DNA of 64,000 nt from an uncultured Pelagibacteraceae bacterium (lineage in GTDB: Bacteria; Pseudomonadota; Alphaproteobacteria; Pelagibacterales; Pelagibacteraceae): contig CABZDR010000002.1 in NCBI GenBank assembly GCA_902524535.1, forward strand, positions 124,001 to 188,000. The letters run 5' to 3'. Under the pieces are notes generated by a model that was not told where the DNA came from, did not search any database, and worked only from the letters and a program-made list of their open reading frames with translations. Below, piece after piece: positions 1 through 64,000 of this stretch. Position 1 is the stretch's first letter. Every line of letters starts with the position of its first letter. The translations under genes were made by a program, and so were the position numbers.

Positions 1-103
1 AAACATGAACATCTTCATTAATTTGCGATGCAGCAGAAATTGCATTTAAAGTAAAAGGTTTAACCTCTTTATTGTTATGTTCTGCTATTAATAAAACTGA
101 CAT
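1..103 (-). CDS. etfA: Electron transfer flavoprotein alpha subunit, N-terminal fragment (partial)
   Basis: Only the first 34 or so codons lie in the window; the gene continues past the left edge. The start reads [11 protein letters not shown], the usual opening of EtfA, the FAD-carrying subunit that passes electrons from flavin dehydrogenases to ETF-quinone oxidoreductase. Its ATG shares one base with the TAA of etfB (TAATG), so translation of the two subunits is probably coupled. The placement after dimethylglycine dehydrogenase and etfB suggests this ETF accepts electrons from that enzyme. The partner and the terminal acceptor cannot be read from this window. Confidence 0.85.
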   Translation of the reverse strand, partial: MSVLLIAEHNNKEVKPFTLNAISAASQINEDVHV

Positions 104-852
104 TATATTACTTTAGCCTCATTTTTTAATTTTTGAACTAATTCTTCAACACTTGCGACTTTAATCCCAGCCTTTCTTTTTGGGGGCTCTTCTACTTTAA
201 TTTGTTCTATTCTTGATTTTACGTCGACTCCAAGATCACCAGCACTTACTTGCTCTATAGGTTTCTTCTTGGCCTTCATTATATTAGGTAAAGATGCATA
301 TCTTGGTTCATTTAATCTTAAGTCACAAGTAACTATAGCAGGTACTTTCACCTCAATAGTCTCCAGTCCTTCATCTACCTCCCTAGTGACCTCCAATGAT
401 TTTTCTTTTACTTCTATTTTTGATGCAAATGTTGCTTGTGGCCAATTTAATAACGCAGCTAACATTTGACCGGTTTGATTGCAATCATCATCAATAGCTT
501 GTTTACCCATAAAAACTAGATCTGGCTTTTCTTTTTCAACAATCTTTTTTAAAATTTTGGAAACTGCCAAAGGTTCTATTACCCCATCAACTTTTACTAA
601 TATACCTCTATCAGCTCCAACAGCTAATGCTTTTCTTACAGTCTCTTGAGCCTTTTCTTCTCCTACCGAAACTGCTACAACTTCTTTAGCCTTGCCTGCT
701 TCTTTAATTTTTACTGCTTCCTCTATTGCATTATCATCTGGAGGATTTGTAGACATCTTAACATTTTCAGTAACTACCCCAGAGTTATCCTCTTTTACTC
801 TTATTTGAACGTTATAATCAATAACTCTTTTGACTGCGACTAGGATTTTCAT
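103..852 (-). CDS. etfB: Electron transfer flavoprotein beta subunit
   Basis: This 249-residue protein has the normal EtfB length and fold signals: an [10 protein letters not shown] start, a conserved [12 protein letters not shown] segment near residue 37, and the [19 protein letters not shown] stretch near residue 180, which is the EtfB signature and the recognition loop that docks to partner dehydrogenases. EtfB binds AMP and pairs with EtfA in the cytoplasm. The start codon overlaps the stop of the upstream dehydrogenase gene by one base (TAATG), and etfA follows with the same overlap. The three genes are almost certainly co-translated, which points to dimethylglycine or sarcosine oxidation as the main electron source. 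Confidence 0.95.
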
Positions 853-3284
853 TAAGCTCTCAATAATTTATTTTCATTATCATAAGGGCTTTCTTCCAAA
901 ATTGTTGCCTCGTACATTTTTCCTAGTATATCAACTTTTAGTTTTTCACCAACATTAGCTAAATCAGGTTTGACCATTGCTAGTGCGATTGATTTATCTA
1001 ATCTAAAACCATACTCACCACCTGTAGCTCTTCCAACCACTTTGTTATCTTTATAAATTGGATTGTTTCCTAAAACATCCGAGTCTGTTGTATTATGAAC
1101 CTCAAGAGTTACTAACTTATTATCAAAACCTTTTTCTCTCCATTTATTAAGCGCTTCTAAACCAATAAAGTTCCCTTTATTTGGATGAACAAATCGATCT
1201 AAACCTGACTCATATGGAGAATATTCAATTGACAATTCTGTACCTACAAGTTTGTAAGATTTCTCAATTCTTAAACTGTTCATCGCTCGTATACCAAAAG
1301 GTTTCAGTCCTAAGTCTTTACCGGCTTCCATCAACTTATCAAAAATATGATTTTGATATTCAATTGGATGGTGAAGCTCCCATCCTAACTCTCCAACAAA
1401 ATTTACTCGCATTGCATTTACTGGTGCATATCCAACATTGACATTTTTAGCAGTAAGCCATTTAAAGTTTTCATTTGAAAAATCATCTGTTGAAACTTTC
1501 TGCATCAGTTCCCTTGCTTTTGGCCCCGCAACTACAAGGACTCCAGTGCTATTTGTAAGATCCTCAAATATAACTGATCCATCTGTTGGCATCCATTTTT
1601 GGATCCAATCGTGGTCTAATCTTAAATTTGCACCTGCTGATACAAGATAGTAACTATTTTCTGCTTCTTTCATAATTGTAAATTCTGAATGCACACCACC
1701 TTTTGTGTTAAGGGCATGGCATAAATTTATTCTACCGATTTTTTTAGGTAGTTTATTTGCAACTAAATAATCTAAAAACTCCTCTGCTTTTGGACCTCTA
1801 ATTCTACATTTTGCAAATGCAGTCATATCTAATAATCCAACGTTTTTTTTCACGTTTTCACATTCTCTTTTAATTGCATCAAACCATTTAGATCTTCTAA
1901 ATGACCAATCATCTTTTTGTTCCATACCATCAGTTGCAAAAAAATTTGGTCTTTCCCAACCAAATTTTTGACCAAAAACTGCTCCAAGTTCTTTCATTCT
2001 TTCGTAACAAGGTGATGTTCTAAGTGGTCTTGCAGCTGGTCTTTCTTCATCAGGATAATGAACAATAAAAACGTGGCTGTATGCCTCCTCATTTTTTGCT
2101 TTCAAATAAGACTTAGTTGCATAGTTACCGTAACGTCTTGGCTCAACACCAAGCATGTCAATTGTTGGTTCACCATCAACGATCCACTCTGCCAATTGCC
2201 AACCTGCGCCACCCGCAGCAGTAATTCCAAAACTATGACCTTCATTAATCCAAAAGTTTTTTAATCCCCAAGCAGGACCAACTATCGGGTTTCCATCAGG
2301 AGTATAACAAATTGCCCCGTTGTAAACTTTTTTAACACCAACTTCACCAAAAGCAGGCACACGATGTATTGCGCCTTCAATATGTGGAGCAAGTCTATCT
2401 AGATCTTCCTGAAATAATTCATACTCTGAATTTTTTGATGGTCCTTCCACATAACAAGCAGGGGCACCATCCTCATATGGGCCTAGAATTAATCCACCAG
2501 CTTCTTCTCTCATATACCATCTGCTATCACTATCTCTTAATACACCCATCTCAGGTAGTCCCTCTTTTTTTCTTTTTTGAATTTCTGGATGAGGTTCAGT
2601 AACAATGTACTGATGCTCTACGGGTATAACCGGAATATCTAATCCTACCATTTCTCCAGTTTGTCTGGCAAAATTACCTGAACAAGAAATCACATGTTCA
2701 CATTCAATCGGTCCCTTGTCAGTTTCAACAATCCATCCATCTTTTGTTTGTCTCATTGATAAAACAGTAGTATTACGATAAATTTCAGCTCCTCTATTTC
2801 TTGCCCCTGTTGCAAGAGCTTGTGTTAAATCTGCTGGTTGAATATATCCATCTTCTGGATGTTGAATGGCTCCAATTAAATCATCGGTATGACACAAAGG
2901 CCAAATTTCTTTTACTTGTTGAGGTGTTAAAAATTTTACATCAACTCCTATAGTTTTTGCTACTCCTGCATACTGATGATATTCATCCATCCTGTCTTTC
3001 GTACTTGCGAGACGTATATTTGAAACAACACTAAACCCAACATTTTTTCCTGTTTCTTCTTCTAATGTTTTATAAAGATTAACAGCATATTTATGAAGCT
3101 GACCAACTGAATAACTCATATTAAATAGAGGCAATAGTCCAGCAGCATGCCAAGTTGAACCTGAAGTTAATTCTTTACGCTCAACTAAAACGACATCTGA
3201 CCATCCTTTTTTTGCTAAATGGTATAGAGCACTAACACCAACAACTCCTCCACCAACTACAACTACTTTTGTTTTAGTTTTCAT
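852..3284 (-). CDS. dmgdh: Dimethylglycine dehydrogenase (FAD/THF-dependent oxidative demethylase)
   Basis: This 810-residue flavoprotein has the two-part architecture of the dimethylglycine/sarcosine dehydrogenase family. An N-terminal FAD-binding oxidoreductase domain (about 1-400) carries GGGVVG at 11-16 and STWHAAG at 43-49; His46 matches the position of the covalent FAD histidine in family members. A C-terminal GcvT-like folate-binding domain (about 430-800) follows. The family removes N-methyl groups, yields methylene-THF when folate is bound, and reduces ETF. The etfB and etfA genes follow directly, supporting that route. A TAGGAA ribosome site precedes the ATG. Dimethylglycine versus sarcosine specificity is inferred from overall length and similarity and is not proven. 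Confidence 0.88.
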
Positions 3285-3339
3285 AAAATGATTCCTACTA
3301 AATTTTTATTCATTTCGAAACAAAATTGTATAAATGATC

Positions 3340-3804
3340 TCAAATTGAACTTCCTAATGGTTCGGGACTTGAAACCATTGTTGTCAACCAACAGTTATTT
3401 AGAGGTCCATCCCCCGAGTATTTTTCAACTTGCCAATTGAACTTATGATAAGTCTTTTCTTTATCTAATAAAATAACCTCAAATTGAACCCAGCTATCTC
3501 CTGCTCTAGTTTGAGTAATAGTATGACTTAAATGATTTATCATCATTTGATAATTATTACCTTTGATCATCTTCTTAAACCTATCTAAGGGTCCTGTAGC
3601 TCGTTTATTATTAGGGTGAGCAAAATTCCAGGTTTGTTCTATACCACTATCCTTAAATTTTTCGTTATTTTTTTGTAAACCAAGTAATTGTATCTTAACA
3701 ACTTCAGCTGGTTGAATAGAACTATTAGGCTTAATTAGCTCGGCTTTTGAAATTGAAGTTGAAATGAAAAAAATAATTAATACTTTTAAATATTTCCTGA
3801 GCAT
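3340..3804 (-). CDS. DUF4864-like exported protein
   Basis: This 154-residue protein starts with a clear signal peptide (hydrophobic residues about 7-18, ending ISKAE) and is therefore probably periplasmic. The remainder, with PAEVVKIQLLGLQKNN and ATGPLDRFKKMIKG, resembles the DUF4864 family of small proteobacterial exported proteins, for which I know no firm function. It sits 15 bases after the CoA-binding gene and 55 bases before dimethylglycine dehydrogenase on the same strand. The neighbourhood does not identify its role. Confidence 0.65.
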   Translation of the reverse strand: MLRKYLKVLIIFFISTSISKAELIKPNSSIQPAEVVKIQLLGLQKNNEKFKDSGIEQTWNFAHPNNKRATGPLDRFKKMIKGNNYQMMINHLSHTITQTRAGDSWVQFEVILLDKEKTYHKFNWQVEKYSGDGPLNNCWLTTMVSSPEPLGSSI

Positions 3805-3819
3805 TTTTTAAGAATTTTT

Positions 3820-4221
3820 TTAATTAAGATATTTCTCTATTTCAATCTTAGTACATTTATTCTCAACATAAATTATATTATTTGCCTCAGCTATTTTTCT
3901 AGCTTCAGGACTTTTGATATCCAGCTGTAACCACAAGACTTTTGCCCTTATTTTGACTGCTTCGTTAGCAATTTCAGCAGCTTCATTTGATGGCCTAAAA
4001 ACATCAATTATATCCACTTGTCCGTCAATTTCAGAAACTTTTGCATAAACTTTCTCACCTAGAATTTTTTCACCTCTAATAGTTGGATTAACTGGATAGA
4101 CTTTATAGCCATTATTTTGAAGATATTTCATTACAATTGATGAAGTTTTTTCTAAGTCCTTACTTGCGCCGACTAAAGCAATATTCTTATATTTAGCTAA
4201 AATATCTTTAGTCTCTACCAT
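3820..4221 (-). CDS. CoA-binding domain protein (YccU-like)
   Basis: This 133-residue cytoplasmic protein is a stand-alone Rossmann-type CoA-binding domain: IALVGASKDLEKTSSIVMKYLQ near residues 14-35, YPVNPTIRG near 42-50 and VDIIDVFRPS near 68-77 are the family signals (the domain seen in succinyl-CoA synthetase alpha). Its length matches YccU-type proteins, whose cellular role is not well defined. Only one base separates it from the enoyl-CoA hydratase-like gene upstream, so a CoA-linked function shared with that gene is plausible but inferred. Confidence 0.85.
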   Translation of the reverse strand: MVETKDILAKYKNIALVGASKDLEKTSSIVMKYLQNNGYKVYPVNPTIRGEKILGEKVYAKVSEIDGQVDIIDVFRPSNEAAEIANEAVKIRAKVLWLQLDIKSPEARKIAEANNIIYVENKCTKIEIEKYLN

Positions 4222-4222
4222 C

Positions 4223-4993
4223 TTATCTATTTTTCCAAACTGGTTTTCTTTTTTCTATGAAAGCAGAAATTCCCTCTTTTGCATCCATTGCCATCATATT
4301 TATTGTCATCATCTTACTTGTGTGTACGTAAGCTTTTCTGAGTGGCATTTCTAATTGTTTATAAAAAGTTTGTTTTCCAATTTTAATTGTAAGATTAGAT
4401 TTAGATGCAATTTTTTTTGCAATTTTTAAAACTTCCTTGTTTAACTTTGATTTTGGAAAATAGCCATTGATCAATCCAATTTCTTTTGCGTAATTTGCTC
4501 TAATTGGTTCTCCAGTTAATAACATTTTCATCATTGGTTTTCTGTTAATTTTTCGACTAACAGCAACCATAGGTGTACTACAAAATAAACCGATGTTTAC
4601 CCCTGGAGTGGCAAATAATGCTTCTTTAGTGCTATAAGCCAAATCACAACTGGCAACTAATTGACATCCTGCTGCATAAGCTGCTCCATGCACTTTTGCA
4701 ATCACTGGTTTTCTACCTTCAACTATCCGCAGCATTAGTTTTGAGCACAAATTAAATAATCTTTGATATTTTTTTTTGCTTTTCAAATTTCTTACTTCTT
4801 TTAAATTATGACCTGCACTAAACCCTTTTCCTGCACCCTCAAGAATTATTACTTTAGTTTTTCTATCGTCATCTAATTTTTTAAAAACTTTGATTAGATC
4901 ATTTAAATTTTTAAATGATAAAGAATTGTATGTTTCCGGTTCATTAATAATTATTCGTGAAATATCATTTAATTTTATAACTTTAATATTCAT
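4223..4993 (-). CDS. Enoyl-CoA hydratase/isomerase family protein (ECHDC3-like)
   Basis: This 256-residue crotonase-fold protein has both oxyanion-hole segments: GKGFSAGHNLKEV near residue 55-67 and HGAAYAAGCQLVASCDLAYS near 103-122. The following ATPGVNIGLFCSTP stretch is typical of the ECHDC3 branch, which does not keep the usual catalytic glutamates of true enoyl-CoA hydratases, so the reaction is uncertain. The gene abuts a CoA-binding protein gene and lies in a run leading to dimethylglycine dehydrogenase. It could act on an acyl-CoA ester, but the substrate cannot be inferred. Confidence 0.85.
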   Translation of the reverse strand: MNIKVIKLNDISRIIINEPETYNSLSFKNLNDLIKVFKKLDDDRKTKVIILEGAGKGFSAGHNLKEVRNLKSKKKYQRLFNLCSKLMLRIVEGRKPVIAKVHGAAYAAGCQLVASCDLAYSTKEALFATPGVNIGLFCSTPMVAVSRKINRKPMMKMLLTGEPIRANYAKEIGLINGYFPKSKLNKEVLKIAKKIASKSNLTIKIGKQTFYKQLEMPLRKAYVHTSKMMTINMMAMDAKEGISAFIEKRKPVWKNR

Positions 4994-4999
4994 TAATTA

Positions 5000-5374
5000 T
5001 TATTTTAGTTTGCCTTCTTCTCTCATCTTGGCTCTTATTTTAGTTGCAGAGATTTCTTGAATTTCTTTTGAGAGCTCAATTTCTTCAATTTGATAACCAA
5101 CCCCCCTACCATAACAAATATTTGTTATATTTGGTACTAACACAATTTTGTATCGTCCTTCAAATTCAGGTTTAAGTCTATCCTCTATATTTTTTTTCAC
5201 AGTTTCAAAATCAAATGGATTATCATCAACCCCTTGAACATCTCTAATCTGTATACAAACTTGACCTGTCTTTTTTAAAATTTCTTTAAATAATGCATAA
5301 TGACCATCGTGAAAGGGTTGCCACCTTCCTAGCATTTGAGCGGTTGGTTTTTTGTTGTCCCACTTATAGGTCAT
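5000..5374 (-). CDS. Small nucleotidyltransferase (cytidylyl/adenylyltransferase-like)
   Basis: I place the start at 5374, giving 124 residues (MTYKWDNKK...), because an AAGGAGA ribosome site sits at 5381-5387; a longer frame reaches 5431 but only by running into the kinase gene. The protein has the nucleotidyltransferase HxGH motif as PFHDGH (about 20-25) and the second motif ISATKIR at 108-114. Enzymes of this fold transfer AMP or CMP from a triphosphate to a phosphate or nucleotide acceptor. It overlaps the APS-kinase-like gene by 11 bases, so the two probably act together. The acceptor is unknown; NMN adenylyltransferase-like or ATP-sulfurylase-like roles are both possible. Confidence 0.75.
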   Translation of the reverse strand: MTYKWDNKKPTAQMLGRWQPFHDGHYALFKEILKKTGQVCIQIRDVQGVDDNPFDFETVKKNIEDRLKPEFEGRYKIVLVPNITNICYGRGVGYQIEEIELSKEIQEISATKIRAKMREEGKLK

Positions 5375-5780
5375 TTTTAATCTCCTTAAGTATTTTTGGA
5401 GCCCAATTTTTAGCATCTTGTGAGGTAACATGAAAGTTATACTTATCAGGCTTTACAAACATTTTATTAGTATCTTCAAATCTACCTTCTTTAATAGTAT
5501 CAACCCAAATAATAAAATCCGCAGGAAATAATTTCCTAGCCTCAGGTGTTGGGCATATGAAATCAGCTACGACAAAACTTCCATCTTCTTTTAGCTTTAA
5601 GGCAAAATCAGCCATTCTTTTTGATTGTCTTTTTCTTCCTTCCTCTGAAAAATCCCAGTCATTTGCCTCTTTTCTCACTTGGTCAGCGTTTAATCTTTTG
5701 GCATTAAGTAATGGAGCCAACTCATTAGCCAAGGTTGTTTTTCCTGACCCAGGCAGACCCATTATTAAAATAATTTTCAT
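5364..5780 (-). CDS. Adenylylsulfate-kinase-like P-loop kinase
   Basis: With the ATG at 5780 the protein has 138 residues and begins directly at the nucleotide-binding strand, with Walker A GLPGSGKTT at about 8-16. The NADQVRKEANDWDFSEEGR segment and the following VVADFICPTPEARK correspond to the APS kinase DGDxxR, FSxxxR and FxSP regions. A longer frame to 5855 adds an unlikely N-terminal tail into the divergent promoter. APS kinase phosphorylates adenylyl sulfate, but divergence from the canonical DGDNVR motif and the lack of any sulfate reduction gene nearby leave the true substrate open. It overlaps the nucleotidyltransferase gene downstream. Confidence 0.7.
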   Translation of the reverse strand: MKIILIMGLPGSGKTTLANELAPLLNAKRLNADQVRKEANDWDFSEEGRKRQSKRMADFALKLKEDGSFVVADFICPTPEARKLFPADFIIWVDTIKEGRFEDTNKMFVKPDKYNFHVTSQDAKNWAPKILKEIKNDL

Positions 5781-5826
5781 AATTGTTTTGTGGCAATAAA
5801 AATCGATTCTATCAAGCTGAATTTCT

Positions 5827-5855
5827 TTGACAGCTTTTTTAAAAAAGATAATCAT
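5827..5855 (+). promoter_or_regulatory. Possible -35 box and AT-rich palindrome ahead of the metF-like gene
   Basis: A perfect TTGACA lies at 5827-5832, 31 bases before the metF-like ATG. No good -10 sits at 17 bases; TAATCA (5849-5854) and GATAAT (5847-5852, spacing only 14) are the best candidates. A 14-base palindrome CTTTTTTAAAAAAG (5834-5847) fills the spacer and could be an operator or just an AT-rich coincidence. The 83-base interval serves both the metF-like and the divergent kinase gene. Confidence 0.3.
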
Positions 5856-5863
5856 CCTATTAA

Positions 5864-6592
5864 ATGAACTTTTCTCTAGAAATAGGCCCGACTACTGACC
5901 TGGATACTGTTCCTCCGGTTAAAGATATTTACATAACAATGTTACCAGGTGGGGACTATAAAGAGACAGCACAACAAGCAGTTGAGTTAGTTAAAAAAGG
6001 TTTCAATCCTGTTCCTCACTTTCCAGCAAGATCAATGCAGAATGAAAAACAACTAAAAGATTATGTTTTAAGGTGTAAAGATGGTGGCGTAAAACAAGTT
6101 CTAGTAATTGGTGGTGGAAGAGAACCAATGGGAAAATTTGACAGCTCGTTTCAACTTTTGGAGACTGGTTATTTTGAGAAGATGACAATAGGAATTGCTG
6201 GACACCCAGAGGGGAGTCCTGATATATCCGACTCAGATTTAGAAAAAGCTATGATAGATAAAAAGCCTTATGCTGATTATATAGTAACACAGTGGTTATT
6301 AGATCCCCAGCCTATTATAGATTTTGTATCTAAACAAAGCGTACCAGTGCATGTAGGAATTACTGGCCCTCTTAAAATATCAAGCTTGATTAAGTTTGCA
6401 AACATTGTAGGAGCAAAAAATTCCTTAAATTTTCTTAAATCTAATTTTACTAAGGCTTTAGATTTATTAAAACCTAAAGACCCTAATGATTTAATTGGGA
6501 AACTTAAATCACATACTGATTTCTTTCACATTTATACATTTGGCGGCTTGAAGGAAACTAACAAGTGGTTGAAGGAGAATAGTTATGTCTAA
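5864..6592 (+). CDS. Short methylenetetrahydrofolate reductase-like protein
   Basis: This 242-residue protein keeps recognisable MetF landmarks: an N-terminal SLEIGP, PVPHFPARS at 49-57, VIGGGREPMG near 81-90, IAGHPEGSP at 111-119 and VTQWLLD near 141-147. Typical MetF has about 290-300 residues; the deficit is mainly between the first strand and the PVPH region. MetF enzymes interconvert 5-methyl-THF and methylene-THF with FAD. The next gene, a DmdA-like methyltransferase, overlaps it by 8 bases, so this protein probably oxidises the methyl-THF made by that partner. That coupling is inferred from gene order and from similar pairings in other THF demethylation clusters. Confidence 0.8.
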   Translation: MNFSLEIGPTTDLDTVPPVKDIYITMLPGGDYKETAQQAVELVKKGFNPVPHFPARSMQNEKQLKDYVLRCKDGGVKQVLVIGGGREPMGKFDSSFQLLETGYFEKMTIGIAGHPEGSPDISDSDLEKAMIDKKPYADYIVTQWLLDPQPIIDFVSKQSVPVHVGITGPLKISSLIKFANIVGAKNSLNFLKSNFTKALDLLKPKDPNDLIGKLKSHTDFFHIYTFGGLKETNKWLKENSYV

Positions 6593-7943
6593 AGAATTTG
6601 ACTATACAAAATTAAAGCATTTTACTTCAGTAGATCAATCAGATCGAAAAGTTCCATACAATTTAAGACAAAGTGGTCCAACAAAAGTTGAGATGTTGAT
6701 TTCTACAAGGGTAAGAAAGTCACCGTATTGGCATTTATCAATGCAAGCTGGATGTTGGAGAGCAACTGTTTATAATCGTATTTATCATCCAAGAGGATAC
6801 GTAAAACCAGAACATGGTGGGGCTATGGTGGAATATGATGCTATTGTAAACCATGTTACAATGTGGAATGTTGCTGTTGAAAGACAAATACAAGTTAAAG
6901 GTCCTGATGCAGAAAAATTTGTTGATTACGTAATCACAAGAGACGCAACTAAGATCTCACCAATGAGAGCAAGATATGTAATTTTGTGTAATGCTTATGG
7001 TGGAGTTTTGAATGATCCAATTCTTCTAAGAATTTCAAAAGATGAATTTTGGTTTTCATTATCAGACTCTGATATAGGGATGTATTTACAAGGTGTAAAT
7101 GCAGATGGAAGATTTAATTGCACTATAGAAGAAATAGATGCATGTCCGGTACAAATACAAGGTCCTAAATCAAAAGCACTTATGAAAGATTTATTAGGAG
7201 ATCAAGTTGATTTAGAAGATATGCCTTTTTATGGATTAGCTGAAGTTAAAGTAGCTGGAAGAAGTTGTGTTATTTCTCAGTCAGGTTTTTCGGGTGAGGC
7301 TGGATATGAAATTTATTTAAGAGATGCAACCCTATATGCCGACGAAATGTGGAATGCTGTTCTTAAAGTTGGAAAGAAACATAATTTGATGGTTATTGCT
7401 CCTGCTCATCACAGAAGAATACAAGCAGGTATACTATCTTGGGGACAGGATATGGATCAACAACATAATCCTTTTCAATGTAATTTAGGCTATCAAGTTT
7501 CTTTATCAGGTAAAGGCGAGTGGAATAAAAAATCTGATTATGTGGGTAAGGCAGTTTTAGAAAAAATGGGAGCAGAGCTTAAAGCTGGAAAAAAACCTTA
7601 TAAGTTACAATTGGTTGGGCTTGAAATGGGTGGAAAACCGATTGATGACTACGCCCCTGATTTTTGGTTAATATCAAATGAAAACGGTGGAGATCCAGTT
7701 GGATTTATTACTTCCCCTTGGTATCATCCAGAAAAAAAGATAAATATCGCTATGGGATATGTACCTTTTGATGGAACTCTTAATGCAAATGGTTTTCCAA
7801 AAGGAAAAGTGGGCACAAAATATAAAGTTCATTTACCTGAAAAATATTCTAGCACTCCCGGCAAACCAGTTGATGCAGTGGTTACAGATATACCATTTAA
7901 AGAGTCATATAACGCTAATACAAGAGAAGTATCTAAAGGCTAA
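6585..7943 (+). CDS. GcvT/DmdA-family THF-dependent methyltransferase paralog
   Basis: This 452-residue protein belongs to the aminomethyltransferase family. MWNVAVERQI (93-102), GGVLNDPILLRISKDEFWFS near 143-162 and CPVQIQGPKS near 190 match the DmdA branch (DMSP demethylase) better than GcvT. It is about 80 residues longer than SAR11 DmdA as I remember it, with an N-terminal extension. Members move a methyl group to THF in the cytoplasm. The start has a GGAGA site and overlaps the short MetF gene. The substrate is unknown: DMSP, another sulfonium or a methylated amine are all possible. Calling it dmdA would overstate the evidence. Confidence 0.8.
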   Translation: MSKEFDYTKLKHFTSVDQSDRKVPYNLRQSGPTKVEMLISTRVRKSPYWHLSMQAGCWRATVYNRIYHPRGYVKPEHGGAMVEYDAIVNHVTMWNVAVERQIQVKGPDAEKFVDYVITRDATKISPMRARYVILCNAYGGVLNDPILLRISKDEFWFSLSDSDIGMYLQGVNADGRFNCTIEEIDACPVQIQGPKSKALMKDLLGDQVDLEDMPFYGLAEVKVAGRSCVISQSGFSGEAGYEIYLRDATLYADEMWNAVLKVGKKHNLMVIAPAHHRRIQAGILSWGQDMDQQHNPFQCNLGYQVSLSGKGEWNKKSDYVGKAVLEKMGAELKAGKKPYKLQLVGLEMGGKPIDDYAPDFWLISNENGGDPVGFITSPWYHPEKKINIAMGYVPFDGTLNANGFPKGKVGTKYKVHLPEKYSSTPGKPVDAVVTDIPFKESYNANTREVSKG

Positions 7944-7976
7944 AAAATTTGAGGATATAATCAATTTAAGTTACTT

Positions 7977-8081
7977 ATGACAAAAGGTTTCTTAATTGTA
8001 GTTTGCATTACTATCACAATTGTTCTAATACTTTTCCCATTAATCGTTACATATAAAGAACAAAAAAATAAAAAAAATTAA
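7977..8081 (+). CDS. 34-residue single-span membrane microprotein
   Basis: A short ORF encodes 34 residues: a basic start (MTKG), one hydrophobic segment (FLIVVCITITIVLILFPLIV) and a lysine/asparagine-rich tail, which suggests an inner-membrane protein with a cytoplasmic C-terminus. Its TAA is directly followed by the ATG of the Yip1-like membrane protein gene, an arrangement typical of translational coupling. The ribosome site is weak (GAGGA about 20 bases upstream). No family is recognised. It could be a chance ORF. Confidence 0.45.
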   Translation: MTKGFLIVVCITITIVLILFPLIVTYKEQKNKKN

Positions 8082-8624
8082 ATGTTTGGAGAGTTTCTTA
8101 ATATAATCTTTAAATCTATTAAATTAGATAAAACTCTTTACGCCGATAGTAAAAATTTTGGAGAGGCTGCAATATATTTTGCTGGCTTAATAATGATATT
8201 AGATGGTATAGCGGGTGCAGTTGCAGCAAATAATATAATTAAAACGGCTGTTGCAATGTCAGGATTAACAGCGATAATCACATGGTTTATATGGGCAATT
8301 TTAATCTTTGTCATCGGTGTAAAACTATTCCCAGATAAACAAACTAAAACACCTTTTAAAAAAGTTTTAACGGCAGTTGGATTTGCACATGCACCTGGCT
8401 TATTAAGATTTTTTGCAGTCACTCCTGATTTAATGATACCAATAATATTATTAACTCAATTCTGGATTTTTGCTGCTTTAATCATTTCAACAAAACAAAT
8501 CCTTAGTCTTAAATCAAATTTAAAATCTTTTGGAATAGTTTTTTTATCATTCCTAATTATTGTTTTTTTATCAATCTCATTTGTTATGAGCAGAATGAAT
8601 ATGATGCCAGTAAATTCTATCTAA
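8082..8624 (+). CDS. Yip1-domain integral membrane protein
   Basis: This 180-residue protein has about five hydrophobic segments (roughly 28-50, 55-80, 97-112, 115-137 and 147-170) and the layout of bacterial Yip1-domain proteins, with a short amphipathic N-terminus and a conserved loop between spans (KVLTAVGFAHAPGLL). The family is widespread in alphaproteobacteria but its function is poorly known. It follows the microprotein gene without a gap and lies downstream of the DmdA-like gene. A role in that pathway is not supported by sequence. Confidence 0.7.
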   Translation: MFGEFLNIIFKSIKLDKTLYADSKNFGEAAIYFAGLIMILDGIAGAVAANNIIKTAVAMSGLTAIITWFIWAILIFVIGVKLFPDKQTKTPFKKVLTAVGFAHAPGLLRFFAVTPDLMIPIILLTQFWIFAALIISTKQILSLKSNLKSFGIVFLSFLIIVFLSISFVMSRMNMMPVNSI

Positions 8625-8782
8625 ATAGGAAAAATTGTTTTTGACACTCTACAAGATTTGCAAATTTTAAAACCTGTAAGAATTAAATTTTGAGAGACGC
8701 TCTCATCTTTGCTTTTACATTCATCACAAATATCATCTAATTCCTTAATATATTTTTCCTCAATGTCTTTATCCTCAATCAT
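8621..8782 (-). CDS. 53-residue zinc-ribbon-like protein
   Basis: A short minus-strand ORF encodes 53 residues rich in acidic and basic amino acids, with two CxxC pairs (CDEC near residue 18-21 and CKSC near 41-44) about 20 residues apart. This is the spacing expected of a small zinc ribbon. Its stop overlaps the stop of the convergent Yip1-like gene by four bases. An ATG start fits and no in-frame stop interrupts the frame. Nothing indicates its partner; single-domain zinc ribbons often bind nucleic acid or protein. Confidence 0.6.
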   Translation of the reverse strand: MIEDKDIEEKYIKELDDICDECKSKDESVSQNLILTGFKICKSCRVSKTIFPI

Positions 8783-8871
8783 AATCTATAAAATTACATT
8801 AATTCTTTTTTAAAATATAAATTTTATTGATATTTTTATCTATTTTTGAAATAAAGTTTAAACAAATAATC

Positions 8872-9366
8872 ATGAAAAAGAGTAATAATTTGAAAGTTGC
8901 TATAGTAATGGGTAGTCAGTCTGATGCTAAAACCATGGCTTTGTGCACTAAGGTACTAAAAAATTTTGGCATTAAATTTGAGACAAAAATAATTTCAGCT
9001 CATCGTACACCAAAAAGAATGTATGAATTTGCCCAAACAGCTGAAAAAAATAAATTTGGAGTTATAATTGCTGGCGCTGGTGGTTCAGCACATTTACCTG
9101 GCATGATTTCATCATTAACATCTATTCCTGTTTTGGGTGTTCCAATAGAAAGTAAAAATCTTAAAGGACTTGATAGCTTACTTTCAATCGTTCAAATGCC
9201 AAAAGGTATACCCGTTGGAACTTTGGCGATAGGAGATAATGGAGCAATTAATGCAGGCCTATTAGCTGTATCAATTATAGCTAATACCAGCAGTGCAATT
9301 AAGAAAAAATTAAATAATTGGCGTAAATTACAAACAAAATCAGTTAAAAGAAAACCTAAATTTTAA
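8872..9366 (+). CDS. purE: N5-carboxyaminoimidazole ribonucleotide mutase (class I PurE)
   Basis: PurE converts N5-CAIR to CAIR in de novo purine synthesis. The 164-residue protein carries the substrate-binding GSQSD at 14-18, SAHRTPKRMYE near 41-51, and the GAGGSAHLPGM loop near 75-85 with the catalytic histidine. I use the ATG at 8872; an in-frame TTG at 8827 would add 15 hydrophobic residues not seen in PurE. The C-terminal tail is lysine-rich. purK follows after two bases, the usual arrangement for the two-step bacterial route. Confidence 0.95.
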   Translation: MKKSNNLKVAIVMGSQSDAKTMALCTKVLKNFGIKFETKIISAHRTPKRMYEFAQTAEKNKFGVIIAGAGGSAHLPGMISSLTSIPVLGVPIESKNLKGLDSLLSIVQMPKGIPVGTLAIGDNGAINAGLLAVSIIANTSSAIKKKLNNWRKLQTKSVKRKPKF

Positions 9367-9368
9367 AA

Positions 9369-10415
9369 ATGTCAGAAATAAATCTAGGTATTATTGGCGG
9401 TGGTCAATTGGGAAGCATGCTGTCTGAAGCTGCAAAAAAACTTAATATAAATACAATTATTTATTGTGACGATAAAGAAGCACCAGCTCAAAATTTTTGT
9501 GATCAATTTATATATGGTGACTATGATGATAAAGATAAAATAAAAGAATTTGTAAATAAAGTAAATTTAATTACCTTCGAATTTGAAAATATTCCGTATG
9601 AGACTCTGAATGAAATGAACAAAATAAAGAAGGTTTTACCAAGGCCATCTGTAAATAGATTAATTCATCATAGGCTAGCAGAGAAAGATTTTATTAACAA
9701 ACTAAATTTAAGAACAACAAAATATGTTTCTGTTGAGAAAAAATCTGATTTAGAATCGTTAACTGATTTTTTACCAGGAATTTTAAAAACTACAACGATG
9801 GGGTATGACGGTAAAGGTCAGTATCCTATAAGATCTATCAAAGATATAAGTTCTTTGAACATTGATTTTTCAAAGGGTTACATACTTGAAAAAATTGTTA
9901 AACTAAAAAAAGAAATTTCAGTAATAATAACAAGATTTGGAATGAATGATTATGAAATATATGAACCAATTGAAAACACTCATGAAGATCAAATACTAAA
10001 ATACTCAATAATACCTGCTGAAATAAGCGAAAAATTGTTTAATGAATCTAAAAATTGGTCAATTAGAATAGCTGAGGAATTGAAATATATTGGTACTTTG
10101 TGTGTGGAATTTTTTATCGATAGAAATGAAAATTTATATGTAAATGAAATTGCACCTAGAGTTCATAATTCTGGTCATTTAACTATTAACGCTTACAATG
10201 TTAGTCAATTTGAAAATCATATAAGAGCTATTTGTTCTCTGGAAAAAATTCCCATTAAAAAGATTTCTAATGCAAAAATGACTAATCTAATTGGAAACCA
10301 AATAGTACCCTATAAAAAAAATTTAAAACTAAATCAAAATGAATTTTTTTTTGATTATCTAAAAAAAGAAATAAAAGCAAATAGGAAAATGGGTCATATA
10401 ACAAAACTTGTTTAA
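9369..10415 (+). CDS. purK: N5-carboxyaminoimidazole ribonucleotide synthase (PurK)
   Basis: PurK makes N5-CAIR from AIR, bicarbonate and ATP. This 348-residue protein has the ATP-grasp family layout: an N-terminal dinucleotide-like segment (LGIIGGGQLGSML, about 5-17), a central ATP-grasp region with KTTTMGYDGKGQY near 138-150, the GYILEKIV strand, and the metal/ATP site LYVNEIAPRVHNSGHLT near 254-270. It is two bases after purE and ends directly against the acetyltransferase gene, so the three are likely one transcript. Confidence 0.95.
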   Translation: MSEINLGIIGGGQLGSMLSEAAKKLNINTIIYCDDKEAPAQNFCDQFIYGDYDDKDKIKEFVNKVNLITFEFENIPYETLNEMNKIKKVLPRPSVNRLIHHRLAEKDFINKLNLRTTKYVSVEKKSDLESLTDFLPGILKTTTMGYDGKGQYPIRSIKDISSLNIDFSKGYILEKIVKLKKEISVIITRFGMNDYEIYEPIENTHEDQILKYSIIPAEISEKLFNESKNWSIRIAEELKYIGTLCVEFFIDRNENLYVNEIAPRVHNSGHLTINAYNVSQFENHIRAICSLEKIPIKKISNAKMTNLIGNQIVPYKKNLKLNQNEFFFDYLKKEIKANRKMGHITKLV

Positions 10416-10883
10416 ATGTTTAAAATAATAGAAGGTAATTTTAATAATCCAGAAGTAAATGAGCTTTTAAAAAAACATTTTATCGAGCTAAGAGCAGCTT
10501 CACCTGAAGAAAGTACTCATGTTTTAGATATACCTGGACTCAAAGCTCCTTCAATTAAATTTTGGAGTTTGTGGGATGATAGTAAATTATTGGGCTGTGG
10601 TGCTTTAAAATTTTTAGATAAAGAACATGGCGAATTTAAATCAATAAGAATTCATGATAATTTTAGAAGACAAAATATTGGAGCCAAACTTATTGAACAT
10701 TTAATTATTGAAGCTAAAAAACTAAAAATTAAAAGAATTAGTATCGAAACAGGTGCAGGTAAATTTTTCGAGCCAGCCAGAAAACTCTTTGAGAAATGTA
10801 AGTTTAAACCCTGTGAACCTTTTGCTCATTATAAATCTGATCCAAATTCTTTATATTATACATTGCAAATCTACAATGATTGA
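10416..10883 (+). CDS. GNAT family N-acetyltransferase
   Basis: This 155-residue protein has the GNAT fold signals: LLGCGALKFLD strand near 60-70, the motif A acetyl-CoA loop RRQNIGAKLIEHLI near 88-101, and a motif B region with EPARKLFEKCKFKPCEPF near 119-136. It resembles PhnO/YpeA-type small-molecule or N-terminal acetyltransferases. Its ATG starts immediately after the purK stop, suggesting cotranscription, although no purine link is evident. The acceptor substrate is unknown. Confidence 0.85.
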   Translation: MFKIIEGNFNNPEVNELLKKHFIELRAASPEESTHVLDIPGLKAPSIKFWSLWDDSKLLGCGALKFLDKEHGEFKSIRIHDNFRRQNIGAKLIEHLIIEAKKLKIKRISIETGAGKFFEPARKLFEKCKFKPCEPFAHYKSDPNSLYYTLQIYND

Positions 10884-10913
10884 AACAAAAAGTACAAAAA
10901 AGTATCAATTTAG

Positions 10914-10966
10914 TTGACAAAACTCCTTAAATTTTAAAGAAACATAAATACTTAATTATAAGTATT
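10914..10966 (+). promoter_or_regulatory. Probable cspA promoter region with leader hairpin
   Basis: A perfect TTGACA (10914-10919) lies 79 bases before the cspA ATG, and the -10 is unclear (TAAAGA at 10935-10940 has short spacing). A 7-bp perfect inverted repeat, AATACTT / AAGTATT with a six-base loop (10947-10966), lies in what would be the 5' leader. Structured leaders are common in cold-shock genes, where they control translation with temperature; a role here is inferred. Confidence 0.4.
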
Positions 10967-10997
10967 AAATTAACATAACGAAAAGTAAGAAAAAAAT

Positions 10998-11204
10998 ATG
11001 AGTCTACAAGGAAAAGTAAAGTGGTTCAATCCAACCAAAGGTTTTGGTTTTATTGAAAGAGACGATAAAGAAAAAGATGTGTTTGTACATGTTTCAGCAG
11101 TGAGAGATGCTGGTATGAATGGTTTAGATGAGGGTCAAGCTTTGACTTTCGATGTTGAAGATGGTCCTAAAGGTCCTTCAGCAGTTAATTTAAAAACTGC
11201 ATAA
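10998..11204 (+). CDS. cspA: Cold-shock domain protein (CspA family)
   Basis: This 68-residue protein is a single cold-shock domain that binds single-stranded RNA and DNA. RNP1 appears as KGFGFIER (14-21) and RNP2 as VFVHVSAV (28-35); the opening [12 protein letters not shown] is typical. Full length matches the family (65-75 residues). It stands alone with its own upstream promoter-like sequence and is followed by a dyad that may end transcription. Such proteins act as RNA chaperones and are often highly expressed in SAR11-type cells. Confidence 0.95.
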
Positions 11205-11220
11205 TTTTCATAATATCATT

Positions 11221-11280
11221 TATTGGCTACATTAATTTTATTTTAAATTACTGAAATTTAAAAAGTTTCTGTAGCCAGTA
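11221..11280 (+). other. Two-level dyad downstream of cspA (possible terminator or small structured RNA)
   Basis: An outer stem of 11 pairs (TATTGGCTACA at 11221-11231 with TGTAGCCAGTA at 11270-11280, one G-U pair) encloses an inner 9-bp perfect stem (TTTTAAATT at 11241-11249 with AATTTAAAA at 11255-11263, five-base loop). No long T-run follows directly, so it is not a classical intrinsic terminator. It may stabilise the cspA 3' end or form a separate small RNA. Confidence 0.5.
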
Positions 11281-11307
11281 TTAAATTTTTTAACATTTAA
11301 AAATTTT

Positions 11308-12054
11308 ATGATAGGAATTCTTGGAGGTATGGGAACACAGGCAGGTCTAGATTTTTGTAACAAACTTGCAATCTTAAATAGGGGTAAAATAGATCAACAA
11401 TATCCTTTGTTTGTACTTTATAATAAAGCAAATATTCCAAGAAGACTAGACTCAATCGGTATCCTTACAAATAATATATCTAAAAACTTAAGGAAAAAAA
11501 AAAATAGAGAGAAATATCAGCTTGTTTTAAAAAGTTTGATAGAGGGATGTCAACTTCTTAAGAAGAGTAAATGTAAGTTTCTAGTTATACCTTGTAATAC
11601 GGCTCATTATTGGTACGAAGATTTAAAAAAAAAAATTAATTTACCAATAATTAATATGCCAAAAGAAGTTTATAATCATACCAAAAAATATTGTAAAAAA
11701 AATTCATCGATAGGCCTACTAGCAACAGAAGGTACATTAAAAACAGGAATATATAATAAATTTTTTGATCAAAAATATAATTTAATTTATCCGAATCAAC
11801 AAATTCAAAAAAATTCAGTAAATACATCGATAGAATTAGTCAAAATGGGTAATGTAAAAGCTGCAAATAAAAAGATTAAAACTGCCATAGATTATTTAAT
11901 TAGAAAAAAATGTAAAAAAATAATCCTTGGATGTACTGAACTGCCTGTTGCAATTTTTGCTTTTAAGTCATTTAATAAAATCAAAACATCAAAAATATTT
12001 TTAGATCCAAATTTAATTTTAGCAAATGCAGCTATGAAAAAATATAACAAATGA
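11308..12054 (+). CDS. Aspartate/glutamate racemase family protein
   Basis: This 248-residue cytoplasmic protein opens with IGILGGMGTQAGLDF, the aspartate-racemase subgroup signature, and has the two catalytic cysteines of the PLP-independent family: IPCNTAH (Cys96) and LGCTELP (Cys209). These enzymes invert the alpha carbon of aspartate or related substrates. The following hypothetical gene overlaps by four bases (ATGA). The specific amino acid is not determined by the sequence, and substrates other than aspartate are possible for this family. Confidence 0.85.
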   Translation: MIGILGGMGTQAGLDFCNKLAILNRGKIDQQYPLFVLYNKANIPRRLDSIGILTNNISKNLRKKKNREKYQLVLKSLIEGCQLLKKSKCKFLVIPCNTAHYWYEDLKKKINLPIINMPKEVYNHTKKYCKKNSSIGLLATEGTLKTGIYNKFFDQKYNLIYPNQQIQKNSVNTSIELVKMGNVKAANKKIKTAIDYLIRKKCKKIILGCTELPVAIFAFKSFNKIKTSKIFLDPNLILANAAMKKYNK

Positions 12055-12491
12055 TACATGAATCAAAAGAAAAACCTTATGTGTTATATGTTGCTGAAAA
12101 GATATATTTAGAAATTTCAAAGATAAGACAAAATAACGATTATTCAAATTCTGAAGCTGTTAAAAATTTTATAGGAACCAAGCTCTATAAAGACATAAGT
12201 AGTGGTAATTTTCATGATCAATGGCTAAAAAAATTGGAGAATAATAACTTCATTGATGAAAAAAATAATATTAAAATTCCAGATGAAACAATTAAATTAT
12301 TACGTATTCAAAAAGATATGATGATTAAACAATTGATTCTGTTTCCTGACCTCTATTATACACAAAGTCAGATCCCTCTTGAAGTTTCTCAACGTGCTTT
12401 TGACCACTTATGGAGAATTTGTGAAAGTTATGAATTGTGGTGTAAAGAAACTAAGCAAAAAGATTTAATTAAATTAAATATTATAGATTAA
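12051..12491 (+). CDS. Hypothetical protein, translationally coupled to racemase
   Basis: This 146-residue soluble protein is not recognised. It has no signal peptide or membrane span and looks largely helical and charged, with a conserved-looking segment LFPDLYYTQSQIPLEVSQRAFDHLWRICESYELW in its C-terminal half (split here only as description, about residues 101-133) rich in aromatics. Its ATG overlaps the racemase stop by four bases, so the two are co-translated and might form one functional unit. No catalytic motif is visible. Confidence 0.65.
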   Translation: MIHESKEKPYVLYVAEKIYLEISKIRQNNDYSNSEAVKNFIGTKLYKDISSGNFHDQWLKKLENNNFIDEKNNIKIPDETIKLLRIQKDMMIKQLILFPDLYYTQSQIPLEVSQRAFDHLWRICESYELWCKETKQKDLIKLNIID

Positions 12492-12546
12492 TGTTTAAGT
12501 AATCAATTTTATATCATAACTATTTAATAAAATTTTAATATTCAAA

Positions 12547-13395
12547 ATGATTAGAGTTTTTCCTATAATGTTTATTTTGTTGTGGTCTTCTGCATTCATA
12601 ACAACCAAGCCAATCATAGATAATAGTGATCCTTTTACAGCATTAGCTTTTAGGTTTTTTTTGGTAGCAATTGGATTTTATTTATTTTCGTTTTTTTTTA
12701 AAAAATCTTTGATAATTAATAAAACAAGTTTAATTGAGTCTGTTTTTAGTGGAGTTCTTTTTCATGGATTTTATTTGGGTGGAGTATTTTATTCAATCTC
12801 AATTGGAATGCCTACGGGAATAGCCGCTTTAATAGTTACTCTTCAACCAATTTTAACCAACCTATTAAGTGGACCAATATTAAATGAAAAGGTGTCTTTG
12901 AAGCAGTGGATAGGGGTTTTTCTTGGATTTTGTGGTGCCATATTAGTTTTAGGTTTAGATATTGGCTCAAACATTCCGTTAAAAGGGTTAATAGCAACAA
13001 TAATAGCTCTAATTTCAATAACATTATCTACAATTTGGCAAAAAAAATTGAGTAAAAATTTACCTTTGGTGGTAAGTAATTTCTATCAAGCTTTTGGTGG
13101 GTGTTTATTCCATATTCTTATAATTATTTTTTTTGTTGAACCATACATAAATTTTAATAAAACATTCTTTTTAGCGATGAGCCATCAAATATTTCTTGTC
13201 TCATTTGGAGCATTTACAATCTTAATGTTTCTTATTAAAAAAAATTCGGCAAGCAAAACAGTATCTATATTCTTTTTAATACCATCAACATCTGCATTAA
13301 TGGCTTGGTTTTTTCTTAACGAAAAATTAACTAGTATGGATATTGTAGGTTTTATAATTGCATCAATTGGGGTTTATATTGCTACAAGAGATTAA
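12547..13395 (+). CDS. DMT/EamA family transporter
   Basis: This 282-residue integral membrane protein has about ten hydrophobic spans in two repeated EamA halves (roughly 1-140 and 145-280). Family signals include LLWSSAFITTKPI at the start, FRFFLVAIGFYLF in span 2, IGMPTGIAALIVTLQPILT in span 4 and LIPSTSALMAWFFLNEKLT in the second half. EamA proteins export amino acids and other metabolites. It follows the racemase pair after 55 bases without an obvious terminator. The substrate is unknown. Confidence 0.88.
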   Translation: MIRVFPIMFILLWSSAFITTKPIIDNSDPFTALAFRFFLVAIGFYLFSFFFKKSLIINKTSLIESVFSGVLFHGFYLGGVFYSISIGMPTGIAALIVTLQPILTNLLSGPILNEKVSLKQWIGVFLGFCGAILVLGLDIGSNIPLKGLIATIIALISITLSTIWQKKLSKNLPLVVSNFYQAFGGCLFHILIIIFFVEPYINFNKTFFLAMSHQIFLVSFGAFTILMFLIKKNSASKTVSIFFLIPSTSALMAWFFLNEKLTSMDIVGFIIASIGVYIATRD

Positions 13396-13465
13396 GGATT
13401 ATTTTATATTTTCAAAAACACTAAAAAGATATATTAATCTCATATTCTAATTAAAAAAAACTATC

Positions 13466-15148
13466 ATGGTTAAACCGAAATCAGATATCGAAATAGCAAG
13501 GAAAGCTAAAATGAAACCGATTAGTAAAATTTTAGCTAAAATTAAAGTTCCAGATAAAAGCAGTGCTTTTAGTCCAATGGGTAGGCATATTGCAAAAATA
13601 AATTTTGATTTTATAGAAAAACTTCAGAAAAAAAAAGATGGTAAATTAATACTTGTAACTGCGATAACTCCTACACCAGCTGGCGAAGGCAAGACAACCA
13701 CTTCCGTTGGTTTAAGCGATGGATTGAATAAAATTGGAAAAAAATCAATTGTTTGTCTTAGAGAGCCAAGTCTGGGACCCTCATTTGGAATGAAAGGCGG
13801 TGCTGCGGGCGGTGGTTATGCTCAAGTTGTCCCTATGGAACAAATTAATCTTCATTTTACTGGTGACTTTCATGCAATAACTTCTGCACATAATCTATTA
13901 TCTGCGATGATTGATAATCATATTTATTGGGGCAATCAACTCAATATAGATGAAAATAGAATTGTTTGGAAACGTGTAATGGATATGAATGATCGTGCAT
14001 TAAGATTTATTGAAATCAATACTGATGGAGTTGCTAAGGATTTTAAAAGAATTGATGGTTTTGATATAACTGTAGCTTCAGAGGTGATGGCCATATTTTG
14101 TCTCTCAAATGATTTAAAAGATTTGGAAAAAAGGATAGGTAAAATTACATTTGCATACGATAAACAAGGAAATCCACTTTATGCAAAAGATTTAAAAGCT
14201 CATGGCCCTATGACTGTGCTGCTTAAGGAAGCGATCAGACCAAACGTAACTCAAAGTTTAGAAAATAATCCTGCGATAATACATGGTGGTCCGTTTGCAA
14301 ATATTGCTCATGGATGTAATTCTGTAATAGCTACAAAGACTGCTTTAAAATTATCTGATTACGTAGTCACTGAGGCAGGTTTTGGTGCTGATCTTGGAGC
14401 TGAAAAATTTTTAAATATCAAATGTAGAAAGGCAGGCATTAAACCAAACTGTGTTGTGATTGTCGCAACAATTAGAGCTTTGAAGATGCATGGAGGTATA
14501 GAAAAAGAGGATTTAGAAAGAGAAGATGTGAATGCTTTAAAAAAAGGTCTAGTTAATTTAGAAAGACATATTGATAATATTAAAAAATTTGGTTTAGAAC
14601 CAGTTGTTGCTATAAATCATTTTGCATTAGATACAAAAAAAGAAGTGGATACAGTTTTAAATTTCTGTAAAAAAAATGAAGTTGAAGTAAGTGAATGCAA
14701 ACATTGGGCAAAAGGTGGCAATGGTATAAAAGATCTTGCTAAAAAAGTTGTTAAAATTTGTAAAAAAAATAGCAATTTTAACTTTCTATATGAGGAAAAA
14801 CTTAGTTTAATTGAAAAAATTGAACTAATTACAAAACAAATCTATAAAGCAAGTAAAGTAACGATAAGTGATAAAGCAAAAAATCAATTAAAAATTTTTG
14901 AAAATGATGGTCATAGTCATCTTCCAGTATGTATTGCAAAAACACAGTATAGTTTTTCAACAGATCCGAAACTAAAAGGTGCTCCCTCAAATCATGAGAT
15001 ACCAATAAGAGAAGTAAGATTATCATCTGGAGCAGAGTTTGTTGTTGTAGTATGCGGCTCAATAATGACCATGCCAGGTTTACCAAAAGTACCAGCAGCT
15101 GATAATATAAAATTAAATAAAAAAGGTCAGATTGAAGGGCTTTTCTGA
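13466..15148 (+). CDS. fhs: Formate-tetrahydrofolate ligase
   Basis: This 560-residue enzyme joins formate to THF using ATP, giving 10-formyl-THF, or works in reverse to release formate from C1 oxidation. The P-loop is [12 protein letters not shown] (about 69-80), followed by [24 protein letters not shown]-type family sequence near 97-120 and FTGDFHAI near 131-138. Length is normal for the family. It fits the window's methyl-oxidising enzymes: methylene-THF from dimethylglycine and methyl-THF from the DmdA-like protein both feed this pool. Its 3' end overlaps the convergent amidotransferase gene by 22 bases. Confidence 0.96.
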
Positions 15149-15927
15149 TCTAAATTTTCAATCCAATTTTTTAATTCTAACATCTTTTTTTTTTTATTTG
15201 TAATTGATATTTCTTTTTCAATATAAGAAATATGTTTTTCTAAATCATTTTCGTTATTAAAAACTTTTCTAGTTTCTATTAACCTGTTTCTTCTAAAATT
15301 AATTAAATTGATCATTTTTTCATAAGTTATTTCTGGATGATATTGGAGACCCCAAACTTCAGCATTACCAATTTTTAAGTAAAGACTTTGAACTTTATTC
15401 ACTTTGTTAGACGCTAAACAAATTCCATTCTTTGGTATTTTTACAACTTCATCGTAATTAAATGCAGGAGAGTTAAACTTTTTTTCTTTACCTTTATATA
15501 ACGGATGAGCCAAGCCTTTTTCATTTAATGTTATTTCTTTAGCTATACCTACATGTGAAGTACTCGCTTTTTTAACCTGACCTCCTGCAGCAGTAACTGC
15601 AACTTGCATACCCCAACAAATGGCTAAAATATTTTTTACTTTTTTTTGGCAATTTTTCATAAACTCAATCTGTTTTCTTATTTCTGGAGTATCGTTATAA
15701 ATATTTAAGCTACTCCCTCCCCAGATTAATCCATCATAAGTGTGCAACTTTTCGTTGAATATTTGAGTGTTTTGATCTGAGGATGGATTTACAACATCAA
15801 GAATTAATTTTTTACCAAGATAGTTTAGGCTATCTTTTAAACTTTCAGTATGTGTTTGAATTCCTGCTTCAGAAAAATTTTTATTTTCTTCAGCCAAATT
15901 ACCTTCGACAATAAGGATTTTTTTCAT
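15127..15927 (-). CDS. Class I glutamine amidotransferase-like protein
   Basis: This 266-residue protein has the GATase-1 triad region: nucleophile Cys104 in LAICWGMQ and the HxE pair in [13 protein letters not shown] near 195-207. It resembles stand-alone GMP-synthase-like amidotransferases (GuaA N-terminal-like), some of which hydrolyse gamma-glutamyl compounds. A lysine-rich C-terminal extension of about 55 residues follows. It is convergent with fhs and overlaps its end by 22 bases. No synthetase partner lies nearby, so it probably acts as a free hydrolase; the substrate is unknown. Confidence 0.8.
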
Positions 15928-16069
15928 GCTAATAATTTCTTTTTAATAAATAACTTTTAAGATTTATAATTTTTTAGGGAGCAATAATAAATATTTAGTT
16001 ACCAGATAAAATTTAAAAACAATCTACAGTTGTAATAAGATGCTTAGTTGCGAAGATTAAGTTTTTTAG

Positions 16070-16088
16070 ATTAATAATGATTATTAAT
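16070..16088. promoter_or_regulatory. Perfect AT-rich palindrome upstream of the Liv-type operon
   Basis: ATTAATAAT (16070-16078) and ATTATTAAT (16080-16088) form perfect 9-base arms around a single G. It lies 75 bases before the binding-protein ATG, directly before a TTGCAG that could act as -35 (16088-16093). A TATAAT-like box is at 16127-16132. A dimeric regulator site is plausible, though AT-rich palindromes also arise by chance. The rest of the 15928-16163 interval shows no other clear element. Confidence 0.4.
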
Positions 16089-16163
16089 TGCAGAAACCGA
16101 AGGTATGTGATTAGATTATAGCTTATTATAATGTTTAACATAACTAAATATAAGGGAGGAATA

Positions 16164-17504
16164 ATGTTAGCAAATATAATTAAAAGGCTAGCTTCTACTC
16201 TAACAGTAGTTATCGCTTTATTTTCTTCACTTACTTTACCTCAAAGTGTATCTGCTGCTGAGACGCAATATTTTCCAGTAGCTAGTAGTCGTGTTGGACC
16301 TTACTCAGCAATGGGTACTGGTTACTACGGGGCTCAAATTGATTACATGAACTATGTAAACATGACAGGTGGAGTAAACGGAGTAATGCTTACATGGCAA
16401 GAATGTGAGACTGAGTATAATGCGGTAAAAACAGTAGAATGTTACCAAAGACTTTTAGAAAAAGATGGTCAAAGAATAGTAGTGTTTGATACTTTAGGAA
16501 CACCAGGAGCGTACGCAGTAATTAACCGAATGGCTAAAGACAATGTGGTTTTAGCTCAATATGGTTATGGAAGAACTGATGGTGCTGATGGAAGAGTATG
16601 GCCTTGGGTATTTAATGCTGCAAGTCACTACTGGTCACAAATAGCTGTTAAATTAAAATTTATGGCACAGATCGAAGGCGGAATCGATAAGATGAAAGGT
16701 AAAAAAATCGTTCATTTACACATTGACTCTGCTTACGGAAGAGAGCCATTACCAGCTATGAGAAAAATTTGTAATGACTGGGGAGTTGAATTGATTGAAA
16801 TCTCAATTCCACCTCCAGGTCTAGAACAACAATCTCAGTGGTTACAAATTAGAAAAGAAAAGCCTGATTGGGTAACTTTTTGGGGAGCGGGTTCTGGTAT
16901 GAATTCAACAGCAATGACTAATGCTGCTAGAATTAATTTCCCAAGAGATAGGATGATGTATGTAACTTTTGGTGCTGCTGAAGAGGATATGTATCCAGCA
17001 GGTGACGCAGCTAAGGGAACTTATGCTGTTGCAAATGCTTTACCAGGAGAATATCCATTAGTTAAAGACATCAAAGATAAAGTATATGGTGCTGGAAAAG
17101 GTAACTTAGCTGATCCAAATAGGATTGGTTCAGTTTACTGGAATAGAGGACTAGGTGCTGCAGTTATGTGGATTGAGGCATTAAGAATTGCTCAAAAAAT
17201 GCATAACAAAGTTGGTAAAGCAGTAACTGGTGCTGAGTTTAGAGATGGTTATGAAAATTTAAACATGACTGAAGCTAGACTTACTGAACTTGGAGTTGGA
17301 GGAATGTTAGCTCCATTCGCTATTTCATGTGCAAACCATGAAGGTGCCGGTAAATTTGCTGTAATGCAGTGGGATGGAACAAAGTTCAATCAGGTAACTG
17401 GTTGGGAAGCTCCAGGTGATCCTGCATTTATTAGAGGTCTAGTTGAAGACTCTGCAGCAAAATTTGCTAAAGAGAACAACATTACACCGAAAAAATGCAG
17501 TTAA
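16164..17504 (+). CDS. ABC transporter periplasmic binding protein (branched-chain amino acid type)
   Basis: I start this gene at the ATG at 16164, preceded by GGGAGGA, giving 446 residues; a longer frame from 16131 would bury the signal peptide. Residues 1-32 form a signal peptide ending SVSAAE. The mature part is a two-lobed Peripla_BP_6/LivK-type receptor (opening YFPVASSRVGPYSAMGTGYYG, later HIDSAYGREPLPAM). It is larger than LivK and of a divergent subgroup, so the ligand is uncertain. A strong hairpin follows at 17537-17578, then the two ATPases and two permeases of the same system. Confidence 0.9.
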   Translation: MLANIIKRLASTLTVVIALFSSLTLPQSVSAAETQYFPVASSRVGPYSAMGTGYYGAQIDYMNYVNMTGGVNGVMLTWQECETEYNAVKTVECYQRLLEKDGQRIVVFDTLGTPGAYAVINRMAKDNVVLAQYGYGRTDGADGRVWPWVFNAASHYWSQIAVKLKFMAQIEGGIDKMKGKKIVHLHIDSAYGREPLPAMRKICNDWGVELIEISIPPPGLEQQSQWLQIRKEKPDWVTFWGAGSGMNSTAMTNAARINFPRDRMMYVTFGAAEEDMYPAGDAAKGTYAVANALPGEYPLVKDIKDKVYGAGKGNLADPNRIGSVYWNRGLGAAVMWIEALRIAQKMHNKVGKAVTGAEFRDGYENLNMTEARLTELGVGGMLAPFAISCANHEGAGKFAVMQWDGTKFNQVTGWEAPGDPAFIRGLVEDSAAKFAKENNITPKKCS

Positions 17505-17536
17505 TTAATTTAGAGATAAATTAATACCAATAATCG

Positions 17537-17578
17537 AAGGGGGAGTTTAGATAATCAAATTATTTTAAACTCCCCCTT
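17537..17578 (+). terminator. Hairpin between binding-protein and transporter genes
   Basis: AAGGGGGAGTTTA (17537-17549) pairs perfectly with TAAACTCCCCCTT (17566-17578), 13 bp, and an inner ATAAT/ATTAT pair extends it. TTTA follows, a short T-run. This is likely a leaky terminator or a 3' end stabiliser that gives more binding protein than membrane components, as is common for ABC receptor genes. Confidence 0.8.
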
Positions 17579-17617
17579 TAAATAAAATTTAATATAAATA
17601 TAATAGAAAAAAATTTA

Positions 17618-18433
17618 ATGAGTACTTCAACTAACATCCTTGATATTAAAAATATTGAAGTAATGTATGACAATGTCATTTTAGCATTACATGATGTTTC
17701 GTTAAAAGTGCCTAAAGGAAAAGTGGTAGCATTACTTGGAGCTAATGGCGCAGGTAAAAGTACTACACTAAAAGCAGTTTCAACTATGTTAGCCTCAGAA
17801 AGAGGCAAAGTTACAAAAGGTTCAATTGATTATGATGGCACTTCTATTGATAAACAAAACCCTTCACAAATGGTTGGGCTTGGTATGGTTCAAGTATTAG
17901 AGGGTAGAAGATGCTTTGGTCACTTGACTGTTGAAGAGAACATTATCTCAGGGGCTTATTCAAGGAAATTATCAAAAGGTGACATCAATCAAGAATTAGA
18001 AAAAATATATACATATTTTATAAGATTAAAGGAAAGAAGAAAAAGTCAAGCAGCATTTACATCAGGCGGAGAGCAACAAATGATAGCAGTCGCAAGAGCC
18101 ATGATGGCAAAACCTAAAATGCTCCTTTTGGATGAACCTACTATGGGTTTAGCACCACAATTAGTGGCTGAAATCTTTAATATTGTAAAAGAATTAAACC
18201 AAAAAGAAGGTGTTAGTATTTTACTTGCTGAGCAAAATACCAACGTTGCACTAAAAAACTCAGATTACGGGTACATTATTGAAACAGGAAGAGTTATGTT
18301 AGATGGAACAGCCAAAAGTTTATTGAGTAATGACCAGGTAAAAGAATTGTATTTAGGTATTTCAAAGAAAGGTAGAAAAAATTTCAGAGACGTACTTAAA
18401 GAAGAAAGTTTAACTAAGAAAAAAATTAACTAA
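17618..18433 (+). CDS. ABC transporter ATP-binding protein (LivF-like)
   Basis: This 271-residue ATPase energises the Liv-type importer. Walker A is GANGAGKST (41-49), the signature is SGGEQQMIAVARAM, and Walker B is MLLLDEPTMGL. The LivF class is indicated by LGMVQVLEGRRCFGHLTVEENI after the Q-loop. It has a basic tail of about 25 residues (SKKGRKNFRDVLKEESL) beyond the usual LivF end. The LivG-like partner begins two bases after its stop. Together they form the cytoplasmic ATPase heterodimer. Confidence 0.93.
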   Translation: MSTSTNILDIKNIEVMYDNVILALHDVSLKVPKGKVVALLGANGAGKSTTLKAVSTMLASERGKVTKGSIDYDGTSIDKQNPSQMVGLGMVQVLEGRRCFGHLTVEENIISGAYSRKLSKGDINQELEKIYTYFIRLKERRKSQAAFTSGGEQQMIAVARAMMAKPKMLLLDEPTMGLAPQLVAEIFNIVKELNQKEGVSILLAEQNTNVALKNSDYGYIIETGRVMLDGTAKSLLSNDQVKELYLGISKKGRKNFRDVLKEESLTKKKIN

Positions 18434-18435
18434 AG

Positions 18436-19230
18436 ATGACACAAGAAAGAAAATTTAAAATAGGGAAACCAATATTAGAAGTAAAAAATATCTCACTTTC
18501 TTTTGGTGGTGTTAAAGCAATAACTGATACCTCGTTCGATGTACTCGAGCATGAAGTTAGAGCTATAATAGGACCTAATGGAGCTGGAAAAAGCTCAATG
18601 CTTAATTGTATAAACGGAATTTATAAGCCTCAACAAGGAACTGTTTCTTTTAAAGGAAAAGAAATACCAAACATTACCCCCAATATCATGGCGCAAATGG
18701 GTCTTTCTAGAACATTTCAAAACTTAGCTCTATTTAAAAGAATGTCTGTCCTGGATAATATTTTAGTAGGCCGTAAGCTTCATACAAAAACAAATTTTCT
18801 TGAAGTTGCTTTTCAACTACCTAAAGTAAAAAAAGAGGAAAAACTAAATAGAGATAGATCTGAGGAGATAGTTAGTTTTTTAGAGATTGAAGATATTAAA
18901 GACACACCAGTTGGAAAACTTCCCTATGGACTACAAAAAAAAGTTGAGTTAGGTAGGGCCCTTGCAACAGACTCCTCAATAATTTTATTAGACGAACCAA
19001 TGGCAGGAATGAACGTTGAGGAAAAGAGAGATATGTGCAGATTTATTTTAAAAGTAAATGATGAATTGGGTACCACTATGGTTCTTATTGAACATGACAT
19101 GGGAGTAGTTATGGACATATCAGATAGAGTTGTAGTGCTTGATTATGGTAAAGTTATTGGAGATGGTACGCCTGATGAAGTAAGATCAAATCAAAAAGTA
19201 ATAGACGCTTATTTAGGGGTGGAACACTAG
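18436..19230 (+). CDS. ABC transporter ATP-binding protein (LivG-like)
   Basis: This 264-residue ATPase has Walker A GPNGAGKSS (near 51-59), Q-loop GLSRTFQNLALF typical of LivG, and the signature as LPYGLQKKVELGRALA, where LPYG replaces LSGG as is usual in LivG. Walker B is IILLDEPMAGM and the H-loop is LIEHDM. It is two bases from the LivF-like gene and ten from the first permease gene. The ATG at 18436 follows AAAG. Confidence 0.93.
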   Translation: MTQERKFKIGKPILEVKNISLSFGGVKAITDTSFDVLEHEVRAIIGPNGAGKSSMLNCINGIYKPQQGTVSFKGKEIPNITPNIMAQMGLSRTFQNLALFKRMSVLDNILVGRKLHTKTNFLEVAFQLPKVKKEEKLNRDRSEEIVSFLEIEDIKDTPVGKLPYGLQKKVELGRALATDSSIILLDEPMAGMNVEEKRDMCRFILKVNDELGTTMVLIEHDMGVVMDISDRVVVLDYGKVIGDGTPDEVRSNQKVIDAYLGVEH

Positions 19231-19239
19231 GATTAAAAT

Positions 19240-20148
19240 ATGGTTGATGAATTATTATTTTTTATGGAAGTTTTGGTTGGCGGTTTGCTTGCCGGAACTA
19301 TGTACTCACTTGTAGCTTTAGGATTTGTTCTAATTTTTAAAGCTTCAGCAACATTTAATTTCTCACAAGGGGCTATGGTTTTTTTCTCAGTTCTAGCTTT
19401 TTGTGGTTTCATGCAAGATTTTAACATACCTTTTGTACTTGCATTTATTTTAGCTGCTTTTTTAATGGTAGTAGTTGGTTTGTGTACTGAAAGATTTGTT
19501 TTAAGACCTTTGATGAATGCTAGCGAGGATACAGTGCTAATGGCTACAATCGGTCTAGGATATGTTTTAGAAGGTTTGGCTCAGGCAGCGTGGGGAGTAG
19601 AAGTTAGAAGACTAGATTTAGGTATAGGAGATTTTCCAGTGCCGTGGATCGCTGATAACTTAAAACTATTTATTAGTGCTCTTGATATTACCGCAGGACT
19701 TGTTGCAGCTATTATGATTATTGGTTTATTCCTTCTATTTAAATATACAAAAATTGGTCTTGGTTTGAGAGCTGTTGCAGATGATGCTGGTGCCGCTAGT
19801 TCAATAGGAATTCCTTTAAAACATATTATGTTATTAGTTTGGTCTGCTGCGGGGGTTGTAGCTTTGGTTGCAGGATGTATGTGGGGTGCAAGAGCAGGTG
19901 TTCAATTTGCTCTTGTTGACTTAGCTTTAAAAGCTTTGCCAGTATTAATTATAGGTGGTTTTTCATCTATTCCAGGAGCAATTATCGGAGGCTTAATTAT
20001 TGGTGCTGTGGAGAAGGTGTTAGAAGTATACATTGGACCGTTTTTTGGAGGAGCTATTGAAGGTTGGGCTCCTTACGTATTAGCAATATTCTTTTTATTA
20101 TATAGACCGGAAGGTTTATTTGGAGAAAAAATTATTAGGAGAGTTTAA
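19240..20148 (+). CDS. ABC transporter permease (LivH-like)
   Basis: This 302-residue inner-membrane protein has about eight spans and the LivH sequence pattern: GLLAGTMYSLVALGFVLIFKAS near 16-37, FNFSQGAMVFF near 38-48, and the conserved cytoplasmic loop GLGLRAVADDAGAASSIGI that contacts the ATPases. Its C-terminus LYRPEGLFGEK is typical. It pairs with the LivM-like permease three bases downstream to form the translocation path. Confidence 0.93.
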   Translation: MVDELLFFMEVLVGGLLAGTMYSLVALGFVLIFKASATFNFSQGAMVFFSVLAFCGFMQDFNIPFVLAFILAAFLMVVVGLCTERFVLRPLMNASEDTVLMATIGLGYVLEGLAQAAWGVEVRRLDLGIGDFPVPWIADNLKLFISALDITAGLVAAIMIIGLFLLFKYTKIGLGLRAVADDAGAASSIGIPLKHIMLLVWSAAGVVALVAGCMWGARAGVQFALVDLALKALPVLIIGGFSSIPGAIIGGLIIGAVEKVLEVYIGPFFGGAIEGWAPYVLAIFFLLYRPEGLFGEKIIRRV

Positions 20149-20151
20149 TTT

Positions 20152-21216
20152 ATGAAACCAGTTTTTATGACTTATACAAAAAAAGACCTAATTAACTTAG
20201 CTGTTTGTATGGTTCTGAGTGTATTTGTAATACCAACATTTATTACAACAGAATATTGGTACACTTCTATATTGATTCCTTGGCTTTGTTTGGCTTTAGC
20301 TACAATTGGACAACAAATTGTTATGGGTTACACAGGACAGCTAGCTTTGGGTGCAGCTGGTTTTATGGCTGCAGGGGCATTCGCCATGTTTAATCTTATT
20401 TTACGAGTGCCTGATCTTGGTTTCGTAGGCTCACTAATAGTGTCAGGTTTAATTGCTGCAGCTTTTGGAATTTTATTTGGTCTTCCTAGTTTAAAAGTAA
20501 GAGGAATTTATCTAATGGTAGCCACGTTAGCTTCGCAGTTTTTTATTATATGGATGATAGATAAATTTGGTTGGTTTAAAAACTACGACTCATCAGGAAT
20601 TATAACTGCTCAAGATATAGTTATCTTAGGAAAACCATTTACAACTCCATTAGCCATGTATTTTGTCTGTTTAGCTGTTACCACAGTATTAACCTTACTA
20701 GCGATGAACATGGCTAGAGGTAGCACTGGCAGGAATTGGATGGCAGTAAGAGATATGGATATAGCTGCAGAGTCAATGGGAGTTTCATTATTAAGAACAA
20801 AGGTACAAGCATTTGCCATCAGCGCATTTTATTGTGGTGTTGCAGGTGCACTTTTTGCATTTTGTTATCTTAAATCTTTAGAGCCAGTTGCATTTGATAT
20901 TAAACTATCTTTTAAAATATTATTTATGTGTATTTTGGGTGGGCTAGGCACAATTAATGGTGCTTTTATTGGTGCAGCATTTATCCTACTTTTTCCCGTT
21001 CTCTTAAACGCAATTGGTAACAATGTATTTCATGGTGCAATTGACGCAACAATTATATCTTCTATAGAGCAAGTGATATTTGGTGGGTTGATGATTATTT
21101 TTATGATTTATGAGCCTTTAGGGATGGCAAAACTTTGGGAAAACATCAAACAAAAATGGAAGACAAAAATTCCTTCGTCAACAAATATAAAGTCTTCTCT
21201 TAGCAAAAAAACCTAA
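20152..21216 (+). CDS. ABC transporter permease (LivM-like)
   Basis: This 354-residue inner-membrane protein has about nine to ten spans. LivM signals are GQQIVMGYTGQLALGAAGFM near 53-72, GLPSLKVRGIYLMVATLASQF near 115-135 and the ATPase-contact loop RNWMAVRDMDIAAESMGV. A lysine/serine-rich tail ends the protein. It is the last clear component of this five-gene importer. A tiny ORF starts two bases after its stop. Confidence 0.93.
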   Translation: MKPVFMTYTKKDLINLAVCMVLSVFVIPTFITTEYWYTSILIPWLCLALATIGQQIVMGYTGQLALGAAGFMAAGAFAMFNLILRVPDLGFVGSLIVSGLIAAAFGILFGLPSLKVRGIYLMVATLASQFFIIWMIDKFGWFKNYDSSGIITAQDIVILGKPFTTPLAMYFVCLAVTTVLTLLAMNMARGSTGRNWMAVRDMDIAAESMGVSLLRTKVQAFAISAFYCGVAGALFAFCYLKSLEPVAFDIKLSFKILFMCILGGLGTINGAFIGAAFILLFPVLLNAIGNNVFHGAIDATIISSIEQVIFGGLMIIFMIYEPLGMAKLWENIKQKWKTKIPSSTNIKSSLSKKT

Positions 21217-21218
21217 TA

Positions 21219-21302
21219 GTGGATAAAAAAAAGTTAATTTTTGCATTACTGGTTGGAATTATTATAGGGTTGCTTGTAGAAAATAACTTTCTAATCGGCT
21301 AA
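21219..21302 (+). CDS. 27-residue membrane microprotein after LivM
   Basis: A GTG at 21219, two bases after the livM-like stop, opens a 27-residue frame: MDKKK, then one hydrophobic stretch (LIFALLVGIIIGLLV) and ENNFLIG. Its stop overlaps the convergent GpsA-like gene by four bases. The shape is that of a single-span membrane peptide and the spacing favours translational coupling. A comparable tiny ORF follows the second LivM gene at 47.4 kb. The start codon and lack of homology keep confidence low. Confidence 0.4.
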   Translation: MDKKKLIFALLVGIIIGLLVENNFLIG

Positions 21303-22249
21303 ATTTTTTTATTATATATTATCGTCTTTAGCAAATGAGCCATCAACGGTATATTTTTTTTATTAATTTTTTTTAAAATATAAGGAGCAATTTCTCTAGC
21401 TAATTGCTCACCTTCGACTGTATCTTTTGGCATAAACTTTTTTTTAGCTGCTGCAAATGTAAAACCTTTACCCAAAAAATCTCCCATTTTACTATTCCTT
21501 CCACCCACAGCACTCACATATAAATCGCCAATACCAGCAAGCCCTAATATCGTCGATTCATCTCCTTTAAAATATTTTATTAAAAATTTCATCTCATTTA
21601 CACTTTTTTGGAATAAGTCTGATGCAGTGTTAAAATTTTGACCTGAGCCTATTACCATTGCATATATATTTTTTATCGCTGAGCAAATTTCTACTCCAAT
21701 AACATCTTTAGAAAATTCAGTTCGATAGTATTTGGTAGATATTTGTTTTCCAATCCATTTGGCAACTTTGATATTCTTATTTGCTACTACCACGCTTGTT
21801 TTATTTTTTCTTGCTAATTCTTTAGCTAAACAAGGTCCTTTTAAAACGGATACATTTGCAACATTGTAATTATTTTTAAGTAACGCTGAAATAGTTAAGA
21901 GTTTTTTTCTTTTTTTATCATATTTTAGTCCTTTAGTAAGAACTAGTAATGGTGCTTTTATTTTTAAGTCTTTTAACTCTTTTCCAATAAAATCAATTCC
22001 AGCAAGACTCAATGCAATTACAATTAAATCAAATTTTTCTTTAAATATTTTTTTTGAATAATTTTTAAATTTTAGCTTTTTGGGTAAATTCATTTTTAAA
22101 GAAGAATGAAATTTTTTTTTTGATACTAAATTTTTAATAAAAACTTTGTTGTATGGTTCTGTAATTATAACTCTATTATTATTTTCTAAACATGGTATTG
22201 AAAAAGCAGAACCCATTGCACCACCACCAATAACTAATATTTTTTTCAT
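21299..22249 (-). CDS. NAD(P)-dependent glycerol-3-phosphate dehydrogenase-like protein (divergent GpsA)
   Basis: This 316-residue protein has the GpsA layout: an N-terminal Rossmann motif ILVIGGGAMGSAFS (4-17), TKGL near 105, VLKGPCLAKELA near 135, the catalytic-lysine region CSAIKNIYA near 190, and GLAGIGDLYVSAVGGRNSKMG near 238-258, the GpsA dihydroxyacetone-phosphate site in variant form. The canonical enzyme reduces DHAP for phospholipid synthesis. Several core motifs are altered (SAVGGRNSK in place of the usual TCTxxxSRN), so this may be a paralog with another polyol phosphate or sugar phosphate substrate. Confidence 0.75.
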   Translation of the reverse strand: MKKILVIGGGAMGSAFSIPCLENNNRVIITEPYNKVFIKNLVSKKKFHSSLKMNLPKKLKFKNYSKKIFKEKFDLIVIALSLAGIDFIGKELKDLKIKAPLLVLTKGLKYDKKRKKLLTISALLKNNYNVANVSVLKGPCLAKELARKNKTSVVVANKNIKVAKWIGKQISTKYYRTEFSKDVIGVEICSAIKNIYAMVIGSGQNFNTASDLFQKSVNEMKFLIKYFKGDESTILGLAGIGDLYVSAVGGRNSKMGDFLGKGFTFAAAKKKFMPKDTVEGEQLAREIAPYILKKINKKNIPLMAHLLKTIIYNKKI

Positions 22250-22315
22250 AAAGTTTTTCTTTGTATAAATATTAATATAGGTTTATTCATAGTTTGAATA
22301 TAAAAAAAATTTAAA

Positions 22316-23437
22316 ATGCAAAATCTTAAATGGAAATACTCTAAATTCTTAATAAATAAAAACTTTCAATTTAGTAGAAGATATGTTCTAAAATATTTAC
22401 CCTCAAATTTATTGGTTAATTCTCACAAAAGTATATCAAAATGGAAAGGATATAATCCAACTCCTCTATTAAAATTAAATAAACTAAATAAAAATCTTCA
22501 ACTTAAGAATATATTTTACAAAGACGAATCAAAGCGATTTCACTTGAAATCCTTTAAAGCTCTGGGTGGAGCTTATGCAGTAGAGAAAATTTCAAAAAAA
22601 AATAACAGAATAATTGTTTCATCGGCAACAGCTGGTAATCATGGTAGATCTGTAGCATGGGGAGCGCAAAGACTAAAATTACAGTGTAAAATTTTTGTTA
22701 GTCAATATGTAAGCGAAACAAGGGTAAAAGAAATCAAAAAACTTGGAGCCGAAGTAATTAGAGTAAGAGGAAATTATGAAGCTTCATTGAGAGAATGCCA
22801 GTTACTTTCAAAAAAAAATAATTGGAAAATTGTTCAAGATGTATCGTCAAAAAATTATAGATATATTCCTAAACTGACAATGGCAGGGTACTCTATTTTG
22901 ATTAAAGAAATCTCCAAACAAACCAATCAATATATTACTCATATATTTCTTCAAGCGGGTGTTGGCGGTTTAGCTGCAGGTTTGGTTGCTGGAGTAGCAA
23001 AACATTTTAAAAAAATTCCAAAAATTATTATTGTTGAGCCAGACAGAGCTGATTGTGTACTTCAAAGTATCAAAAACAATAAATTAAAAAAAATAAGAAT
23101 AAAAAGAGAGAGTATTATGGGCGGTATGTCTTGTAATGAAATGTCTCTTGTACCTTGGCAAATATTAAAAAAAGCAAGCAATTGTTGTGTCTCAATTTCG
23201 GATAATAATGTTGCTAAAACAGTAGCTAGCTTAAAAGATAAAAAGTTTAGCAAAAATTCAATTATAGGTGGTGAATGCGCTACTCCAGGAATTATTGCTT
23301 TGATTGGAATTTGTAACGACAAAAAAGCTAAAAAATTGATAAACCTTAATGAAAATTCAAATGTCTTAGTCATTGGATGCGAAGGTAATGCAGATGTTAA
23401 ACTTTACAAACAACTGTTATCTAAGGGTAGAAAATAG
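22316..23437 (+). CDS. dpaL: Diaminopropionate ammonia-lyase-like PLP enzyme
   Basis: This 373-residue PLP fold-type II enzyme matches DpaL: YNPTPLLKLNKL near 46-57, KDESKRFHLKSFKALGGAYA at 69-88 with the PLP lysine as Lys81, and the SATAGNHGRSVAWGAQ phosphate loop region near 102-117, followed by GVGGLAAGL and IIGGECATPGI. DpaL splits 2,3-diaminopropionate into pyruvate and two ammonia. It is seven bases ahead of the photolyase gene. A threonine-dehydratase-like activity is the main alternative. Confidence 0.85.
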   Translation: MQNLKWKYSKFLINKNFQFSRRYVLKYLPSNLLVNSHKSISKWKGYNPTPLLKLNKLNKNLQLKNIFYKDESKRFHLKSFKALGGAYAVEKISKKNNRIIVSSATAGNHGRSVAWGAQRLKLQCKIFVSQYVSETRVKEIKKLGAEVIRVRGNYEASLRECQLLSKKNNWKIVQDVSSKNYRYIPKLTMAGYSILIKEISKQTNQYITHIFLQAGVGGLAAGLVAGVAKHFKKIPKIIIVEPDRADCVLQSIKNNKLKKIRIKRESIMGGMSCNEMSLVPWQILKKASNCCVSISDNNVAKTVASLKDKKFSKNSIIGGECATPGIIALIGICNDKKAKKLINLNENSNVLVIGCEGNADVKLYKQLLSKGRK

Positions 23438-23443
23438 ATAATT

Positions 23444-24865
23444 ATGTCAAAAAATGCAATTACCTGGATCAGAGAAGATTTTAGAATAGAAAGTAACCCT
23501 GCTCTTTCTTACGCAACTCAAAATCATGAGAGAGTGCTAGCCCTATACATTTATAACAAAAATGATTTTGATGCTAAAAGAGAAGCACAAAAATGGTGGC
23601 TTTCAAAATCATTAGAAATCTATAAATCTGAACTATCTAGGTTTAAGATCAATCTTCAAATACTAGCAGGTGATGAACTGGATATATTTTCAAAAATTAA
23701 TAAAAAAGATAATATTTCTGTATACTGGAATAAAATTTACGAGCCGGACGTAATCGCGAAAGGGAAAAAAATTAGAGACATTTTTGTTAAAAATGAAATT
23801 AATTATAAATATTTTAAAGGGAATATTTTAAATGAGTTTCAAGAAGTAACTAAAAATGATGGAACGCCTTTCAAAGTGTTTACTCCTTTTTGGAAAAATG
23901 CTGAACAAAAATTTTTAGGATTACCACCGAGTAAAAATTATAGTATTAAAAAAAAAACAAAGTCACTAGCATTCTTTAAAAATTGTATAGAGCCAAAGGA
24001 TATTCTTCCAAAAAAAAATTGGTATAAAAAGTTTGAAAAATATTGGAAGGTATCTGAGGACGAGTCTAAAAAAATTCTGAAAAATCTAATTGATGGTAAA
24101 ATTAAAGATTATGGAACTGCAAGAGATTATCCTTCTGTTGATGGTACATCTAAATTATCTCCTTATATCAAACATGGACAAATTCACGTAAACACTATTT
24201 GGAAAAAGTGCAGTGAAATTAAATCTAAAGGGATTGGTTACAGAAAATATATTAATGAACTAGGTTGGCGTGAATTTTCGCACAGTCTAATTAATTATTT
24301 TCCAGAATTTTTAAAAGGAAATTATAGAAAAGAATTTGATAAGTTCCCCTGGGTCAAGAATGAAAAGTTTTTAAAGGCGTGGAAATCAGGTATGACGGGT
24401 TATCCGATTGTCGATGCTGGGATGAGAGAACTTTATGAGACTGGATGGATGCATAACCGAATAAGAATGGTTGTAGGTTCCTTTTTAGTGAAACATTTAA
24501 GAATAAATTGGACTGAAGGTGAAAAACATTTCAGAAATTGCTTATTAGATTTCAATAAAGCTAATAATGTTGCTCAATGGCAATGGGTTGCAGGATGTGG
24601 AGCGGATGCAGCTCCTTACTTCAGAATTTTCAATCCTATTCTTCAAGGAGAAAAATTTGATAAAGAGGGCGTATATGTTAAGAGGTGGATTCCTGAGCTA
24701 AATAAAGTTCCAAAAAAATTTATACATAAGCCATGGGAGATGGAGATAAAATTCCAAGAAGCAATTAAAACAATCATAGGGAAAAAATATCCAAAACCAA
24801 TAGTTGTCCATGAAGAGGCACGTAAAGCTGCCTTGGAAGCTTTCCAAACTTTAAAAAAAAATTAA
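23444..24865 (+). CDS. phrB: Deoxyribodipyrimidine photolyase
   Basis: This 473-residue flavoprotein has an N-terminal antenna domain (ITWIREDFRIESNPAL near 6-21) and a C-terminal FAD domain with the class I CPD photolyase signatures GWREFSHSLINYFP near 282-295, GYPIVDAGMRELYETGWMHNR near 330-350 and the WVAGCGADAAPYFRIFNP segment near 385-402. It repairs UV-made pyrimidine dimers using blue light, useful for a surface ocean cell. Its end overlaps the convergent yjbQ gene by four bases. Confidence 0.93.
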   Translation: MSKNAITWIREDFRIESNPALSYATQNHERVLALYIYNKNDFDAKREAQKWWLSKSLEIYKSELSRFKINLQILAGDELDIFSKINKKDNISVYWNKIYEPDVIAKGKKIRDIFVKNEINYKYFKGNILNEFQEVTKNDGTPFKVFTPFWKNAEQKFLGLPPSKNYSIKKKTKSLAFFKNCIEPKDILPKKNWYKKFEKYWKVSEDESKKILKNLIDGKIKDYGTARDYPSVDGTSKLSPYIKHGQIHVNTIWKKCSEIKSKGIGYRKYINELGWREFSHSLINYFPEFLKGNYRKEFDKFPWVKNEKFLKAWKSGMTGYPIVDAGMRELYETGWMHNRIRMVVGSFLVKHLRINWTEGEKHFRNCLLDFNKANNVAQWQWVAGCGADAAPYFRIFNPILQGEKFDKEGVYVKRWIPELNKVPKKFIHKPWEMEIKFQEAIKTIIGKKYPKPIVVHEEARKAALEAFQTLKKN

Positions 24866-25284
24866 GTCTCGCCTAAAAAATGATGAATTATAGATCTTGT
24901 TTGTGGATTTATTCTATGTTCAAACAAATAGATTCCTTGCCAAGTTCCAAGTAATAATTTTCCGTCTTTGATGCTTAAAGATATTTGATTATTAGTTATT
25001 GCTGATTTTATATGTGCCGGCATATCATCTTTACCTTCTGTGGTGTGAATATACAATTTGTTGTCCATGGGAACTAAACTATTAAAATAATTTATTAAAT
25101 CTTTTTGAACGTCTGGATCTGCATTTTCCTGTACAACTAATGATGCACTAGTATGCTGAATACTCAGATTTATTATACCAGTTTTAAAATCATTTTTTTT
25201 TATCCATTCAAGAGTTTGATCAGTAAAGTCATATAATTTCTGACCATTGGTATTTATTTTCAAATTATAAAATTTTTGTTTCAT
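24862..25284 (-). CDS. yjbQ: YjbQ / UPF0047 family protein
   Basis: This 140-residue protein carries the UPF0047 signatures HTSASLVVQENADPDVQKD near 47-65, EGKDDMPAHIKSAI near 82-95 and GTWQGIYLFEHR near 112-123, with the conserved histidines that line a metal-like site. The family has reported weak thiamine-phosphate-synthase-like activity, but its main role is not established. It is the last gene of the csaA-to-yjbQ run and overlaps zapE by four bases. Confidence 0.9.
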   Translation of the reverse strand: MKQKFYNLKINTNGQKLYDFTDQTLEWIKKNDFKTGIINLSIQHTSASLVVQENADPDVQKDLINYFNSLVPMDNKLYIHTTEGKDDMPAHIKSAITNNQISLSIKDGKLLLGTWQGIYLFEHRINPQTRSIIHHFLGET

Positions 25285-26336
25285 ATATTGTATTTCATCG
25301 AAGTTAATTCATATAATCTACTAATTGTACGTTTAAAAGGCTGCTCTAATGATCTTGAGGTAGTAAATTCATGTATGTTCTGACTTGCTGTCACAGCTAT
25401 AGGTAAATTTTTATCATATATAATATCTATTAAGGTTATAAACCTTTGCTGTTGATTAGAATTAATATCGTTAAACTGCGGGATTTTTTCGATAATCATA
25501 AATTTTAAATTTTTTACAATTTCTAAATAATCCTCTGCTCCTAAATTATTGTCACAGAGCTCATCAAAATTAAATCTAGAAATACCTTCGTAAAAATTTT
25601 TTATCTCAAATATTCTTCCTTTAATATTTAAATTCTTTGAAAAATTTTTTTTATTTTTTGTAATAACTCTAAAAAATTTATTAATTTCAAAATTATTCTC
25701 TTCATTGAGAGGGAAAAAAAAGCGTTGTTTCTGATTATCTTTTGATCTTCTATAATCTTCCTCAATCCTTAATTCATGTTCTATTGACTTTGACTGCATA
25801 ATGTTAATGAAAGGCTTGAATTGATCTCTTTGTAATCCATCTTTATAGAGATCTGAGATTTTTGTATTTGAGGTAATGATTATTTTAATATTTCGTTTAA
25901 ATATTTGCTCAAATAACTTTCCAAGTATCATTGCATCTACAATGTTAGTTACCTGGAATTCATCAAAGTAAATTAATGATATTTTAGATTTCAAATCATT
26001 TACAAATGAGTTTATAATATTTTCATCGCTACTACCCTTGTTCTCATGAATAAAATCATGAAAATTAATCATAAATTCGTTGAAATGAAGTCTTTGCTTT
26101 TTGGTATCTATAAAATCAAAAAAAAAATCTAAAATCATTGTTTTACCTACGCCTACACCTCCAAATAGATAAAAGCCCAACTCATCAGAGTTTTTTTCAA
26201 AAATCTTTTTTAATAATGAATTTTTAAAATTTTTATTATGGTAACTTTCAAGTTGTTCAACGACTTTAATTTGATTTTGATTAATATTGAATTTATTTTT
26301 TTTACAATGTTCCAAAAATAAATCTTTAAAATTCAT
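25281..26336 (-). CDS. zapE: ZapE / AFG1-like ATPase
   Basis: This 351-residue AAA-type ATPase has Walker A GGVGVGKT at 59-66, Walker B ISLIYFDEFQVTN near 133-145 and the AFG1 family landmarks LRIEEDYRRS and ASQNIHEFTTSRSLEQPFKRTISRLYE-type C-terminal sequence with the ERTxSRL-like element. ZapE associates with the division ring in E. coli, while its mitochondrial relative AFG1 helps in protein quality control. It overlaps neighbours on both sides by four bases (ATGA). Confidence 0.9.
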   Translation of the reverse strand: MNFKDLFLEHCKKNKFNINQNQIKVVEQLESYHNKNFKNSLLKKIFEKNSDELGFYLFGGVGVGKTMILDFFFDFIDTKKQRLHFNEFMINFHDFIHENKGSSDENIINSFVNDLKSKISLIYFDEFQVTNIVDAMILGKLFEQIFKRNIKIIITSNTKISDLYKDGLQRDQFKPFINIMQSKSIEHELRIEEDYRRSKDNQKQRFFFPLNEENNFEINKFFRVITKNKKNFSKNLNIKGRIFEIKNFYEGISRFNFDELCDNNLGAEDYLEIVKNLKFMIIEKIPQFNDINSNQQQRFITLIDIIYDKNLPIAVTASQNIHEFTTSRSLEQPFKRTISRLYELTSMKYNI

Positions 26337-26761
26337 TTCTTCGTTTTAAAATCTATTCCATATTCTGATCTCGGCCCTTTTCTTAGTCCATAAGGTCCAG
26401 CTATAAAAATTGTTAAAGGCTTTGTTCCAGGTTTAATATCAACTCTATGTAAATTATTTGCAGATCTAAACCCTACGTACCCCGGAGCTCTCCAGTATCT
26501 TCCTGACTCTATTGTTTCCCAGTACCCGTCCCTCAACACAATTGTTACATAAGGAAATGTATGATTGTGTACTCCAACACCGTGATCATCAGCAAGCATT
26601 TCATGTATCAATATGTTAAAAGGAAACCATTTGGGTCTTTTTCTAAACAAAACATAGTATCGATTCATCCATGGCTTAGCTAATTCAAATTGGGGATGCG
26701 ATGGCCCTCTATCCAATACTACCCTTTTTCTACCTAGAGCATCTAATAATCTTAAAATCAT
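26333..26761 (-). CDS. Cupin-fold protein of unknown function
   Basis: This 142-residue soluble protein shows a probable double-stranded beta-helix metal site: ILIHEMLADDHGVGVHNHTFPYVTIVL near 51-77, where H66 and H68 of VHNH and the downstream HRVDI could bind a metal, and GYWETIESGRYWRAPG near 79-94. It resembles small cupin dioxygenase-like proteins but I cannot place it in a defined family. It sits between bamB (one base apart) and zapE (four-base overlap) in a compact operon. Confidence 0.65.
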   Translation of the reverse strand: MILRLLDALGRKRVVLDRGPSHPQFELAKPWMNRYYVLFRKRPKWFPFNILIHEMLADDHGVGVHNHTFPYVTIVLRDGYWETIESGRYWRAPGYVGFRSANNLHRVDIKPGTKPLTIFIAGPYGLRKGPRSEYGIDFKTKK

Positions 26762-26762
26762 C

Positions 26763-28064
26763 CTAATTTATTTTAACAATTCCATTATTTTTTATAATAT
26801 AAATTTTCGAATTGTTTACATATGGTTTGGATATTTTATTTCTGCTCACTTTATACACTAAATCAATATTTCCATTTTTAATATTTACTTTTGTTATTTT
26901 TCCATTTTTAGTTGTTAAATAAATTTTATCAGTTGTCGCAACAAAACCGTTTATTTCAAGATTTTTACGTTTTTTTGGATTTAAATTATAAAACAAATCT
27001 GTAATTCTTATTATATTACCTGAGTTTTTTTCTAAAATGTATAAATAACCTTTTGGAGAAATTGTTAATAAAATATTATTAATTATCACTGGCCTTAAAT
27101 ATGAACTTATATCTTGTTTCCAATTTACAAAACCTAAATTTACATCAAGTGAAATAAAAGAATTATTATTATTTGAAAAATAAAGATTATTTTCATCAAG
27201 CACTAGATCAGAATTTTTTATTAAAAAAGATTGCAAACTTTCACCATATTCCATGGTTGAAGTTATCCAATTCAAATTTCCATTGGACTTATCAAGTGAA
27301 ATGATTTCACCTCTTGTGTTGTTAAAAATTACACTCTCATTATTAATCACTATAGATGTCTGTTTTTGAGAATTAATTAATCTTTTTTCTCCAACAAAGT
27401 CCCAAAGCTTTATACCATCTAATAAAGAATAACAAGAAAACGTATTATTTGCATCTAAAACATAAAATTTATTATTTTCAATTTTTATTTGCGATATCAA
27501 TGAAACATTATGTTCTGTTTTCCAAATTAATTTTCCATCATATGTATTAATTAAATATATTTTCGCAAAATTATCTGTGACTAGTAAATTTTTTCCACTT
27601 CTTTCAAATTTAAGTAAGGGAGATAATTTTTTTTCTTTCTTACTATAATGATTTACTTTCCATGAAATTTTTGACTCTTCACCAAATTTTATAATAGATC
27701 CTTTGCTATCAAAGAATATTAAATTATTATCAATAAATATTGCCTTTGGCTCGAATTGATCAAAATACTCTATTTTACTAAAGTTATACTTAGATATATT
27801 TTTAAAATTTGCATCTACCTTTAAAGCACCAAAATTGTTTCCTTTATATTTATTTCTATTTTCAGAAAAATTTTTTATTACTATCTCTAATTTGGGATTA
27901 AATTCATTCTCATTTGATACTTCTTTTTTAAAAAGTTCTTTTATTTGATTATTTTCTTTACTTTCTAAGCTTATTGTTTCTTTTGTCCAAATACCAGACT
28001 TCGTATCAAATGAACAGCTGTTCAGTATTAATATACTTAAAATTATAAATATACTCTTAATCAC
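26763..28064 (-). CDS. bamB: Outer membrane assembly lipoprotein BamB-like
   Basis: This 433-residue protein has a lipoprotein signal (IILSILILNSC, lipobox cysteine at residue 17) and a beta-propeller of PQQ-like repeats, with recurring GKLIWKT, GIKLWDF, GNLNWIT and GFVNWKQ blade motifs between about residues 170 and 320. BamB supports the BAM complex that inserts outer membrane proteins. The order YfgM-like gene then bamB is the one known in many proteobacteria; der, often next in that order, is not here. Confidence 0.88.
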   Translation of the reverse strand: MIKSIFIILSILILNSCSFDTKSGIWTKETISLESKENNQIKELFKKEVSNENEFNPKLEIVIKNFSENRNKYKGNNFGALKVDANFKNISKYNFSKIEYFDQFEPKAIFIDNNLIFFDSKGSIIKFGEESKISWKVNHYSKKEKKLSPLLKFERSGKNLLVTDNFAKIYLINTYDGKLIWKTEHNVSLISQIKIENNKFYVLDANNTFSCYSLLDGIKLWDFVGEKRLINSQKQTSIVINNESVIFNNTRGEIISLDKSNGNLNWITSTMEYGESLQSFLIKNSDLVLDENNLYFSNNNNSFISLDVNLGFVNWKQDISSYLRPVIINNILLTISPKGYLYILEKNSGNIIRITDLFYNLNPKKRKNLEINGFVATTDKIYLTTKNGKITKVNIKNGNIDLVYKVSRNKISKPYVNNSKIYIIKNNGIVKIN

Positions 28065-28701
28065 TTAAGTCTCTATTTAATCTTCTTTTTGCACTGGTAA
28101 GTATATCTGTGTTAGAATTTTCCGTCGAAACTATCTTTTCAAAAAAATCCTTAGATTTTTGTTTCTCACCTTTGCTATAAAAAAACTCTGCAACAAGATA
28201 TAATGCGTGTGATTTCCAAACGCTATCTGAATTTAACAAAGGATTTAAAATATTTAATAACTCTATTTCGTTAATTTGATCAGCATTAAATAATGCTTTT
28301 TTATAGATAATCAAATTTTTAATTTCGAAATCAAGGGAAGTTTTGTCAATTAAAATATCAAACAAATTATTAATTTCGCTTTTATCATCTATTAAATTAT
28401 TATCTATTATAAAATATAATGCTAGAGGTGAGTAAGTTGCATCTTTGTCGTTTATAATATTTTTAAGTATCGGTATAATATTTGATTTATTAGCAGCTTC
28501 ATACTCAATTACAGCACTATTATATCTATTTGAAATGTCTTCTCGCTTTTTATCAAGATATATTTGGTAGGAGTAAAAGCTTATAATTAAAACAATAAAA
28601 AATATTATTGATGAAATTAGCGTTTTTTTATTATTTAATATAAAGTTTTTAATTCTTTCATTTCTTGTTCTAGTATCTATTATTGAAGTATCTTCATCCA
28701 T
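28057..28701 (-). CDS. YfgM-like membrane-anchored TPR protein
   Basis: This 214-residue protein has a cytoplasmic head of about 25 residues, one membrane span (about 31-50, ISSIIFFIVLIISFYSYQIY) and a helical periplasmic part that looks like tetratricopeptide repeats, ending in SHALYLVAEFFYSKGEKQKSKDFFEKI. This matches YfgM, a SecYEG-associated periplasmic chaperone-like protein found next to bamB. The gene overlaps bamB by eight bases and lies two bases after acnA. Confidence 0.75.
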   Translation of the reverse strand: MDEDTSIIDTRTRNERIKNFILNNKKTLISSIIFFIVLIISFYSYQIYLDKKREDISNRYNSAVIEYEAANKSNIIPILKNIINDKDATYSPLALYFIIDNNLIDDKSEINNLFDILIDKTSLDFEIKNLIIYKKALFNADQINEIELLNILNPLLNSDSVWKSHALYLVAEFFYSKGEKQKSKDFFEKIVSTENSNTDILTSAKRRLNRDLSD

Positions 28702-28703
28702 AT

Positions 28704-31373
28704 TTAAATCATATTTCTAAGTACATACTGAAGAATTCCACCATTTTTATAATACTCTAATTCATTTTTAGTATCTATCCTACACAATGTTTTTATTTTT
28801 TTTATTTCACCAGCTAAATATTTTATCTCAACTATTAAATGATCTGATGGATTTACTCCATTCTCTATTCCATTAATACTTATCAATTCTGATCCAATTA
28901 ATTTTAAGTTTTTTCTATTAACATCGTTAATAAATTGTAAAGGCAAAATTCCCATACCTATTAAATTTGATCTATGAATTCTTTCAAAACTTTCTGCTAT
29001 AACTGCTTTTACTCCTAATAACTTTGTTCCTTTAGCAGCCCAATCTCTAGATGATCCTGTGCCATATTCTTTACCACCTATAACTATAAGGTCGGTTCCT
29101 CTTTTTTTATATTCTACTACTGCATCGTAAATAGGCATTATTTTTTCCTCTGGATATAATTTTGTAAAGCCACCCTCAGTTCCAGGGGCCATTTCATTTT
29201 TAATTCTAATATTAGCAAAAGTGCCTCTCATCATAACTTCATGATTGCCTCTTCTAGATCCATATGAATTATAATCTTTTGGCAGGATCTGATGTTTCAT
29301 AAAGTACTCGCCCGTTGGACTTTCTTTTTGAATATTACCTGCAGGAGAAATATGATCGGTAGTCACCATATCGCCCAAAATTAACAGTGGTCTAGCATTT
29401 TTAATTTCCTTAAAACCCTCTGGCTGATCAGAGAGATCATCAAAAAAGGGTGGTTTTTTTACGTATGTTGAATTTTCTTCCCAGTTATAAATACTACTCT
29501 TTTCTGTTTTAATTTGTTGCCATTGTTTGGGACCTTCAGAAACATTAGAGTATCTCTTAACAAACATATCAGGGTTTAAAGATAATTTTAATGTATCCTC
29601 AATTTCTTTATTGCTTGGCCAAATATCTTTCATAAAAATATCATTACCATCTTTGTCTTTACCTAATGGATCTTTATATAGATCAAACTCCATATGACCA
29701 GCTAATGCATATGCAACAACCAACGGGGGTGACGCTAAGTAGTTTGCTTTGATGTGTGGTGAGATCCTTCCTTCAAAGTTTCTATTACCTGATAAAACTG
29801 AAACTGCATAAATATTTTCTTTTTGTATTGCCTCAACAATATTATCTGGCAAAGGACCAGAGTTACCAATGCAAGTAGTACAGCCATAGCCAACTAAATT
29901 AAATCCAAGCTTATCTAAATAAGTATTTAATCCTGCTTTTTCTAAATAATCAGTTACAACTTGTGATCCAGGAGCTAATGAAGTTTTTACCCAAGGTTTT
30001 ACCTCCAAACCAAGCTCTACTGCTTTCTTTGCTAATAAACCAGCACCTATAAGTACATTTGGATTTGAAGTATTAGTACATGAAGTTATAGCGGCAATTA
30101 ATATTGAACCATCTTTAATTTCATAATCTGTATTTGAAACTTTTGAGTTTGAGTAATCTTTTTTCTTAGTAGTTTCAAAAAAACTTTTCTTAAAATTGTC
30201 TGAGGCATTAGTTAATAAAACTTTATCCTGGGGTCTCTTTGGACCAGATATTGTTGGAACTATTGTAGACATATCTAATGATATGCTGTCAGTAAATTCA
30301 ATATCGTTACTAGCCCACAAACCTTGAGCTTTTGCATACTCCTCAACAATATTTACTGTTAATGTATCTCTACCTGAAAATTTTAAGTATTTTAATGTTT
30401 CATTATCAATTGGAAAAAAACCACAAGTTGCACCATATTCTGGAGCCATATTAGCTATAGTGGCACGATCAGCCAAAGTTAAATTTTTTAATCCATCTCC
30501 GTAAAACTCTACAAATTTTCCAACTACTCCTTTGTCTCTTAACATTTTTACCACTGTTAAAACTAAATCAGTAGCTGTAGTACCCTCTGGCATTTTATTA
30601 TTTAACTCAAAACCGATGACTTCTGGTATCAGCATTGAAATTGGTTGACCCAACATTCCTGCTTCTGCCTCAATACCTCCAACACCCCAACCTAACACTG
30701 ATAAGCCATTGACCATTGTCGTATGACTATCGGTTCCAACTAACGTGTCTGGAAAAAGATATTTATCTCCATCAAATTCTTCGTTCCAAACTACTTTAGA
30801 TAAATATTCTAAGTTTACTTGATGACAAATACCAGTGCCTGGTGGAACTATTCTAAAATTATTAAATGCTTGTTGACCCCACTTTAAAAAAGAATACCTT
30901 TCTCCATTCCGCTCGAATTCAATTTCAACATTCTTTTCAAAAGAGTTTGATTTAGCAGATTGATCAACTTGAACAGAATGATCAATTACTAAATCTACGG
31001 CTGACAATGGGTTTATTGAATTAGGATCTTTGTTCTTTTTTTTTACTGCTTCACGCATAGCTGCTAAATCTGCTACTGCAGGTATGCCAGTGTAATCTTG
31101 TAGTAAAACTCTTGCAGGCCTATAGGCAATTTCTGTTTTTGAAGTCTTATTTTTTAGCCATTCTTTTAAGGCTTCAATTTGTTTTTTTGTTACTGTTACG
31201 TCATCCTCATATCTTAAAAGGTTTTCTAAAAGAACCTTTAAAGATTTTGGTAATTTTGAGATACCATTAAGCCCATTACTTTCAGCTTTTAAAAGTGAAT
31301 AAATCTTATAATTTTTGCCATTGATATTGAAATCTGACAAAGACTTATAAGAGTTTTTTATTCCTGGTTTCAT
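28704..31373 (-). CDS. acnA: Aconitate hydratase A
   Basis: This 889-residue TCA-cycle enzyme interconverts citrate and isocitrate through a 4Fe-4S cluster. The cluster cysteines lie in SCTNTSNPNVLIGAG and YGCTTCIGNSGP, and DLVIDHSVQVD and GTDSHTTMVNGL are typical AcnA sequence. The C-terminal swivelling domain contains GSRRGNHEVMMRGTFANIR and GKEYGTGSSRDWAAKG. Full length fits AcnA/IRP-type proteins. It is three bases after a LysE exporter gene and two before the YfgM-like gene, an unusual grouping of metabolic and envelope genes. Confidence 0.97.
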   Translation of the reverse strand: MKPGIKNSYKSLSDFNINGKNYKIYSLLKAESNGLNGISKLPKSLKVLLENLLRYEDDVTVTKKQIEALKEWLKNKTSKTEIAYRPARVLLQDYTGIPAVADLAAMREAVKKKNKDPNSINPLSAVDLVIDHSVQVDQSAKSNSFEKNVEIEFERNGERYSFLKWGQQAFNNFRIVPPGTGICHQVNLEYLSKVVWNEEFDGDKYLFPDTLVGTDSHTTMVNGLSVLGWGVGGIEAEAGMLGQPISMLIPEVIGFELNNKMPEGTTATDLVLTVVKMLRDKGVVGKFVEFYGDGLKNLTLADRATIANMAPEYGATCGFFPIDNETLKYLKFSGRDTLTVNIVEEYAKAQGLWASNDIEFTDSISLDMSTIVPTISGPKRPQDKVLLTNASDNFKKSFFETTKKKDYSNSKVSNTDYEIKDGSILIAAITSCTNTSNPNVLIGAGLLAKKAVELGLEVKPWVKTSLAPGSQVVTDYLEKAGLNTYLDKLGFNLVGYGCTTCIGNSGPLPDNIVEAIQKENIYAVSVLSGNRNFEGRISPHIKANYLASPPLVVAYALAGHMEFDLYKDPLGKDKDGNDIFMKDIWPSNKEIEDTLKLSLNPDMFVKRYSNVSEGPKQWQQIKTEKSSIYNWEENSTYVKKPPFFDDLSDQPEGFKEIKNARPLLILGDMVTTDHISPAGNIQKESPTGEYFMKHQILPKDYNSYGSRRGNHEVMMRGTFANIRIKNEMAPGTEGGFTKLYPEEKIMPIYDAVVEYKKRGTDLIVIGGKEYGTGSSRDWAAKGTKLLGVKAVIAESFERIHRSNLIGMGILPLQFINDVNRKNLKLIGSELISINGIENGVNPSDHLIVEIKYLAGEIKKIKTLCRIDTKNELEYYKNGGILQYVLRNMI

Positions 31374-31376
31374 AAC

Positions 31377-31967
31377 TTATATATAAAAAGTAATTATGCT
31401 CAAAAGAAGAAGGCATGACATAACATAATTAAAATATTTTATAAATTTATCATTTGTCGCAAATTTCCTCAAAAATTTACCTATTAAAGTCCATAAAGTA
31501 ATACTAGTTATAGAAAAAAGAAAAGCCAATAGTATCACTTGAGTCGCATAATTAAGATAATTTTCCCCTAATTCAACATAAGTAGATACAACTATAATCG
31601 CAACTGTTACTCCTTTGGGGTTCAGGTATTGAAATAAAAATGTTTCGATAAATTTTACTGGGTTTTCTTTTGTTGTATCATCTGAAGTTTTAGAAAAAGC
31701 AATTTTATAAGCAAGATAAATTAAAAATAATGTACCCAAATATTTAATAATAATTTGTATTGAAGGAAATAATTTAAAAATATTTATTAAACCAACTGAT
31801 AGAAAAATCACCAATGATGTGAAACCTAGTGTCACCCCAAGAATATGGGGAATAGTTTTTTTAACTCCAAAATTAAAACCTGAATAAGACGCGACAACAT
31901 TATTCGGGCCAGGTGTATAAGCTGTCACAAACCAAAATAGTGAAATCGATAATATTTCAGGGTGCAT
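31377..31967 (-). CDS. LysE/RhtB family exporter
   Basis: This 196-residue membrane protein has about six spans and the LysE family motif TAYTPGPNNVVASYSGFNFGVKK near residues 15-37, followed by HILGVTLGF. Family members export amino acids such as lysine, threonine or homoserine. It lies four bases after csaA and three before acnA, so it is probably cotranscribed with both. The substrate is not predictable. Confidence 0.88.
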   Translation of the reverse strand: MHPEILSISLFWFVTAYTPGPNNVVASYSGFNFGVKKTIPHILGVTLGFTSLVIFLSVGLINIFKLFPSIQIIIKYLGTLFLIYLAYKIAFSKTSDDTTKENPVKFIETFLFQYLNPKGVTVAIIVVSTYVELGENYLNYATQVILLAFLFSITSITLWTLIGKFLRKFATNDKFIKYFNYVMSCLLLLSIITFYI

Positions 31968-31971
31968 AAAT

Positions 31972-32313
31972 TTAAGCTATAGGTAAACCGTCATCTGCTT
32001 TTTGAGAAGGATGAACTAATGTAACTTTTCCGTCTGTATCGATAGAACCTAAAATTAAAACTTGTGATACCACACCTGCAATATTCTTTTCTGGAAAGTT
32101 ACACACCCCAATTACCTGTTTTCCGACTAAATTATCTTTATTATAAAAATGAGTTATTTGAGCAGATGATTGCTTAACACCAATATTTTTACCAAAATCA
32201 ACTTTTAATACTAATGATGGCTTTCTTGCTTTCTCATTTTTTTCAACAGAAATTACTGTTCCTAGACGGATATCTATTTTTTCAAAATCTTGATAGGTTA
32301 TTTGTTCTTTCAT
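31972..32313 (-). CDS. csaA: tRNA-binding domain protein (CsaA-like)
   Basis: This 113-residue protein is a single EMAP/tRNA-binding OB-fold domain of the CsaA type: FEKIDIRLGTVISVEKNEKAR near 10-30, LKVDFGKNIGVKQSSAQI near 36-53 and VVSQVLILG near 81-89. CsaA has been described as a chaperone linked to protein export and binds tRNA-like or peptide ligands. It is the first gene of the minus-strand run, with its start only 22 bases from the divergent deacetylase gene. Confidence 0.9.
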   Translation of the reverse strand: MKEQITYQDFEKIDIRLGTVISVEKNEKARKPSLVLKVDFGKNIGVKQSSAQITHFYNKDNLVGKQVIGVCNFPEKNIAGVVSQVLILGSIDTDGKVTLVHPSQKADDGLPIA

Positions 32314-32335
32314 AATAATAATATATAATTAAAAC

Positions 32336-33517
32336 GTGGCGAGTATAGATAACATATTATTTGAAAAATCAATAAAAATTCTTAAGGATCTTATATCCTT
32401 TAAAACTATTTCGGGGGAAAATAATTCATCCTTAATTAATTATTGTGAAAATATACTTTCAAAAAGTGGAGCAAACTCTTTTAAAGTTTTTGATGCAGAT
32501 AAAAAAAGAGTAAATCTCTTTGCAACTTTAAAAGCAAAAAAATCTAATGGTAAAGAACCAATTATTTTATCAGGTCACACAGATGTTGTACCCGTTTCCA
32601 AAGGTTGGTCTACCGATCCATTTGTTGCAGAAATAAAAAATGATAAATTATATGGAAGAGGCTCATGTGACATGAAAGGGTTTTTAGCATGTTCATTAGC
32701 TTTTGCAGATATTTTTTCAAAGTCAAATCTGTCTCGCGATATACATTTTTCTTTAACATTTGATGAAGAGACTGCTTGCGTTGGAGCTCCTTTGTTAATT
32801 AAAGAACTTAAGAAAAGAAAAATTACAAACGGCATATGTATTGTTGGAGAGCCTACAAAGATGAAAATTATAGACTCTCATAAAGCGTGTTACGAATACA
32901 CTACTTTTTTTGAAGGTCTTGCTGGACATAGTTCTAAACCAGATGAAGGGGTTAATGCAGCAGAATACGCTTCAAGATACGTAAATAAACTTATGTCTCT
33001 AAGAAATGATTTAAAAAATAGAGAACCTGACAACTCTATATTTACACCGCCTTACTCAACATTATCTATTGGTGGGATTTTTGGAGGAATAGCCCATAAC
33101 GTTATAGCAGATAAATGTCATATAAATTGGGAGACAAGACCAGTTAATAAACAAGATGGAATTTTCCTAAATAATGAAATTGATAATTATGCAAACGAAC
33201 TATTAACTGAAATGAAAAAAAAATATCCGAATGCTTCAATTAGAAAAAAAATAATTGGTGAAATAATTGGTTTTAATAGAGTTCAAAACTCTAAAGCTTG
33301 TGAATTTGTCTCTAGTATTACCGGTGATAATAAAAGAGAAGTTGTTTCTTTTGGAACTGAGGCTGGACTATTTCAAGAAATCGGTATAAGCACTGTTGTT
33401 TGTGGACCTGGTTCAATTGAACAAGCCCATACTATTGATGAATTTATTGAATTAAATGAAATTAAAAAATGTTTATCTTTTTTAGAAGGAGTTAAAGAAA
33501 GATCTGTAATTAATTAA
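32336..33517 (+). CDS. argE: ArgE/DapE family deacetylase (acetylornithine deacetylase-like)
   Basis: This 393-residue M20 metallohydrolase has the zinc motifs LSGHTDVVPV near 80-89, YGRGSCDMKGFLA near 106-118 and DEETACVGA near 139-147, plus GEPTKMKIIDSHKA and a dimerisation domain with AGHSSKPDEGVNAAEYA. It resembles ArgE, which releases acetate from N-acetylornithine. With an aldehyde dehydrogenase and an agmatinase-family gene alongside, another N-acyl diamino acid is a possible substrate. The start is GTG; the first in-frame ATG would remove conserved sequence. Confidence 0.85.
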   Translation: MASIDNILFEKSIKILKDLISFKTISGENNSSLINYCENILSKSGANSFKVFDADKKRVNLFATLKAKKSNGKEPIILSGHTDVVPVSKGWSTDPFVAEIKNDKLYGRGSCDMKGFLACSLAFADIFSKSNLSRDIHFSLTFDEETACVGAPLLIKELKKRKITNGICIVGEPTKMKIIDSHKACYEYTTFFEGLAGHSSKPDEGVNAAEYASRYVNKLMSLRNDLKNREPDNSIFTPPYSTLSIGGIFGGIAHNVIADKCHINWETRPVNKQDGIFLNNEIDNYANELLTEMKKKYPNASIRKKIIGEIIGFNRVQNSKACEFVSSITGDNKREVVSFGTEAGLFQEIGISTVVCGPGSIEQAHTIDEFIELNEIKKCLSFLEGVKERSVIN

Positions 33518-33520
33518 TAA

Positions 33521-34954
33521 TCAGTTCCAGCCACCAACTGATTTTACCTCTAAAAATTCCTGCAGACCATGTTCACCTGCTTCTCTCCCAATTCCAGAAT
33601 GTTTAAAACCTCCAAATGGAGTGTCAATTGCGATCCCTGCACCATTAACATCTACCATTCCAGATCTTAATTTTTTAGCAACTCTTCTGGCTTTTTCTTG
33701 ATCTTTAGTTTGAATATAATTTGTTAGGCCATAAGGAGTGTCATTAGCAATTTTGATAGCTTCATCTTCAGTTTCAAATGGGATCACAGATAAAACTGGT
33801 CCAAATATTTCAGTCCTAGCAATTTCCATTTTATTATCTACATCAACAAAAACAGTTGGTTTTACAAAATATCCTTTTTCTAGACCACTAGGTTTTCCAA
33901 GTCCTCCTGCGATTAATTTTGCACCTTCATCAATCCCCTTTTGAATTAATGCCTGTATCTTGTTAAATTGAGTTTCTGAAACTACTGGTCCAATATGTTC
34001 CCCTTCTTTATTTGGATCTCCTACCTGCATTTCTTCTGTAAATTTTTTTAATTTTTCAACTGCTTGATTATAATGAGACTTTTCGATTAGCATTCTTGTT
34101 GGAGCATTACAAGATTGACCAGAATTTTTAAAACATCTTAAAGCACCCCATTCAATAGCAGTAGGATCTGCATCCTCAAAAATAATATTTGCTCCTTTGC
34201 CACCAAGTTCTAAGCTAACTCTTTTAAAATCACTTGCAGCATTTTGTGAAATTAATGCACCAGCCCTCGTTGATCCTGTAAAAGAAATCATATCTATATC
34301 AGGATGTCTGGTTAATGCTTCTCCTGTTACAAAGCCATCGCCATTAATCAAATTAAAAACTCCTGGAGGAAATTTTGTTTCATCAATTAATTCTGCTAAA
34401 ATCATTGATGATAATGGCGCAAGTTCCGAGGGTTTTAAAACCATTGTGCACCCAGATGCTAGGGCAGGCATTACTTTCAAACAAACCTGATTCATTGGCC
34501 AATTCCACGGTGTAATTAATGCACAAACTCCCTTAGGTTCATAAATAAGTCTTTGGTTTGGCGCGTGATCTCCTAAAGGTTTTTCAAATTCAAAACTTTT
34601 TAAATGTCTTATAAAAGATTTAATATGAGCCGCTCCAGTGCCCGCTTGTAGTTTTGTTGCAAAATCCTTAGGAGCACCCATCTCTAATGTGATAGCTTTT
34701 GCAATATCAGCCCATCTTTTTTTATAATTTTCATAAAGTTTTTCTAATAGTTTTATTCTTTCCTCTTTCAAAGAAAAGGCCCATGTCTCATACGCTTTTT
34801 TGGCCGAGCTTACAGCATGATTAACATCATCTTTGTTGCCTAAGGTAATAACAGCACTATTTTCCTCAGTGGCAGGATTAATGACTTTTATTTCTTGTTT
34901 ACTTTGAGGTTCTTGCCATTTACCATCTATATAAAAATTTTTTTTGTTTTCCAT
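33521..34954 (-). CDS. NAD(P)-dependent aldehyde dehydrogenase
   Basis: This 477-residue enzyme has the ALDH motifs: ITPWNWP near 147-153, SFTGSTRAG near 224-232, catalytic Glu249 in LELGGKG and catalytic Cys282 in GQSCNAPTRM, and EIFGPVLSV near 383-391. It oxidises aldehydes to acids in the cytoplasm. The closest flavour is the betaine-aldehyde/aminobutyraldehyde and broad-range group, but substrate cannot be fixed. It is codirectional with the ureohydrolase gene 20 bases upstream, which supports a role in polyamine or guanidino compound breakdown. Confidence 0.9.
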   Translation of the reverse strand: MENKKNFYIDGKWQEPQSKQEIKVINPATEENSAVITLGNKDDVNHAVSSAKKAYETWAFSLKEERIKLLEKLYENYKKRWADIAKAITLEMGAPKDFATKLQAGTGAAHIKSFIRHLKSFEFEKPLGDHAPNQRLIYEPKGVCALITPWNWPMNQVCLKVMPALASGCTMVLKPSELAPLSSMILAELIDETKFPPGVFNLINGDGFVTGEALTRHPDIDMISFTGSTRAGALISQNAASDFKRVSLELGGKGANIIFEDADPTAIEWGALRCFKNSGQSCNAPTRMLIEKSHYNQAVEKLKKFTEEMQVGDPNKEGEHIGPVVSETQFNKIQALIQKGIDEGAKLIAGGLGKPSGLEKGYFVKPTVFVDVDNKMEIARTEIFGPVLSVIPFETEDEAIKIANDTPYGLTNYIQTKDQEKARRVAKKLRSGMVDVNGAGIAIDTPFGGFKHSGIGREAGEHGLQEFLEVKSVGGWN

Positions 34955-34974
34955 AAAACTTTAATAATTCTTGA

Positions 34975-35982
34975 TTATTTTTTTGCAAATAAATTTGTCA
35001 ATTCATATACTATAGTTGCAGCAGCAAGTGAAGTAACCTCTGCATGATCATAAGCTGGTGAAACTTCTACTACGTCTGCAGAAATCAAATTCATTCCTGA
35101 TAATCCTCTTATAACATTAACCATCTCCCTTGAAGTCATGCCTGCAATTTCAGGTGTTCCAGTTCCAGGCGCAAAAGCTGGATCCAAGACGTCTATATCA
35201 ATTGATAAATATAGTGGGTTGTCGCCCACTCTTTTCCTAATTCTTTCAACTATCTTATCAGTTCCCTGTGTTTGAAATTCATCGCAATGAATAATTTTAA
35301 AACCAAAACTTTCATCATTATTTAGATCATCTCTACTATAAAGAGGTCCTCTAATACCAACGTGCATTGAGGCATCATCTAAAAATAAATTTTCTTCTCT
35401 TGCTCTTCTAAATGGTGTCCCATGTGTATATGGTGCTCCAAAGTACGTATCCCATGTATCTAAATGAGCATCAAAATGCACAAGTGCGACAGGTCCTTTG
35501 TTAATCTTATTCACTGCTTTTAATAAAGGAAAGGCAATCGTATGATCACCACCTAAACTAATTATTCCACCAGTTTTATCTAACAATTCAATTGCACCCT
35601 CTTCAATTTGTTTAATTGCTTCATCTATATTAAATGGATTACAAGTAATGTCTCCTGCATCAGCAACTTGCTGAACTTTAAAAGGTTCAACATCATAATT
35701 TGGATGATAGTTTGTTCTTAAATGCCTGGATGCTTGTCTAATACTTTGAGGTCCAAATCTTGCTCCTGGTCTATAACTAGTCCCTGCATCAAAAGGTATA
35801 CCAACGATAGCAACATCACAACTTTCAACATCTCTTAACTCTGGTAATCTAGCAAATGTTGATGGACCAGCAAATCTTGGAACTATAGTTCCGCTAATTG
35901 GTTGGATTGGATCTTTATTTGTTTTTTTTTTCACAGTTGATTGTATCACATTAACTAAATTTGGAATATCATCTATATTCAT
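34975..35982 (-). CDS. speB: Agmatinase/ureohydrolase family enzyme
   Basis: With the ATG at 35982 the protein has 335 residues; a GTG at 36030 would add 16 residues and overlap the divergent gene. Manganese-site motifs are present: GGDHTIAFPLL near 145-155, VHFDAHLDTWD near 171-181 and LSIDIDVLDPAFAPGTGTPE near 261-280. The family hydrolyses agmatine or other guanidino compounds to urea. With the Pot-type transporter and aldehyde dehydrogenase nearby, polyamine catabolism is likely. Guanidinobutyrase or guanidinopropionase are alternatives. Confidence 0.85.
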   Translation of the reverse strand: MNIDDIPNLVNVIQSTVKKKTNKDPIQPISGTIVPRFAGPSTFARLPELRDVESCDVAIVGIPFDAGTSYRPGARFGPQSIRQASRHLRTNYHPNYDVEPFKVQQVADAGDITCNPFNIDEAIKQIEEGAIELLDKTGGIISLGGDHTIAFPLLKAVNKINKGPVALVHFDAHLDTWDTYFGAPYTHGTPFRRAREENLFLDDASMHVGIRGPLYSRDDLNNDESFGFKIIHCDEFQTQGTDKIVERIRKRVGDNPLYLSIDIDVLDPAFAPGTGTPEIAGMTSREMVNVIRGLSGMNLISADVVEVSPAYDHAEVTSLAAATIVYELTNLFAKK

Positions 35983-35986
35983 ATTT

Positions 35987-36709
35987 ATGAACTTTATAAG
36001 ATTGATAATATTGTCTTTATTTATTTTCACAGCATCACATGCTGATACAATTTATAATTTAATAAAAATTCCAAATTTAGAAATTTATGAAATACAAACT
36101 GCAAATAAACTAAGGTACCTTTATGCTAAAAAACCTTTTACGGTTGGTTTAGAAAAAAATATCAAATGCTATAACTCAGAAAAAAAAATATTAGATGATA
36201 AATATAAAATAATTAAAAAAAACTTGGATAGATATGAACGGAGTTTTTTAAAAAAGATAAACTTAAAATACATTGTTATGTGTGAAGATTTATCTATATC
36301 AAATATAAATACTGCTGGAATTCCTGATAACGAAATGAAAACATTGATACTTGATATAAAGTTTAATGAAAAATATTTTGAAAGGGTAATTCATCATGAA
36401 GTTTTTCATATTATAAATGATAGTTTTAAAGATATATTTAACCAAACAACATGGTCTAAATTCAATTTAAATAATTTTGAATATGCTGAATGCTCAACTT
36501 GCACTGATAAATTAGGCTTAGATACTTATGGTAATACGAAAGGATTTTTTTCTGAATATTCACAATCCACCGCTTCAGAAGACATGGCAGAAGTTTTTTC
36601 ACACTTAATGATTGGAACTAATTTAAAAAATCAGGACTCAATTTTAGAAAGCAAAATAAATTTTATTAGAAAAAATTTATTGAAAATCGATCCAAATTTT
36701 ATTTTATGA
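35987..36709 (+). CDS. Secreted HExxH zinc-metallopeptidase-like protein
   Basis: This 240-residue protein has a signal peptide (1-19, ending ASHAD) and a zincin motif HHEVFHI with His137, Glu138 and His141. ASEDMAEVFSHLM (197-208) follows at a distance suitable to supply the third ligand (Glu202 or Glu198). A CSTC pair (169-172) may be structural. No exact family is recognised. Its ATG lies only four bases from the divergent ureohydrolase ATG. The cyclophilin-like gene overlaps its end by four bases, so an exported protease plus a folding enzyme may be made together. Confidence 0.65.
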   Translation: MNFIRLIILSLFIFTASHADTIYNLIKIPNLEIYEIQTANKLRYLYAKKPFTVGLEKNIKCYNSEKKILDDKYKIIKKNLDRYERSFLKKINLKYIVMCEDLSISNINTAGIPDNEMKTLILDIKFNEKYFERVIHHEVFHIINDSFKDIFNQTTWSKFNLNNFEYAECSTCTDKLGLDTYGNTKGFFSEYSQSTASEDMAEVFSHLMIGTNLKNQDSILESKINFIRKNLLKIDPNFIL

Positions 36710-37353
36710 TAAAAAAGATAAAAGCATCAAAGTCCGAGAAAATAATCTTAGTGTTTTTATTATCTCTAGCAATATTTTCTTTTGGATCTTTCTACCTAAT
36801 TAAAAATAAGTGTTTATTTATTAAAGATTATGATCCGAGTAAATTAATCTTTGAAGATCCTAAGAATATTGCAATCTTAAATGTTCCCTGTGGAAATGTG
36901 ATAATTGAGCTCTATCCTCAAATTTCACCAAGTGCTGTCAAAAGATTTAAGAAATTAGTCAAATCCAAAGCGTATGACAATTCTGCTTTTCATAGAGTAA
37001 TCAAAGATACACTCGTTCAGGCAGGCGATTTGGAATTTGGAAAAAAAGGAAATTTAAATTATGCAAAGATTGGCACTGGAAAATCTGGGTTAGGAACAAT
37101 TAATTCAGAGATAGACACTCCATTTGATTTTAAAGCGGGGAGTGTTGGATTAGCTAGATCAAAAAATTATAATACAGAAGATAGTCAGTTTTTTATTATT
37201 TTGAGGGATGAGCCATTATACGAGACTGAATACACTCCAATAGGCAGGGTTGTCTATAATATTGAGGCATTAAAAAAAATTAAATATTTAAATAAATCAC
37301 AGTATGTTTTAAGGCCTGATTTTATAAATTCTCTTAGAATGTTAGTTAACTAA
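36706..37353 (+). CDS. Membrane-anchored cyclophilin-type peptidyl-prolyl isomerase
   Basis: This 215-residue protein has an N-terminal anchor (about 14-34) and a cyclophilin domain from about 58: NVPCGNVIIELYPQISPSAVKRFKKLVKSKAYDNSAFHRVIKDTLVQAGD, given here only as the stretch near 62-110 with F-H-R and Q-A-G-D active-site elements, and SQFFII near 162-167. It catalyses proline isomerisation, probably in the periplasm. It overlaps the HExxH gene by four bases and the convergent FadN-like gene by 12 bases. Confidence 0.85.
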   Translation: MIKKIKASKSEKIILVFLLSLAIFSFGSFYLIKNKCLFIKDYDPSKLIFEDPKNIAILNVPCGNVIIELYPQISPSAVKRFKKLVKSKAYDNSAFHRVIKDTLVQAGDLEFGKKGNLNYAKIGTGKSGLGTINSEIDTPFDFKAGSVGLARSKNYNTEDSQFFIILRDEPLYETEYTPIGRVVYNIEALKKIKYLNKSQYVLRPDFINSLRMLVN

Positions 37354-39564
37354 TGGCTTACCTGTTGCTAAGGTATGTTTTATTCTGTCTTGTGTTTTTT
37401 TTGTTTCAATTAATTTCATAAATGCATCTAATTCTAACTTAAATAAATCATCTTCAGATAACGTCTTATCAATTGTTGTGTCTCCACCACTTAAAACATT
37501 AGCTAATTCTTTTGCAACTTCAACACCATGGTCTAAAATTATTTTTTCATTATAAAGTTTTTCAATGATCTTGTTCATTTCAACTCTAACACTCTCTCCA
37601 GGGAGCTTAAATTTTAGCTGCTCAGGAGCTGTAAAATTTTTATTTTCACTAAGAATTTTTTTTGAAACTTCTAATAAACTGTTTCTATTCATTATTTTTT
37701 TATCACTAGGTCTTAAATATTTTAATGGTTCAGCTTCTACAGGTGAAGTTGCTGTTTTACCATAGCCAATAATATCAAACACTTTAAGTGGTGCAAAATT
37801 TGGATCTTTTTTTGCCTCTTCAGTTTCTAACCATCTTCCTAACATTTCTTTGCAGCCTCCACCTGCTGGAATTAATCCTACAATAGTCTCAACCAGTCCT
37901 ACAACTATATTAGTATGAGATGCAACAAAATTACTTTGCACCATTACCTCAAAACCCCCTCCAAGAGTTAAACCTGATGGCGCAGAAATGACAGGATATT
38001 TAGAATACTTTAGATGTTTGCAGGTTTCTTGGAAATATTTAATAAATTTTTCTATTGATTTAAAATCATTTTTTTCTGCAAATTGCATCGTATAAGTTAA
38101 ATTTACTCCTGCTGAAAATTGCATACTTTCATTTATAATCACTAATGGTTTATCTGTTGCTTTTTTAAGGGCATCCATTGAGTCATAATCTAAAGCATTG
38201 GCTTTAGTGGTAAACTCTACAATATTATAATCATTGAATCTAAAAATTTTTGCAGAGTCATTACCATCTAATCTTACAGCAGTTTTTTTAACTTTACCTA
38301 ACGTTTCAATGTTAGTATATTTTTGCCTTTCACCGTAAAAATTTTCATTTTTACTTTTATTCAACTCCTCTAAAAAATTGTTTCCACTAAAATCGTCTAC
38401 TTTATTAAAAAAATTTTTAACACCAATTTCCTCTAACATTTCAAATGGTCCTTTAGCCCAGTTGAAACCAAGCCTCATTGCTTCATCAATGTCATTAAAT
38501 TGGTTCGTAATTCCAGGAACTAGCGATGATGCATATTTTATAATTTTTGAAATTACTGACCATGCATATTCACCATATTTATCTTTTCTATTTATTAGTC
38601 CACTAAGGTCTACTTTATCAGATTTTATATCAATCTTTTTACTAGGCGAGTAATCACCTGTTTCAAGATTAATTGCTTCCATCACTTTGGTTGCTCCAGA
38701 TTTATTTATTCTATAAAAGCCACCTTTGCCTTTTCTTCCAGTGTAACCAGTTTCAATTAATTTTTTTACTAATGGAATTTCTTTTGCTACCTCATGAAAT
38801 TCATCGGTTTTAGGTAATTCTTTAATAAAGCTTTTTAAAACGTCAGCCATTAAATCAATCCCAATTAAATCATAAAGACCAAAAACACCTGTTTTTGGGA
38901 TACCCATTGGTCTTCCAAAAATCGCATCTGCCTCTTCGACTGAAAGCTTCATCTTAAAGGCTTCAGTCATTGCTATTTGCATAGCATAAACCCCTACTCT
39001 ATTTCCTAAAAATCCCGGTGTATCATTGCAAACAATAGCACCTTTACCAAGCTCGATTTCACAAAATTCTTTTAATTGATTAATCTTATTTAAATCAGTG
39101 TTCTCATTTTTTACAATTTCTAATAGACCCATATATCTGACGGGATTAAAAAAATGAGTTATACAGAAATCTTTTTTTTCTGTATCCGTTAAATTTTGAG
39201 ATAAAACTTTAATAGGTATTGAGGATGTATTGGATGAAACAATTGCACCTACTTTTCTTGACTTAAATATTTTTTCATAAATTTGATGTTTTACATCAAT
39301 TCTTTCAACAACTGCTTCAACTATCCAGTCAGCTTCCTTAACTACATCAAAATTATCAGATATATTTCCAATTTTAATATTATTTATTTTTGATTTATCA
39401 ATTAATAAAGGCGGTCTTGATTTATGAATTCTTTCCCTAGCTTTCTCACTAATTTCAGTTTTTAAATCTAATAATGTAACTGGGATATTTGCATTACATA
39501 AGTGAGCCGCAATACCACTTCCCATTGTACCCGAACCAATCACTACAACATTTTTTATATTCAT
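37342..39564 (-). CDS. 3-hydroxyacyl-CoA dehydrogenase / enoyl-CoA hydratase fusion (FadN-type order)
   Basis: This 740-residue bifunctional beta-oxidation protein has the dehydrogenase first: Rossmann motif VVIGSGTMGSGIAAHLCN (7-24), SNTSSIPI near 110 and HFFNPVRYMGLLEIV near 137-151, then C-terminal 3HCDH domains to about 400. A crotonase domain follows (about 430-620) with GGGFEVMVQ and VGLIPAGGGCKEML. This order is the reverse of E. coli FadB and like Bacillus FadN. It would oxidise acyl-CoA in the cytoplasm; a thiolase partner is not in the window. It is 12 bases after potC. Confidence 0.9.
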   Translation of the reverse strand: MNIKNVVVIGSGTMGSGIAAHLCNANIPVTLLDLKTEISEKARERIHKSRPPLLIDKSKINNIKIGNISDNFDVVKEADWIVEAVVERIDVKHQIYEKIFKSRKVGAIVSSNTSSIPIKVLSQNLTDTEKKDFCITHFFNPVRYMGLLEIVKNENTDLNKINQLKEFCEIELGKGAIVCNDTPGFLGNRVGVYAMQIAMTEAFKMKLSVEEADAIFGRPMGIPKTGVFGLYDLIGIDLMADVLKSFIKELPKTDEFHEVAKEIPLVKKLIETGYTGRKGKGGFYRINKSGATKVMEAINLETGDYSPSKKIDIKSDKVDLSGLINRKDKYGEYAWSVISKIIKYASSLVPGITNQFNDIDEAMRLGFNWAKGPFEMLEEIGVKNFFNKVDDFSGNNFLEELNKSKNENFYGERQKYTNIETLGKVKKTAVRLDGNDSAKIFRFNDYNIVEFTTKANALDYDSMDALKKATDKPLVIINESMQFSAGVNLTYTMQFAEKNDFKSIEKFIKYFQETCKHLKYSKYPVISAPSGLTLGGGFEVMVQSNFVASHTNIVVGLVETIVGLIPAGGGCKEMLGRWLETEEAKKDPNFAPLKVFDIIGYGKTATSPVEAEPLKYLRPSDKKIMNRNSLLEVSKKILSENKNFTAPEQLKFKLPGESVRVEMNKIIEKLYNEKIILDHGVEVAKELANVLSGGDTTIDKTLSEDDLFKLELDAFMKLIETKKTQDRIKHTLATGKPLVN

Positions 39565-39576
39565 GTAATGATATTT

Positions 39577-40431
39577 TTATCGATTTATACCTCTGAGTCT
39601 TTCAGATCTTCGTCTTAAAAGTTCAGCAGTCACTAATATTAATGTTGATAATATAATTAGACAAGTTGCAACAGCAAGAATTGTTGGGCTTAATTGCTCT
39701 CTTAAACCGGTCCACATTTGAATTGGAATGGTTGTGTTTTCTAATCCAGCTAAAAATAAAACAACCACTACCTCATCAAATGAAGTAACAAATGCAAACA
39801 ATCCTCCAGATATTACTCCAGGCAAAATAAGTGGTAAAGTTATTTTCATAAATGTATTTACAGGATCACTGCCCAAACTAGCAGCTGCTCTTGTCACGCT
39901 ATGATCAAATCCTGAAAGAGTTGCGGTTACTGTAATAACAACAAATGGTGTCCCCAAAATAATATGCGCAAGAACTATTCCCGTGTGTGTGGCAGCTAAT
40001 CCAACTTTAGCCATAAAGAAAAATATCGCTACACCTGAAATAATTAAAGGAACTATCATTGGTGAGATTAATACTGCCATGATTAAACCTTTGTACGGCA
40101 TATGTCTACTACTCAAACCTAAAGCTGCTACTGTTCCAAGAATTACCGAACCTATTGTTGCAAAGATAGCAATTATAAAACTATTTTTTGCAGCTAATCC
40201 CCAAGGATTTTTAGTCCCATAAATCATATCTTGATACCATCTTAAAGAAAATGCATCAGGATCTAGACGTTTCATTCCATCTGAAAAAACTAAAAATTCC
40301 TCAGCATTAAAAGATAATGGAAAAATAACAAACAATGGTGCAACAAGAAAAAAGAATACTGCTGCACAGATTGTCAAATAAACATAGTGCCAAATTCTAT
40401 AATGTGGTTCTGTGTATTTGGGTAAAGCCAT
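39577..40431 (-). CDS. potC: Polyamine-type ABC transporter permease (PotC-like)
   Basis: This 284-residue membrane protein has six spans and the family loop AAASLGSDPVNTFMKITLPLILPGVISG near 173-199 (EAA motif) that contacts the ATPase. The N-terminal YLTICAAVFFFLVAPLFVIFPLSF is the first span. It pairs with the PotB-like gene five bases upstream. Spermidine/putrescine transport is the family default; related systems carry other cations or organic solutes, so the ligand is inferred. Confidence 0.88.
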   Translation of the reverse strand: MALPKYTEPHYRIWHYVYLTICAAVFFFLVAPLFVIFPLSFNAEEFLVFSDGMKRLDPDAFSLRWYQDMIYGTKNPWGLAAKNSFIIAIFATIGSVILGTVAALGLSSRHMPYKGLIMAVLISPMIVPLIISGVAIFFFMAKVGLAATHTGIVLAHIILGTPFVVITVTATLSGFDHSVTRAAASLGSDPVNTFMKITLPLILPGVISGGLFAFVTSFDEVVVVLFLAGLENTTIPIQMWTGLREQLSPTILAVATCLIILSTLILVTAELLRRRSERLRGINR

Positions 40432-40436
40432 TTTTA

Positions 40437-41690
40437 TTATCCTAATTTAATATTATCTATTCCAACTAATTTATTGTACAGCCAGTAAATGACTAATACT
40501 CCACTTAACAACATTAGTCCCATTGCTGAAGCAAAGCTCCAATCGAGAGTACTTTTCATATGAAATGCTATTTGGTTACTTATCAATGTTCCTGAAGCTC
40601 CCCCTACTAAAGCAGGAGTAATGTAGTAACCTATTGCTAAAATGAAAACTAATAAACATCCAGCTCCGATACCTGGGATTGTTAAAGGAAAATAGACCTT
40701 CCAAAAAGCCACAAAAGGGGTTCCGCCTAATGACTTACCAGCTCTCATTAAACTTGGGGAGATTGTTTTCATCACACTGTAAAGTGGAAGCACCATAAAA
40801 GGCAATAATATTTGGGTCATTGCAACGTAACTACCAGTTTTATTAAACATCATTTCTAGTCTGTTATCATCGCTTACTAGTCCAATCATGACAAAGAAAT
40901 CATTGACTATACCTTGCTGTTGTAAAAGGATCATCCAACTGGCTGTTCTTACAAGTAAGGAGGTCCAAAAAGGAAGTAAGACACAAATCATCAATAAATT
41001 ACTGTACTTCATTGGCAATGTTGCAAGTAAATGTGCTATTGGATAAGCCATCAAGAAACAAAACACAGTTACAAAAAAAGCAATTTCTAAAGTTCTTAGC
41101 CATAATATTCTGTGAACTCTTCTATCCTCAGGTACATTAATTATTTCTCCCTTTTCATTTTCATACATATCAACTCCTTTTAAATATTTTTGATACGTAT
41201 ATGCTGGTGCTCTTCTTTTAATTGCCCTCCAATATTCAACATCAGCCCATCTTCGATGAACAGACATGATTTGTTCTTTGTAATTTCCTTCCTCAAAAGA
41301 TTTAGACTTTCGTCTTAACTTTTTGATAATACTTTTAAATCCATTTTTTGTATAATTAAGTTGGGTTGATAATTTTCCTTCTCTTTCCTCCTCAATTAAT
41401 TTTTGGAAATCAAAATAAAAAGCCTCAAATACCTCTTCAGGTGGAAGGTCTTCTCCATCCCATTTTTCCATTGACTTAAAAGTTTTAGGAAGCATTTCTG
41501 TGACCATTTTATCATCAACACTTCTCATAAGCATATCTCCTATTGGAAATACATACGTAATGATTATGAATAACAATAATGGAGCAACAAGTAAAAAAGC
41601 TTTAATCTTATTTTTCTTTTCTGCTTTTTTAAGACTTACCTCTAAAGGAATTCCATCAGTTGTTAAAATTTGTTTTGTTTCTGAGCTCAT
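40437..41690 (-). CDS. potB: Polyamine-type ABC transporter permease (PotB-like) with large loop insertion
   Basis: This 417-residue permease is about 120 residues longer than typical PotB. After the first span (about 31-50) there is a long charged, helical stretch (about 55-185, including KLIEEEREGKLSTQLNY and RAPAYTYQKYLKGVDMYEN) before the remaining five spans. The EAA loop SLMRAGKSLGGTPFVAFWKVYFPLTIPG lies near 315-340. The insertion faces the periplasm by the usual topology and could interact with the binding protein. The ATG lies just after the T-run of a hairpin. Confidence 0.88.
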   Translation of the reverse strand: MSSETKQILTTDGIPLEVSLKKAEKKNKIKAFLLVAPLLLFIIITYVFPIGDMLMRSVDDKMVTEMLPKTFKSMEKWDGEDLPPEEVFEAFYFDFQKLIEEEREGKLSTQLNYTKNGFKSIIKKLRRKSKSFEEGNYKEQIMSVHRRWADVEYWRAIKRRAPAYTYQKYLKGVDMYENEKGEIINVPEDRRVHRILWLRTLEIAFFVTVFCFLMAYPIAHLLATLPMKYSNLLMICVLLPFWTSLLVRTASWMILLQQQGIVNDFFVMIGLVSDDNRLEMMFNKTGSYVAMTQILLPFMVLPLYSVMKTISPSLMRAGKSLGGTPFVAFWKVYFPLTIPGIGAGCLLVFILAIGYYITPALVGGASGTLISNQIAFHMKSTLDWSFASAMGLMLLSGVLVIYWLYNKLVGIDNIKLG

Positions 41691-41699
41691 AAATAAAAA

Positions 41700-41721
41700 G
41701 GGCGGTTAATAATAACCGCCC
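41700..41721 (-). terminator. Terminator-like hairpin between potD and potB
   Basis: GGGCGGTTA and TAACCGCCC form a perfect 9-bp stem with a four-base loop (41700-41721). Read on the minus strand it is followed by TTTTTATTT and then immediately the potB ATG at 41690. It has full intrinsic terminator form and would limit permease expression relative to the binding protein. Confidence 0.85.
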
Positions 41722-41761
41722 TCTCAATATAATATAAAATTTTAATCTTTAAAACTTAAAA

Positions 41762-42877
41762 TTAAAATCCTGCTTTCATTGCTTCCCATTTTTCACCAAG
41801 TTCTGTTCCATTATCAGCCCAGTAAAGTGGATCTACTAAGAAGTAATTTTTAGTGTTCGCTGGCGCAGTTGGCATATTAGGTACCATGTTTGTCTTACCA
41901 TCTTTGTACCATGGCTCTCCTTTTTCCATAACTGCGATTGATGATTTTCTCCAAGGCGCGTATGCAATATATTTCGCACTTCCAGCTAAACCTTCTGTAC
42001 TTGTCATCTCTGCTAAAGCTTTTTTAGCATCAGCTTCATTTGGTGAACCTTTAACTAATACAAAGTATTCATAGTCAAGACCTTGTGCATCCCAAACTTG
42101 TACGATTGGAGCACCTTCTCCAACTGCAGCGTTAAAGAATCTACCATTCCAGCCAGTTGCCATAACAACTTCACCGCTCATTAGCAATTCTGGTGGTTGA
42201 GCACCTGCAGACCAAAATACACATCCACCTTGTGGGTCTGTGCAAAGTTTTTTGATCTTATCCATAGCTCTTTGAACACCTTTGTCAGTATTTAAAGCTT
42301 TATAGATTTTTGCTCCACCTTTACCTGGCTTGATACCATCTGCAGCTAATGCAATCTCTAAATTAGTTAGAGCGCCTTTGTAGATAGCTCTTTTTCCAGG
42401 AAATTTTTTTGTGTTAAAGAAATCTTTGATAGTTTTTGGAGTGCCTTTAACATTGTCTGAGTTATAAGCATAGTTCCAAGAATATAAAATATTTCCTACA
42501 GCACATTCACTTGGCATTCCAGTAAAGAAATCTTTACTTGCTGGAGTTCCATCTGGTGCTGGTGGGAAGTCTTTATCAAAATCAAATTTAACAAATAATC
42601 CTTCATCACAGCCATTGATAGTATCCATGGCAAATACGTCCATTATATCCCACGTAATTTTGCCAGCTTCTTTCTGTGCTTTAATTTCTGATAATCCACC
42701 TGAGTAGTCGACCCAATTGATCGGAATACCTAGTTTTTTAGCAGTAGGATCACCATAACCTAATTTTTGACTTTCAGTATAAGCTCCACCCCAAGACGCT
42801 ACAGTTACTGCGAACGCTGAAGTAGTTAAAGAAAATACAAAAGAAAGGGCTAGTAATAATTTACTAATTTTTTTCAT
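41762..42877 (-). CDS. potD: Polyamine-type periplasmic binding protein (PotD-like)
   Basis: This 371-residue protein has a signal peptide (1-23, ending TSAFA) and a mature family 1 extracellular solute-binding fold: VTVASWGGAYTESQKLGYGDP at the start, NILYSWNYAYNS near 149-160 and a C-terminal LVDPLYWADNGTELGEKWEAMKAGF. It captures cationic amines for the PotABC membrane complex. Cys pairs in the GCDEG and CTDPQGGC regions may form disulfides. A consensus-like promoter and GGAGGA site precede it, so it is expressed separately from potA, which lies 104 bases upstream. Confidence 0.88.
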   Translation of the reverse strand: MKKISKLLLALSFVFSLTTSAFAVTVASWGGAYTESQKLGYGDPTAKKLGIPINWVDYSGGLSEIKAQKEAGKITWDIMDVFAMDTINGCDEGLFVKFDFDKDFPPAPDGTPASKDFFTGMPSECAVGNILYSWNYAYNSDNVKGTPKTIKDFFNTKKFPGKRAIYKGALTNLEIALAADGIKPGKGGAKIYKALNTDKGVQRAMDKIKKLCTDPQGGCVFWSAGAQPPELLMSGEVVMATGWNGRFFNAAVGEGAPIVQVWDAQGLDYEYFVLVKGSPNEADAKKALAEMTSTEGLAGSAKYIAYAPWRKSSIAVMEKGEPWYKDGKTNMVPNMPTAPANTKNYFLVDPLYWADNGTELGEKWEAMKAGF

Positions 42878-42912
42878 TTTTCCTCCGTTTAAACGTTTTT
42901 TTATAAAAGTAG

Positions 42913-42941
42913 ATTACAACAAGATCGATAATGAGAGTCAA
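42913..42941 (-). promoter_or_regulatory. Sigma-70-type promoter for potD
   Basis: On the minus strand, TTGACT (42936-42941) and TGTAAT (42913-42918) are separated by exactly 17 bases. The predicted transcript starts about 30 bases before the potD ATG, with a GGAGGA-type site at 42881-42886. This gives the binding-protein gene its own promoter inside the pot cluster. Confidence 0.65.
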
Positions 42942-42981
42942 CAGCCCATTTTTACTTGCTAAATGAAGGTATATAGAGTGT

Positions 42982-44067
42982 TTATTTTGGGTCTAATGCT
43001 CTAGCGTCATCACTGTTCCAACCTATCTTAATTTCATTTCCTAACTTAATATCTAAGTTGGAAGAACTGTTGGGAACCTTTAAAATAAATTCAGAATTTC
43101 CTAATAAATTAATTCTTACTCTCGTGTGATCTCCGTGATAAATAACTTCTTCGATTTTTCCTTTATGAATATTATCCATTTTATCAGTTGGATTAATTAA
43201 TGCTCTCTCAGGTCTAATTGAAACTGTTGTTCTTTCTCCTTTGCCTTTAACTGATATAGGATTTGCTAATATATCTGCGTTAGCTAACTTGACTTTGCAT
43301 TTTCCACCAGAAATATCAGAGACTTCACCCGCAAAAGTATTATTCTCTCCAATAAACTCTGCAACAAAAGAATTTACCGGTTTTTCATATAATTCATCAG
43401 GACTAGAAAGTTGTTGAACTTTTCCATCATTAAAAACTGCAATTCGGTTTGACATAGTTAATGCCTCGCTTTGATCATGTGTTACATAAACAACAGTCAC
43501 TCCAATGCTTTCATGAATATGTTTAATTTCATATTGCATGCTTTCTCTCAAATTTTTATCTAAAGCTCCAAGTGGTTCATCCATTAAAACAAGTTGTGGA
43601 TCGAAAACCAATGATCTTGCTACAGCTACTCTTTGTTGTTGTCCACCTGACAATTGTCCAGGCATTCTTTGAGCAAATCCTTGTAAAGATACCATCGATA
43701 GAGCTTTATCAATTTTTTTATCTGCTTCATCTTTTGGAATTTTTCTTACTCTAAGAGGAAAAGCTAAATTTTCATAAACAGTCATGTGTGGAAATAATGC
43801 ATAGTTCTGAAAAACCATCCCTATACCTCTTTTGTGTGGTGGAATACTAGAAATAGCATTTCCATCTAAATATATTTCTCCATTAGTTGGTGTTTCAAAG
43901 CCAGCTAACATCATTAAACATGTAGTTTTACCTGATCCTGAGGGACCTAACATTGTAATAAACTCACCCTCAGCGATGTCTAATTGTAGATCTTTGACAA
44001 CTAAAACTTTACCATCGTAACTCTTATCTACTTTATCGAACTTAACAAATTCTTTATTAACTGACAT
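42982..44067 (-). CDS. potA: Polyamine-type ABC transporter ATPase (PotA-like)
   Basis: This 361-residue ATPase has Walker A GPSGSGKTT near 41-49, the Q-loop VFQNYALFPHMTVYENLAFP, signature LSGGQQQRVAVARSL, Walker B LVLMDEPLGALD and H-loop YVTHDQ. A C-terminal TOBE regulatory domain (about 240-361) is typical of PotA. It drives import through PotBC. It precedes potD by 104 bases and lies 51 bases after the DoeA-like gene, in the same orientation. Confidence 0.93.
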   Translation of the reverse strand: MSVNKEFVKFDKVDKSYDGKVLVVKDLQLDIAEGEFITMLGPSGSGKTTCLMMLAGFETPTNGEIYLDGNAISSIPPHKRGIGMVFQNYALFPHMTVYENLAFPLRVRKIPKDEADKKIDKALSMVSLQGFAQRMPGQLSGGQQQRVAVARSLVFDPQLVLMDEPLGALDKNLRESMQYEIKHIHESIGVTVVYVTHDQSEALTMSNRIAVFNDGKVQQLSSPDELYEKPVNSFVAEFIGENNTFAGEVSDISGGKCKVKLANADILANPISVKGKGERTTVSIRPERALINPTDKMDNIHKGKIEEVIYHGDHTRVRINLLGNSEFILKVPNSSSNLDIKLGNEIKIGWNSDDARALDPK

Positions 44068-44118
44068 AAATTAAATAACTATAAAACATTTGTGACTATA
44101 AATATCAACCTTAAATAA

Positions 44119-45294
44119 TTAGCTTTTGACGTGAAGTTCTTTTGACATATTACAAAATAATTCTGCTCCTTTGTCAGTAACTCTTATTGCTTCTGAAGCT
44201 TCAACTCCCCAGTCACCAAATTGCATAACTGCAATCATATGAAAACAAACATTTGGTTTTAAAACAGTCATATCTCCTTTGTAAATATTTAATGTATGCT
44301 CCCCCCAATCTGGCGGATAACCGATACCTATTGAATATCCAGTCCTTGATCTTTTTTCTATTCCATATTTATCTAATACTTTCCAAAAAGCTTGGGCTAC
44401 ATCATTAGCTGTATTCCCTGGCTTAGTGACATTTATACCTGCATTAAGTGCCTCTATAGTTTTTTTCATCGTATCAATTTTTATTTGATCAGGCTTACCT
44501 AACAAAACAGTTCTTGCCATTGGTGCGTGATATCTTTTGTATACTCCAGAAAGTTCAATAATTGTTGCTTCACCATTTACAAATTTTTCTTCAGTGGCTG
44601 TTAAATGAGAGGCAGAGGTTCCTTTTCCAGTAGGTAATAATGTTGCAATACTTGAATATTCACCACCATATTCTGAGGTACCAAAGAAAAGAGCTTTTTG
44701 AATTTCACCCACAGCATCGCATTGTCTTACCCCAGGTTTGATTACATTGTATGCTGTTTTCATTCCGATCTCAGAAATTTTAGCGGCACATTTCATAAAT
44801 TTTATTTCATTGTCTGACTTAATTAGTCTTGCCCAATTAACTAATCTTTCTGAGTCCTTTATTTTTGCATTTGGCAATCCTTGTTTGATTTTTTCATAAC
44901 AAAATGCTGTAAAATAATGTGCATCCATTTCAAGACCTATTGATAATTTATCCCATTTTTTATCTTTAATAATTTTTACTAAATAATCATATGGATGCTT
45001 TGGCCAAGTATGGATATAGTCTTCATCATAAACAATAATATTTTCTTTTTTTAAATAGGTTTTGAGATAAGCACCGCCCGCATCTTGATCTCGGACAAAA
45101 CATATAGGCTGATCAGCATTTACATGAACTATTGCACACTGTGCGTAGTAAAAAGACCACGCATCGTAGCCAGTTAAGTAATTTATATTATTTGTGTCAT
45201 GAGAAATAAGAAGTTCAATGTCCTGATCCAACATCATTTTTTGGACCTTTAAAAGTCTTTGCTTATATTCCTCTTGAGTGAAATGCATAATCAA
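44119..45294 (-). CDS. doeA: Ectoine hydrolase-like M24 family protein (DoeA/EutD)
   Basis: This 391-residue protein has the creatinase/aminopeptidase-P fold. Its second half matches the DoeA/EutD ectoine hydrolase subgroup: IIELSGVYKRYHAPMARTV near 248-266, GYSIGIGYPPDWGEHTL near 322-338 and CFHMIAVMQFGDWGVEASEAI. The aspartate ligands of metal-dependent peptidases are replaced (ELSG, HAPM), so a metal-free creatinase-like hydrolysis is expected. EutD opens the ectoine ring to acetyl-diaminobutyrate. The EutA-like gene overlaps it by four bases. Another cyclic amide is the main alternative. Confidence 0.78.
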   Translation of the reverse strand: MIMHFTQEEYKQRLLKVQKMMLDQDIELLISHDTNNINYLTGYDAWSFYYAQCAIVHVNADQPICFVRDQDAGGAYLKTYLKKENIIVYDEDYIHTWPKHPYDYLVKIIKDKKWDKLSIGLEMDAHYFTAFCYEKIKQGLPNAKIKDSERLVNWARLIKSDNEIKFMKCAAKISEIGMKTAYNVIKPGVRQCDAVGEIQKALFFGTSEYGGEYSSIATLLPTGKGTSASHLTATEEKFVNGEATIIELSGVYKRYHAPMARTVLLGKPDQIKIDTMKKTIEALNAGINVTKPGNTANDVAQAFWKVLDKYGIEKRSRTGYSIGIGYPPDWGEHTLNIYKGDMTVLKPNVCFHMIAVMQFGDWGVEASEAIRVTDKGAELFCNMSKELHVKS

Positions 45295-46034
45295 TAATTA
45301 AATAGTTCACCAAACCCATCAATTTTATTTTTATATTGAATTTGTTTTAAAGTATCCCAAATTAAGGTTTGATTACTAGATAAAATAATTTTTCCTAATT
45401 TATTTTCTAAATCTTTAATTATTGATAAAACTGGGAGTGCTGTACAGGAAACAAATAATGCTTTATCTTTTGATGAATTTATTTTAGTCAAAACTTCAAA
45501 CAAATAGTCTGGATCTACTTTGCCTATGTCTAAATCTGATTCTATATCAAAATAAAATAATTCGTCTGCTTCTATATTTTCTTTTTTAAAATAATTAATA
45601 AGAGATTGATTTATTTCATTTGTATAGGGTGTAAAAATTGATAGCTTATTTATCTTAAGAGCTTTAATTGCTTTGATAGCAGAGGTTATAGGGGTTGTTA
45701 CTTTAGTATTTGGTTTAGCAATATTAATTTTTTCAAAAATTGAGTCATATCCTGACGCAATGGTCCCAGAAGTGCATCCATAGGCAACACAATCTAATTT
45801 TTGATCCGGTAGAATATCTTTTGTAACTTTAGTGATATTTTCTGCCATTTTTTTTAAATTTTCATTAGTCAAGGGATTGTAAGATTGGATTCTGTTAGAA
45901 AATAAATCAATATTCTTTCCATGGATCACATCATTGAAATCTTTTTCAATTCTAAAATCACTTGATAAAGTGATTAAGCCTATTCTTGGGTTATGTTTTT
46001 TTAAAAACTGAGGTTTAATTTTAGTTAATTTCAT
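45291..46034 (-). CDS. eutA: Asp/Glu racemase-superfamily protein (EutA-like)
   Basis: This 247-residue protein has the two-cysteine layout of the maleate isomerase/arylmalonate decarboxylase group: YGCTSGTI (Cys87) and VSCTALPV (Cys197), and starts with RIGLITLSSDFRIEKDF, resembling EutA of ectoine utilisation clusters. EutA is thought to change the stereochemistry of an ectoine-derived intermediate. It is the first gene of the minus-strand pair and overlaps doeA. No 5-hydroxyectoine genes eutB or eutC are visible, so the pathway assignment is partial. Confidence 0.7.
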   Translation of the reverse strand: MKLTKIKPQFLKKHNPRIGLITLSSDFRIEKDFNDVIHGKNIDLFSNRIQSYNPLTNENLKKMAENITKVTKDILPDQKLDCVAYGCTSGTIASGYDSIFEKINIAKPNTKVTTPITSAIKAIKALKINKLSIFTPYTNEINQSLINYFKKENIEADELFYFDIESDLDIGKVDPDYLFEVLTKINSSKDKALFVSCTALPVLSIIKDLENKLGKIILSSNQTLIWDTLKQIQYKNKIDGFGELFNY

Positions 46035-46060
46035 TTAATGTTTTGTTAATCTAACATTAA
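46035..46060. promoter_or_regulatory. Nested inverted repeat between eutA-like and binding-protein genes
   Basis: TTAATGTT (46035-46042) and AACATTAA (46053-46060) are perfect 8-base arms; within the loop GTTA-ATC-TAAC (46045-46055) forms a second small dyad. It lies directly beside the eutA-like start in a divergent intergenic region. A regulator binding site acting on both genes is plausible but not proven. Confidence 0.4.
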
Positions 46061-46090
46061 TTTTCTGTATAAAATATACAAAATTCGTTA

Positions 46091-46118
46091 TTGAAAATTT
46101 ATTTAAATAAGATTTAAT
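46091..46118 (+). promoter_or_regulatory. Candidate promoter for the binding-protein gene at 46.2 kb
   Basis: TTGAAA (46091-46096) and TTTAAT (46113-46118) are separated by 16 bases, and would start transcription about 30 bases before the ATG at 46158. The match is moderate in an AT-rich background. Confidence 0.35.
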
Positions 46119-46157
46119 TTAGCTTTATACAAATTGTTAACAAATAAAAGGATAATA

Positions 46158-47339
46158 ATGAAAAAACTATTTATTGCTGCTTTTATATTCGCTTCTACTT
46201 TTACTACGAATACACTAGCAGAAGTTAAAATGGGAATCATTTTAGGATTTACTGGACCTATTGAATCCCTAACACCAGCTATGGCAGCTTCAGCTGAACT
46301 TGCTTTTAAAGAAGCTTCAGACTCAGGCTCGTTATTAGGTGGAGAAAAAATTTCAGTAGTAAGAGCAGACTCAACTTGCGTTGACTCGGCAGCAGCAACA
46401 GCAGCAGCTGAGGGTGTTATTGCTCAAGGTGTTGCTGCAATCATGGGTGCTGACTGTTCAGGGGTTACTGGAGCAATCGCTTCAAATGTTGCTGTACCAA
46501 ATGGTGTAGTGATGATATCACCTTCTGCAACTTCTCCTGGGTTAACTACTTTAGATGATAAAGGATATTTCTTCAGAACAGCTCCATCTGACGCTAGAGG
46601 TGGTCAAATTTTAGCTGACATCACAAAAGATAGAAAAGTAAAAAGTGTTGCTATTACTTACACAAATAATGACTACGGAAAAGGTTTAGCAGATGTTTAT
46701 AAAGCTGCAGTTGAGGCTCATGGTATTAAAGTAACTACTGTAAATGCTCACGAAGATGGAAAAGCGGATTACTCTTCTGAAGTTGCAACTCTAGCTTCTG
46801 CTGGAGGTGATGCGGTAGCAGTCATTGGTTACCTTGACCAAGGAGGAAAAGGAATAATTCAAGCGTCTTTAGACTCAGGTGCTTTTGATACTTTTGTTTT
46901 GTCTGATGGTATGATTGGTCAATCACTAGTAGATGCATTTGGAAAAGATCTTAAAAAATCTTTTGGTTCAATGCCAGGATCAACAGGAAAAGGTTCAGGG
47001 GTTTTTGCTGGAGTAGCAAAGGCTGCTGGAATTGATAGCTCTGGCCCTTACACTGGTGAGTCTTACGATGCAGCTGCTTTGATTGTTTTAGCAATGCAAG
47101 CAGGTGGATCTGCTGATAGAGCATCAATTGCAAAAAATGTGATGGATGTTGCTAATGGACCTGGAACAAAAATTTACCCAGGTGAGCTCAAAAAAGGTTT
47201 AGATTTATTAGCTAAAGGTAAAAAAGTTGACTATGAAGGTGCAACTGGAGTAACTTTTACTGGCGTCGGTGAAGCTGAAGGTTCTTTCTTAGAACAAGAA
47301 GTTAAAGGCGGAAAATTCAAAACTAAAAAGCAAAGATAA
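46158..47339 (+). CDS. Branched-chain-type ABC transporter periplasmic binding protein
   Basis: I start at the ATG at 46158, preceded by AAAGGA, giving 393 residues with a signal peptide (MKKLFIAAFIFASTF..., ending TLAEV); a TTG at 46134 would add eight residues. The mature protein is a LivJ/K-type receptor: MGIILGFTGPIESLTPAM, IMGADCSGVTGAI and TYTNNDYGKGLADVY regions. Two cysteines (in STCVDS and ADCSGV) may form a disulfide. The four other components of a Liv system lie convergent to it at 47.5-51.3 kb and are its probable partners. A strong terminator follows. Confidence 0.9.
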   Translation: MKKLFIAAFIFASTFTTNTLAEVKMGIILGFTGPIESLTPAMAASAELAFKEASDSGSLLGGEKISVVRADSTCVDSAAATAAAEGVIAQGVAAIMGADCSGVTGAIASNVAVPNGVVMISPSATSPGLTTLDDKGYFFRTAPSDARGGQILADITKDRKVKSVAITYTNNDYGKGLADVYKAAVEAHGIKVTTVNAHEDGKADYSSEVATLASAGGDAVAVIGYLDQGGKGIIQASLDSGAFDTFVLSDGMIGQSLVDAFGKDLKKSFGSMPGSTGKGSGVFAGVAKAAGIDSSGPYTGESYDAAALIVLAMQAGGSADRASIAKNVMDVANGPGTKIYPGELKKGLDLLAKGKKVDYEGATGVTFTGVGEAEGSFLEQEVKGGKFKTKKQR

Positions 47340-47353
47340 TTTATCTTAAAATT

Positions 47354-47389
47354 AAAACCCCCAACATAAATTTGTTGGGGGTTTTTTTT
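47354..47389. terminator. Strong bidirectional intrinsic terminator
   Basis: AAAACCCCCAACA (47354-47366) pairs with TGTTGGGGGTTTT (47373-47385), 13 bp with a six-base loop, followed by more T on the plus strand and preceded by A on the other side. It lies between the convergent binding-protein gene and livM-like gene and can end both transcripts. Confidence 0.9.
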
Positions 47390-47459
47390 AAAAAAATAAA
47401 TATTTATCAGCCATATATAATGCCCAAGCAATAGCAGCGCCTGTAATAATATATTTCAT
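47388..47459 (-). CDS. 23-residue hydrophobic microprotein after LivM
   Basis: Four bases after the LivM-like stop, an ATG opens a 23-residue frame (MKYIITGAAIAWALYMADKY, ending LFF) that ends inside the terminator. It is a short single-span-like peptide. Its position matches that of the 27-residue ORF after the first LivM gene. No ribosome site is obvious apart from the upstream coupling. It may be a chance ORF. Confidence 0.3.
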   Translation of the reverse strand: MKYIITGAAIAWALYMADKYLFF

Positions 47460-47463
47460 AAAC

Positions 47464-48834
47464 TTATTTTATTTCTATTTTTTCAGGAAGTATACCCTTT
47501 GGTCTGTACCTCATTATCAGTAATAAACCTATTCCCATCATTAAAAATCTAAAATAAGGAACGCTTTCAATTAAATGCACCTTTAAAAAATGTGTATCAT
47601 CTAAACCTGCTGTTGTTAGATTGACCAAATACAATCCTATTGGTGCAGCTTCAATCCACAAGAACCAAACTACAAAACCTCCAAGAATTGCTCCAAAATT
47701 ATTCCCACTTCCACCAACAATAACCATTACCCAAATTAAAAAAGTGTATCTCAAAGGTCTGTAGCTTCCTGGTGTAAATAATCCATCTTGCGTTACAAGC
47801 ATAGCTCCTGCAATTCCAACTATTGCTGAACCTAAAACAAAAATTAACAAATGTTGTTTGACTACATTTTTTCCCATAGCGTTTGCAGCTTCCTCGTTAT
47901 CTCTGATAGCTCTCATCATTCTACCCCAAGGAGAGTAAAGAGCTTTTTGAGTTAAGATTAAAAGAATAATTACAACAACTAAAAATAATCCTGAATAACA
48001 AAGCTTTACAAATATTGATGATCCTTCAATTACAAATTGATTAAGAGCTGCTTGTCTTTCAGTAATATCGGAAATCAAAGCTAATTTTCCTGAATTAAAT
48101 TTTTCAACTAAATTTATGAACCAATCTGTTTGTTGTAAGTTTACCTCATAAGGTGCGGGTCGTTTTAAACCAATTACATTCTTTACACCTCTTGTAAGCC
48201 AATCTTCATGTTTGATGATTGCTATCACTATTTCTGATATCAATAATGTAGCGATTGCTAAATAATCAGCTCTTAAACCCAACGCTACTTTTCCTATGAC
48301 AAAAGCTAGCCCCCCTGCAAAAAAAGCGCCTACAATCCAAGAAAAAATTATTGGAAGCCCTAGCCCACCTAAAAATCCAGTTCTTGCTGGATTTACTTCC
48401 TCAATTGCTTCAATACCAGGCTCAGAAACCAATCGAATAATAATAATTCCTGAAATAATTATTGCAGCGATAACATAATTTCTAGTTTTAGTTTTTTGAT
48501 ATTTTTTGAGAACAAATCTAACAGCTAAAACAATTCCAATAATTAAAAATAGACTTAATAGAATGTTAGCACCCCCTGCACTCCATGCCTCTTGAACTGG
48601 GTTAACAGAAATTAAAACTGCCGCTAAACCACCTAAAGCTGTAAAACCCATTATTCCAAAGTTAATTAAACCAGCATAACCCCATTGAATATTAGCACCC
48701 ATCGTCATAACAGCTGATATCAGACAAAGATTAAAGATCGATAGAGCAATATTCCAAGACTGGAATATGCCCACAAGGATAATTAATCCCATCATAATGC
48801 TGTAAGCTGCAATGACATTTAAATTTTTTCTCAC
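47464..48834 (-). CDS. ABC transporter permease (LivM-like), enlarged
   Basis: This 456-residue permease is about 100 residues longer than the other LivM proteins here. It keeps the LivM pattern: NIQWGYAGLINFGIMGFTALG near 49-69, LGLRADYLAIATLLISEI near 184-201 and the ATPase-contact loop WGRMMRAIRDNEEAANAMGKN. The extra length is in two inserted hydrophobic/loop regions (about 75-165 and 205-260). It overlaps the LivH-like gene by four bases. It ends a long minus-strand run. Confidence 0.9.
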   Translation of the reverse strand: MRKNLNVIAAYSIMMGLIILVGIFQSWNIALSIFNLCLISAVMTMGANIQWGYAGLINFGIMGFTALGGLAAVLISVNPVQEAWSAGGANILLSLFLIIGIVLAVRFVLKKYQKTKTRNYVIAAIIISGIIIIRLVSEPGIEAIEEVNPARTGFLGGLGLPIIFSWIVGAFFAGGLAFVIGKVALGLRADYLAIATLLISEIVIAIIKHEDWLTRGVKNVIGLKRPAPYEVNLQQTDWFINLVEKFNSGKLALISDITERQAALNQFVIEGSSIFVKLCYSGLFLVVVIILLILTQKALYSPWGRMMRAIRDNEEAANAMGKNVVKQHLLIFVLGSAIVGIAGAMLVTQDGLFTPGSYRPLRYTFLIWVMVIVGGSGNNFGAILGGFVVWFLWIEAAPIGLYLVNLTTAGLDDTHFLKVHLIESVPYFRFLMMGIGLLLIMRYRPKGILPEKIEIK

Positions 48835-49850
48835 AATACTTTTCCTTTAAATATTCCAGATGGACGATACAGCAAGACAACAACCAATATTGAAAAAGAT
48901 ACTGCAAATTTGTAATCAGTTGAAAGCAACTGAATTAAACCATCTGGTTCCATACTTTCTGGTAATATATACATGAAAAATTTCTTATAGGCATATGTTA
49001 GAAGTATTTCTGAAAAAGCAATTACATATCCTCCTAGAAAAGCTCCAAATGGATTACCAATACCACCAACTATAGCTGCAGCAAATATCGGTAACATATT
49101 ATTAAAGTAGGTAAATGGTTTGAAACTTTTATCTAAACCATACAAAGTACCACCAATTGTAGCAAGGATACCTGCTATGACCCAAGTTGTCATGACGATT
49201 TTTTTTGGATCAATACCTGATAATAATGCTAAATCTTCATTATCAGAGTATGCTCTCATACTTTTTCCTGTCTTAGTTTTATTTAAAAACCAAAACAAGG
49301 TTGAAACTAAAATTAATGTAACAATAATTGTGATAACTTGAGTAGATTTTATTGCAAGACCTTCATTCAATCCTGTAATTTCTTTAAATTCACCAGCTTT
49401 AATCAAAAATTTTTCTCCATCAAAAAATCTTCTATCTGAAGGACCAATAATTATACGAACCACTGCCTGAGTAACAAACATTACTCCAATGCTAACCATT
49501 GCCAATTGCACTGGAGGGCTTTTGTTTGTTCGGTAATATTTAAAGACAAATTTATCTATTATTAGCATGTAACTAACCATAAAAATAATCGCTAAAGGAA
49601 TTGCTAAAAGAGCTGTAGGTAAAACCCCAAAACTAATTCCATAAGACTGAAGATACCAAGTGAATAGAATTACAAACATTGTTCCAAAAGACATCATGTC
49701 TCCGGTAGCAAAGTTTGCAAATCGTAGAATTCCATAAATTAAAGTAACAAAAATCGCACCAAGTGCTAACTGAGATCCATACGCTAGAGCTGGAACAAAA
49801 ATATAATTCAATAAAAGTATAATTGCGTTTATAAAATCCATATTAACCAC
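48831..49850 (-). CDS. ABC transporter permease (LivH-like)
   Basis: This 339-residue membrane protein has eight or nine spans and LivH signals: YGSQLALGAIFVTLIYGILRFANFATGDMMSFG from about 19 to 51, the loop GKSMRAYSDNEDLALLSGIDPKK near 194-216 and the ending LLYRPSGIFKGK. It pairs with the LivM-like protein encoded next. It overlaps the LivF-like gene by eight bases upstream. Confidence 0.92.
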   Translation of the reverse strand: MVNMDFINAIILLLNYIFVPALAYGSQLALGAIFVTLIYGILRFANFATGDMMSFGTMFVILFTWYLQSYGISFGVLPTALLAIPLAIIFMVSYMLIIDKFVFKYYRTNKSPPVQLAMVSIGVMFVTQAVVRIIIGPSDRRFFDGEKFLIKAGEFKEITGLNEGLAIKSTQVITIIVTLILVSTLFWFLNKTKTGKSMRAYSDNEDLALLSGIDPKKIVMTTWVIAGILATIGGTLYGLDKSFKPFTYFNNMLPIFAAAIVGGIGNPFGAFLGGYVIAFSEILLTYAYKKFFMYILPESMEPDGLIQLLSTDYKFAVSFSILVVVLLYRPSGIFKGKVL

Positions 49851-50550
49851 CTAAAAAAGAGCTTCGTACTCTAGGATCTTCTAATAATTCTTTGCCAGTG
49901 CCAGAGTGACGATTTTCACCTGTTACTAAAACATATCCTCTGTCAGAAATATTTAATGCTTGCTTTGCATTTTGTTCAACCATTAGAATTGCTACATTAG
50001 TTTTTTTTACTTTTATAATGTGATCAAATAATTCATCCATCACAATAGGTGATACACCTGCAGTTGGTTCATCCAACATTAGCACGGAAGGCTTGATCAT
50101 CAGAGCTCTACCTAATGCAACTTGTTGTCTTTGTCCTCCGGATAACTCACCAACTAATTGGTCTTTTTTTTCTTCAAGAATGGGAAACAAGTCGAAAATC
50201 TCCTCAATTGTCTCTCTAAATTTATTGTTAATTAAAAAAGCACCCATCTCTAAATTTTCTTCCACTGTCATGCCTGCAAAAACATTTTTTGTCTGGGGAA
50301 CAAAAGAGATTCCCTCTTTTACTCTATCTTGTGGAGAAAGTTTTGAAATATCTTTGCCATTAATAATTACTGAGCCAGATTTTAAATTTAATAAACCCAA
50401 CATAGCTTTCATCGCTGTTGATTTTCCAGCACCATTAGGACCTAAAATAGAAACAATTTCTCCTCTATCTACATTGACTGAACATGAATTGATTATATCT
50501 GGACCATTTCCATATCCTCCAGTCATTTTATTTCCTTCAAAAAATGCCAT
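49843..50550 (-). CDS. ABC transporter ATP-binding protein (LivF-like)
   Basis: This 235-residue ATPase has Walker A GPNGAGKST near 38-46, the LivF-type sequence GISFVPQTKNVFAGMTVEENL, signature LSGGQRQQVALGRAL and Walker B VLMLDEPTAGVSP. It lies two bases after the LivG-like gene and overlaps the LivH-like gene. Together these form one importer whose binding protein is probably the convergent one at 46.2 kb. Confidence 0.93.
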   Translation of the reverse strand: MAFFEGNKMTGGYGNGPDIINSCSVNVDRGEIVSILGPNGAGKSTAMKAMLGLLNLKSGSVIINGKDISKLSPQDRVKEGISFVPQTKNVFAGMTVEENLEMGAFLINNKFRETIEEIFDLFPILEEKKDQLVGELSGGQRQQVALGRALMIKPSVLMLDEPTAGVSPIVMDELFDHIIKVKKTNVAILMVEQNAKQALNISDRGYVLVTGENRHSGTGKELLEDPRVRSSFLGG

Positions 50551-50552
50551 GT

Positions 50553-51338
50553 CTAATTATCTTTGATTTTCGATCCTCTTCCTAAATAACTTTCGATTAC
50601 TCTTTCGTCTTTTTTTGCATTCTCAACTGAACCTTCAAACAAAACTGAACCTTCAGCCATCACAATTACAGGATCACATAGTCTTCCTATAAAATCCATA
50701 TCATGTTCAATCATACAAAATGTATAACCTTTTTCTTTATTGAGTTTTTCAATAGCGGTACCTAAATCCTTGAGTAATGTTCTATTTACACCTGCTCCAA
50801 CCTCATCTAATAAAACTAACTTTGCATCAACCATCATTGTTCGGCCAAGTTCTAGTAATTTTTTTTGACCACCAGATAAGTTTCCTGCCAACTCATTTCT
50901 TAAATGTCCTAAATTTAAAAACTCTATGACTTCGATTGCTTTTCGTTTTATTATATTTTCCTCCTCTAAAATTAATGAAGGTTTAAATATTGCATTTATT
51001 AATTGTTCTCCTGACTGATTACCTGGCACCATCATTAAATTTTCTAAAACAGATAAATTTGTAAATTCATGTGCAATTTGAAAAGTTCTAAGTAAACCTT
51101 TGGAAAATAATTCATATGCAGGAATATCTGTAATATTTTCATTATTGAATATCACGCTCCCAGATGAACATTTTAAGTTTCCTGCTATCAAATTAAATAA
51201 AGTTGTTTTTCCAGAACCATTAGGACCAATTATTCCGGTTATAGTTCCCTTTTTTACCTTTAAAGAACAACCCGATACTGCTGCCAATCCACCAAAATAT
51301 TTTGAAAGATTATTTATTTCTAAAATATTTTCTGACAT
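50553..51338 (-). CDS. ABC transporter ATP-binding protein (LivG-like)
   Basis: This 261-residue ATPase has Walker A GPNGSGKTT near 37-45, Q-loop GLLRTFQIAHEF, signature LSGGQKKLLELGRTM and H-loop MIEHDM. In place of the usual DEPxAG, Walker B reads LVLLDEVGAGVN, a change outside the catalytic glutamate. It starts three bases after the ProC-like gene, so the transporter is transcribed with the upstream metabolic genes. Confidence 0.92.
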   Translation of the reverse strand: MSENILEINNLSKYFGGLAAVSGCSLKVKKGTITGIIGPNGSGKTTLFNLIAGNLKCSSGSVIFNNENITDIPAYELFSKGLLRTFQIAHEFTNLSVLENLMMVPGNQSGEQLINAIFKPSLILEEENIIKRKAIEVIEFLNLGHLRNELAGNLSGGQKKLLELGRTMMVDAKLVLLDEVGAGVNRTLLKDLGTAIEKLNKEKGYTFCMIEHDMDFIGRLCDPVIVMAEGSVLFEGSVENAKKDERVIESYLGRGSKIKDN

Positions 51339-51341
51339 TAA

Positions 51342-52109
51342 TTATTTGTTTAATCTTTTATGAATACTATTAAGTGTGTTTATAACAGACTTGTAAGTTC
51401 CTCTCTTATTCATTTCCTTTAAACCTTGTTCGTTTAAACCTTTTGGTGTTTGAGATTCTTTAACAAGATATTTTAATTCTTTTTTTGAATTAACGACTGC
51501 ATCTTCAGATAAAGCTAAAAATAAAGTGGTTATATATTTTTGCGCATCAGCCCTTTTAATACCTTTCTTAATAAGCCAACCACTCATAACATTTAATATT
51601 TCATAGTAGGATGCCATCATTCCTGATGTTGACCAAAAATTAATTGATAGTTTTTCATTTTTAATTTCAATAGTTGATCCAATTTTATTGAAAAAATTTT
51701 TAACTTTTTTATTTGGGGGACAAATAGGCACTGGTCCCTTTTTTAGAGATATAGGAGGAAGTGGAATAGCTCTTACTAAATCAGCTTTGACTTTTACCAT
51801 TCTCCTAAGTTCAGAAAGATTTATGGTTGAAATAAAACTTATAATTGTCTGGTTAGATCTAAATCTTAAATTTTTTATAATTTTATGACCGACAACAGGT
51901 GTAACTGCTAAAAATATCCATTCACAATTATCAACAATTTTTTGATTATTTTTTTCTATGTATATTTTTTTGAACTTTCTTTTTAATCCTTTTGCTACAC
52001 GAATATTTCGTGATGAAATAAATATCTTTTTATAATTTATTTTAGAAGTACATACCCCTGATATAACAGATGATGTTATTTTTCCTGTTCCTATAAAACC
52101 TAATTTCAT
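51342..52109 (-). CDS. Pyrroline-5-carboxylate reductase-like protein (ProC family)
   Basis: This 255-residue protein has an N-terminal NAD(P) motif LGFIGTGKITSSVISG (3-18), IFLAVTPVVGHKI near 65-77, RAIPLPPISLKKGP near 114-127 and a C-terminal dimerisation helix region with ESQTPKGLNEQGL near 218-230, where ProC has TSPGGTT. These changes show it is a divergent member; it may reduce another cyclic imine such as piperideine-carboxylate. It sits between glaH and the LivG-like gene. Confidence 0.7.
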   Translation of the reverse strand: MKLGFIGTGKITSSVISGVCTSKINYKKIFISSRNIRVAKGLKRKFKKIYIEKNNQKIVDNCEWIFLAVTPVVGHKIIKNLRFRSNQTIISFISTINLSELRRMVKVKADLVRAIPLPPISLKKGPVPICPPNKKVKNFFNKIGSTIEIKNEKLSINFWSTSGMMASYYEILNVMSGWLIKKGIKRADAQKYITTLFLALSEDAVVNSKKELKYLVKESQTPKGLNEQGLKEMNKRGTYKSVINTLNSIHKRLNK

Positions 52110-52135
52110 AAATATTCTATAATGATTAATTTATA

Positions 52136-53050
52136 TTAATTAATAAAAAAAGAACCTCTAATTCTTAATAACTCTCTACTTAATTCTTTATTTTCTTTAA
52201 AAGGTTTTCGTCCATGTAGCCAAAAATAATTATTAGCAACAACTGCTGATCCAACAGGAAGTTCAGTAATAACTTTATTTGAACTCTCCTCTAAACTATC
52301 TGATAGTTTTTGAAGAAAAACCCCTTGTTTCATATTTTTAGGTTCAGGGAACTGATCTATATAGGAAATTTGTGCTCTTCCTTTCTCATCAGATGAAAAA
52401 ACAGGATGTTCAACCTTATAGCCAACATTTTTACTTTTTGGTGAACCCCAAATAAAATCCTCTTTAGCTACCGGGTCATTATACAATTCCTGACAATGCT
52501 CCCAATCATCAAGGTGTAGCATTGCAGTCTCTCCACCTTTGACATTTTTTTCCTCAATTTTTGACATTAAAAGCCAATCAGTTTTTTCCTTAACGTAGGT
52601 ACCATCGGTATGAAGATCCATATTTGTGTAGGCTTTTCTTAAGTAAGAGTCGCTTTTATCTTCGTGTTTGACATGGAATCTTGCGTAATATTTTCCTGCC
52701 ATTGCATCATGGTTTGGCTTTCCAATTAAATGAACTATAGCAGTTGAAAGTTTTACTAAAAAAATATCATCAATTTTCGAGGTAATATTTTTTGGTTTTA
52801 TTATAAAGCATCCTGTTGCACGGTCTTTAATTATCTCGTTTAAAAGTTTAGACAATTTATTATTGCTCAAATCGTCAAAACTTTTTGCAATTGTAAACCT
52901 TGTAAAAGGTTTATACTCTAATGCAGTTAAATCAAATTTATTAAATGGAAATATTAATTTATTAATTATTTCATCAGATATATCAATATTTACAATTCTT
53001 GATGATTTTTCGTGTTGATTAATATCAAATCCTTCAATTTCATTTTTCAT
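52136..53050 (-). CDS. glaH: Glutarate 2-hydroxylase (GlaH/CsiD), Fe(II)/2-oxoglutarate dioxygenase
   Basis: This 304-residue enzyme matches E. coli CsiD/GlaH along most of its length as I recall that sequence: ALEYKPFTRFTIAK near 43-56, AIVHLIGKPNHDAMAGKYYAR near 104-124, SDSYLRK, and LLHLDDWEH-like MLHLDDWEH. The iron ligands are His147 and Asp149 (DLHTDGTYV) and the distal histidine in WLHGRKPF (about 279). GlaH hydroxylates glutarate to L-2-hydroxyglutarate in lysine/5-aminovalerate breakdown. The LhgO oxidase is not in the window. It overlaps the AzlD-like gene by four bases. Confidence 0.88.
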   Translation of the reverse strand: MKNEIEGFDINQHEKSSRIVNIDISDEIINKLIFPFNKFDLTALEYKPFTRFTIAKSFDDLSNNKLSKLLNEIIKDRATGCFIIKPKNITSKIDDIFLVKLSTAIVHLIGKPNHDAMAGKYYARFHVKHEDKSDSYLRKAYTNMDLHTDGTYVKEKTDWLLMSKIEEKNVKGGETAMLHLDDWEHCQELYNDPVAKEDFIWGSPKSKNVGYKVEHPVFSSDEKGRAQISYIDQFPEPKNMKQGVFLQKLSDSLEESSNKVITELPVGSAVVANNYFWLHGRKPFKENKELSRELLRIRGSFFIN

Positions 53051-53370
53051 AGATAGCTATTAAAAAGTGAAAGTATGATAGCAGAGAAAATTGTTGGGTA
53101 AACTAAATTTTTTTTAGTAATAAAGAACAGTCCAATAGATAAAATCACCACAATTATTCTTACAAAATAATCTACTTCTGACAATAGTCCAGATGGAAAA
53201 ATAACAATTCTAGCGATCAGAGCTGCTAATGTTGAATAGGCTAAACAATTAAACCATCTAAATATTTTAGAGGTTTCTTTAATGTTTTCAGAACTTAAAA
53301 CTCCCAAAAATCTTGATAAAAATGTTGCAAAAGAAGTTATTAAAATTACTAAAACTATATTACTTGTCAT
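53047..53370 (-). CDS. azlD: AzlD-family amino acid exporter subunit
   Basis: This 107-residue membrane protein has about four spans and resembles AzlD, the small subunit of the AzlCD exporter (FATFLSRFLGVL near 14-25, RWFNCLAYSTLAALIARI near 38-55). AzlCD exports branched-chain amino acids or their analogues in Bacillus. It overlaps azlC by 11 bases and glaH by four bases. Having an exporter within an importer operon suggests balance of amino acid pools. Confidence 0.85.
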   Translation of the reverse strand: MTSNIVLVILITSFATFLSRFLGVLSSENIKETSKIFRWFNCLAYSTLAALIARIVIFPSGLLSEVDYFVRIIVVILSIGLFFITKKNLVYPTIFSAIILSLFNSYL

Positions 53371-54064
53371 TTATTTCTCCAATTAGAAACGCTACAGTTC
53401 CAGCTGTAATACCACCAAATAAAATACACCATTCAGGAGAAACAAAATAAAAAGCAGGGCCCAGAATTGTACCTAAGATTATAGATAAGCTTATTTTAAT
53501 TGTTTTCATTGCACCAACCATCATACAAGTAAAATAAATCGGATTGATAATTGCTAATCCAATTAAAACATCTTCATTTAAAAAATCAGAGGCCAGGTAT
53601 CCGATAACTGTTGAAAAAATTGCTACTGACCAGGTTGCTACACCAATTCCTATCCAAAAATCTATTCTGGAATCTTTATTTATCTGCTCATAATTATCTT
53701 TCATTATCAGCCAAGAAGACACAGCAATAAAATGACAAGACAGATAATATTTCCATTTTGGTTGGGATTTATGCATTAATAAAGGCATTAAAGAAACTGT
53801 CATTGGATAAAGCCTTGCGTTAACCAACCAAACAGCAATAAAAATATTTATTAACGATGCACCTATTATCATTGACTCTGCCATCACTAGTGAACCGGGT
53901 AATGCATATGTTAAGAAAGTTGAAAAAATACTTTCTTGAATAGTAAATCCAATATTTTTTAAAAGTGCTCCAATTGCAATGAAACTTGCACCTAATGCTA
54001 TTGCTGGACTTCTAACCCCTCTGATAGAAGCAAATCCTTTTAGAAAATATTTTGAATCAATCAT
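53360..54064 (-). CDS. azlC: AzlC-family amino acid exporter subunit
   Basis: This 234-residue membrane protein has about six spans with AzlC signals: SPAIALGASFIAIGALLKNIGF near 20-41, FLTYALPGSLVMAESMI near 50-66 and NARLYPMTVSLMPLL near 81-95. It works with the AzlD-like protein encoded next. Its ATG shares one base with the stop of the LivF-like gene, so it is coupled to the importer. Confidence 0.88.
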   Translation of the reverse strand: MIDSKYFLKGFASIRGVRSPAIALGASFIAIGALLKNIGFTIQESIFSTFLTYALPGSLVMAESMIIGASLINIFIAVWLVNARLYPMTVSLMPLLMHKSQPKWKYYLSCHFIAVSSWLIMKDNYEQINKDSRIDFWIGIGVATWSVAIFSTVIGYLASDFLNEDVLIGLAIINPIYFTCMMVGAMKTIKISLSIILGTILGPAFYFVSPEWCILFGGITAGTVAFLIGEINDK

Positions 54065-54849
54065 TATCCGCCTAAAAATAGGCGACCAACGTCAGGATTA
54101 TTTAATAACTCATCTCCTTTACCAGCGATTGCAGTTTGTCCCGATACTAAAACATAACCAATGTCAGCAAACTCTAAACCTTTCTTTGCATTTTGCTCAA
54201 CTAGAATAATTGTTTTTTTTTCATTTTCTTGAAGGTCTCTCAAAATTTCAAACACCATTTCAATATATCTTGGTTCTAATCCAATTGATGGTTCATCTAC
54301 CAATAAGACCGATGGTTTCATGACTAATGCTCTTGAAATTTCTAATAATCTTCTTTCACCACCAGACAACACTTTAGCTGGTTGATTTCTTCTATTTCTT
54401 AGTCTCTCATATTTTTGAAGAATTCTTTCAGCTTCCTCAAAAGACTCATCTGTTTTATCTTTAATATAACCTCCCATTAACAAATTTTCCTCAACCGTCA
54501 TATCAGGAAATACAGAGTTATCTTGAAGAATATAAGCTATTCCAACTGATTTAAGTTTTTCAGCTGGAGTTAATGAGGTGATTTCCTTACCATCAATTTC
54601 AATTTTTCCAGAGAAAATGTTAGTAAATCCATAAATTGAATGAAGTATTGTTGATTTACCAGCTCCATTAGGTCCAATTAAACACAAAGACTGAGCTTTG
54701 CTAACAAATAAATCAAAATTATGTAAAATTTCCATTTTTCCATAACCAGCGTTTAGATTTTTAATAGTTAAGTGAATATCGGAATTAGAAAGTTTTTTTA
54801 ATTCATCAGGGCCAGGAGCTTTTCCTAAAACTTCATATTGATTTGCCAT
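54064..54849 (-). CDS. ABC transporter ATP-binding protein (LivF-like)
   Basis: This 261-residue ATPase has an N-terminal extension of about 25 residues before the nucleotide-binding domain. Walker A is GPNGAGKST near 59-67, followed by GIAYILQDNSVFPDMTVEENL, signature LSGGERRLLEISRAL and Walker B VLLVDEPSIGLEP. It shares one base with the stop of the LivG-like gene and one with the azlC start. Confidence 0.93.
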   Translation of the reverse strand: MANQYEVLGKAPGPDELKKLSNSDIHLTIKNLNAGYGKMEILHNFDLFVSKAQSLCLIGPNGAGKSTILHSIYGFTNIFSGKIEIDGKEITSLTPAEKLKSVGIAYILQDNSVFPDMTVEENLLMGGYIKDKTDESFEEAERILQKYERLRNRRNQPAKVLSGGERRLLEISRALVMKPSVLLVDEPSIGLEPRYIEMVFEILRDLQENEKKTIILVEQNAKKGLEFADIGYVLVSGQTAIAGKGDELLNNPDVGRLFLGG

Positions 54850-55589
54850 TATTGTGCTCCTAGGTAAGCGTCAATTACTCGCTTATCATTTTTAATTTCA
54901 TCTGGCGTGCCATTAGCAAGCATTTTACCATGAGCTAAACAAAAAATATTTTCTGCTAATTGCATAATTACTCTCATATTATGTTCAATGACCAATAACG
55001 TAATTCCAAAGTCTTGGTTTACTTTAATTAATCTATCAATAATTCCATTTATCAATGTTGGATTTATCCCTGCCGTTGGTTCATCCAATAAAAGCATTTC
55101 CGGCTCATTCATTAAAGCCATAGCAAGTTCTAATAATTTTTGTTGGCCAAATGATAAGTCCCCAGCCCTTAATTTTCTTTTTTGATATAATCCAACAAAA
55201 CTTAATAGATTTTCAGCTTTTTCAGTTAGTTCTTTTGGTATTTTTGAAAAAATCTTAAAAATACTTTCATCACTACCTTTATGACTTATTAACATGTTTT
55301 CTACACAATTGAGTTTTCCATAAATTCTGGTTTGTTGAAAAGTTCTTAATAAACCTAATTTTGCAATTACCGGTACTGGTAATTCAGAAACCTCTTTACC
55401 ATTAAATTTAATGGAACCATTATCTATTGGATAAGTTCCAACTATTGAATTAAACAAAGTAGTTTTGCCAGATCCATTTGGACCTATTAAACCAACAATT
55501 TTTCCTTTCTCAACTGACATCGAAATATCAACATTAGCTTTTACTCCACCAAAAGATTTACTTACATTATTAACCTCTAAGATTGTCAT
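54849..55589 (-). CDS. ABC transporter ATP-binding protein (LivG-like)
   Basis: This 246-residue ATPase has Walker A GPNGSGKTT near 36-44, Q-loop GLLRTFQQTRIY, signature LSFGQQKLLELAMAL, with LSFG in place of LSGG as often in LivG, Walker B MLLLDEPTAGINP and H-loop VIEHNM. It overlaps the LivM-like gene by four bases and the LivF-like gene by one. Confidence 0.93.
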   Translation of the reverse strand: MTILEVNNVSKSFGGVKANVDISMSVEKGKIVGLIGPNGSGKTTLFNSIVGTYPIDNGSIKFNGKEVSELPVPVIAKLGLLRTFQQTRIYGKLNCVENMLISHKGSDESIFKIFSKIPKELTEKAENLLSFVGLYQKRKLRAGDLSFGQQKLLELAMALMNEPEMLLLDEPTAGINPTLINGIIDRLIKVNQDFGITLLVIEHNMRVIMQLAENIFCLAHGKMLANGTPDEIKNDKRVIDAYLGAQ

Positions 55590-56644
55590 TTTAATTCCAC
55601 CTGTGCTTTTCTATCTGCCTCATCTACAACTTCTCCAAATCTCTCAGGATATTTTTCTCTTAACCAACCCATAATTCCCTCTGGGAAATAAATTACAATT
55701 ACAACTATTAAAACTCCCAGTGCAACATACTGCCAACCAAGGAAGAAAGTCCAAAAGCCCTCTTTAAAAATATGAAAAACAGTTGCACCAATAATTGGCC
55801 CCCATAAAGTTCCTTTACCTCCTAAGATTGCCATAAGAACCATAAACACTCCCATTTCTCTTCCATCAAAAGCAACATCTGTAGAGTCTATATAACCAAC
55901 GAGACCTCCCATTATTCCACCAGCTAAACCACAGAAGAAAGCCGAAACCATCCAACCAATAATTTTATATTTCATTGTTTCAATACCCATCGCTTCTGCT
56001 TTGTCCTCGTTATCTCTTATAGCATTTAAAATTAATTTAAAACGAGTTGAGTAAATTGCTCTTATGGTAATAAATGCAATCACGAGTGCAAAAAAACTAC
56101 AAAAGTAAAAGAATTCACCTCTTGCCTCAAGTCCACCTACGTTTGGAAAAGGTGGGGTTGTAAATCCCTGACCTGCACCAATAATCTCGATACCTCCTGA
56201 GATTTCACCTGCTGCAACACCTAAACCTAGAGTACATATCGCAAAATAATGACCTCTTAATCCTAAAATTGAATAACCAATTAAACCTGCAACGATTGTG
56301 GGAACAACTGCTGCAACTAAAAGTCCAACTGCCATTCCTTGAAAAAATTGAGTTGGAGTGTGTACAAATGTTTTTTCCCCACCACTTTCTGTCCACTCAG
56401 CTAATGGAAAAAACATTCCAACTTGTACCGAGGCACACAGATACATTCCAAGTCCATAAAACAAAATATTACCAAAAGAATTATAGCCCATTTCACCACC
56501 TTGAATGTTCCATGTGGTTGCTAAAACTATTAATACACAAAGAATTGAAAGTTGAACTTTAAAAGCTGGAAACAAGAATGGAGCAGCTATACCAAATATT
56601 AAAATTCCAATATATAAAATTGAATTTTTATTTATCATTTTCAA
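55586..56644 (-). CDS. ABC transporter permease (LivM-like)
   Basis: This 352-residue permease has about nine spans and LivM signals: TWNIQGGEMGYNSFGNILFYG near 44-64, LGLRGHYFAICTLGLGVA near 127-144 and the ATPase loop LILNAIRDNEDKAEAMGIE near 208-226. It follows the four-cysteine secreted protein gene by three bases and overlaps livG by four. Confidence 0.92.
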   Translation of the reverse strand: MKMINKNSILYIGILIFGIAAPFLFPAFKVQLSILCVLIVLATTWNIQGGEMGYNSFGNILFYGLGMYLCASVQVGMFFPLAEWTESGGEKTFVHTPTQFFQGMAVGLLVAAVVPTIVAGLIGYSILGLRGHYFAICTLGLGVAAGEISGGIEIIGAGQGFTTPPFPNVGGLEARGEFFYFCSFFALVIAFITIRAIYSTRFKLILNAIRDNEDKAEAMGIETMKYKIIGWMVSAFFCGLAGGIMGGLVGYIDSTDVAFDGREMGVFMVLMAILGGKGTLWGPIIGATVFHIFKEGFWTFFLGWQYVALGVLIVVIVIYFPEGIMGWLREKYPERFGEVVDEADRKAQVELK

Positions 56645-56647
56645 ACA

Positions 56648-57244
56648 TCAATTAGATTTTATCTTTCTGATCTTCAAATTTGTCATAGCTCTACCTTTGC
56701 AAAACTTGTAATCATTATCTCCTAATTTTTTTCCAGTCGCATCATCAAACAATTTCCAATTAAATTTTACACAATCTTTTGGTTTTTTTCCTAAACTAAG
56801 TATTTTAAGCTCTACAGTTCTTGCTCCACGATCAGTAACTGAGAATGTCCTAGTTTCACCTTTTTTCCAAAAACCTAAAGGAAACTTGCATCCATTTTTG
56901 ATATATTTAGTTCCTGATCTTCTTTGATCATATACTCTTCCCATACACTGACCATCATTAGTAACTGTAAAAAGTTGTGTTTTTTTTACTCTACCCTCTC
57001 TATTTTTTTGCGTTCTCTTGTAAACTTTGATAATTTCCTTAGAACCTGGAGCTCTCCAATCAATAGGGCCTACAATTTTTTTTCTGCGTTTTTCACCAAA
57101 AATTTTGTCCGCAGGAGTAAATTTTATTTCGGTATCATCTCTTATCTCTCCCCCAGTAAAAAGTTCCAACGGTATAAATCTTTCATTTCCTATTGATAAA
57201 TTTGGAAATGTTAACATTAATATCATTAGCAATATTTTCTTCAT
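56648..57244 (-). CDS. Secreted four-cysteine protein of unknown function inside a Liv operon
   Basis: This 198-residue protein has a signal peptide (1-19, ending NLSIG) and is otherwise soluble, very basic and rich in beta-type sequence. Four cysteines (100, 119, 158, 182) could make two disulfides in the periplasm; the segment VTNDGQCMGRVYDQRRSG and the GCKFPLGFWKKGE turn are notable. I do not recognise a family. It overlaps the LivH-like gene by four bases and precedes LivM by three, so it is made with the importer. A periplasmic accessory role is inferred. Confidence 0.75.
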   Translation of the reverse strand: MKKILLMILMLTFPNLSIGNERFIPLELFTGGEIRDDTEIKFTPADKIFGEKRRKKIVGPIDWRAPGSKEIIKVYKRTQKNREGRVKKTQLFTVTNDGQCMGRVYDQRRSGTKYIKNGCKFPLGFWKKGETRTFSVTDRGARTVELKILSLGKKPKDCVKFNWKLFDDATGKKLGDNDYKFCKGRAMTNLKIRKIKSN

Positions 57245-58134
57245 TTTAAGTATTCCCTTTTTCTTGATAATTTAAATCTTCTATAAACTAAGATTAATAC
57301 TAATAATAAGAACACCGAACCTATTCTAAACTCAGTGCCTAAAATATAATCGGCGAATTCTTCAAAAACTCCTAGTCCCATTCCTGACATTGCTACACCA
57401 GGTAAATTTCCTAATCCTGCAACAATAACAATCATAAAAGATCTAATTGTATAAGGAAGTCCCATATAAGGGTGAATTGTAAAAGTGATTGAAATTAACG
57501 CACCAGCAACACCACAGAGAGCTGCATTAATACCAAAAGTTGCTGCATAAACTTTTTCTGTATCTACACCTAAAATCTTTGCTGCTCTTGCATTTTGTGC
57601 TGTAGCTCTTATTGCACGACCAAGCTTAGATTTTTTCATGTAAATTACTAAACAAATTGCAAATAAAATACTTATAAAAGCTGAAAATATTTTTGAATTA
57701 GGTAAAACTACATTACTATCAAATAAAAATGTTGTGCCATAACCTGAATTAGCTAAAACAACATCTGCACCAAAAGCAAAGTTCATTAGCTGCATAAAAA
57801 GAATGCTTATCCCAAATGTTGCTAAAATTGATATAAATAAATCCCTATCTACAACTTTATTGATAACTAATTTATAAATTCCAATACCAACAAAATACAT
57901 TATGAATGGTGATACAATCACGCCCCAAGCAGGATGAATTCCGAAAAGATACATAAAGTAAGCGATGTATCCTCCTAATATAACTAAATCACCTTGGGCA
58001 ATATTAATGATATTCATTACTCCCCACTGCAAAGCCATTCCATATGCAATTAATGCAAATAAAACTCCTAACAAGATTCCATCCAAGCAAGCTTGTATTG
58101 TAATCATAGGGTACTGAAAAACCATGAAATCCAT
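57241..58134 (-). CDS. ABC transporter permease (LivH-like)
   Basis: This 297-residue membrane protein has about eight spans and LivH signals: LDGILLGVLFALIAYGMAL near 13-31, NIINIAQGDLVILGGYI near 36-52 and the cytoplasmic loop LGRAIRATAQNARAAKILGVD near 171-191. It is the first membrane gene after the binding-protein gene, separated from it by a terminator-like hairpin. Confidence 0.92.
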   Translation of the reverse strand: MDFMVFQYPMITIQACLDGILLGVLFALIAYGMALQWGVMNIINIAQGDLVILGGYIAYFMYLFGIHPAWGVIVSPFIMYFVGIGIYKLVINKVVDRDLFISILATFGISILFMQLMNFAFGADVVLANSGYGTTFLFDSNVVLPNSKIFSAFISILFAICLVIYMKKSKLGRAIRATAQNARAAKILGVDTEKVYAATFGINAALCGVAGALISITFTIHPYMGLPYTIRSFMIVIVAGLGNLPGVAMSGMGLGVFEEFADYILGTEFRIGSVFLLLVLILVYRRFKLSRKREYLK

Positions 58135-58151
58135 AATTTGCCTTTAAAAAA

Positions 58152-58182
58152 AAAATACCCCCTAAATTTTAGGGGGTATTTT
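58152..58182 (-). terminator. Terminator-like hairpin after the binding-protein gene
   Basis: A 13-bp stem (58152-58164 with 58170-58182, core TACCCCCTA/TAGGGGGTA) lies ten bases after the binding-protein stop. On the minus strand it is followed by a run of about ten T and then the LivH-like ATG at 58134. It is a textbook intrinsic terminator form that must be partly read through. Confidence 0.9.
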
Positions 58183-58192
58183 AAGATTTTTA

Positions 58193-59431
58193 TTATCTGT
58201 TAGACCACTTAGGAATTGGGTGTATCAACTTAGCTGAAGCCCACTTAAGTGGAGCTACAACTTTATTTTCACACTTCCCAGCGCCATCACACATTACTTG
58301 GAAAAGTACCATCGGTTTATCAACGTTTTGACCACCTGGTGCAAACTTAATATTTCCATAGAATGTTTGCATGTTAGTAGCTGCAAGAGCATCTCTTACT
58401 TTCTTTTGATCAAAAGAATTTGCTCTTTCAAATGCATCTTTGAAAACTAACAATGCTGCAGAAGATTCTGCTGATTGATATGGCGGGTCATATCCAAATT
58501 CTTTTTGGAAATCTGCCGCGTAAGTCATACCATCTTTAAAGAAGTTATCTTTATAGGTTAGTGTTTTATGCCATTGAGATGCACATAAAGCATACTGAGA
58601 GTTCTTACCATGTTGTTTTGATAATTTCGCTGCATCACAATGTGTCATTGCTAGCATTGGAACATCAACTTTCATCTCAGCAATTTGTCTGATTGCAGTC
58701 AATGCACCTTTTGTATGACCTGATACTACAAGAACATCTGGCTTCATTTGTTTTACTTTAACTAATGTAGCAGCCATATCGTTAAGTTCTTTTGGAAGCT
58801 TATCGTCTATGATGATTTCAGATCCAGTCTCTTTAGCTGCATCTAAAATACCTAATCTAACGTCTTGTGAGAATGCATCTTGTTCAAACGCTTGAGCAAT
58901 TCTTACACCTTTTCCACCATTTAGTTCAACTGCTGTTCTAATAGCTACATCAAGATATAAGTTAGCTGGAGCTAAAACTGCAAATAGATATTTGTATCCT
59001 TTTGTAAACAAAGATCTAGAAGCACCGTTTGCTTCAACCATTGGAACACCGTATTTTTCAGTTACTGGTGCAATAGCTTTAGTTAAACCAGAGCTATATG
59101 GCCCGAGCATGAACTCAACACCATCTTGTGAGATTAATCTTTCTGCTAATTGAGCCGCTCTTTTTGGGTTTGATTCATCATCATAATAAATGATCTCAAA
59201 CTTATAAGTTTTTCCACCAACTTTAACTCCACCCATACTATTAATTCTATCAACAGCCATGTTGTAGCCGTTTTGAGTATGAACACCATTAGATGAATAT
59301 TTTCCAGTTAATGAAATAGCAGCACCTAAAACAATTTTATCACCAACTACTTTTGCTAAAGAAACAACAGAAGTTGAAAGCAAAATTGCTACTGCAGAAA
59401 TAAAACTCAAGATTATTTTATTTATTTTCAT
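58193..59431 (-). CDS. Branched-chain-type ABC transporter periplasmic binding protein
   Basis: This 412-residue receptor has a signal peptide (1-27, ending VSLAKV) and the LivK-type fold: GDKIVLGAAISLTGKYSSNG near 30-49, INSMGGVKVGGKTYKFEIIYYDDESNPKRAAQ region near 69-99 and GPYSSGLTKAIAPV. It supplies ligand to the LivHMGF set that follows. A promoter and an AAAGGAAA site precede it. Confidence 0.92.
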   Translation of the reverse strand: MKINKIILSFISAVAILLSTSVVSLAKVVGDKIVLGAAISLTGKYSSNGVHTQNGYNMAVDRINSMGGVKVGGKTYKFEIIYYDDESNPKRAAQLAERLISQDGVEFMLGPYSSGLTKAIAPVTEKYGVPMVEANGASRSLFTKGYKYLFAVLAPANLYLDVAIRTAVELNGGKGVRIAQAFEQDAFSQDVRLGILDAAKETGSEIIIDDKLPKELNDMAATLVKVKQMKPDVLVVSGHTKGALTAIRQIAEMKVDVPMLAMTHCDAAKLSKQHGKNSQYALCASQWHKTLTYKDNFFKDGMTYAADFQKEFGYDPPYQSAESSAALLVFKDAFERANSFDQKKVRDALAATNMQTFYGNIKFAPGGQNVDKPMVLFQVMCDGAGKCENKVVAPLKWASAKLIHPIPKWSNR

Positions 59432-59465
59432 TTTATTTCCTTTGTTATTAATTAATTAATTCTTA

Positions 59466-59494
59466 ATTAAATAAATAATTTATAACTATTGCAA
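59466..59494 (-). promoter_or_regulatory. Promoter for the binding-protein-led operon
   Basis: On the minus strand TTGCAA (59489-59494) and TTTAAT (59466-59471) are exactly 17 bases apart, about 35 bases before the binding-protein ATG. The leader contains repeated TAAT units. It is the likely start of the long minus-strand transcript. Confidence 0.55.
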
Positions 59495-59520
59495 GAGGCA
59501 AAAGTTACTTGAGATGCATT

Positions 59521-60135
59521 CTAATATTGTTGTGTAGCAATAATAATTAAGGCAATTAAAATTAAAACACTCGCTGAGATTGTATTAATTGTTTTTGGAT
59601 TTGCTTTTATCCAAGTGATAAGTTTTTGCGCGAGCATAGCGTATGCGATCAAAGATAAAAAATCTAAAACAATATAAGTAGTAATTAAAATGATAAATTG
59701 AATTACATAATTACCATTAAAGTCGATAAATTGTGGAAATATTAAAGGAAAGAACAACCAAGCCTTAGGGCTTGTGCCTGCAACTAAAAAACCATCTTTA
59801 AAAAAGGAAAAAATACTTTTTGTACTAATTATTTTGGAATTAATATCTTTTGGTGACGTTTTATAAACATCATAAGCTAAATAAATTAAATAAATTACAC
59901 CAAGCCATTTAAAAAAATTTAAAAAATTAGGATTATCAGATAAAAAAGTTCCAATAACAAAAATTACTAAAGTTGCTTGAAATAAATTTGCAGTAATGTC
60001 TCCAAAAGCAGTCCAAATGCAATTTTTGACACCATAATTCATCGAATAAGAAACAATTACTATTCTAGGGGTACCTGGTGTTATGAATAAAAAAATTATA
60101 ATTTGTAAAAATAGGATAAAATCTAAGGGGAGCAT
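59521..60135 (-). CDS. LysE/RhtB family exporter
   Basis: This 204-residue membrane protein has about six spans and a LysE-type start (FILFLQIIIFLFITPGTPRIVIV, about 6-28), with TPGTP in place of the common TPGPN. It exports amino acids or related compounds. A terminator-like hairpin with an eight-T run lies directly before its ATG, suggesting attenuation or readthrough control. It is codirectional with the binding-protein operon but has its own intergenic space of 89 bases. Confidence 0.85.
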   Translation of the reverse strand: MLPLDFILFLQIIIFLFITPGTPRIVIVSYSMNYGVKNCIWTAFGDITANLFQATLVIFVIGTFLSDNPNFLNFFKWLGVIYLIYLAYDVYKTSPKDINSKIISTKSIFSFFKDGFLVAGTSPKAWLFFPLIFPQFIDFNGNYVIQFIILITTYIVLDFLSLIAYAMLAQKLITWIKANPKTINTISASVLILIALIIIATQQY

Positions 60136-60143
60136 AAAAAAAA

Positions 60144-60190
60144 GATAGTCCTTAAAAACCGGGAGCTAAAGATGGCTAAGAAGGACTATC
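60144..60190. promoter_or_regulatory. Attenuator-like inverted repeat
   Basis: GATAGTCCTT (60144-60153) and AAGGACTATC (60181-60190) are perfect 10-base arms with a 27-base loop. On the minus strand the stem is followed by eight T and, two bases later, the exporter ATG, so it has intrinsic-terminator form placed as an attenuator. On the plus strand the loop holds GGGAG and the ATG of a 28-residue ORF, so the same structure could hide that start. Confidence 0.6.
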
Positions 60191-60258
60191 AAATCCAAAT
60201 ATATCAGATCCTAAAAAAAATGCATTATTGTTTTTTTTCAAATATAAAGGATTTATGA
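60172..60258 (+). CDS. 28-residue upstream ORF (possible leader peptide)
   Basis: An ATG at 60172, six bases after GGGAG, opens a 28-residue frame (MAKKDYQIQIYQILKKMHY...) that ends with TGA overlapping the next gene's ATG (ATGA at 60255-60258). The first codons lie inside the inverted repeat. Good ribosome site and coupling favour translation. The peptide resembles no known family, and a leader role for the downstream gene is inferred. Confidence 0.45.
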   Translation: MAKKDYQIQIYQILKKMHYCFFSNIKDL

Positions 60259-60551
60259 AAAAAAAAGGTCACAGGCCAGTCACCCGCGTCAAAAATCCCG
60301 AGCCAAATCTTGAAAGTCCAGATTGGGTCATATGGGCCGCATGGGCAGATAGGATCACTTTTGAGGAAATTGAAAAAAAAACAGGTTACCGAGAATCTGA
60401 TGTGATTAAAATTATGAGACGGTCACTTAAACCATCCTCATTTAGATTATGGAGGAAGAGAGTAAATCAGAAAAGTATTAAACATAGAAAAAAATTTGAA
60501 TATTCTCGAAAACAAATAACTAGTAAAATTAAAAAAGGTGATTATTTATAG
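60255..60551 (+). CDS. TIGR03643/DUF2805 family protein
   Basis: I start at the ATG at 60255 (AAAGGA site), giving 98 residues; a TTG at 60228 is in frame but less likely. SPDWVIWAAWADRITFEEIEKKTG near 24-47, ESDVIKIMRRSLKPSSFRLWRKRV near 50-73 mark the TIGR03643 (DUF2805) family: a short helix-turn-helix-like, basic protein often found near photolyase-related genes in other bacteria. DNA or RNA binding is plausible; no function is firm. grx follows after three bases. Confidence 0.8.
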   Translation: MKKKGHRPVTRVKNPEPNLESPDWVIWAAWADRITFEEIEKKTGYRESDVIKIMRRSLKPSSFRLWRKRVNQKSIKHRKKFEYSRKQITSKIKKGDYL

Positions 60552-60554
60552 TTT

Positions 60555-60809
60555 ATGAAAAAAATAACAATTTATACTGGTCCAATGTGTAATTATTGTG
60601 AGGCAGCGAAAAGATTATTAACTAGAAACAATGCAACTTACACAGAAATAGATATTGCAAAAGTTGAAGGTGCAATGGACGAGATGATTAGTAAAGCTAA
60701 TGGAAAAAGAACTATTCCGCAAATATTTTTTGATGAACAACATATTGGTGGATACGATGAAGTTCGTGCATTAGAAAAAGAAAATAAGTTGCAAGCGTTA
60801 CTAAAATAA
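60555..60809 (+). CDS. grxC: Glutaredoxin (GrxC-like)
   Basis: This 84-residue cytoplasmic thiol-disulfide oxidoreductase has the active site GPMCNYC (cysteines 12 and 15), here CNYC rather than the usual CPYC, the cis-proline region RTIPQIFF near 53-60 and the glutathione-site HIGGYDEVRALE near 64-75. Length matches GrxC. It is probably cotranscribed with the TIGR03643 gene. Confidence 0.93.
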   Translation: MKKITIYTGPMCNYCEAAKRLLTRNNATYTEIDIAKVEGAMDEMISKANGKRTIPQIFFDEQHIGGYDEVRALEKENKLQALLK

Positions 60810-60818
60810 CAAATAAAC

Positions 60819-63188
60819 TTAAAAAGTTCCAGAGAGTTCTATATTAGCACCGTAATCAGAAATTCTATTAATCGAACTATAATTAGAATTAAATTTTAAG
60901 TTAAAGTTACCAATATCTTTAGCATAACTTAAATTTGCATAATTATTCATAAGAGGATCGAAATCAAAAGCAAACTGAGTATCATCCTCTTTTGATTTGC
61001 TAAATTTAATTATAAATTTTTCCTTTGTAAAAAGTGGAGCATCAGACTTGTCGTTCAATCGAATTGTCCTCTGGTAATCAGTGGATACAGTAAAACCATT
61101 TGTGTGTATTGCTTCAAACCCAATATTTGTTTTTAAATTCTGTCTTGAATATTTTCCTGAAAGAATTTCTTTATTAACAGCTGTTGCACCTACATTTTGA
61201 TATTTATAAGTAATATCATCTGTTAAATCATAAATTATTTCAATTCCGCCCATTGGCTGAAGAGATCCTTGATCAGATACATATTTTTCCATTTCGAATA
61301 AAAGACCACCTGCAAATTCCCCACTTTCAAACGTATCTTTGGCATATCTCCTATCAGTAGTAGGGCCATCAATAGTATTACTTATAAAATCAGTAAATTC
61401 AGATAATTGTGTCACTCCATAAGTAAATTTTCCAGTTGGTGTTATATTAAATTTACTGTAGGCAGTTTTGGTTCTATAATTAATTGTTCCAAAAACTTGT
61501 TTTCCATTTCTTTCACCAGATAATTCTCCTAAATACTTATTGTCAAATCTTAGAGTACTTAATCCTAAAACTCCATTTATATATTGAGTATTACTTGTTG
61601 GAACAACACCATAAATATTTAATGTTAAAGACTCTAGATCTACTTCTTGAAGAGATTTTTTGATATCAGACTCACTATTCCCATATCTTAAAGCTAAACC
61701 AAAAAATTTATTGTTTTCAAATTTTCTATCAGAACCAAATGTTAGTCCTTTGGTGTAAATATCCTTTGGTTTTTCCAAAATTGTTTCGTCATAATTTCCA
61801 ACAGAAATTTCCGCTATGCTCCATGATGACCATTTAGATTTTTTCTTTTTTTCCTTTTTTTTGGTATTGCTTACAAGAGTTGCTAAGTTATTTTTTAAAG
61901 AAGGCTCAAGTTTACTTGCCAAAGATTTTAATAAAGGATTTGGATAATTTATATTAAAATTATGACTGGTTAAATTCTCATCATCTCTATTTCTTTTAAT
62001 CCACTCAAATCTTTTAAAAATAGTATCAATATTTAAGCTGATATTCTGTTTAGCTAATTCTACTTGAGAAACAATAATTTGGCTTGCATCAGATGAACAT
62101 GAAACGATACCATAAGGACATTGAAGGTTAAATTGATGAATTTGATCTACTCTGGAACCAGGAGAAGCTAATTGCAAAATAAATAGTTTCATCCCATCAC
62201 TTGAAAAAGAAAAACCCCACGGTAATCCTGTACCCGTAGAATGGTCAGGATAAACAATCGTATGGTTTCCTAAATCAGTTGCTGTTGAAACATCAAAATT
62301 TTTACCCAAACTAAATTGATGAATTCTATTATCTGTACCGTCAGAGAGATTAGTAACTGAAATAAACATTTGACTACCATCATCATTAAATTCAATATCT
62401 CTCGCAGATAAATCTTCACCGTCAATTTCATCAACACCAATTGTAAATAAGTCTACACTGTGAATTTCCGTTGCAGATGTTAAATCAAATGCTGGTGATA
62501 ATGAAAAAGTTTTTAACGTAGGTGTATTAGTTGCTGCGTCAATAGAATATAATCTTGTACCATCTTTATTAATCGAAAAACCACCTACTGAGGAATCATC
62601 AAAATCAAATTCATGCACAAACTTTGCTGTTCTAAAATCATTAGGTATACTTAAATCAAATCTATTTACTTCAGAGCTATTACTCATTATAAAAAACATT
62701 TTACCTTTTTGTGCTATATGAATACCTCGATATTGCCCAGAGGCAGCAGCCATCCCTTGTGACACAAAATTGCTGTGATTAACTTGAAAACCATCAACAT
62801 CATCACAAGTGTGCGGTCTATCATCTGTAGGAATAGTTAATACAGTTTGTAATTCAAATGGTTCGTAAACTTTATTCATAGATAAATTGAGACTATGTTG
62901 CATAATTTTATTAACAGTAAAAACCATTGTACCATCATCGCTCCATACAACGTCTCGAGCATCTTCGGTTCGATCATTATTAAGCTCCTTATCTGTTCTT
63001 TGAGAACTAAAACAACCAGGTGCTGAAGAAGGAATTCTATGGTCTATTGCGGTAACTGTTAAAATTGCTGCTAAGGCTATTGATGAAAAATAAATTCCAA
63101 GTAAGAAAAAAAAAATATTAATACTTAAAACACCTGATTTTGAAGACCTAAAAATTTCTTTAATCTTTAATTTTTTAATAATTTTCAT
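60819..63188 (-). CDS. Large autotransporter-like outer membrane protein with beta-propeller-like passenger
   Basis: This 789-residue protein has a long, basic signal region (1-41 with a hydrophobic core at about 21-41). Residues about 50-360 show repeated SxDGTxxF and GxQMFISV units with HxFxL blades, like a WD/PQQ-type propeller passenger. A lysine-rich linker follows (about 440-455, KKKEKKKKSKW), then about 330 residues of alternating beta strands ending ELSGTF, whose terminal phenylalanine suits an outer-membrane barrel. Surface display by a type V-like route is inferred. Adhesion or binding are possible roles. Confidence 0.7.
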   Translation of the reverse strand: MKIIKKLKIKEIFRSSKSGVLSINIFFFLLGIYFSSIALAAILTVTAIDHRIPSSAPGCFSSQRTDKELNNDRTEDARDVVWSDDGTMVFTVNKIMQHSLNLSMNKVYEPFELQTVLTIPTDDRPHTCDDVDGFQVNHSNFVSQGMAAASGQYRGIHIAQKGKMFFIMSNSSEVNRFDLSIPNDFRTAKFVHEFDFDDSSVGGFSINKDGTRLYSIDAATNTPTLKTFSLSPAFDLTSATEIHSVDLFTIGVDEIDGEDLSARDIEFNDDGSQMFISVTNLSDGTDNRIHQFSLGKNFDVSTATDLGNHTIVYPDHSTGTGLPWGFSFSSDGMKLFILQLASPGSRVDQIHQFNLQCPYGIVSCSSDASQIIVSQVELAKQNISLNIDTIFKRFEWIKRNRDDENLTSHNFNINYPNPLLKSLASKLEPSLKNNLATLVSNTKKKEKKKKSKWSSWSIAEISVGNYDETILEKPKDIYTKGLTFGSDRKFENNKFFGLALRYGNSESDIKKSLQEVDLESLTLNIYGVVPTSNTQYINGVLGLSTLRFDNKYLGELSGERNGKQVFGTINYRTKTAYSKFNITPTGKFTYGVTQLSEFTDFISNTIDGPTTDRRYAKDTFESGEFAGGLLFEMEKYVSDQGSLQPMGGIEIIYDLTDDITYKYQNVGATAVNKEILSGKYSRQNLKTNIGFEAIHTNGFTVSTDYQRTIRLNDKSDAPLFTKEKFIIKFSKSKEDDTQFAFDFDPLMNNYANLSYAKDIGNFNLKFNSNYSSINRISDYGANIELSGTF

Positions 63189-63199
63189 GATGTTAAGAT

Positions 63200-64000
63200 T
63201 TATTTCTTTTTGATCAGCTCAGTATTTTCTATATTGATAGCCATACAAGTAATATCGTCCCTTAATTTTTCAGCACCCCAATTCAACTCTTTTTCTATAC
63301 CAAGTACTATATTTTTTGGGTTAATATTTTCAATATTATTAATGATATTTTGAACTCCTTCAGCTCCTAATTCCTCACCATTTTTTAAGTATCCCTCTGT
63401 TACACCATCAGTGTAAACTACAAATGTCTTATCTTTTAGATTAATTGTGTTCGATTTTACCATAGACTCTGTAAAATATTTTATAATTCCAATAGGTGGC
63501 ATATCAGATTTAATATAGTCATAGTTTTTATCTTTATCAAAAGTCAGAATACTCTCATGACCTGCATTTATAAAAACTAACTCACCTGTTTTTATATTTA
63601 ATTTACCAAAAACAGCTGTTACAAACATCCCTTTAAATTTTGCCTCAACTAATTCATTATTGACACCAAAGACAACTTTTTCTAAAGGGAATTTTAAATT
63701 AGTAAGAGTTCTAAATATAGAAGATGCTTTTGCCATATACATTCCAGCTTTAACTCCTTTGCCAGATACATCTGCTAAGGTAAAAAAATATTCCTCAGGT
63801 GTCGATCTAACAACATCAAAATAGTCTCCTGATACGTCTCGAGCTGGAACGTTTTTAGCAAAAATGAAATTTTCAAACTTTGAAATATCTGGAAATAAAC
63901 TTTTTTGAACTCCAGCAGCTAATTCTCTTTCTTTTAAAAGCTTAGCTTCTTTTTGCAAATTGGCTAAAGCCATTTTATTTTCTTCAATAAACCTAAAATA
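63200..64000 (-). CDS. PP2C-type SpoIIE serine phosphatase (5' end beyond window)
   Basis: The frame stays open to the right edge (FRFIEENKMALANLQKE...), so the gene is cut off and the ATG at 63971-63973 is probably internal. The visible part has a coiled-coil-like linker (KLLKERELAAGVQKSLFPD), then the PP2C/SpoIIE domain with ARDVSGDYFDVV, FTLADVSGKGVKAGMYMA, INAGHE and VVYTDGVTEG, whose aspartates bind metal. Such RsbU-type enzymes dephosphorylate anti-sigma-factor antagonists. The missing N-terminus probably carries a sensor or membrane part. Confidence 0.88.
   Translation of the reverse strand, partial: YFRFIEENKMALANLQKEAKLLKERELAAGVQKSLFPDISKFENFIFAKNVPARDVSGDYFDVVRSTPEEYFFTLADVSGKGVKAGMYMAKASSIFRTLTNLKFPLEKVVFGVNNELVEAKFKGMFVTAVFGKLNIKTGELVFINAGHESILTFDKDKNYDYIKSDMPPIGIIKYFTESMVKSNTINLKDKTFVVYTDGVTEGYLKNGEELGAEGVQNIINNIENINPKNIVLGIEKELNWGAEKLRDDITCMAINIENTELIKKK

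Follow-up and report, generated by a model that had tools for sequence, protein, structure and literature searches.

A predicted tetrahydrofolate-dependent glycine betaine demethylase encoded with an overlapping metF gene in SAR11 bacteria

The MetF-AMT gene pair and its relatives

The window, i.e. the whole stretch of 64,000 nucleotides of Pelagibacteraceae DNA that was analyzed, contains a gene for a 242-residue MetF-like protein that overlaps by 8 bases the gene for a 452-residue protein of the DmdA/GcvT superfamily, referred to from here on as AMT. Both ORFs have ATG starts, and ORF calling together with Pfam matches confirmed this arrangement, which a sequence-only reading of the same DNA had reported. 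The features referred to in the text are the following.

103..852, minus strand: ETF beta subunit, predicted electron acceptor of DMGDH (Pfam ETF, 149.8 bits)
852..3284, minus strand: dimethylglycine dehydrogenase (DMGDH), 810 aa (PDB 4p9s, 655.6 bits)
5864..6592, plus strand: MetF, MTHFR family, 242 aa (Pfam MTHFR, 26.1 bits)
6585..7943, plus strand: AMT, predicted THF-dependent glycine betaine demethylase of the DmdA/GcvT superfamily, 452 aa (GCV_T, 136.2 bits)
13466..15148, plus strand: formate-THF ligase, fhs (Pfam FTHFS, 878.8 bits)

We note that fhs lies 5.5 kb downstream of the pair, in line with the ~6 kb given in the sequence-only reading, and its presence in the window makes the route from C1 units to formate proposed there plausible. 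The DMGDH and ETF genes that it named as divergent neighbors are present, but they do not diverge immediately from the pair, being separated from it by five minus-strand ORFs of 120 aa or more. The best PDB match of DMGDH, 4p9s (“Dimethylglycine dehydrogenase”), covers residues 2-799, and its best matches over the whole length are mammalian-type DMGDH entries. At two other AMT loci (L147 and L165), ETF-QO and a gene that by eye resembles ETF alpha follow in the same row; the ETF-QO of L147 is backed by Pfam.

The term “uncharacterised”, applied earlier to the pair, holds biochemically but not for the genes themselves, which have been in print since 2011: Sun et al. described SAR11_1264/SAR11_1265 of Ca. 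Pelagibacter ubique HTCC1062 as metF beside a DmdA-like aminomethyltransferase, without assigning it a substrate (PMC3160333), and the pair appears in a 2016 expression table (PMC5069961). By description this is the same pair as in the window, and the fhs gene of HTCC1062 is SAR11_1285 (PMC3160333). A literature search, with most subscription-journal papers and preprints outside its scope, found no betaine assignment for an AMT gene.

The Pfam matches of AMT are limited to GCV_T (cut-off, 25.6 bits) and the C-terminal GCV_T_C domain (23 bits, below the cut-off of 25.9); PF06253, the family of the MtgB/MttB cobalamin methyltransferases, is absent. AMT scored 228.9 bits against the NCBIfam DmdA model (cut-off, 410), 147.8 and 134.1 bits against GcvT models (cut-offs, 300 and 235.85), 34.7 bits against LigM (cut-off, 580), and 42.3 bits against DesA (cut-off, 800), thus reaching none of these cut-offs. 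Its closest solved relative is DmdA (PDB 3tfh, 149.7 bits). In a tree with long outgroup branches, 26 AMT rows formed one clade with support of 100/100 (83/36 for 27 rows, when the divergent L162 is included), and the 12 DmdA and DmdA-like rows formed another (98/96). L162 (49% identity) was counted as AMT, and has the DmdA-like Trp and His and lacks the private N-terminal motif of the AMT clade, VDQSDRxxPxNLRQSG. Members of the clade come from SAR11, other Proteobacteria, and haloarchaeal plasmids; Haloarcula hispanica ATCC 33960 also carries an AMT gene on a plasmid. Model scores and tree therefore bear out the earlier view of the 452-residue protein as a paralog apart from DmdA, GcvT, and LigM, and a phylogeny, the check proposed earlier, placed it in a clade of its own rather than inside a characterized DmdA or GcvT clade.

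Further, at the position of P. ubique DmdA W197, Phe is found in 26 of 27 AMT rows versus Trp in all 12 DmdA and DmdA-like rows. In the AMT of the window this residue is Phe235, and Arg65 aligns with DmdA H34. A Trp named W171 is called DMSP-specific in the cited part of PMC7487153, and equating it with W197 is our own mapping, by the spacing of W171, E178, and Y180. The folate-side residues E204 and Y206 (DmdA numbering) are kept in 27/27 AMT rows each. The window genome also carries a true DmdA (560.1 bits; cut-off, 410), to which AMT is 31.7% identical, and a separate GcvT-like protein of 367 aa. AlphaFold2 models of AMT and MetF were poor (mean pLDDT, 41.6 and 51.2), probably because the alignments held only close SAR11 relatives, and no conclusion was drawn from either.

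Linkage of AMT to MetF, DMGDH, and the MtgB family

We examined 111 SAR11 AMT loci (L009-L119; L009-L038/L119 and L039-L118 are different collections that possibly share genomes), two of which had upstream DNA too short to judge. In all 109 testable loci, MetF lay upstream with exactly the same 8-base overlap, which excludes a chance overlap. Linkage of the two genes is thus conserved among SAR11 relatives. Of 20 proteobacterial genomes outside SAR11, just 7 had a MetF gene close to AMT by tblastn. At the level of sequence, the identity of the genes, the separate clade, and the conserved linkage are established.

AMT and DMGDH also occur together. Among 197 SAR11 genomes, 147 had both, 13 AMT only, 9 DMGDH only, and 28 neither (Fisher 1.4e-16, uncorrected for ancestry and shared contigs). 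Seven genomes whose best match had an E value of 1e-60 to 1e-70 (G044, G170, G190, G033, G073, G075, and G093) were scored as AMT-lacking, which lowered the AMT-positive total from 167 to 160. A DMGDH-family gene lay within 10 kb of AMT in 13 of 20 non-SAR11 proteobacterial genomes (10/16 from the class and 3/4 further ones from the phylum) and at 6 of 8 haloarchaeal plasmid loci. These neighborhood counts were made by tblastn; ORF calls in the GC-rich loci contained spurious frames. The AMT-side DMGDH of the class genomes is 56-79% identical to that of the window, soxB/soxA is near AMT in 7/16 of them, and whole-pathway clusters of soxBDAG, DMGDH-like, MetF, and AMT genes are found at L148, L149, and L151. 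The L199 cluster holds a serine ammonia-lyase (682 bits; cut-off, 345.1), and fhs is near AMT at L160, L163, L166, L199-L201, and the haloarchaeal L175 and L176. MTHFR is present at 7/8 haloarchaeal loci, which variously carry DHFR, folP, pabAB, folD, fhs, glyA, ilvA, and formate dehydrogenase genes, with a BCCT betaine/choline/carnitine transporter at L170. None of the queried pathway genes was found near AMT at L152-L154, L156, L161, L162, or the haloarchaeal L174, of which L153 and L154 are short.

The MtgB family offers a further comparison. Of genomes with a DMGDH at least 55% identical to the window's, a split set after seeing the data, PF06253 was present in 8/8 AMT-lacking controls and 2/12 AMT-bearing genomes (Fisher 7e-4, uncorrected for ancestry and shared contigs); the 24 AMT-lacking control genomes had been hand-picked from rows with no match or a DmdA-like match, not sampled at random, and four extra phylum genomes stood outside the initial DMGDH comparison. 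In four of the eight controls, PF06253 lies 78-1503 bp from DMGDH, and this DMGDH is of the same ortholog type as that beside AMT. Both matches in AMT-bearing genomes (G441 and G557) are truncated by the end of a contig, and the genes themselves may be complete; a count of full-length PF06253 genes (0/12 AMT-bearing; Fisher 8e-6) was dropped for this reason. One genome, G494, has AMT and full-length PF06253 genes together; a search of the window genome and three other SAR11 genomes gave no PF06253 match. Overall, the pattern of an MtgB-family gene or AMT beside DMGDH stands as a sequence-level result. PF06253 is a broad family whose members act on other betaines too (PMC12478193, Discussion), and in control genomes its genes are also near other DMGDH paralogs. 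The exchange therefore supports a betaine demethylase more firmly than a glycine betaine demethylase, and together with the contig-end matches this breadth slightly lowered our confidence in glycine betaine.

AMT as the first step in SAR11 conflicts with a 2025 proposal that SAR11 alone uses only Bhmt for the first demethylation of glycine betaine (PMC12478193). PF02574 proteins, of mixed kinds, were found in 148/197 SAR11 genomes with no association with DMGDH (p 0.15). Because the hits are a mix, we counted genomes without any match, which is the stricter statement: of the 147 genomes with AMT and DMGDH, 34 gave no PF02574 protein and therefore no Bhmt. By eye, the best 12 PF02574 loci and the window genome's own protein resembled two homocysteine-methyltransferase types rather than a clear Bhmt; the window genome's protein reaches no NCBIfam cut-off.

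Direction of MetF

MetF passes the Pfam MTHFR cut-off of 24 bits and is far under that of the canonical TIGR00676 model (25.9 versus 293.7 bits). The sole PDB sequence that it matches at E ≤ 1e-3 is 7xg9/7xlf (116 bits), and 7xg9 is the best PDB match of all for AMT-linked MetFs of SAR11, an alphaproteobacterium, and a haloarchaeon. We take 7xg9 to be the oxidative MTHFR of Sphingobium SYK-6. According to a review, one MTHFR subfamily favors the oxidative direction and is paired with a LigM-type demethylase (PMC13001107). Further, the window genome (88% complete) and the complete genome G026 gave no match to MetH or MetE, and a MetH domain was found in none of the 31 genomes searched. Methyl-THF is therefore probably oxidized, with MetF running in reverse. 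The argument is weaker in family f2, where 9/12 genomes have a MetE-type PF01717 protein, as do 13/31 SAR11 relatives overall.

MetF is the only MTHFR match in the window genome, and since DmdA is also present, it probably serves DmdA as well. The description of MetF as a dedicated reductase is therefore doubtful in SAR11. The demethylation module and the paralog status of AMT, as originally read, are supported.

Predicted pathway, alternatives, and known systems

The methyl donor, left unknown in the sequence-only reading, can be narrowed, as gene context points to glycine betaine. From the linkage and the PF06253 pattern we infer this substrate, although the context would fit a related betaine with similar breakdown products equally well. 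We favor, at a probability of roughly 0.65, a reading of AMT as a THF-dependent, cobalamin-free glycine betaine demethylase with MetF working in reverse; substrate, direction, and independence from cobalamin are predictions from sequence. AMT would move one methyl of glycine betaine directly to THF, giving dimethylglycine and 5-methyl-THF without cobalamin or homocysteine, and MetF would oxidize the 5-methyl-THF to 5,10-methylene-THF. DMGDH and ETF would convert dimethylglycine to sarcosine and methylene-THF, a sarcosine dehydrogenase or oxidase would then take the last methyl as methylene-THF to leave glycine, and FolD, Fhs, and formate dehydrogenase would turn the C1 units into formate and CO2. 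THF is a weak nucleophile toward quaternary ammonium, which counts against the AMT reaction.

An unlikely but serious alternative is that AMT acts on another onium compound (proline betaine, beta-alanine betaine, homarine, or carnitine derivatives) and that its proximity to DMGDH reflects general N-methyl catabolism. The DMGDH-like family is broad, with several paralogs per genome and PF06253 beside more than one, and haloarchaeal AMT clusters include creatininase, an aspartoacylase-like gene, and, in Haloarcula marismortui (L173), a carnitine-monooxygenase-like Rieske oxygenase (148 bits to 6y8j). This is opposed by the shared ortholog type of the DMGDH beside AMT and beside PF06253, by the whole-length match of the window DMGDH to mammalian-type enzymes, and by the AMT loci read, in which no gene specific to another betaine recurred across lineages.

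We consider it highly improbable that MetF is an ordinary reductive enzyme making 5-methyl-THF that AMT uses as a biosynthetic methyl donor. MTHFR family names denote reductases, the reaction can in principle run either way, and the MetE-type proteins of some relatives would suit such a role, but the missing methionine synthases, the likeness to 7xg9 rather than canonical MetF, the catabolic genes in the clusters (DMGDH, SOX, serine ammonia-lyase, and formate dehydrogenase), and the oxidation-preferring subfamily all speak against it. Least probable, and very much so, is removal of the second DMSP methyl (methylmercaptopropionate (MMPA) to mercaptopropionate), which Sun et al. speculated for SAR11_1265 where we assign glycine betaine; DmdA is indeed the closest solved relative, and their published tree groups SAR11_1265 with DmdA (PMC3160333, in the part cited). 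However, in 10/16 non-SAR11 class AMT genomes none of the candidates scored, four at most per genome, was DmdA-like at E ≤ 1e-50, AMT sits in N-methyl/folate clusters on haloarchaeal plasmids, Phe replaces the DMSP-specific Trp, and the 2016 paper, where cited, assigns MMPA to the DmdB/DmdC route (PMC5069961).

On the glycine betaine reading, and with a little less confidence than in that reading itself, we suggest that AMT may be the first glycine betaine:tetrahydrofolate methyltransferase known to work as a single protein without cobalamin, that it may be the main energy-yielding betaine entry of SAR11, and that it may have passed between Proteobacteria and haloarchaea, with folate-based betaine islands on megaplasmids. 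SAR11, the most abundant bacteria in the ocean, oxidize glycine betaine, a major marine osmolyte. Under the Bhmt route proposed for the first methyl, every betaine demethylated would have to yield one methionine; with direct transfer to THF, respiration of betaine would no longer be coupled to the making of methionine and, unlike in the MtgBCD route, would need no vitamin B12. AMT would then be a genetic marker of betaine turnover in ocean and brines, and with DmdA it would explain why SAR11 keep MetF despite missing MetH and MetE. That haloarchaea might use betaine was suggested in 2011 from BCCT transporters and dimethylglycine oxidases (PMC3102087, where the part cited does not contain the word aminomethyltransferase).

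Compared with known systems, AMT shares with DmdA (3tfh) the THF-binding fold and, by prediction, the transfer of a methyl group to THF from a zwitterionic onium compound, and differs in its N-terminal extension, Phe for Trp197, separate clade, and score under the DmdA cut-off. Bhmt likewise removes a first methyl group of glycine betaine, but it belongs to another family (PF02574) and passes the methyl to homocysteine, tied to methionine output. MtgBCD of Ruegeria pomeroyi catalyzes the reaction predicted for AMT (glycine betaine and THF to dimethylglycine and 5-methyl-THF) and has a partner MetF2, and four genomes carry a member of its family next to a DMGDH of the AMT-linked type, but it is an unrelated, cobalamin-dependent multi-part enzyme (PMC12478193), whereas AMT would be one protein. 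The LigM-type O-demethylase and oxidative MTHFR of Sphingobium SYK-6 share the logic of the module, a GcvT-fold THF-dependent demethylase with its MTHFR, and act, in the account cited, on lignin-derived aromatics (PMC13001107).

The metF-AMT gene pair and its relatives

The gene pair under study and the gene for dimethylglycine dehydrogenase (DMGDH), the predicted next step after betaine demethylation, lie as follows in the window, which is part of a SAR11 genome.

852-3284, minus strand: DMGDH
5864-6592, plus strand: MetF, MTHFR family, 242 aa
6585-7943, plus strand: AMT, GCV_T domain, 452 aa

Because the 8-base overlap between the MetF and AMT genes was found identically in 109/109 SAR11 AMT loci with enough upstream DNA (111 loci in all), we conclude that selection acts on this arrangement. 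The AMT of the window is 99-100% identical to the best named loci (uncultured Pelagibacteraceae), and a match at E<=1e-60 was detected in 167 of 197 genomes of the order, or 160 once seven genomes with only a paralog-level match were dropped. Directly upstream of metF, and again in locus L165, two minus-strand ORFs overlap (5003-5431 and 5367-5855 in the window), one for a small APS-kinase/AAA-like kinase and one of 143 aa; the 143-aa ORF has no Pfam match and by eye resembles a nucleotidyltransferase.

AMT scored below the NCBIfam cut-offs for DmdA (228.9; cut-off 410), GcvT (147.8 and 134.1; 300 and 235.85), DesA (42.3; 800) and LigM (34.7; 580), which excludes its being any of these. The window genome also encodes a GcvT-like protein (L001) and a separate, true DmdA (L006, 560.1 bits), which differs from AMT (31.7% identity over 271 aa). 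A phylogeny was one of the checks that the sequence-only reading had proposed for its DmdA-like paralog. When 42 rows, none of them LigM, were placed in a maximum-likelihood tree, 26 close AMT orthologs formed one clade (support 100/100) separate from the 12 rows of DmdA and DmdA-like proteins (98/96). Adding the divergent L162 gave a 27-row AMT clade (83/36); the deeper branching order is uncertain because the outgroup branches are long. The Trp described as the key DMSP residue of DmdA in a published analysis (PMC7487153) is replaced by Phe in 26/27 AMT rows and DmdA His34 by Arg in 25/27; the folate-side E204 and Y206 (DmdA numbering) are retained in 27/27. The N-terminal extension noted from the sequence held up as a real feature of the clade, since its motif VDQ[SG]DRxxPxNLRQ[ST]G occurs in 26/27 AMT rows and 0/12 DmdA/DmdA-like rows. 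Among 111 long SAR11 matches, 106 carry this motif and all 111 the Phe-bearing motif. We note that L162 (49% identity), encoded with three further DmdA-like genes in genome G212, has no N-terminal motif and retains Trp and His as in DmdA-like proteins; it is possibly intermediate between these and the AMT clade.

Likely direction of the MetF reaction

MetF is the sole MTHFR found in the window genome. The MetH activation domain was not found in the 31 genomes searched. Neither the window genome nor the complete genome G026 gave a match to MetE-type PF01717; 13 of the 31 did, nine of these among the 12 genomes of family f2. Ca. P. ubique is described as having neither metH nor metE (PMC5069961). 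Because no methionine synthase would consume 5-methyl-THF, its oxidation would be the sensible direction for MetF in the window's lineage. The best PDB match of AMT-linked MetFs from SAR11 (116 bits), L148 (139.5) and the haloarchaeal L173 (128.4) was 7xg9, which we take to be the oxidation-preferring Sphingobium SYK-6 MTHFR; the remaining PDB MTHFRs were far behind or absent. A review cites a SYK-6 enzyme, paired with a LigM-type demethylase, as an example of an oxidation-preferring MTHFR subfamily (PMC13001107). The sequence-only reading saw MetF as a dedicated reductase; in SAR11 it is best seen as shared, since DmdA also yields 5-methyl-THF.

Association with DMGDH and other routes from betaine

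Across the 197 SAR11 genomes, with DMGDH scored at E<=1e-180, 147 had AMT and DMGDH, 13 AMT only, 9 DMGDH only and 28 neither (Fisher 1.4e-16), counts in which relatives are not independent. The two genes often lie within kilobases of each other, so that one missing contig takes out both. Of the 16 genomes of genus g5 among the matches listed, 4 had both and 12 neither. DMGDH was present in 48/60 named SAR11 loci with >5.8 kb upstream. Mausz et al. (2025) propose betaine-homocysteine methyltransferase (Bhmt) for betaine in SAR11 only, by their account without experimental validation (PMC12478193). PF02574, which holds Bhmt and homocysteine methyltransferases, showed no association with DMGDH (p 0.15). 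No PF02574 match was found in 34/147 genomes with AMT and DMGDH, including G017, G024 and G048 (97-99% complete), and thus no Bhmt to supply dimethylglycine there, for which uptake from outside is conceivable.

Of aerobic marine betaine demethylases, the one demonstrated is the cobalamin-dependent MtgBCD (PMC12478193). In hand-chosen, not random, genomes, PF06253, the family of MtgB, was present in 3/20 with AMT and 15/24 without; it was found in 0/4 SAR11 genomes searched. Of the three, G494 has a full-length match, and those in G441 and G557 end at contig ends. When only genomes whose DMGDH shares 55% identity or more with that of the window were counted, PF06253 was present in 8/8 lacking AMT versus 2/12 bearing it (Fisher 7e-4, with the split picked after the fact and the tree ignored). 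The PF06253 gene lies 78 bp (G407), 115 bp (G304), 232 bp (G389), 1503 bp (G300) or 34 kb (G211) from that DMGDH, and no close pair was seen among the matches listed for G278, G312 and G392; AMT lies 127-725 bp from the DMGDH ortholog in G452, G480, G557, G271 and G356. AMT and the PF06253 gene tend to alternate from genome to genome, each adjoining the gene for the common following step. PF06253 is not specific, as it takes in demethylases of other betaines and also adjoins other DMGDH paralogs.

AMT beyond Pelagibacterales and its predicted function

AMT was found in 16 of 385 genomes of the class outside Pelagibacterales (49-83% identity by blastp), in 4 more of 398 of the wider phylum (64-69%) and on 16 haloarchaeal plasmid records, including some strains sequenced twice (49.6-56.0%, coverage 91-98%). 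The haloarchaeal rows nest within the bacterial clade beside L161 (99/98), which suggests transfer from bacteria to haloarchaea.

A DMGDH-family gene lay within 10 kb of AMT in 10/16 class genomes (9.2 kb in G379), soxB/soxA near it in 7/16 and MetF in 4/16; for the four phylum genomes DMGDH-family and MetF were each near in 3/4, giving 13/20 and 7/20, with fewer independent cases because several genomes share a genus or family (f32, f77 and f206, three each). Loci L148, L149 and L151 carry a soxBDAG-like row (soxD and soxG assigned by eye), a DMGDH-like gene, a 293-aa MetF and AMT; in L148, SoxB scored 671.6 bits (cut-off 529.45) and SoxA 1120.1, slightly under its cut-off of 1164. L199-L201 combine AMT, fhs and a DMGDH-like gene, with MetF in 2/3 and serine ammonia-lyase in L199 (682 bits), and in L147 AMT is directly followed by DMGDH, ETF beta, an ETF-alpha-like gene and ETF-QO. 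Among eight haloarchaeal loci, 7/8 have MTHFR and 6/8 a DMGDH-family gene (neither was found in the L174 locus), with, variously, DHFR, folP, pabAB, folD, fhs, glyA, ilvA, formate dehydrogenase, creatininase and a BCCT transporter. Read jointly, these neighbours would cover uptake of betaine, its threefold demethylation, the supply of folate, the oxidation of C1 units and a glycine-serine-pyruvate route. Folate-synthesis genes (DHFR, folP or pabAB) accompany AMT and MTHFR on plasmids L170, L172, L173, L175, L176 and L177, as would fit the acquisition of an entire THF-based island for methyl catabolism.

Overall, AMT very probably demethylates an onium compound to THF, with the methyl-THF then oxidised. 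We put glycine betaine as its main substrate at about 0.65, down from 0.68 because the partial PF06253 matches end at contig ends and the family is broad. Among the strongest objections are that transfer of a quaternary ammonium methyl to THF is hard chemistry, that some AMT genomes have few pathway neighbours, and that Haloarcula marismortui has a carnitine-monooxygenase-like Rieske gene. This Rieske gene (L173:18037-19176, plasmid pNG700) lies between two DMGDH-like genes; its closest solved structure is carnitine monooxygenase, and it may encode a second betaine-attacking enzyme. The metF-AMT pair is already known; within the literature searched, the function predicted for it is new. In Sun et al. 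(2011; PMC3160333), SAR11_1264/1265 appear as metF plus an aminomethyltransferase with no assigned substrate; the authors speculate about the second methyl of DMSP and suggest SAR11_1303 for betaine instead. Both genes were listed in 2016 as changing in expression (PMC5069961). 'GcvT' is absent from the main text of Mausz et al. (PMC12478193), and no betaine assignment for AMT, haloarchaeal genes included, was found in the literature searched.

Elsewhere in the window, an Rfam rhtB sRNA (60126-60208, minus strand, 77.4 bits, cut-off 55) sits where an ORF for a LysE/RhtB-like exporter begins (59521-60135). ORFs named, like this one, by eye include several branched-chain/urea-type ABC transporter sets (16131-21216 and 46134-59431) and one spermidine/putrescine-type set (39577-44067).
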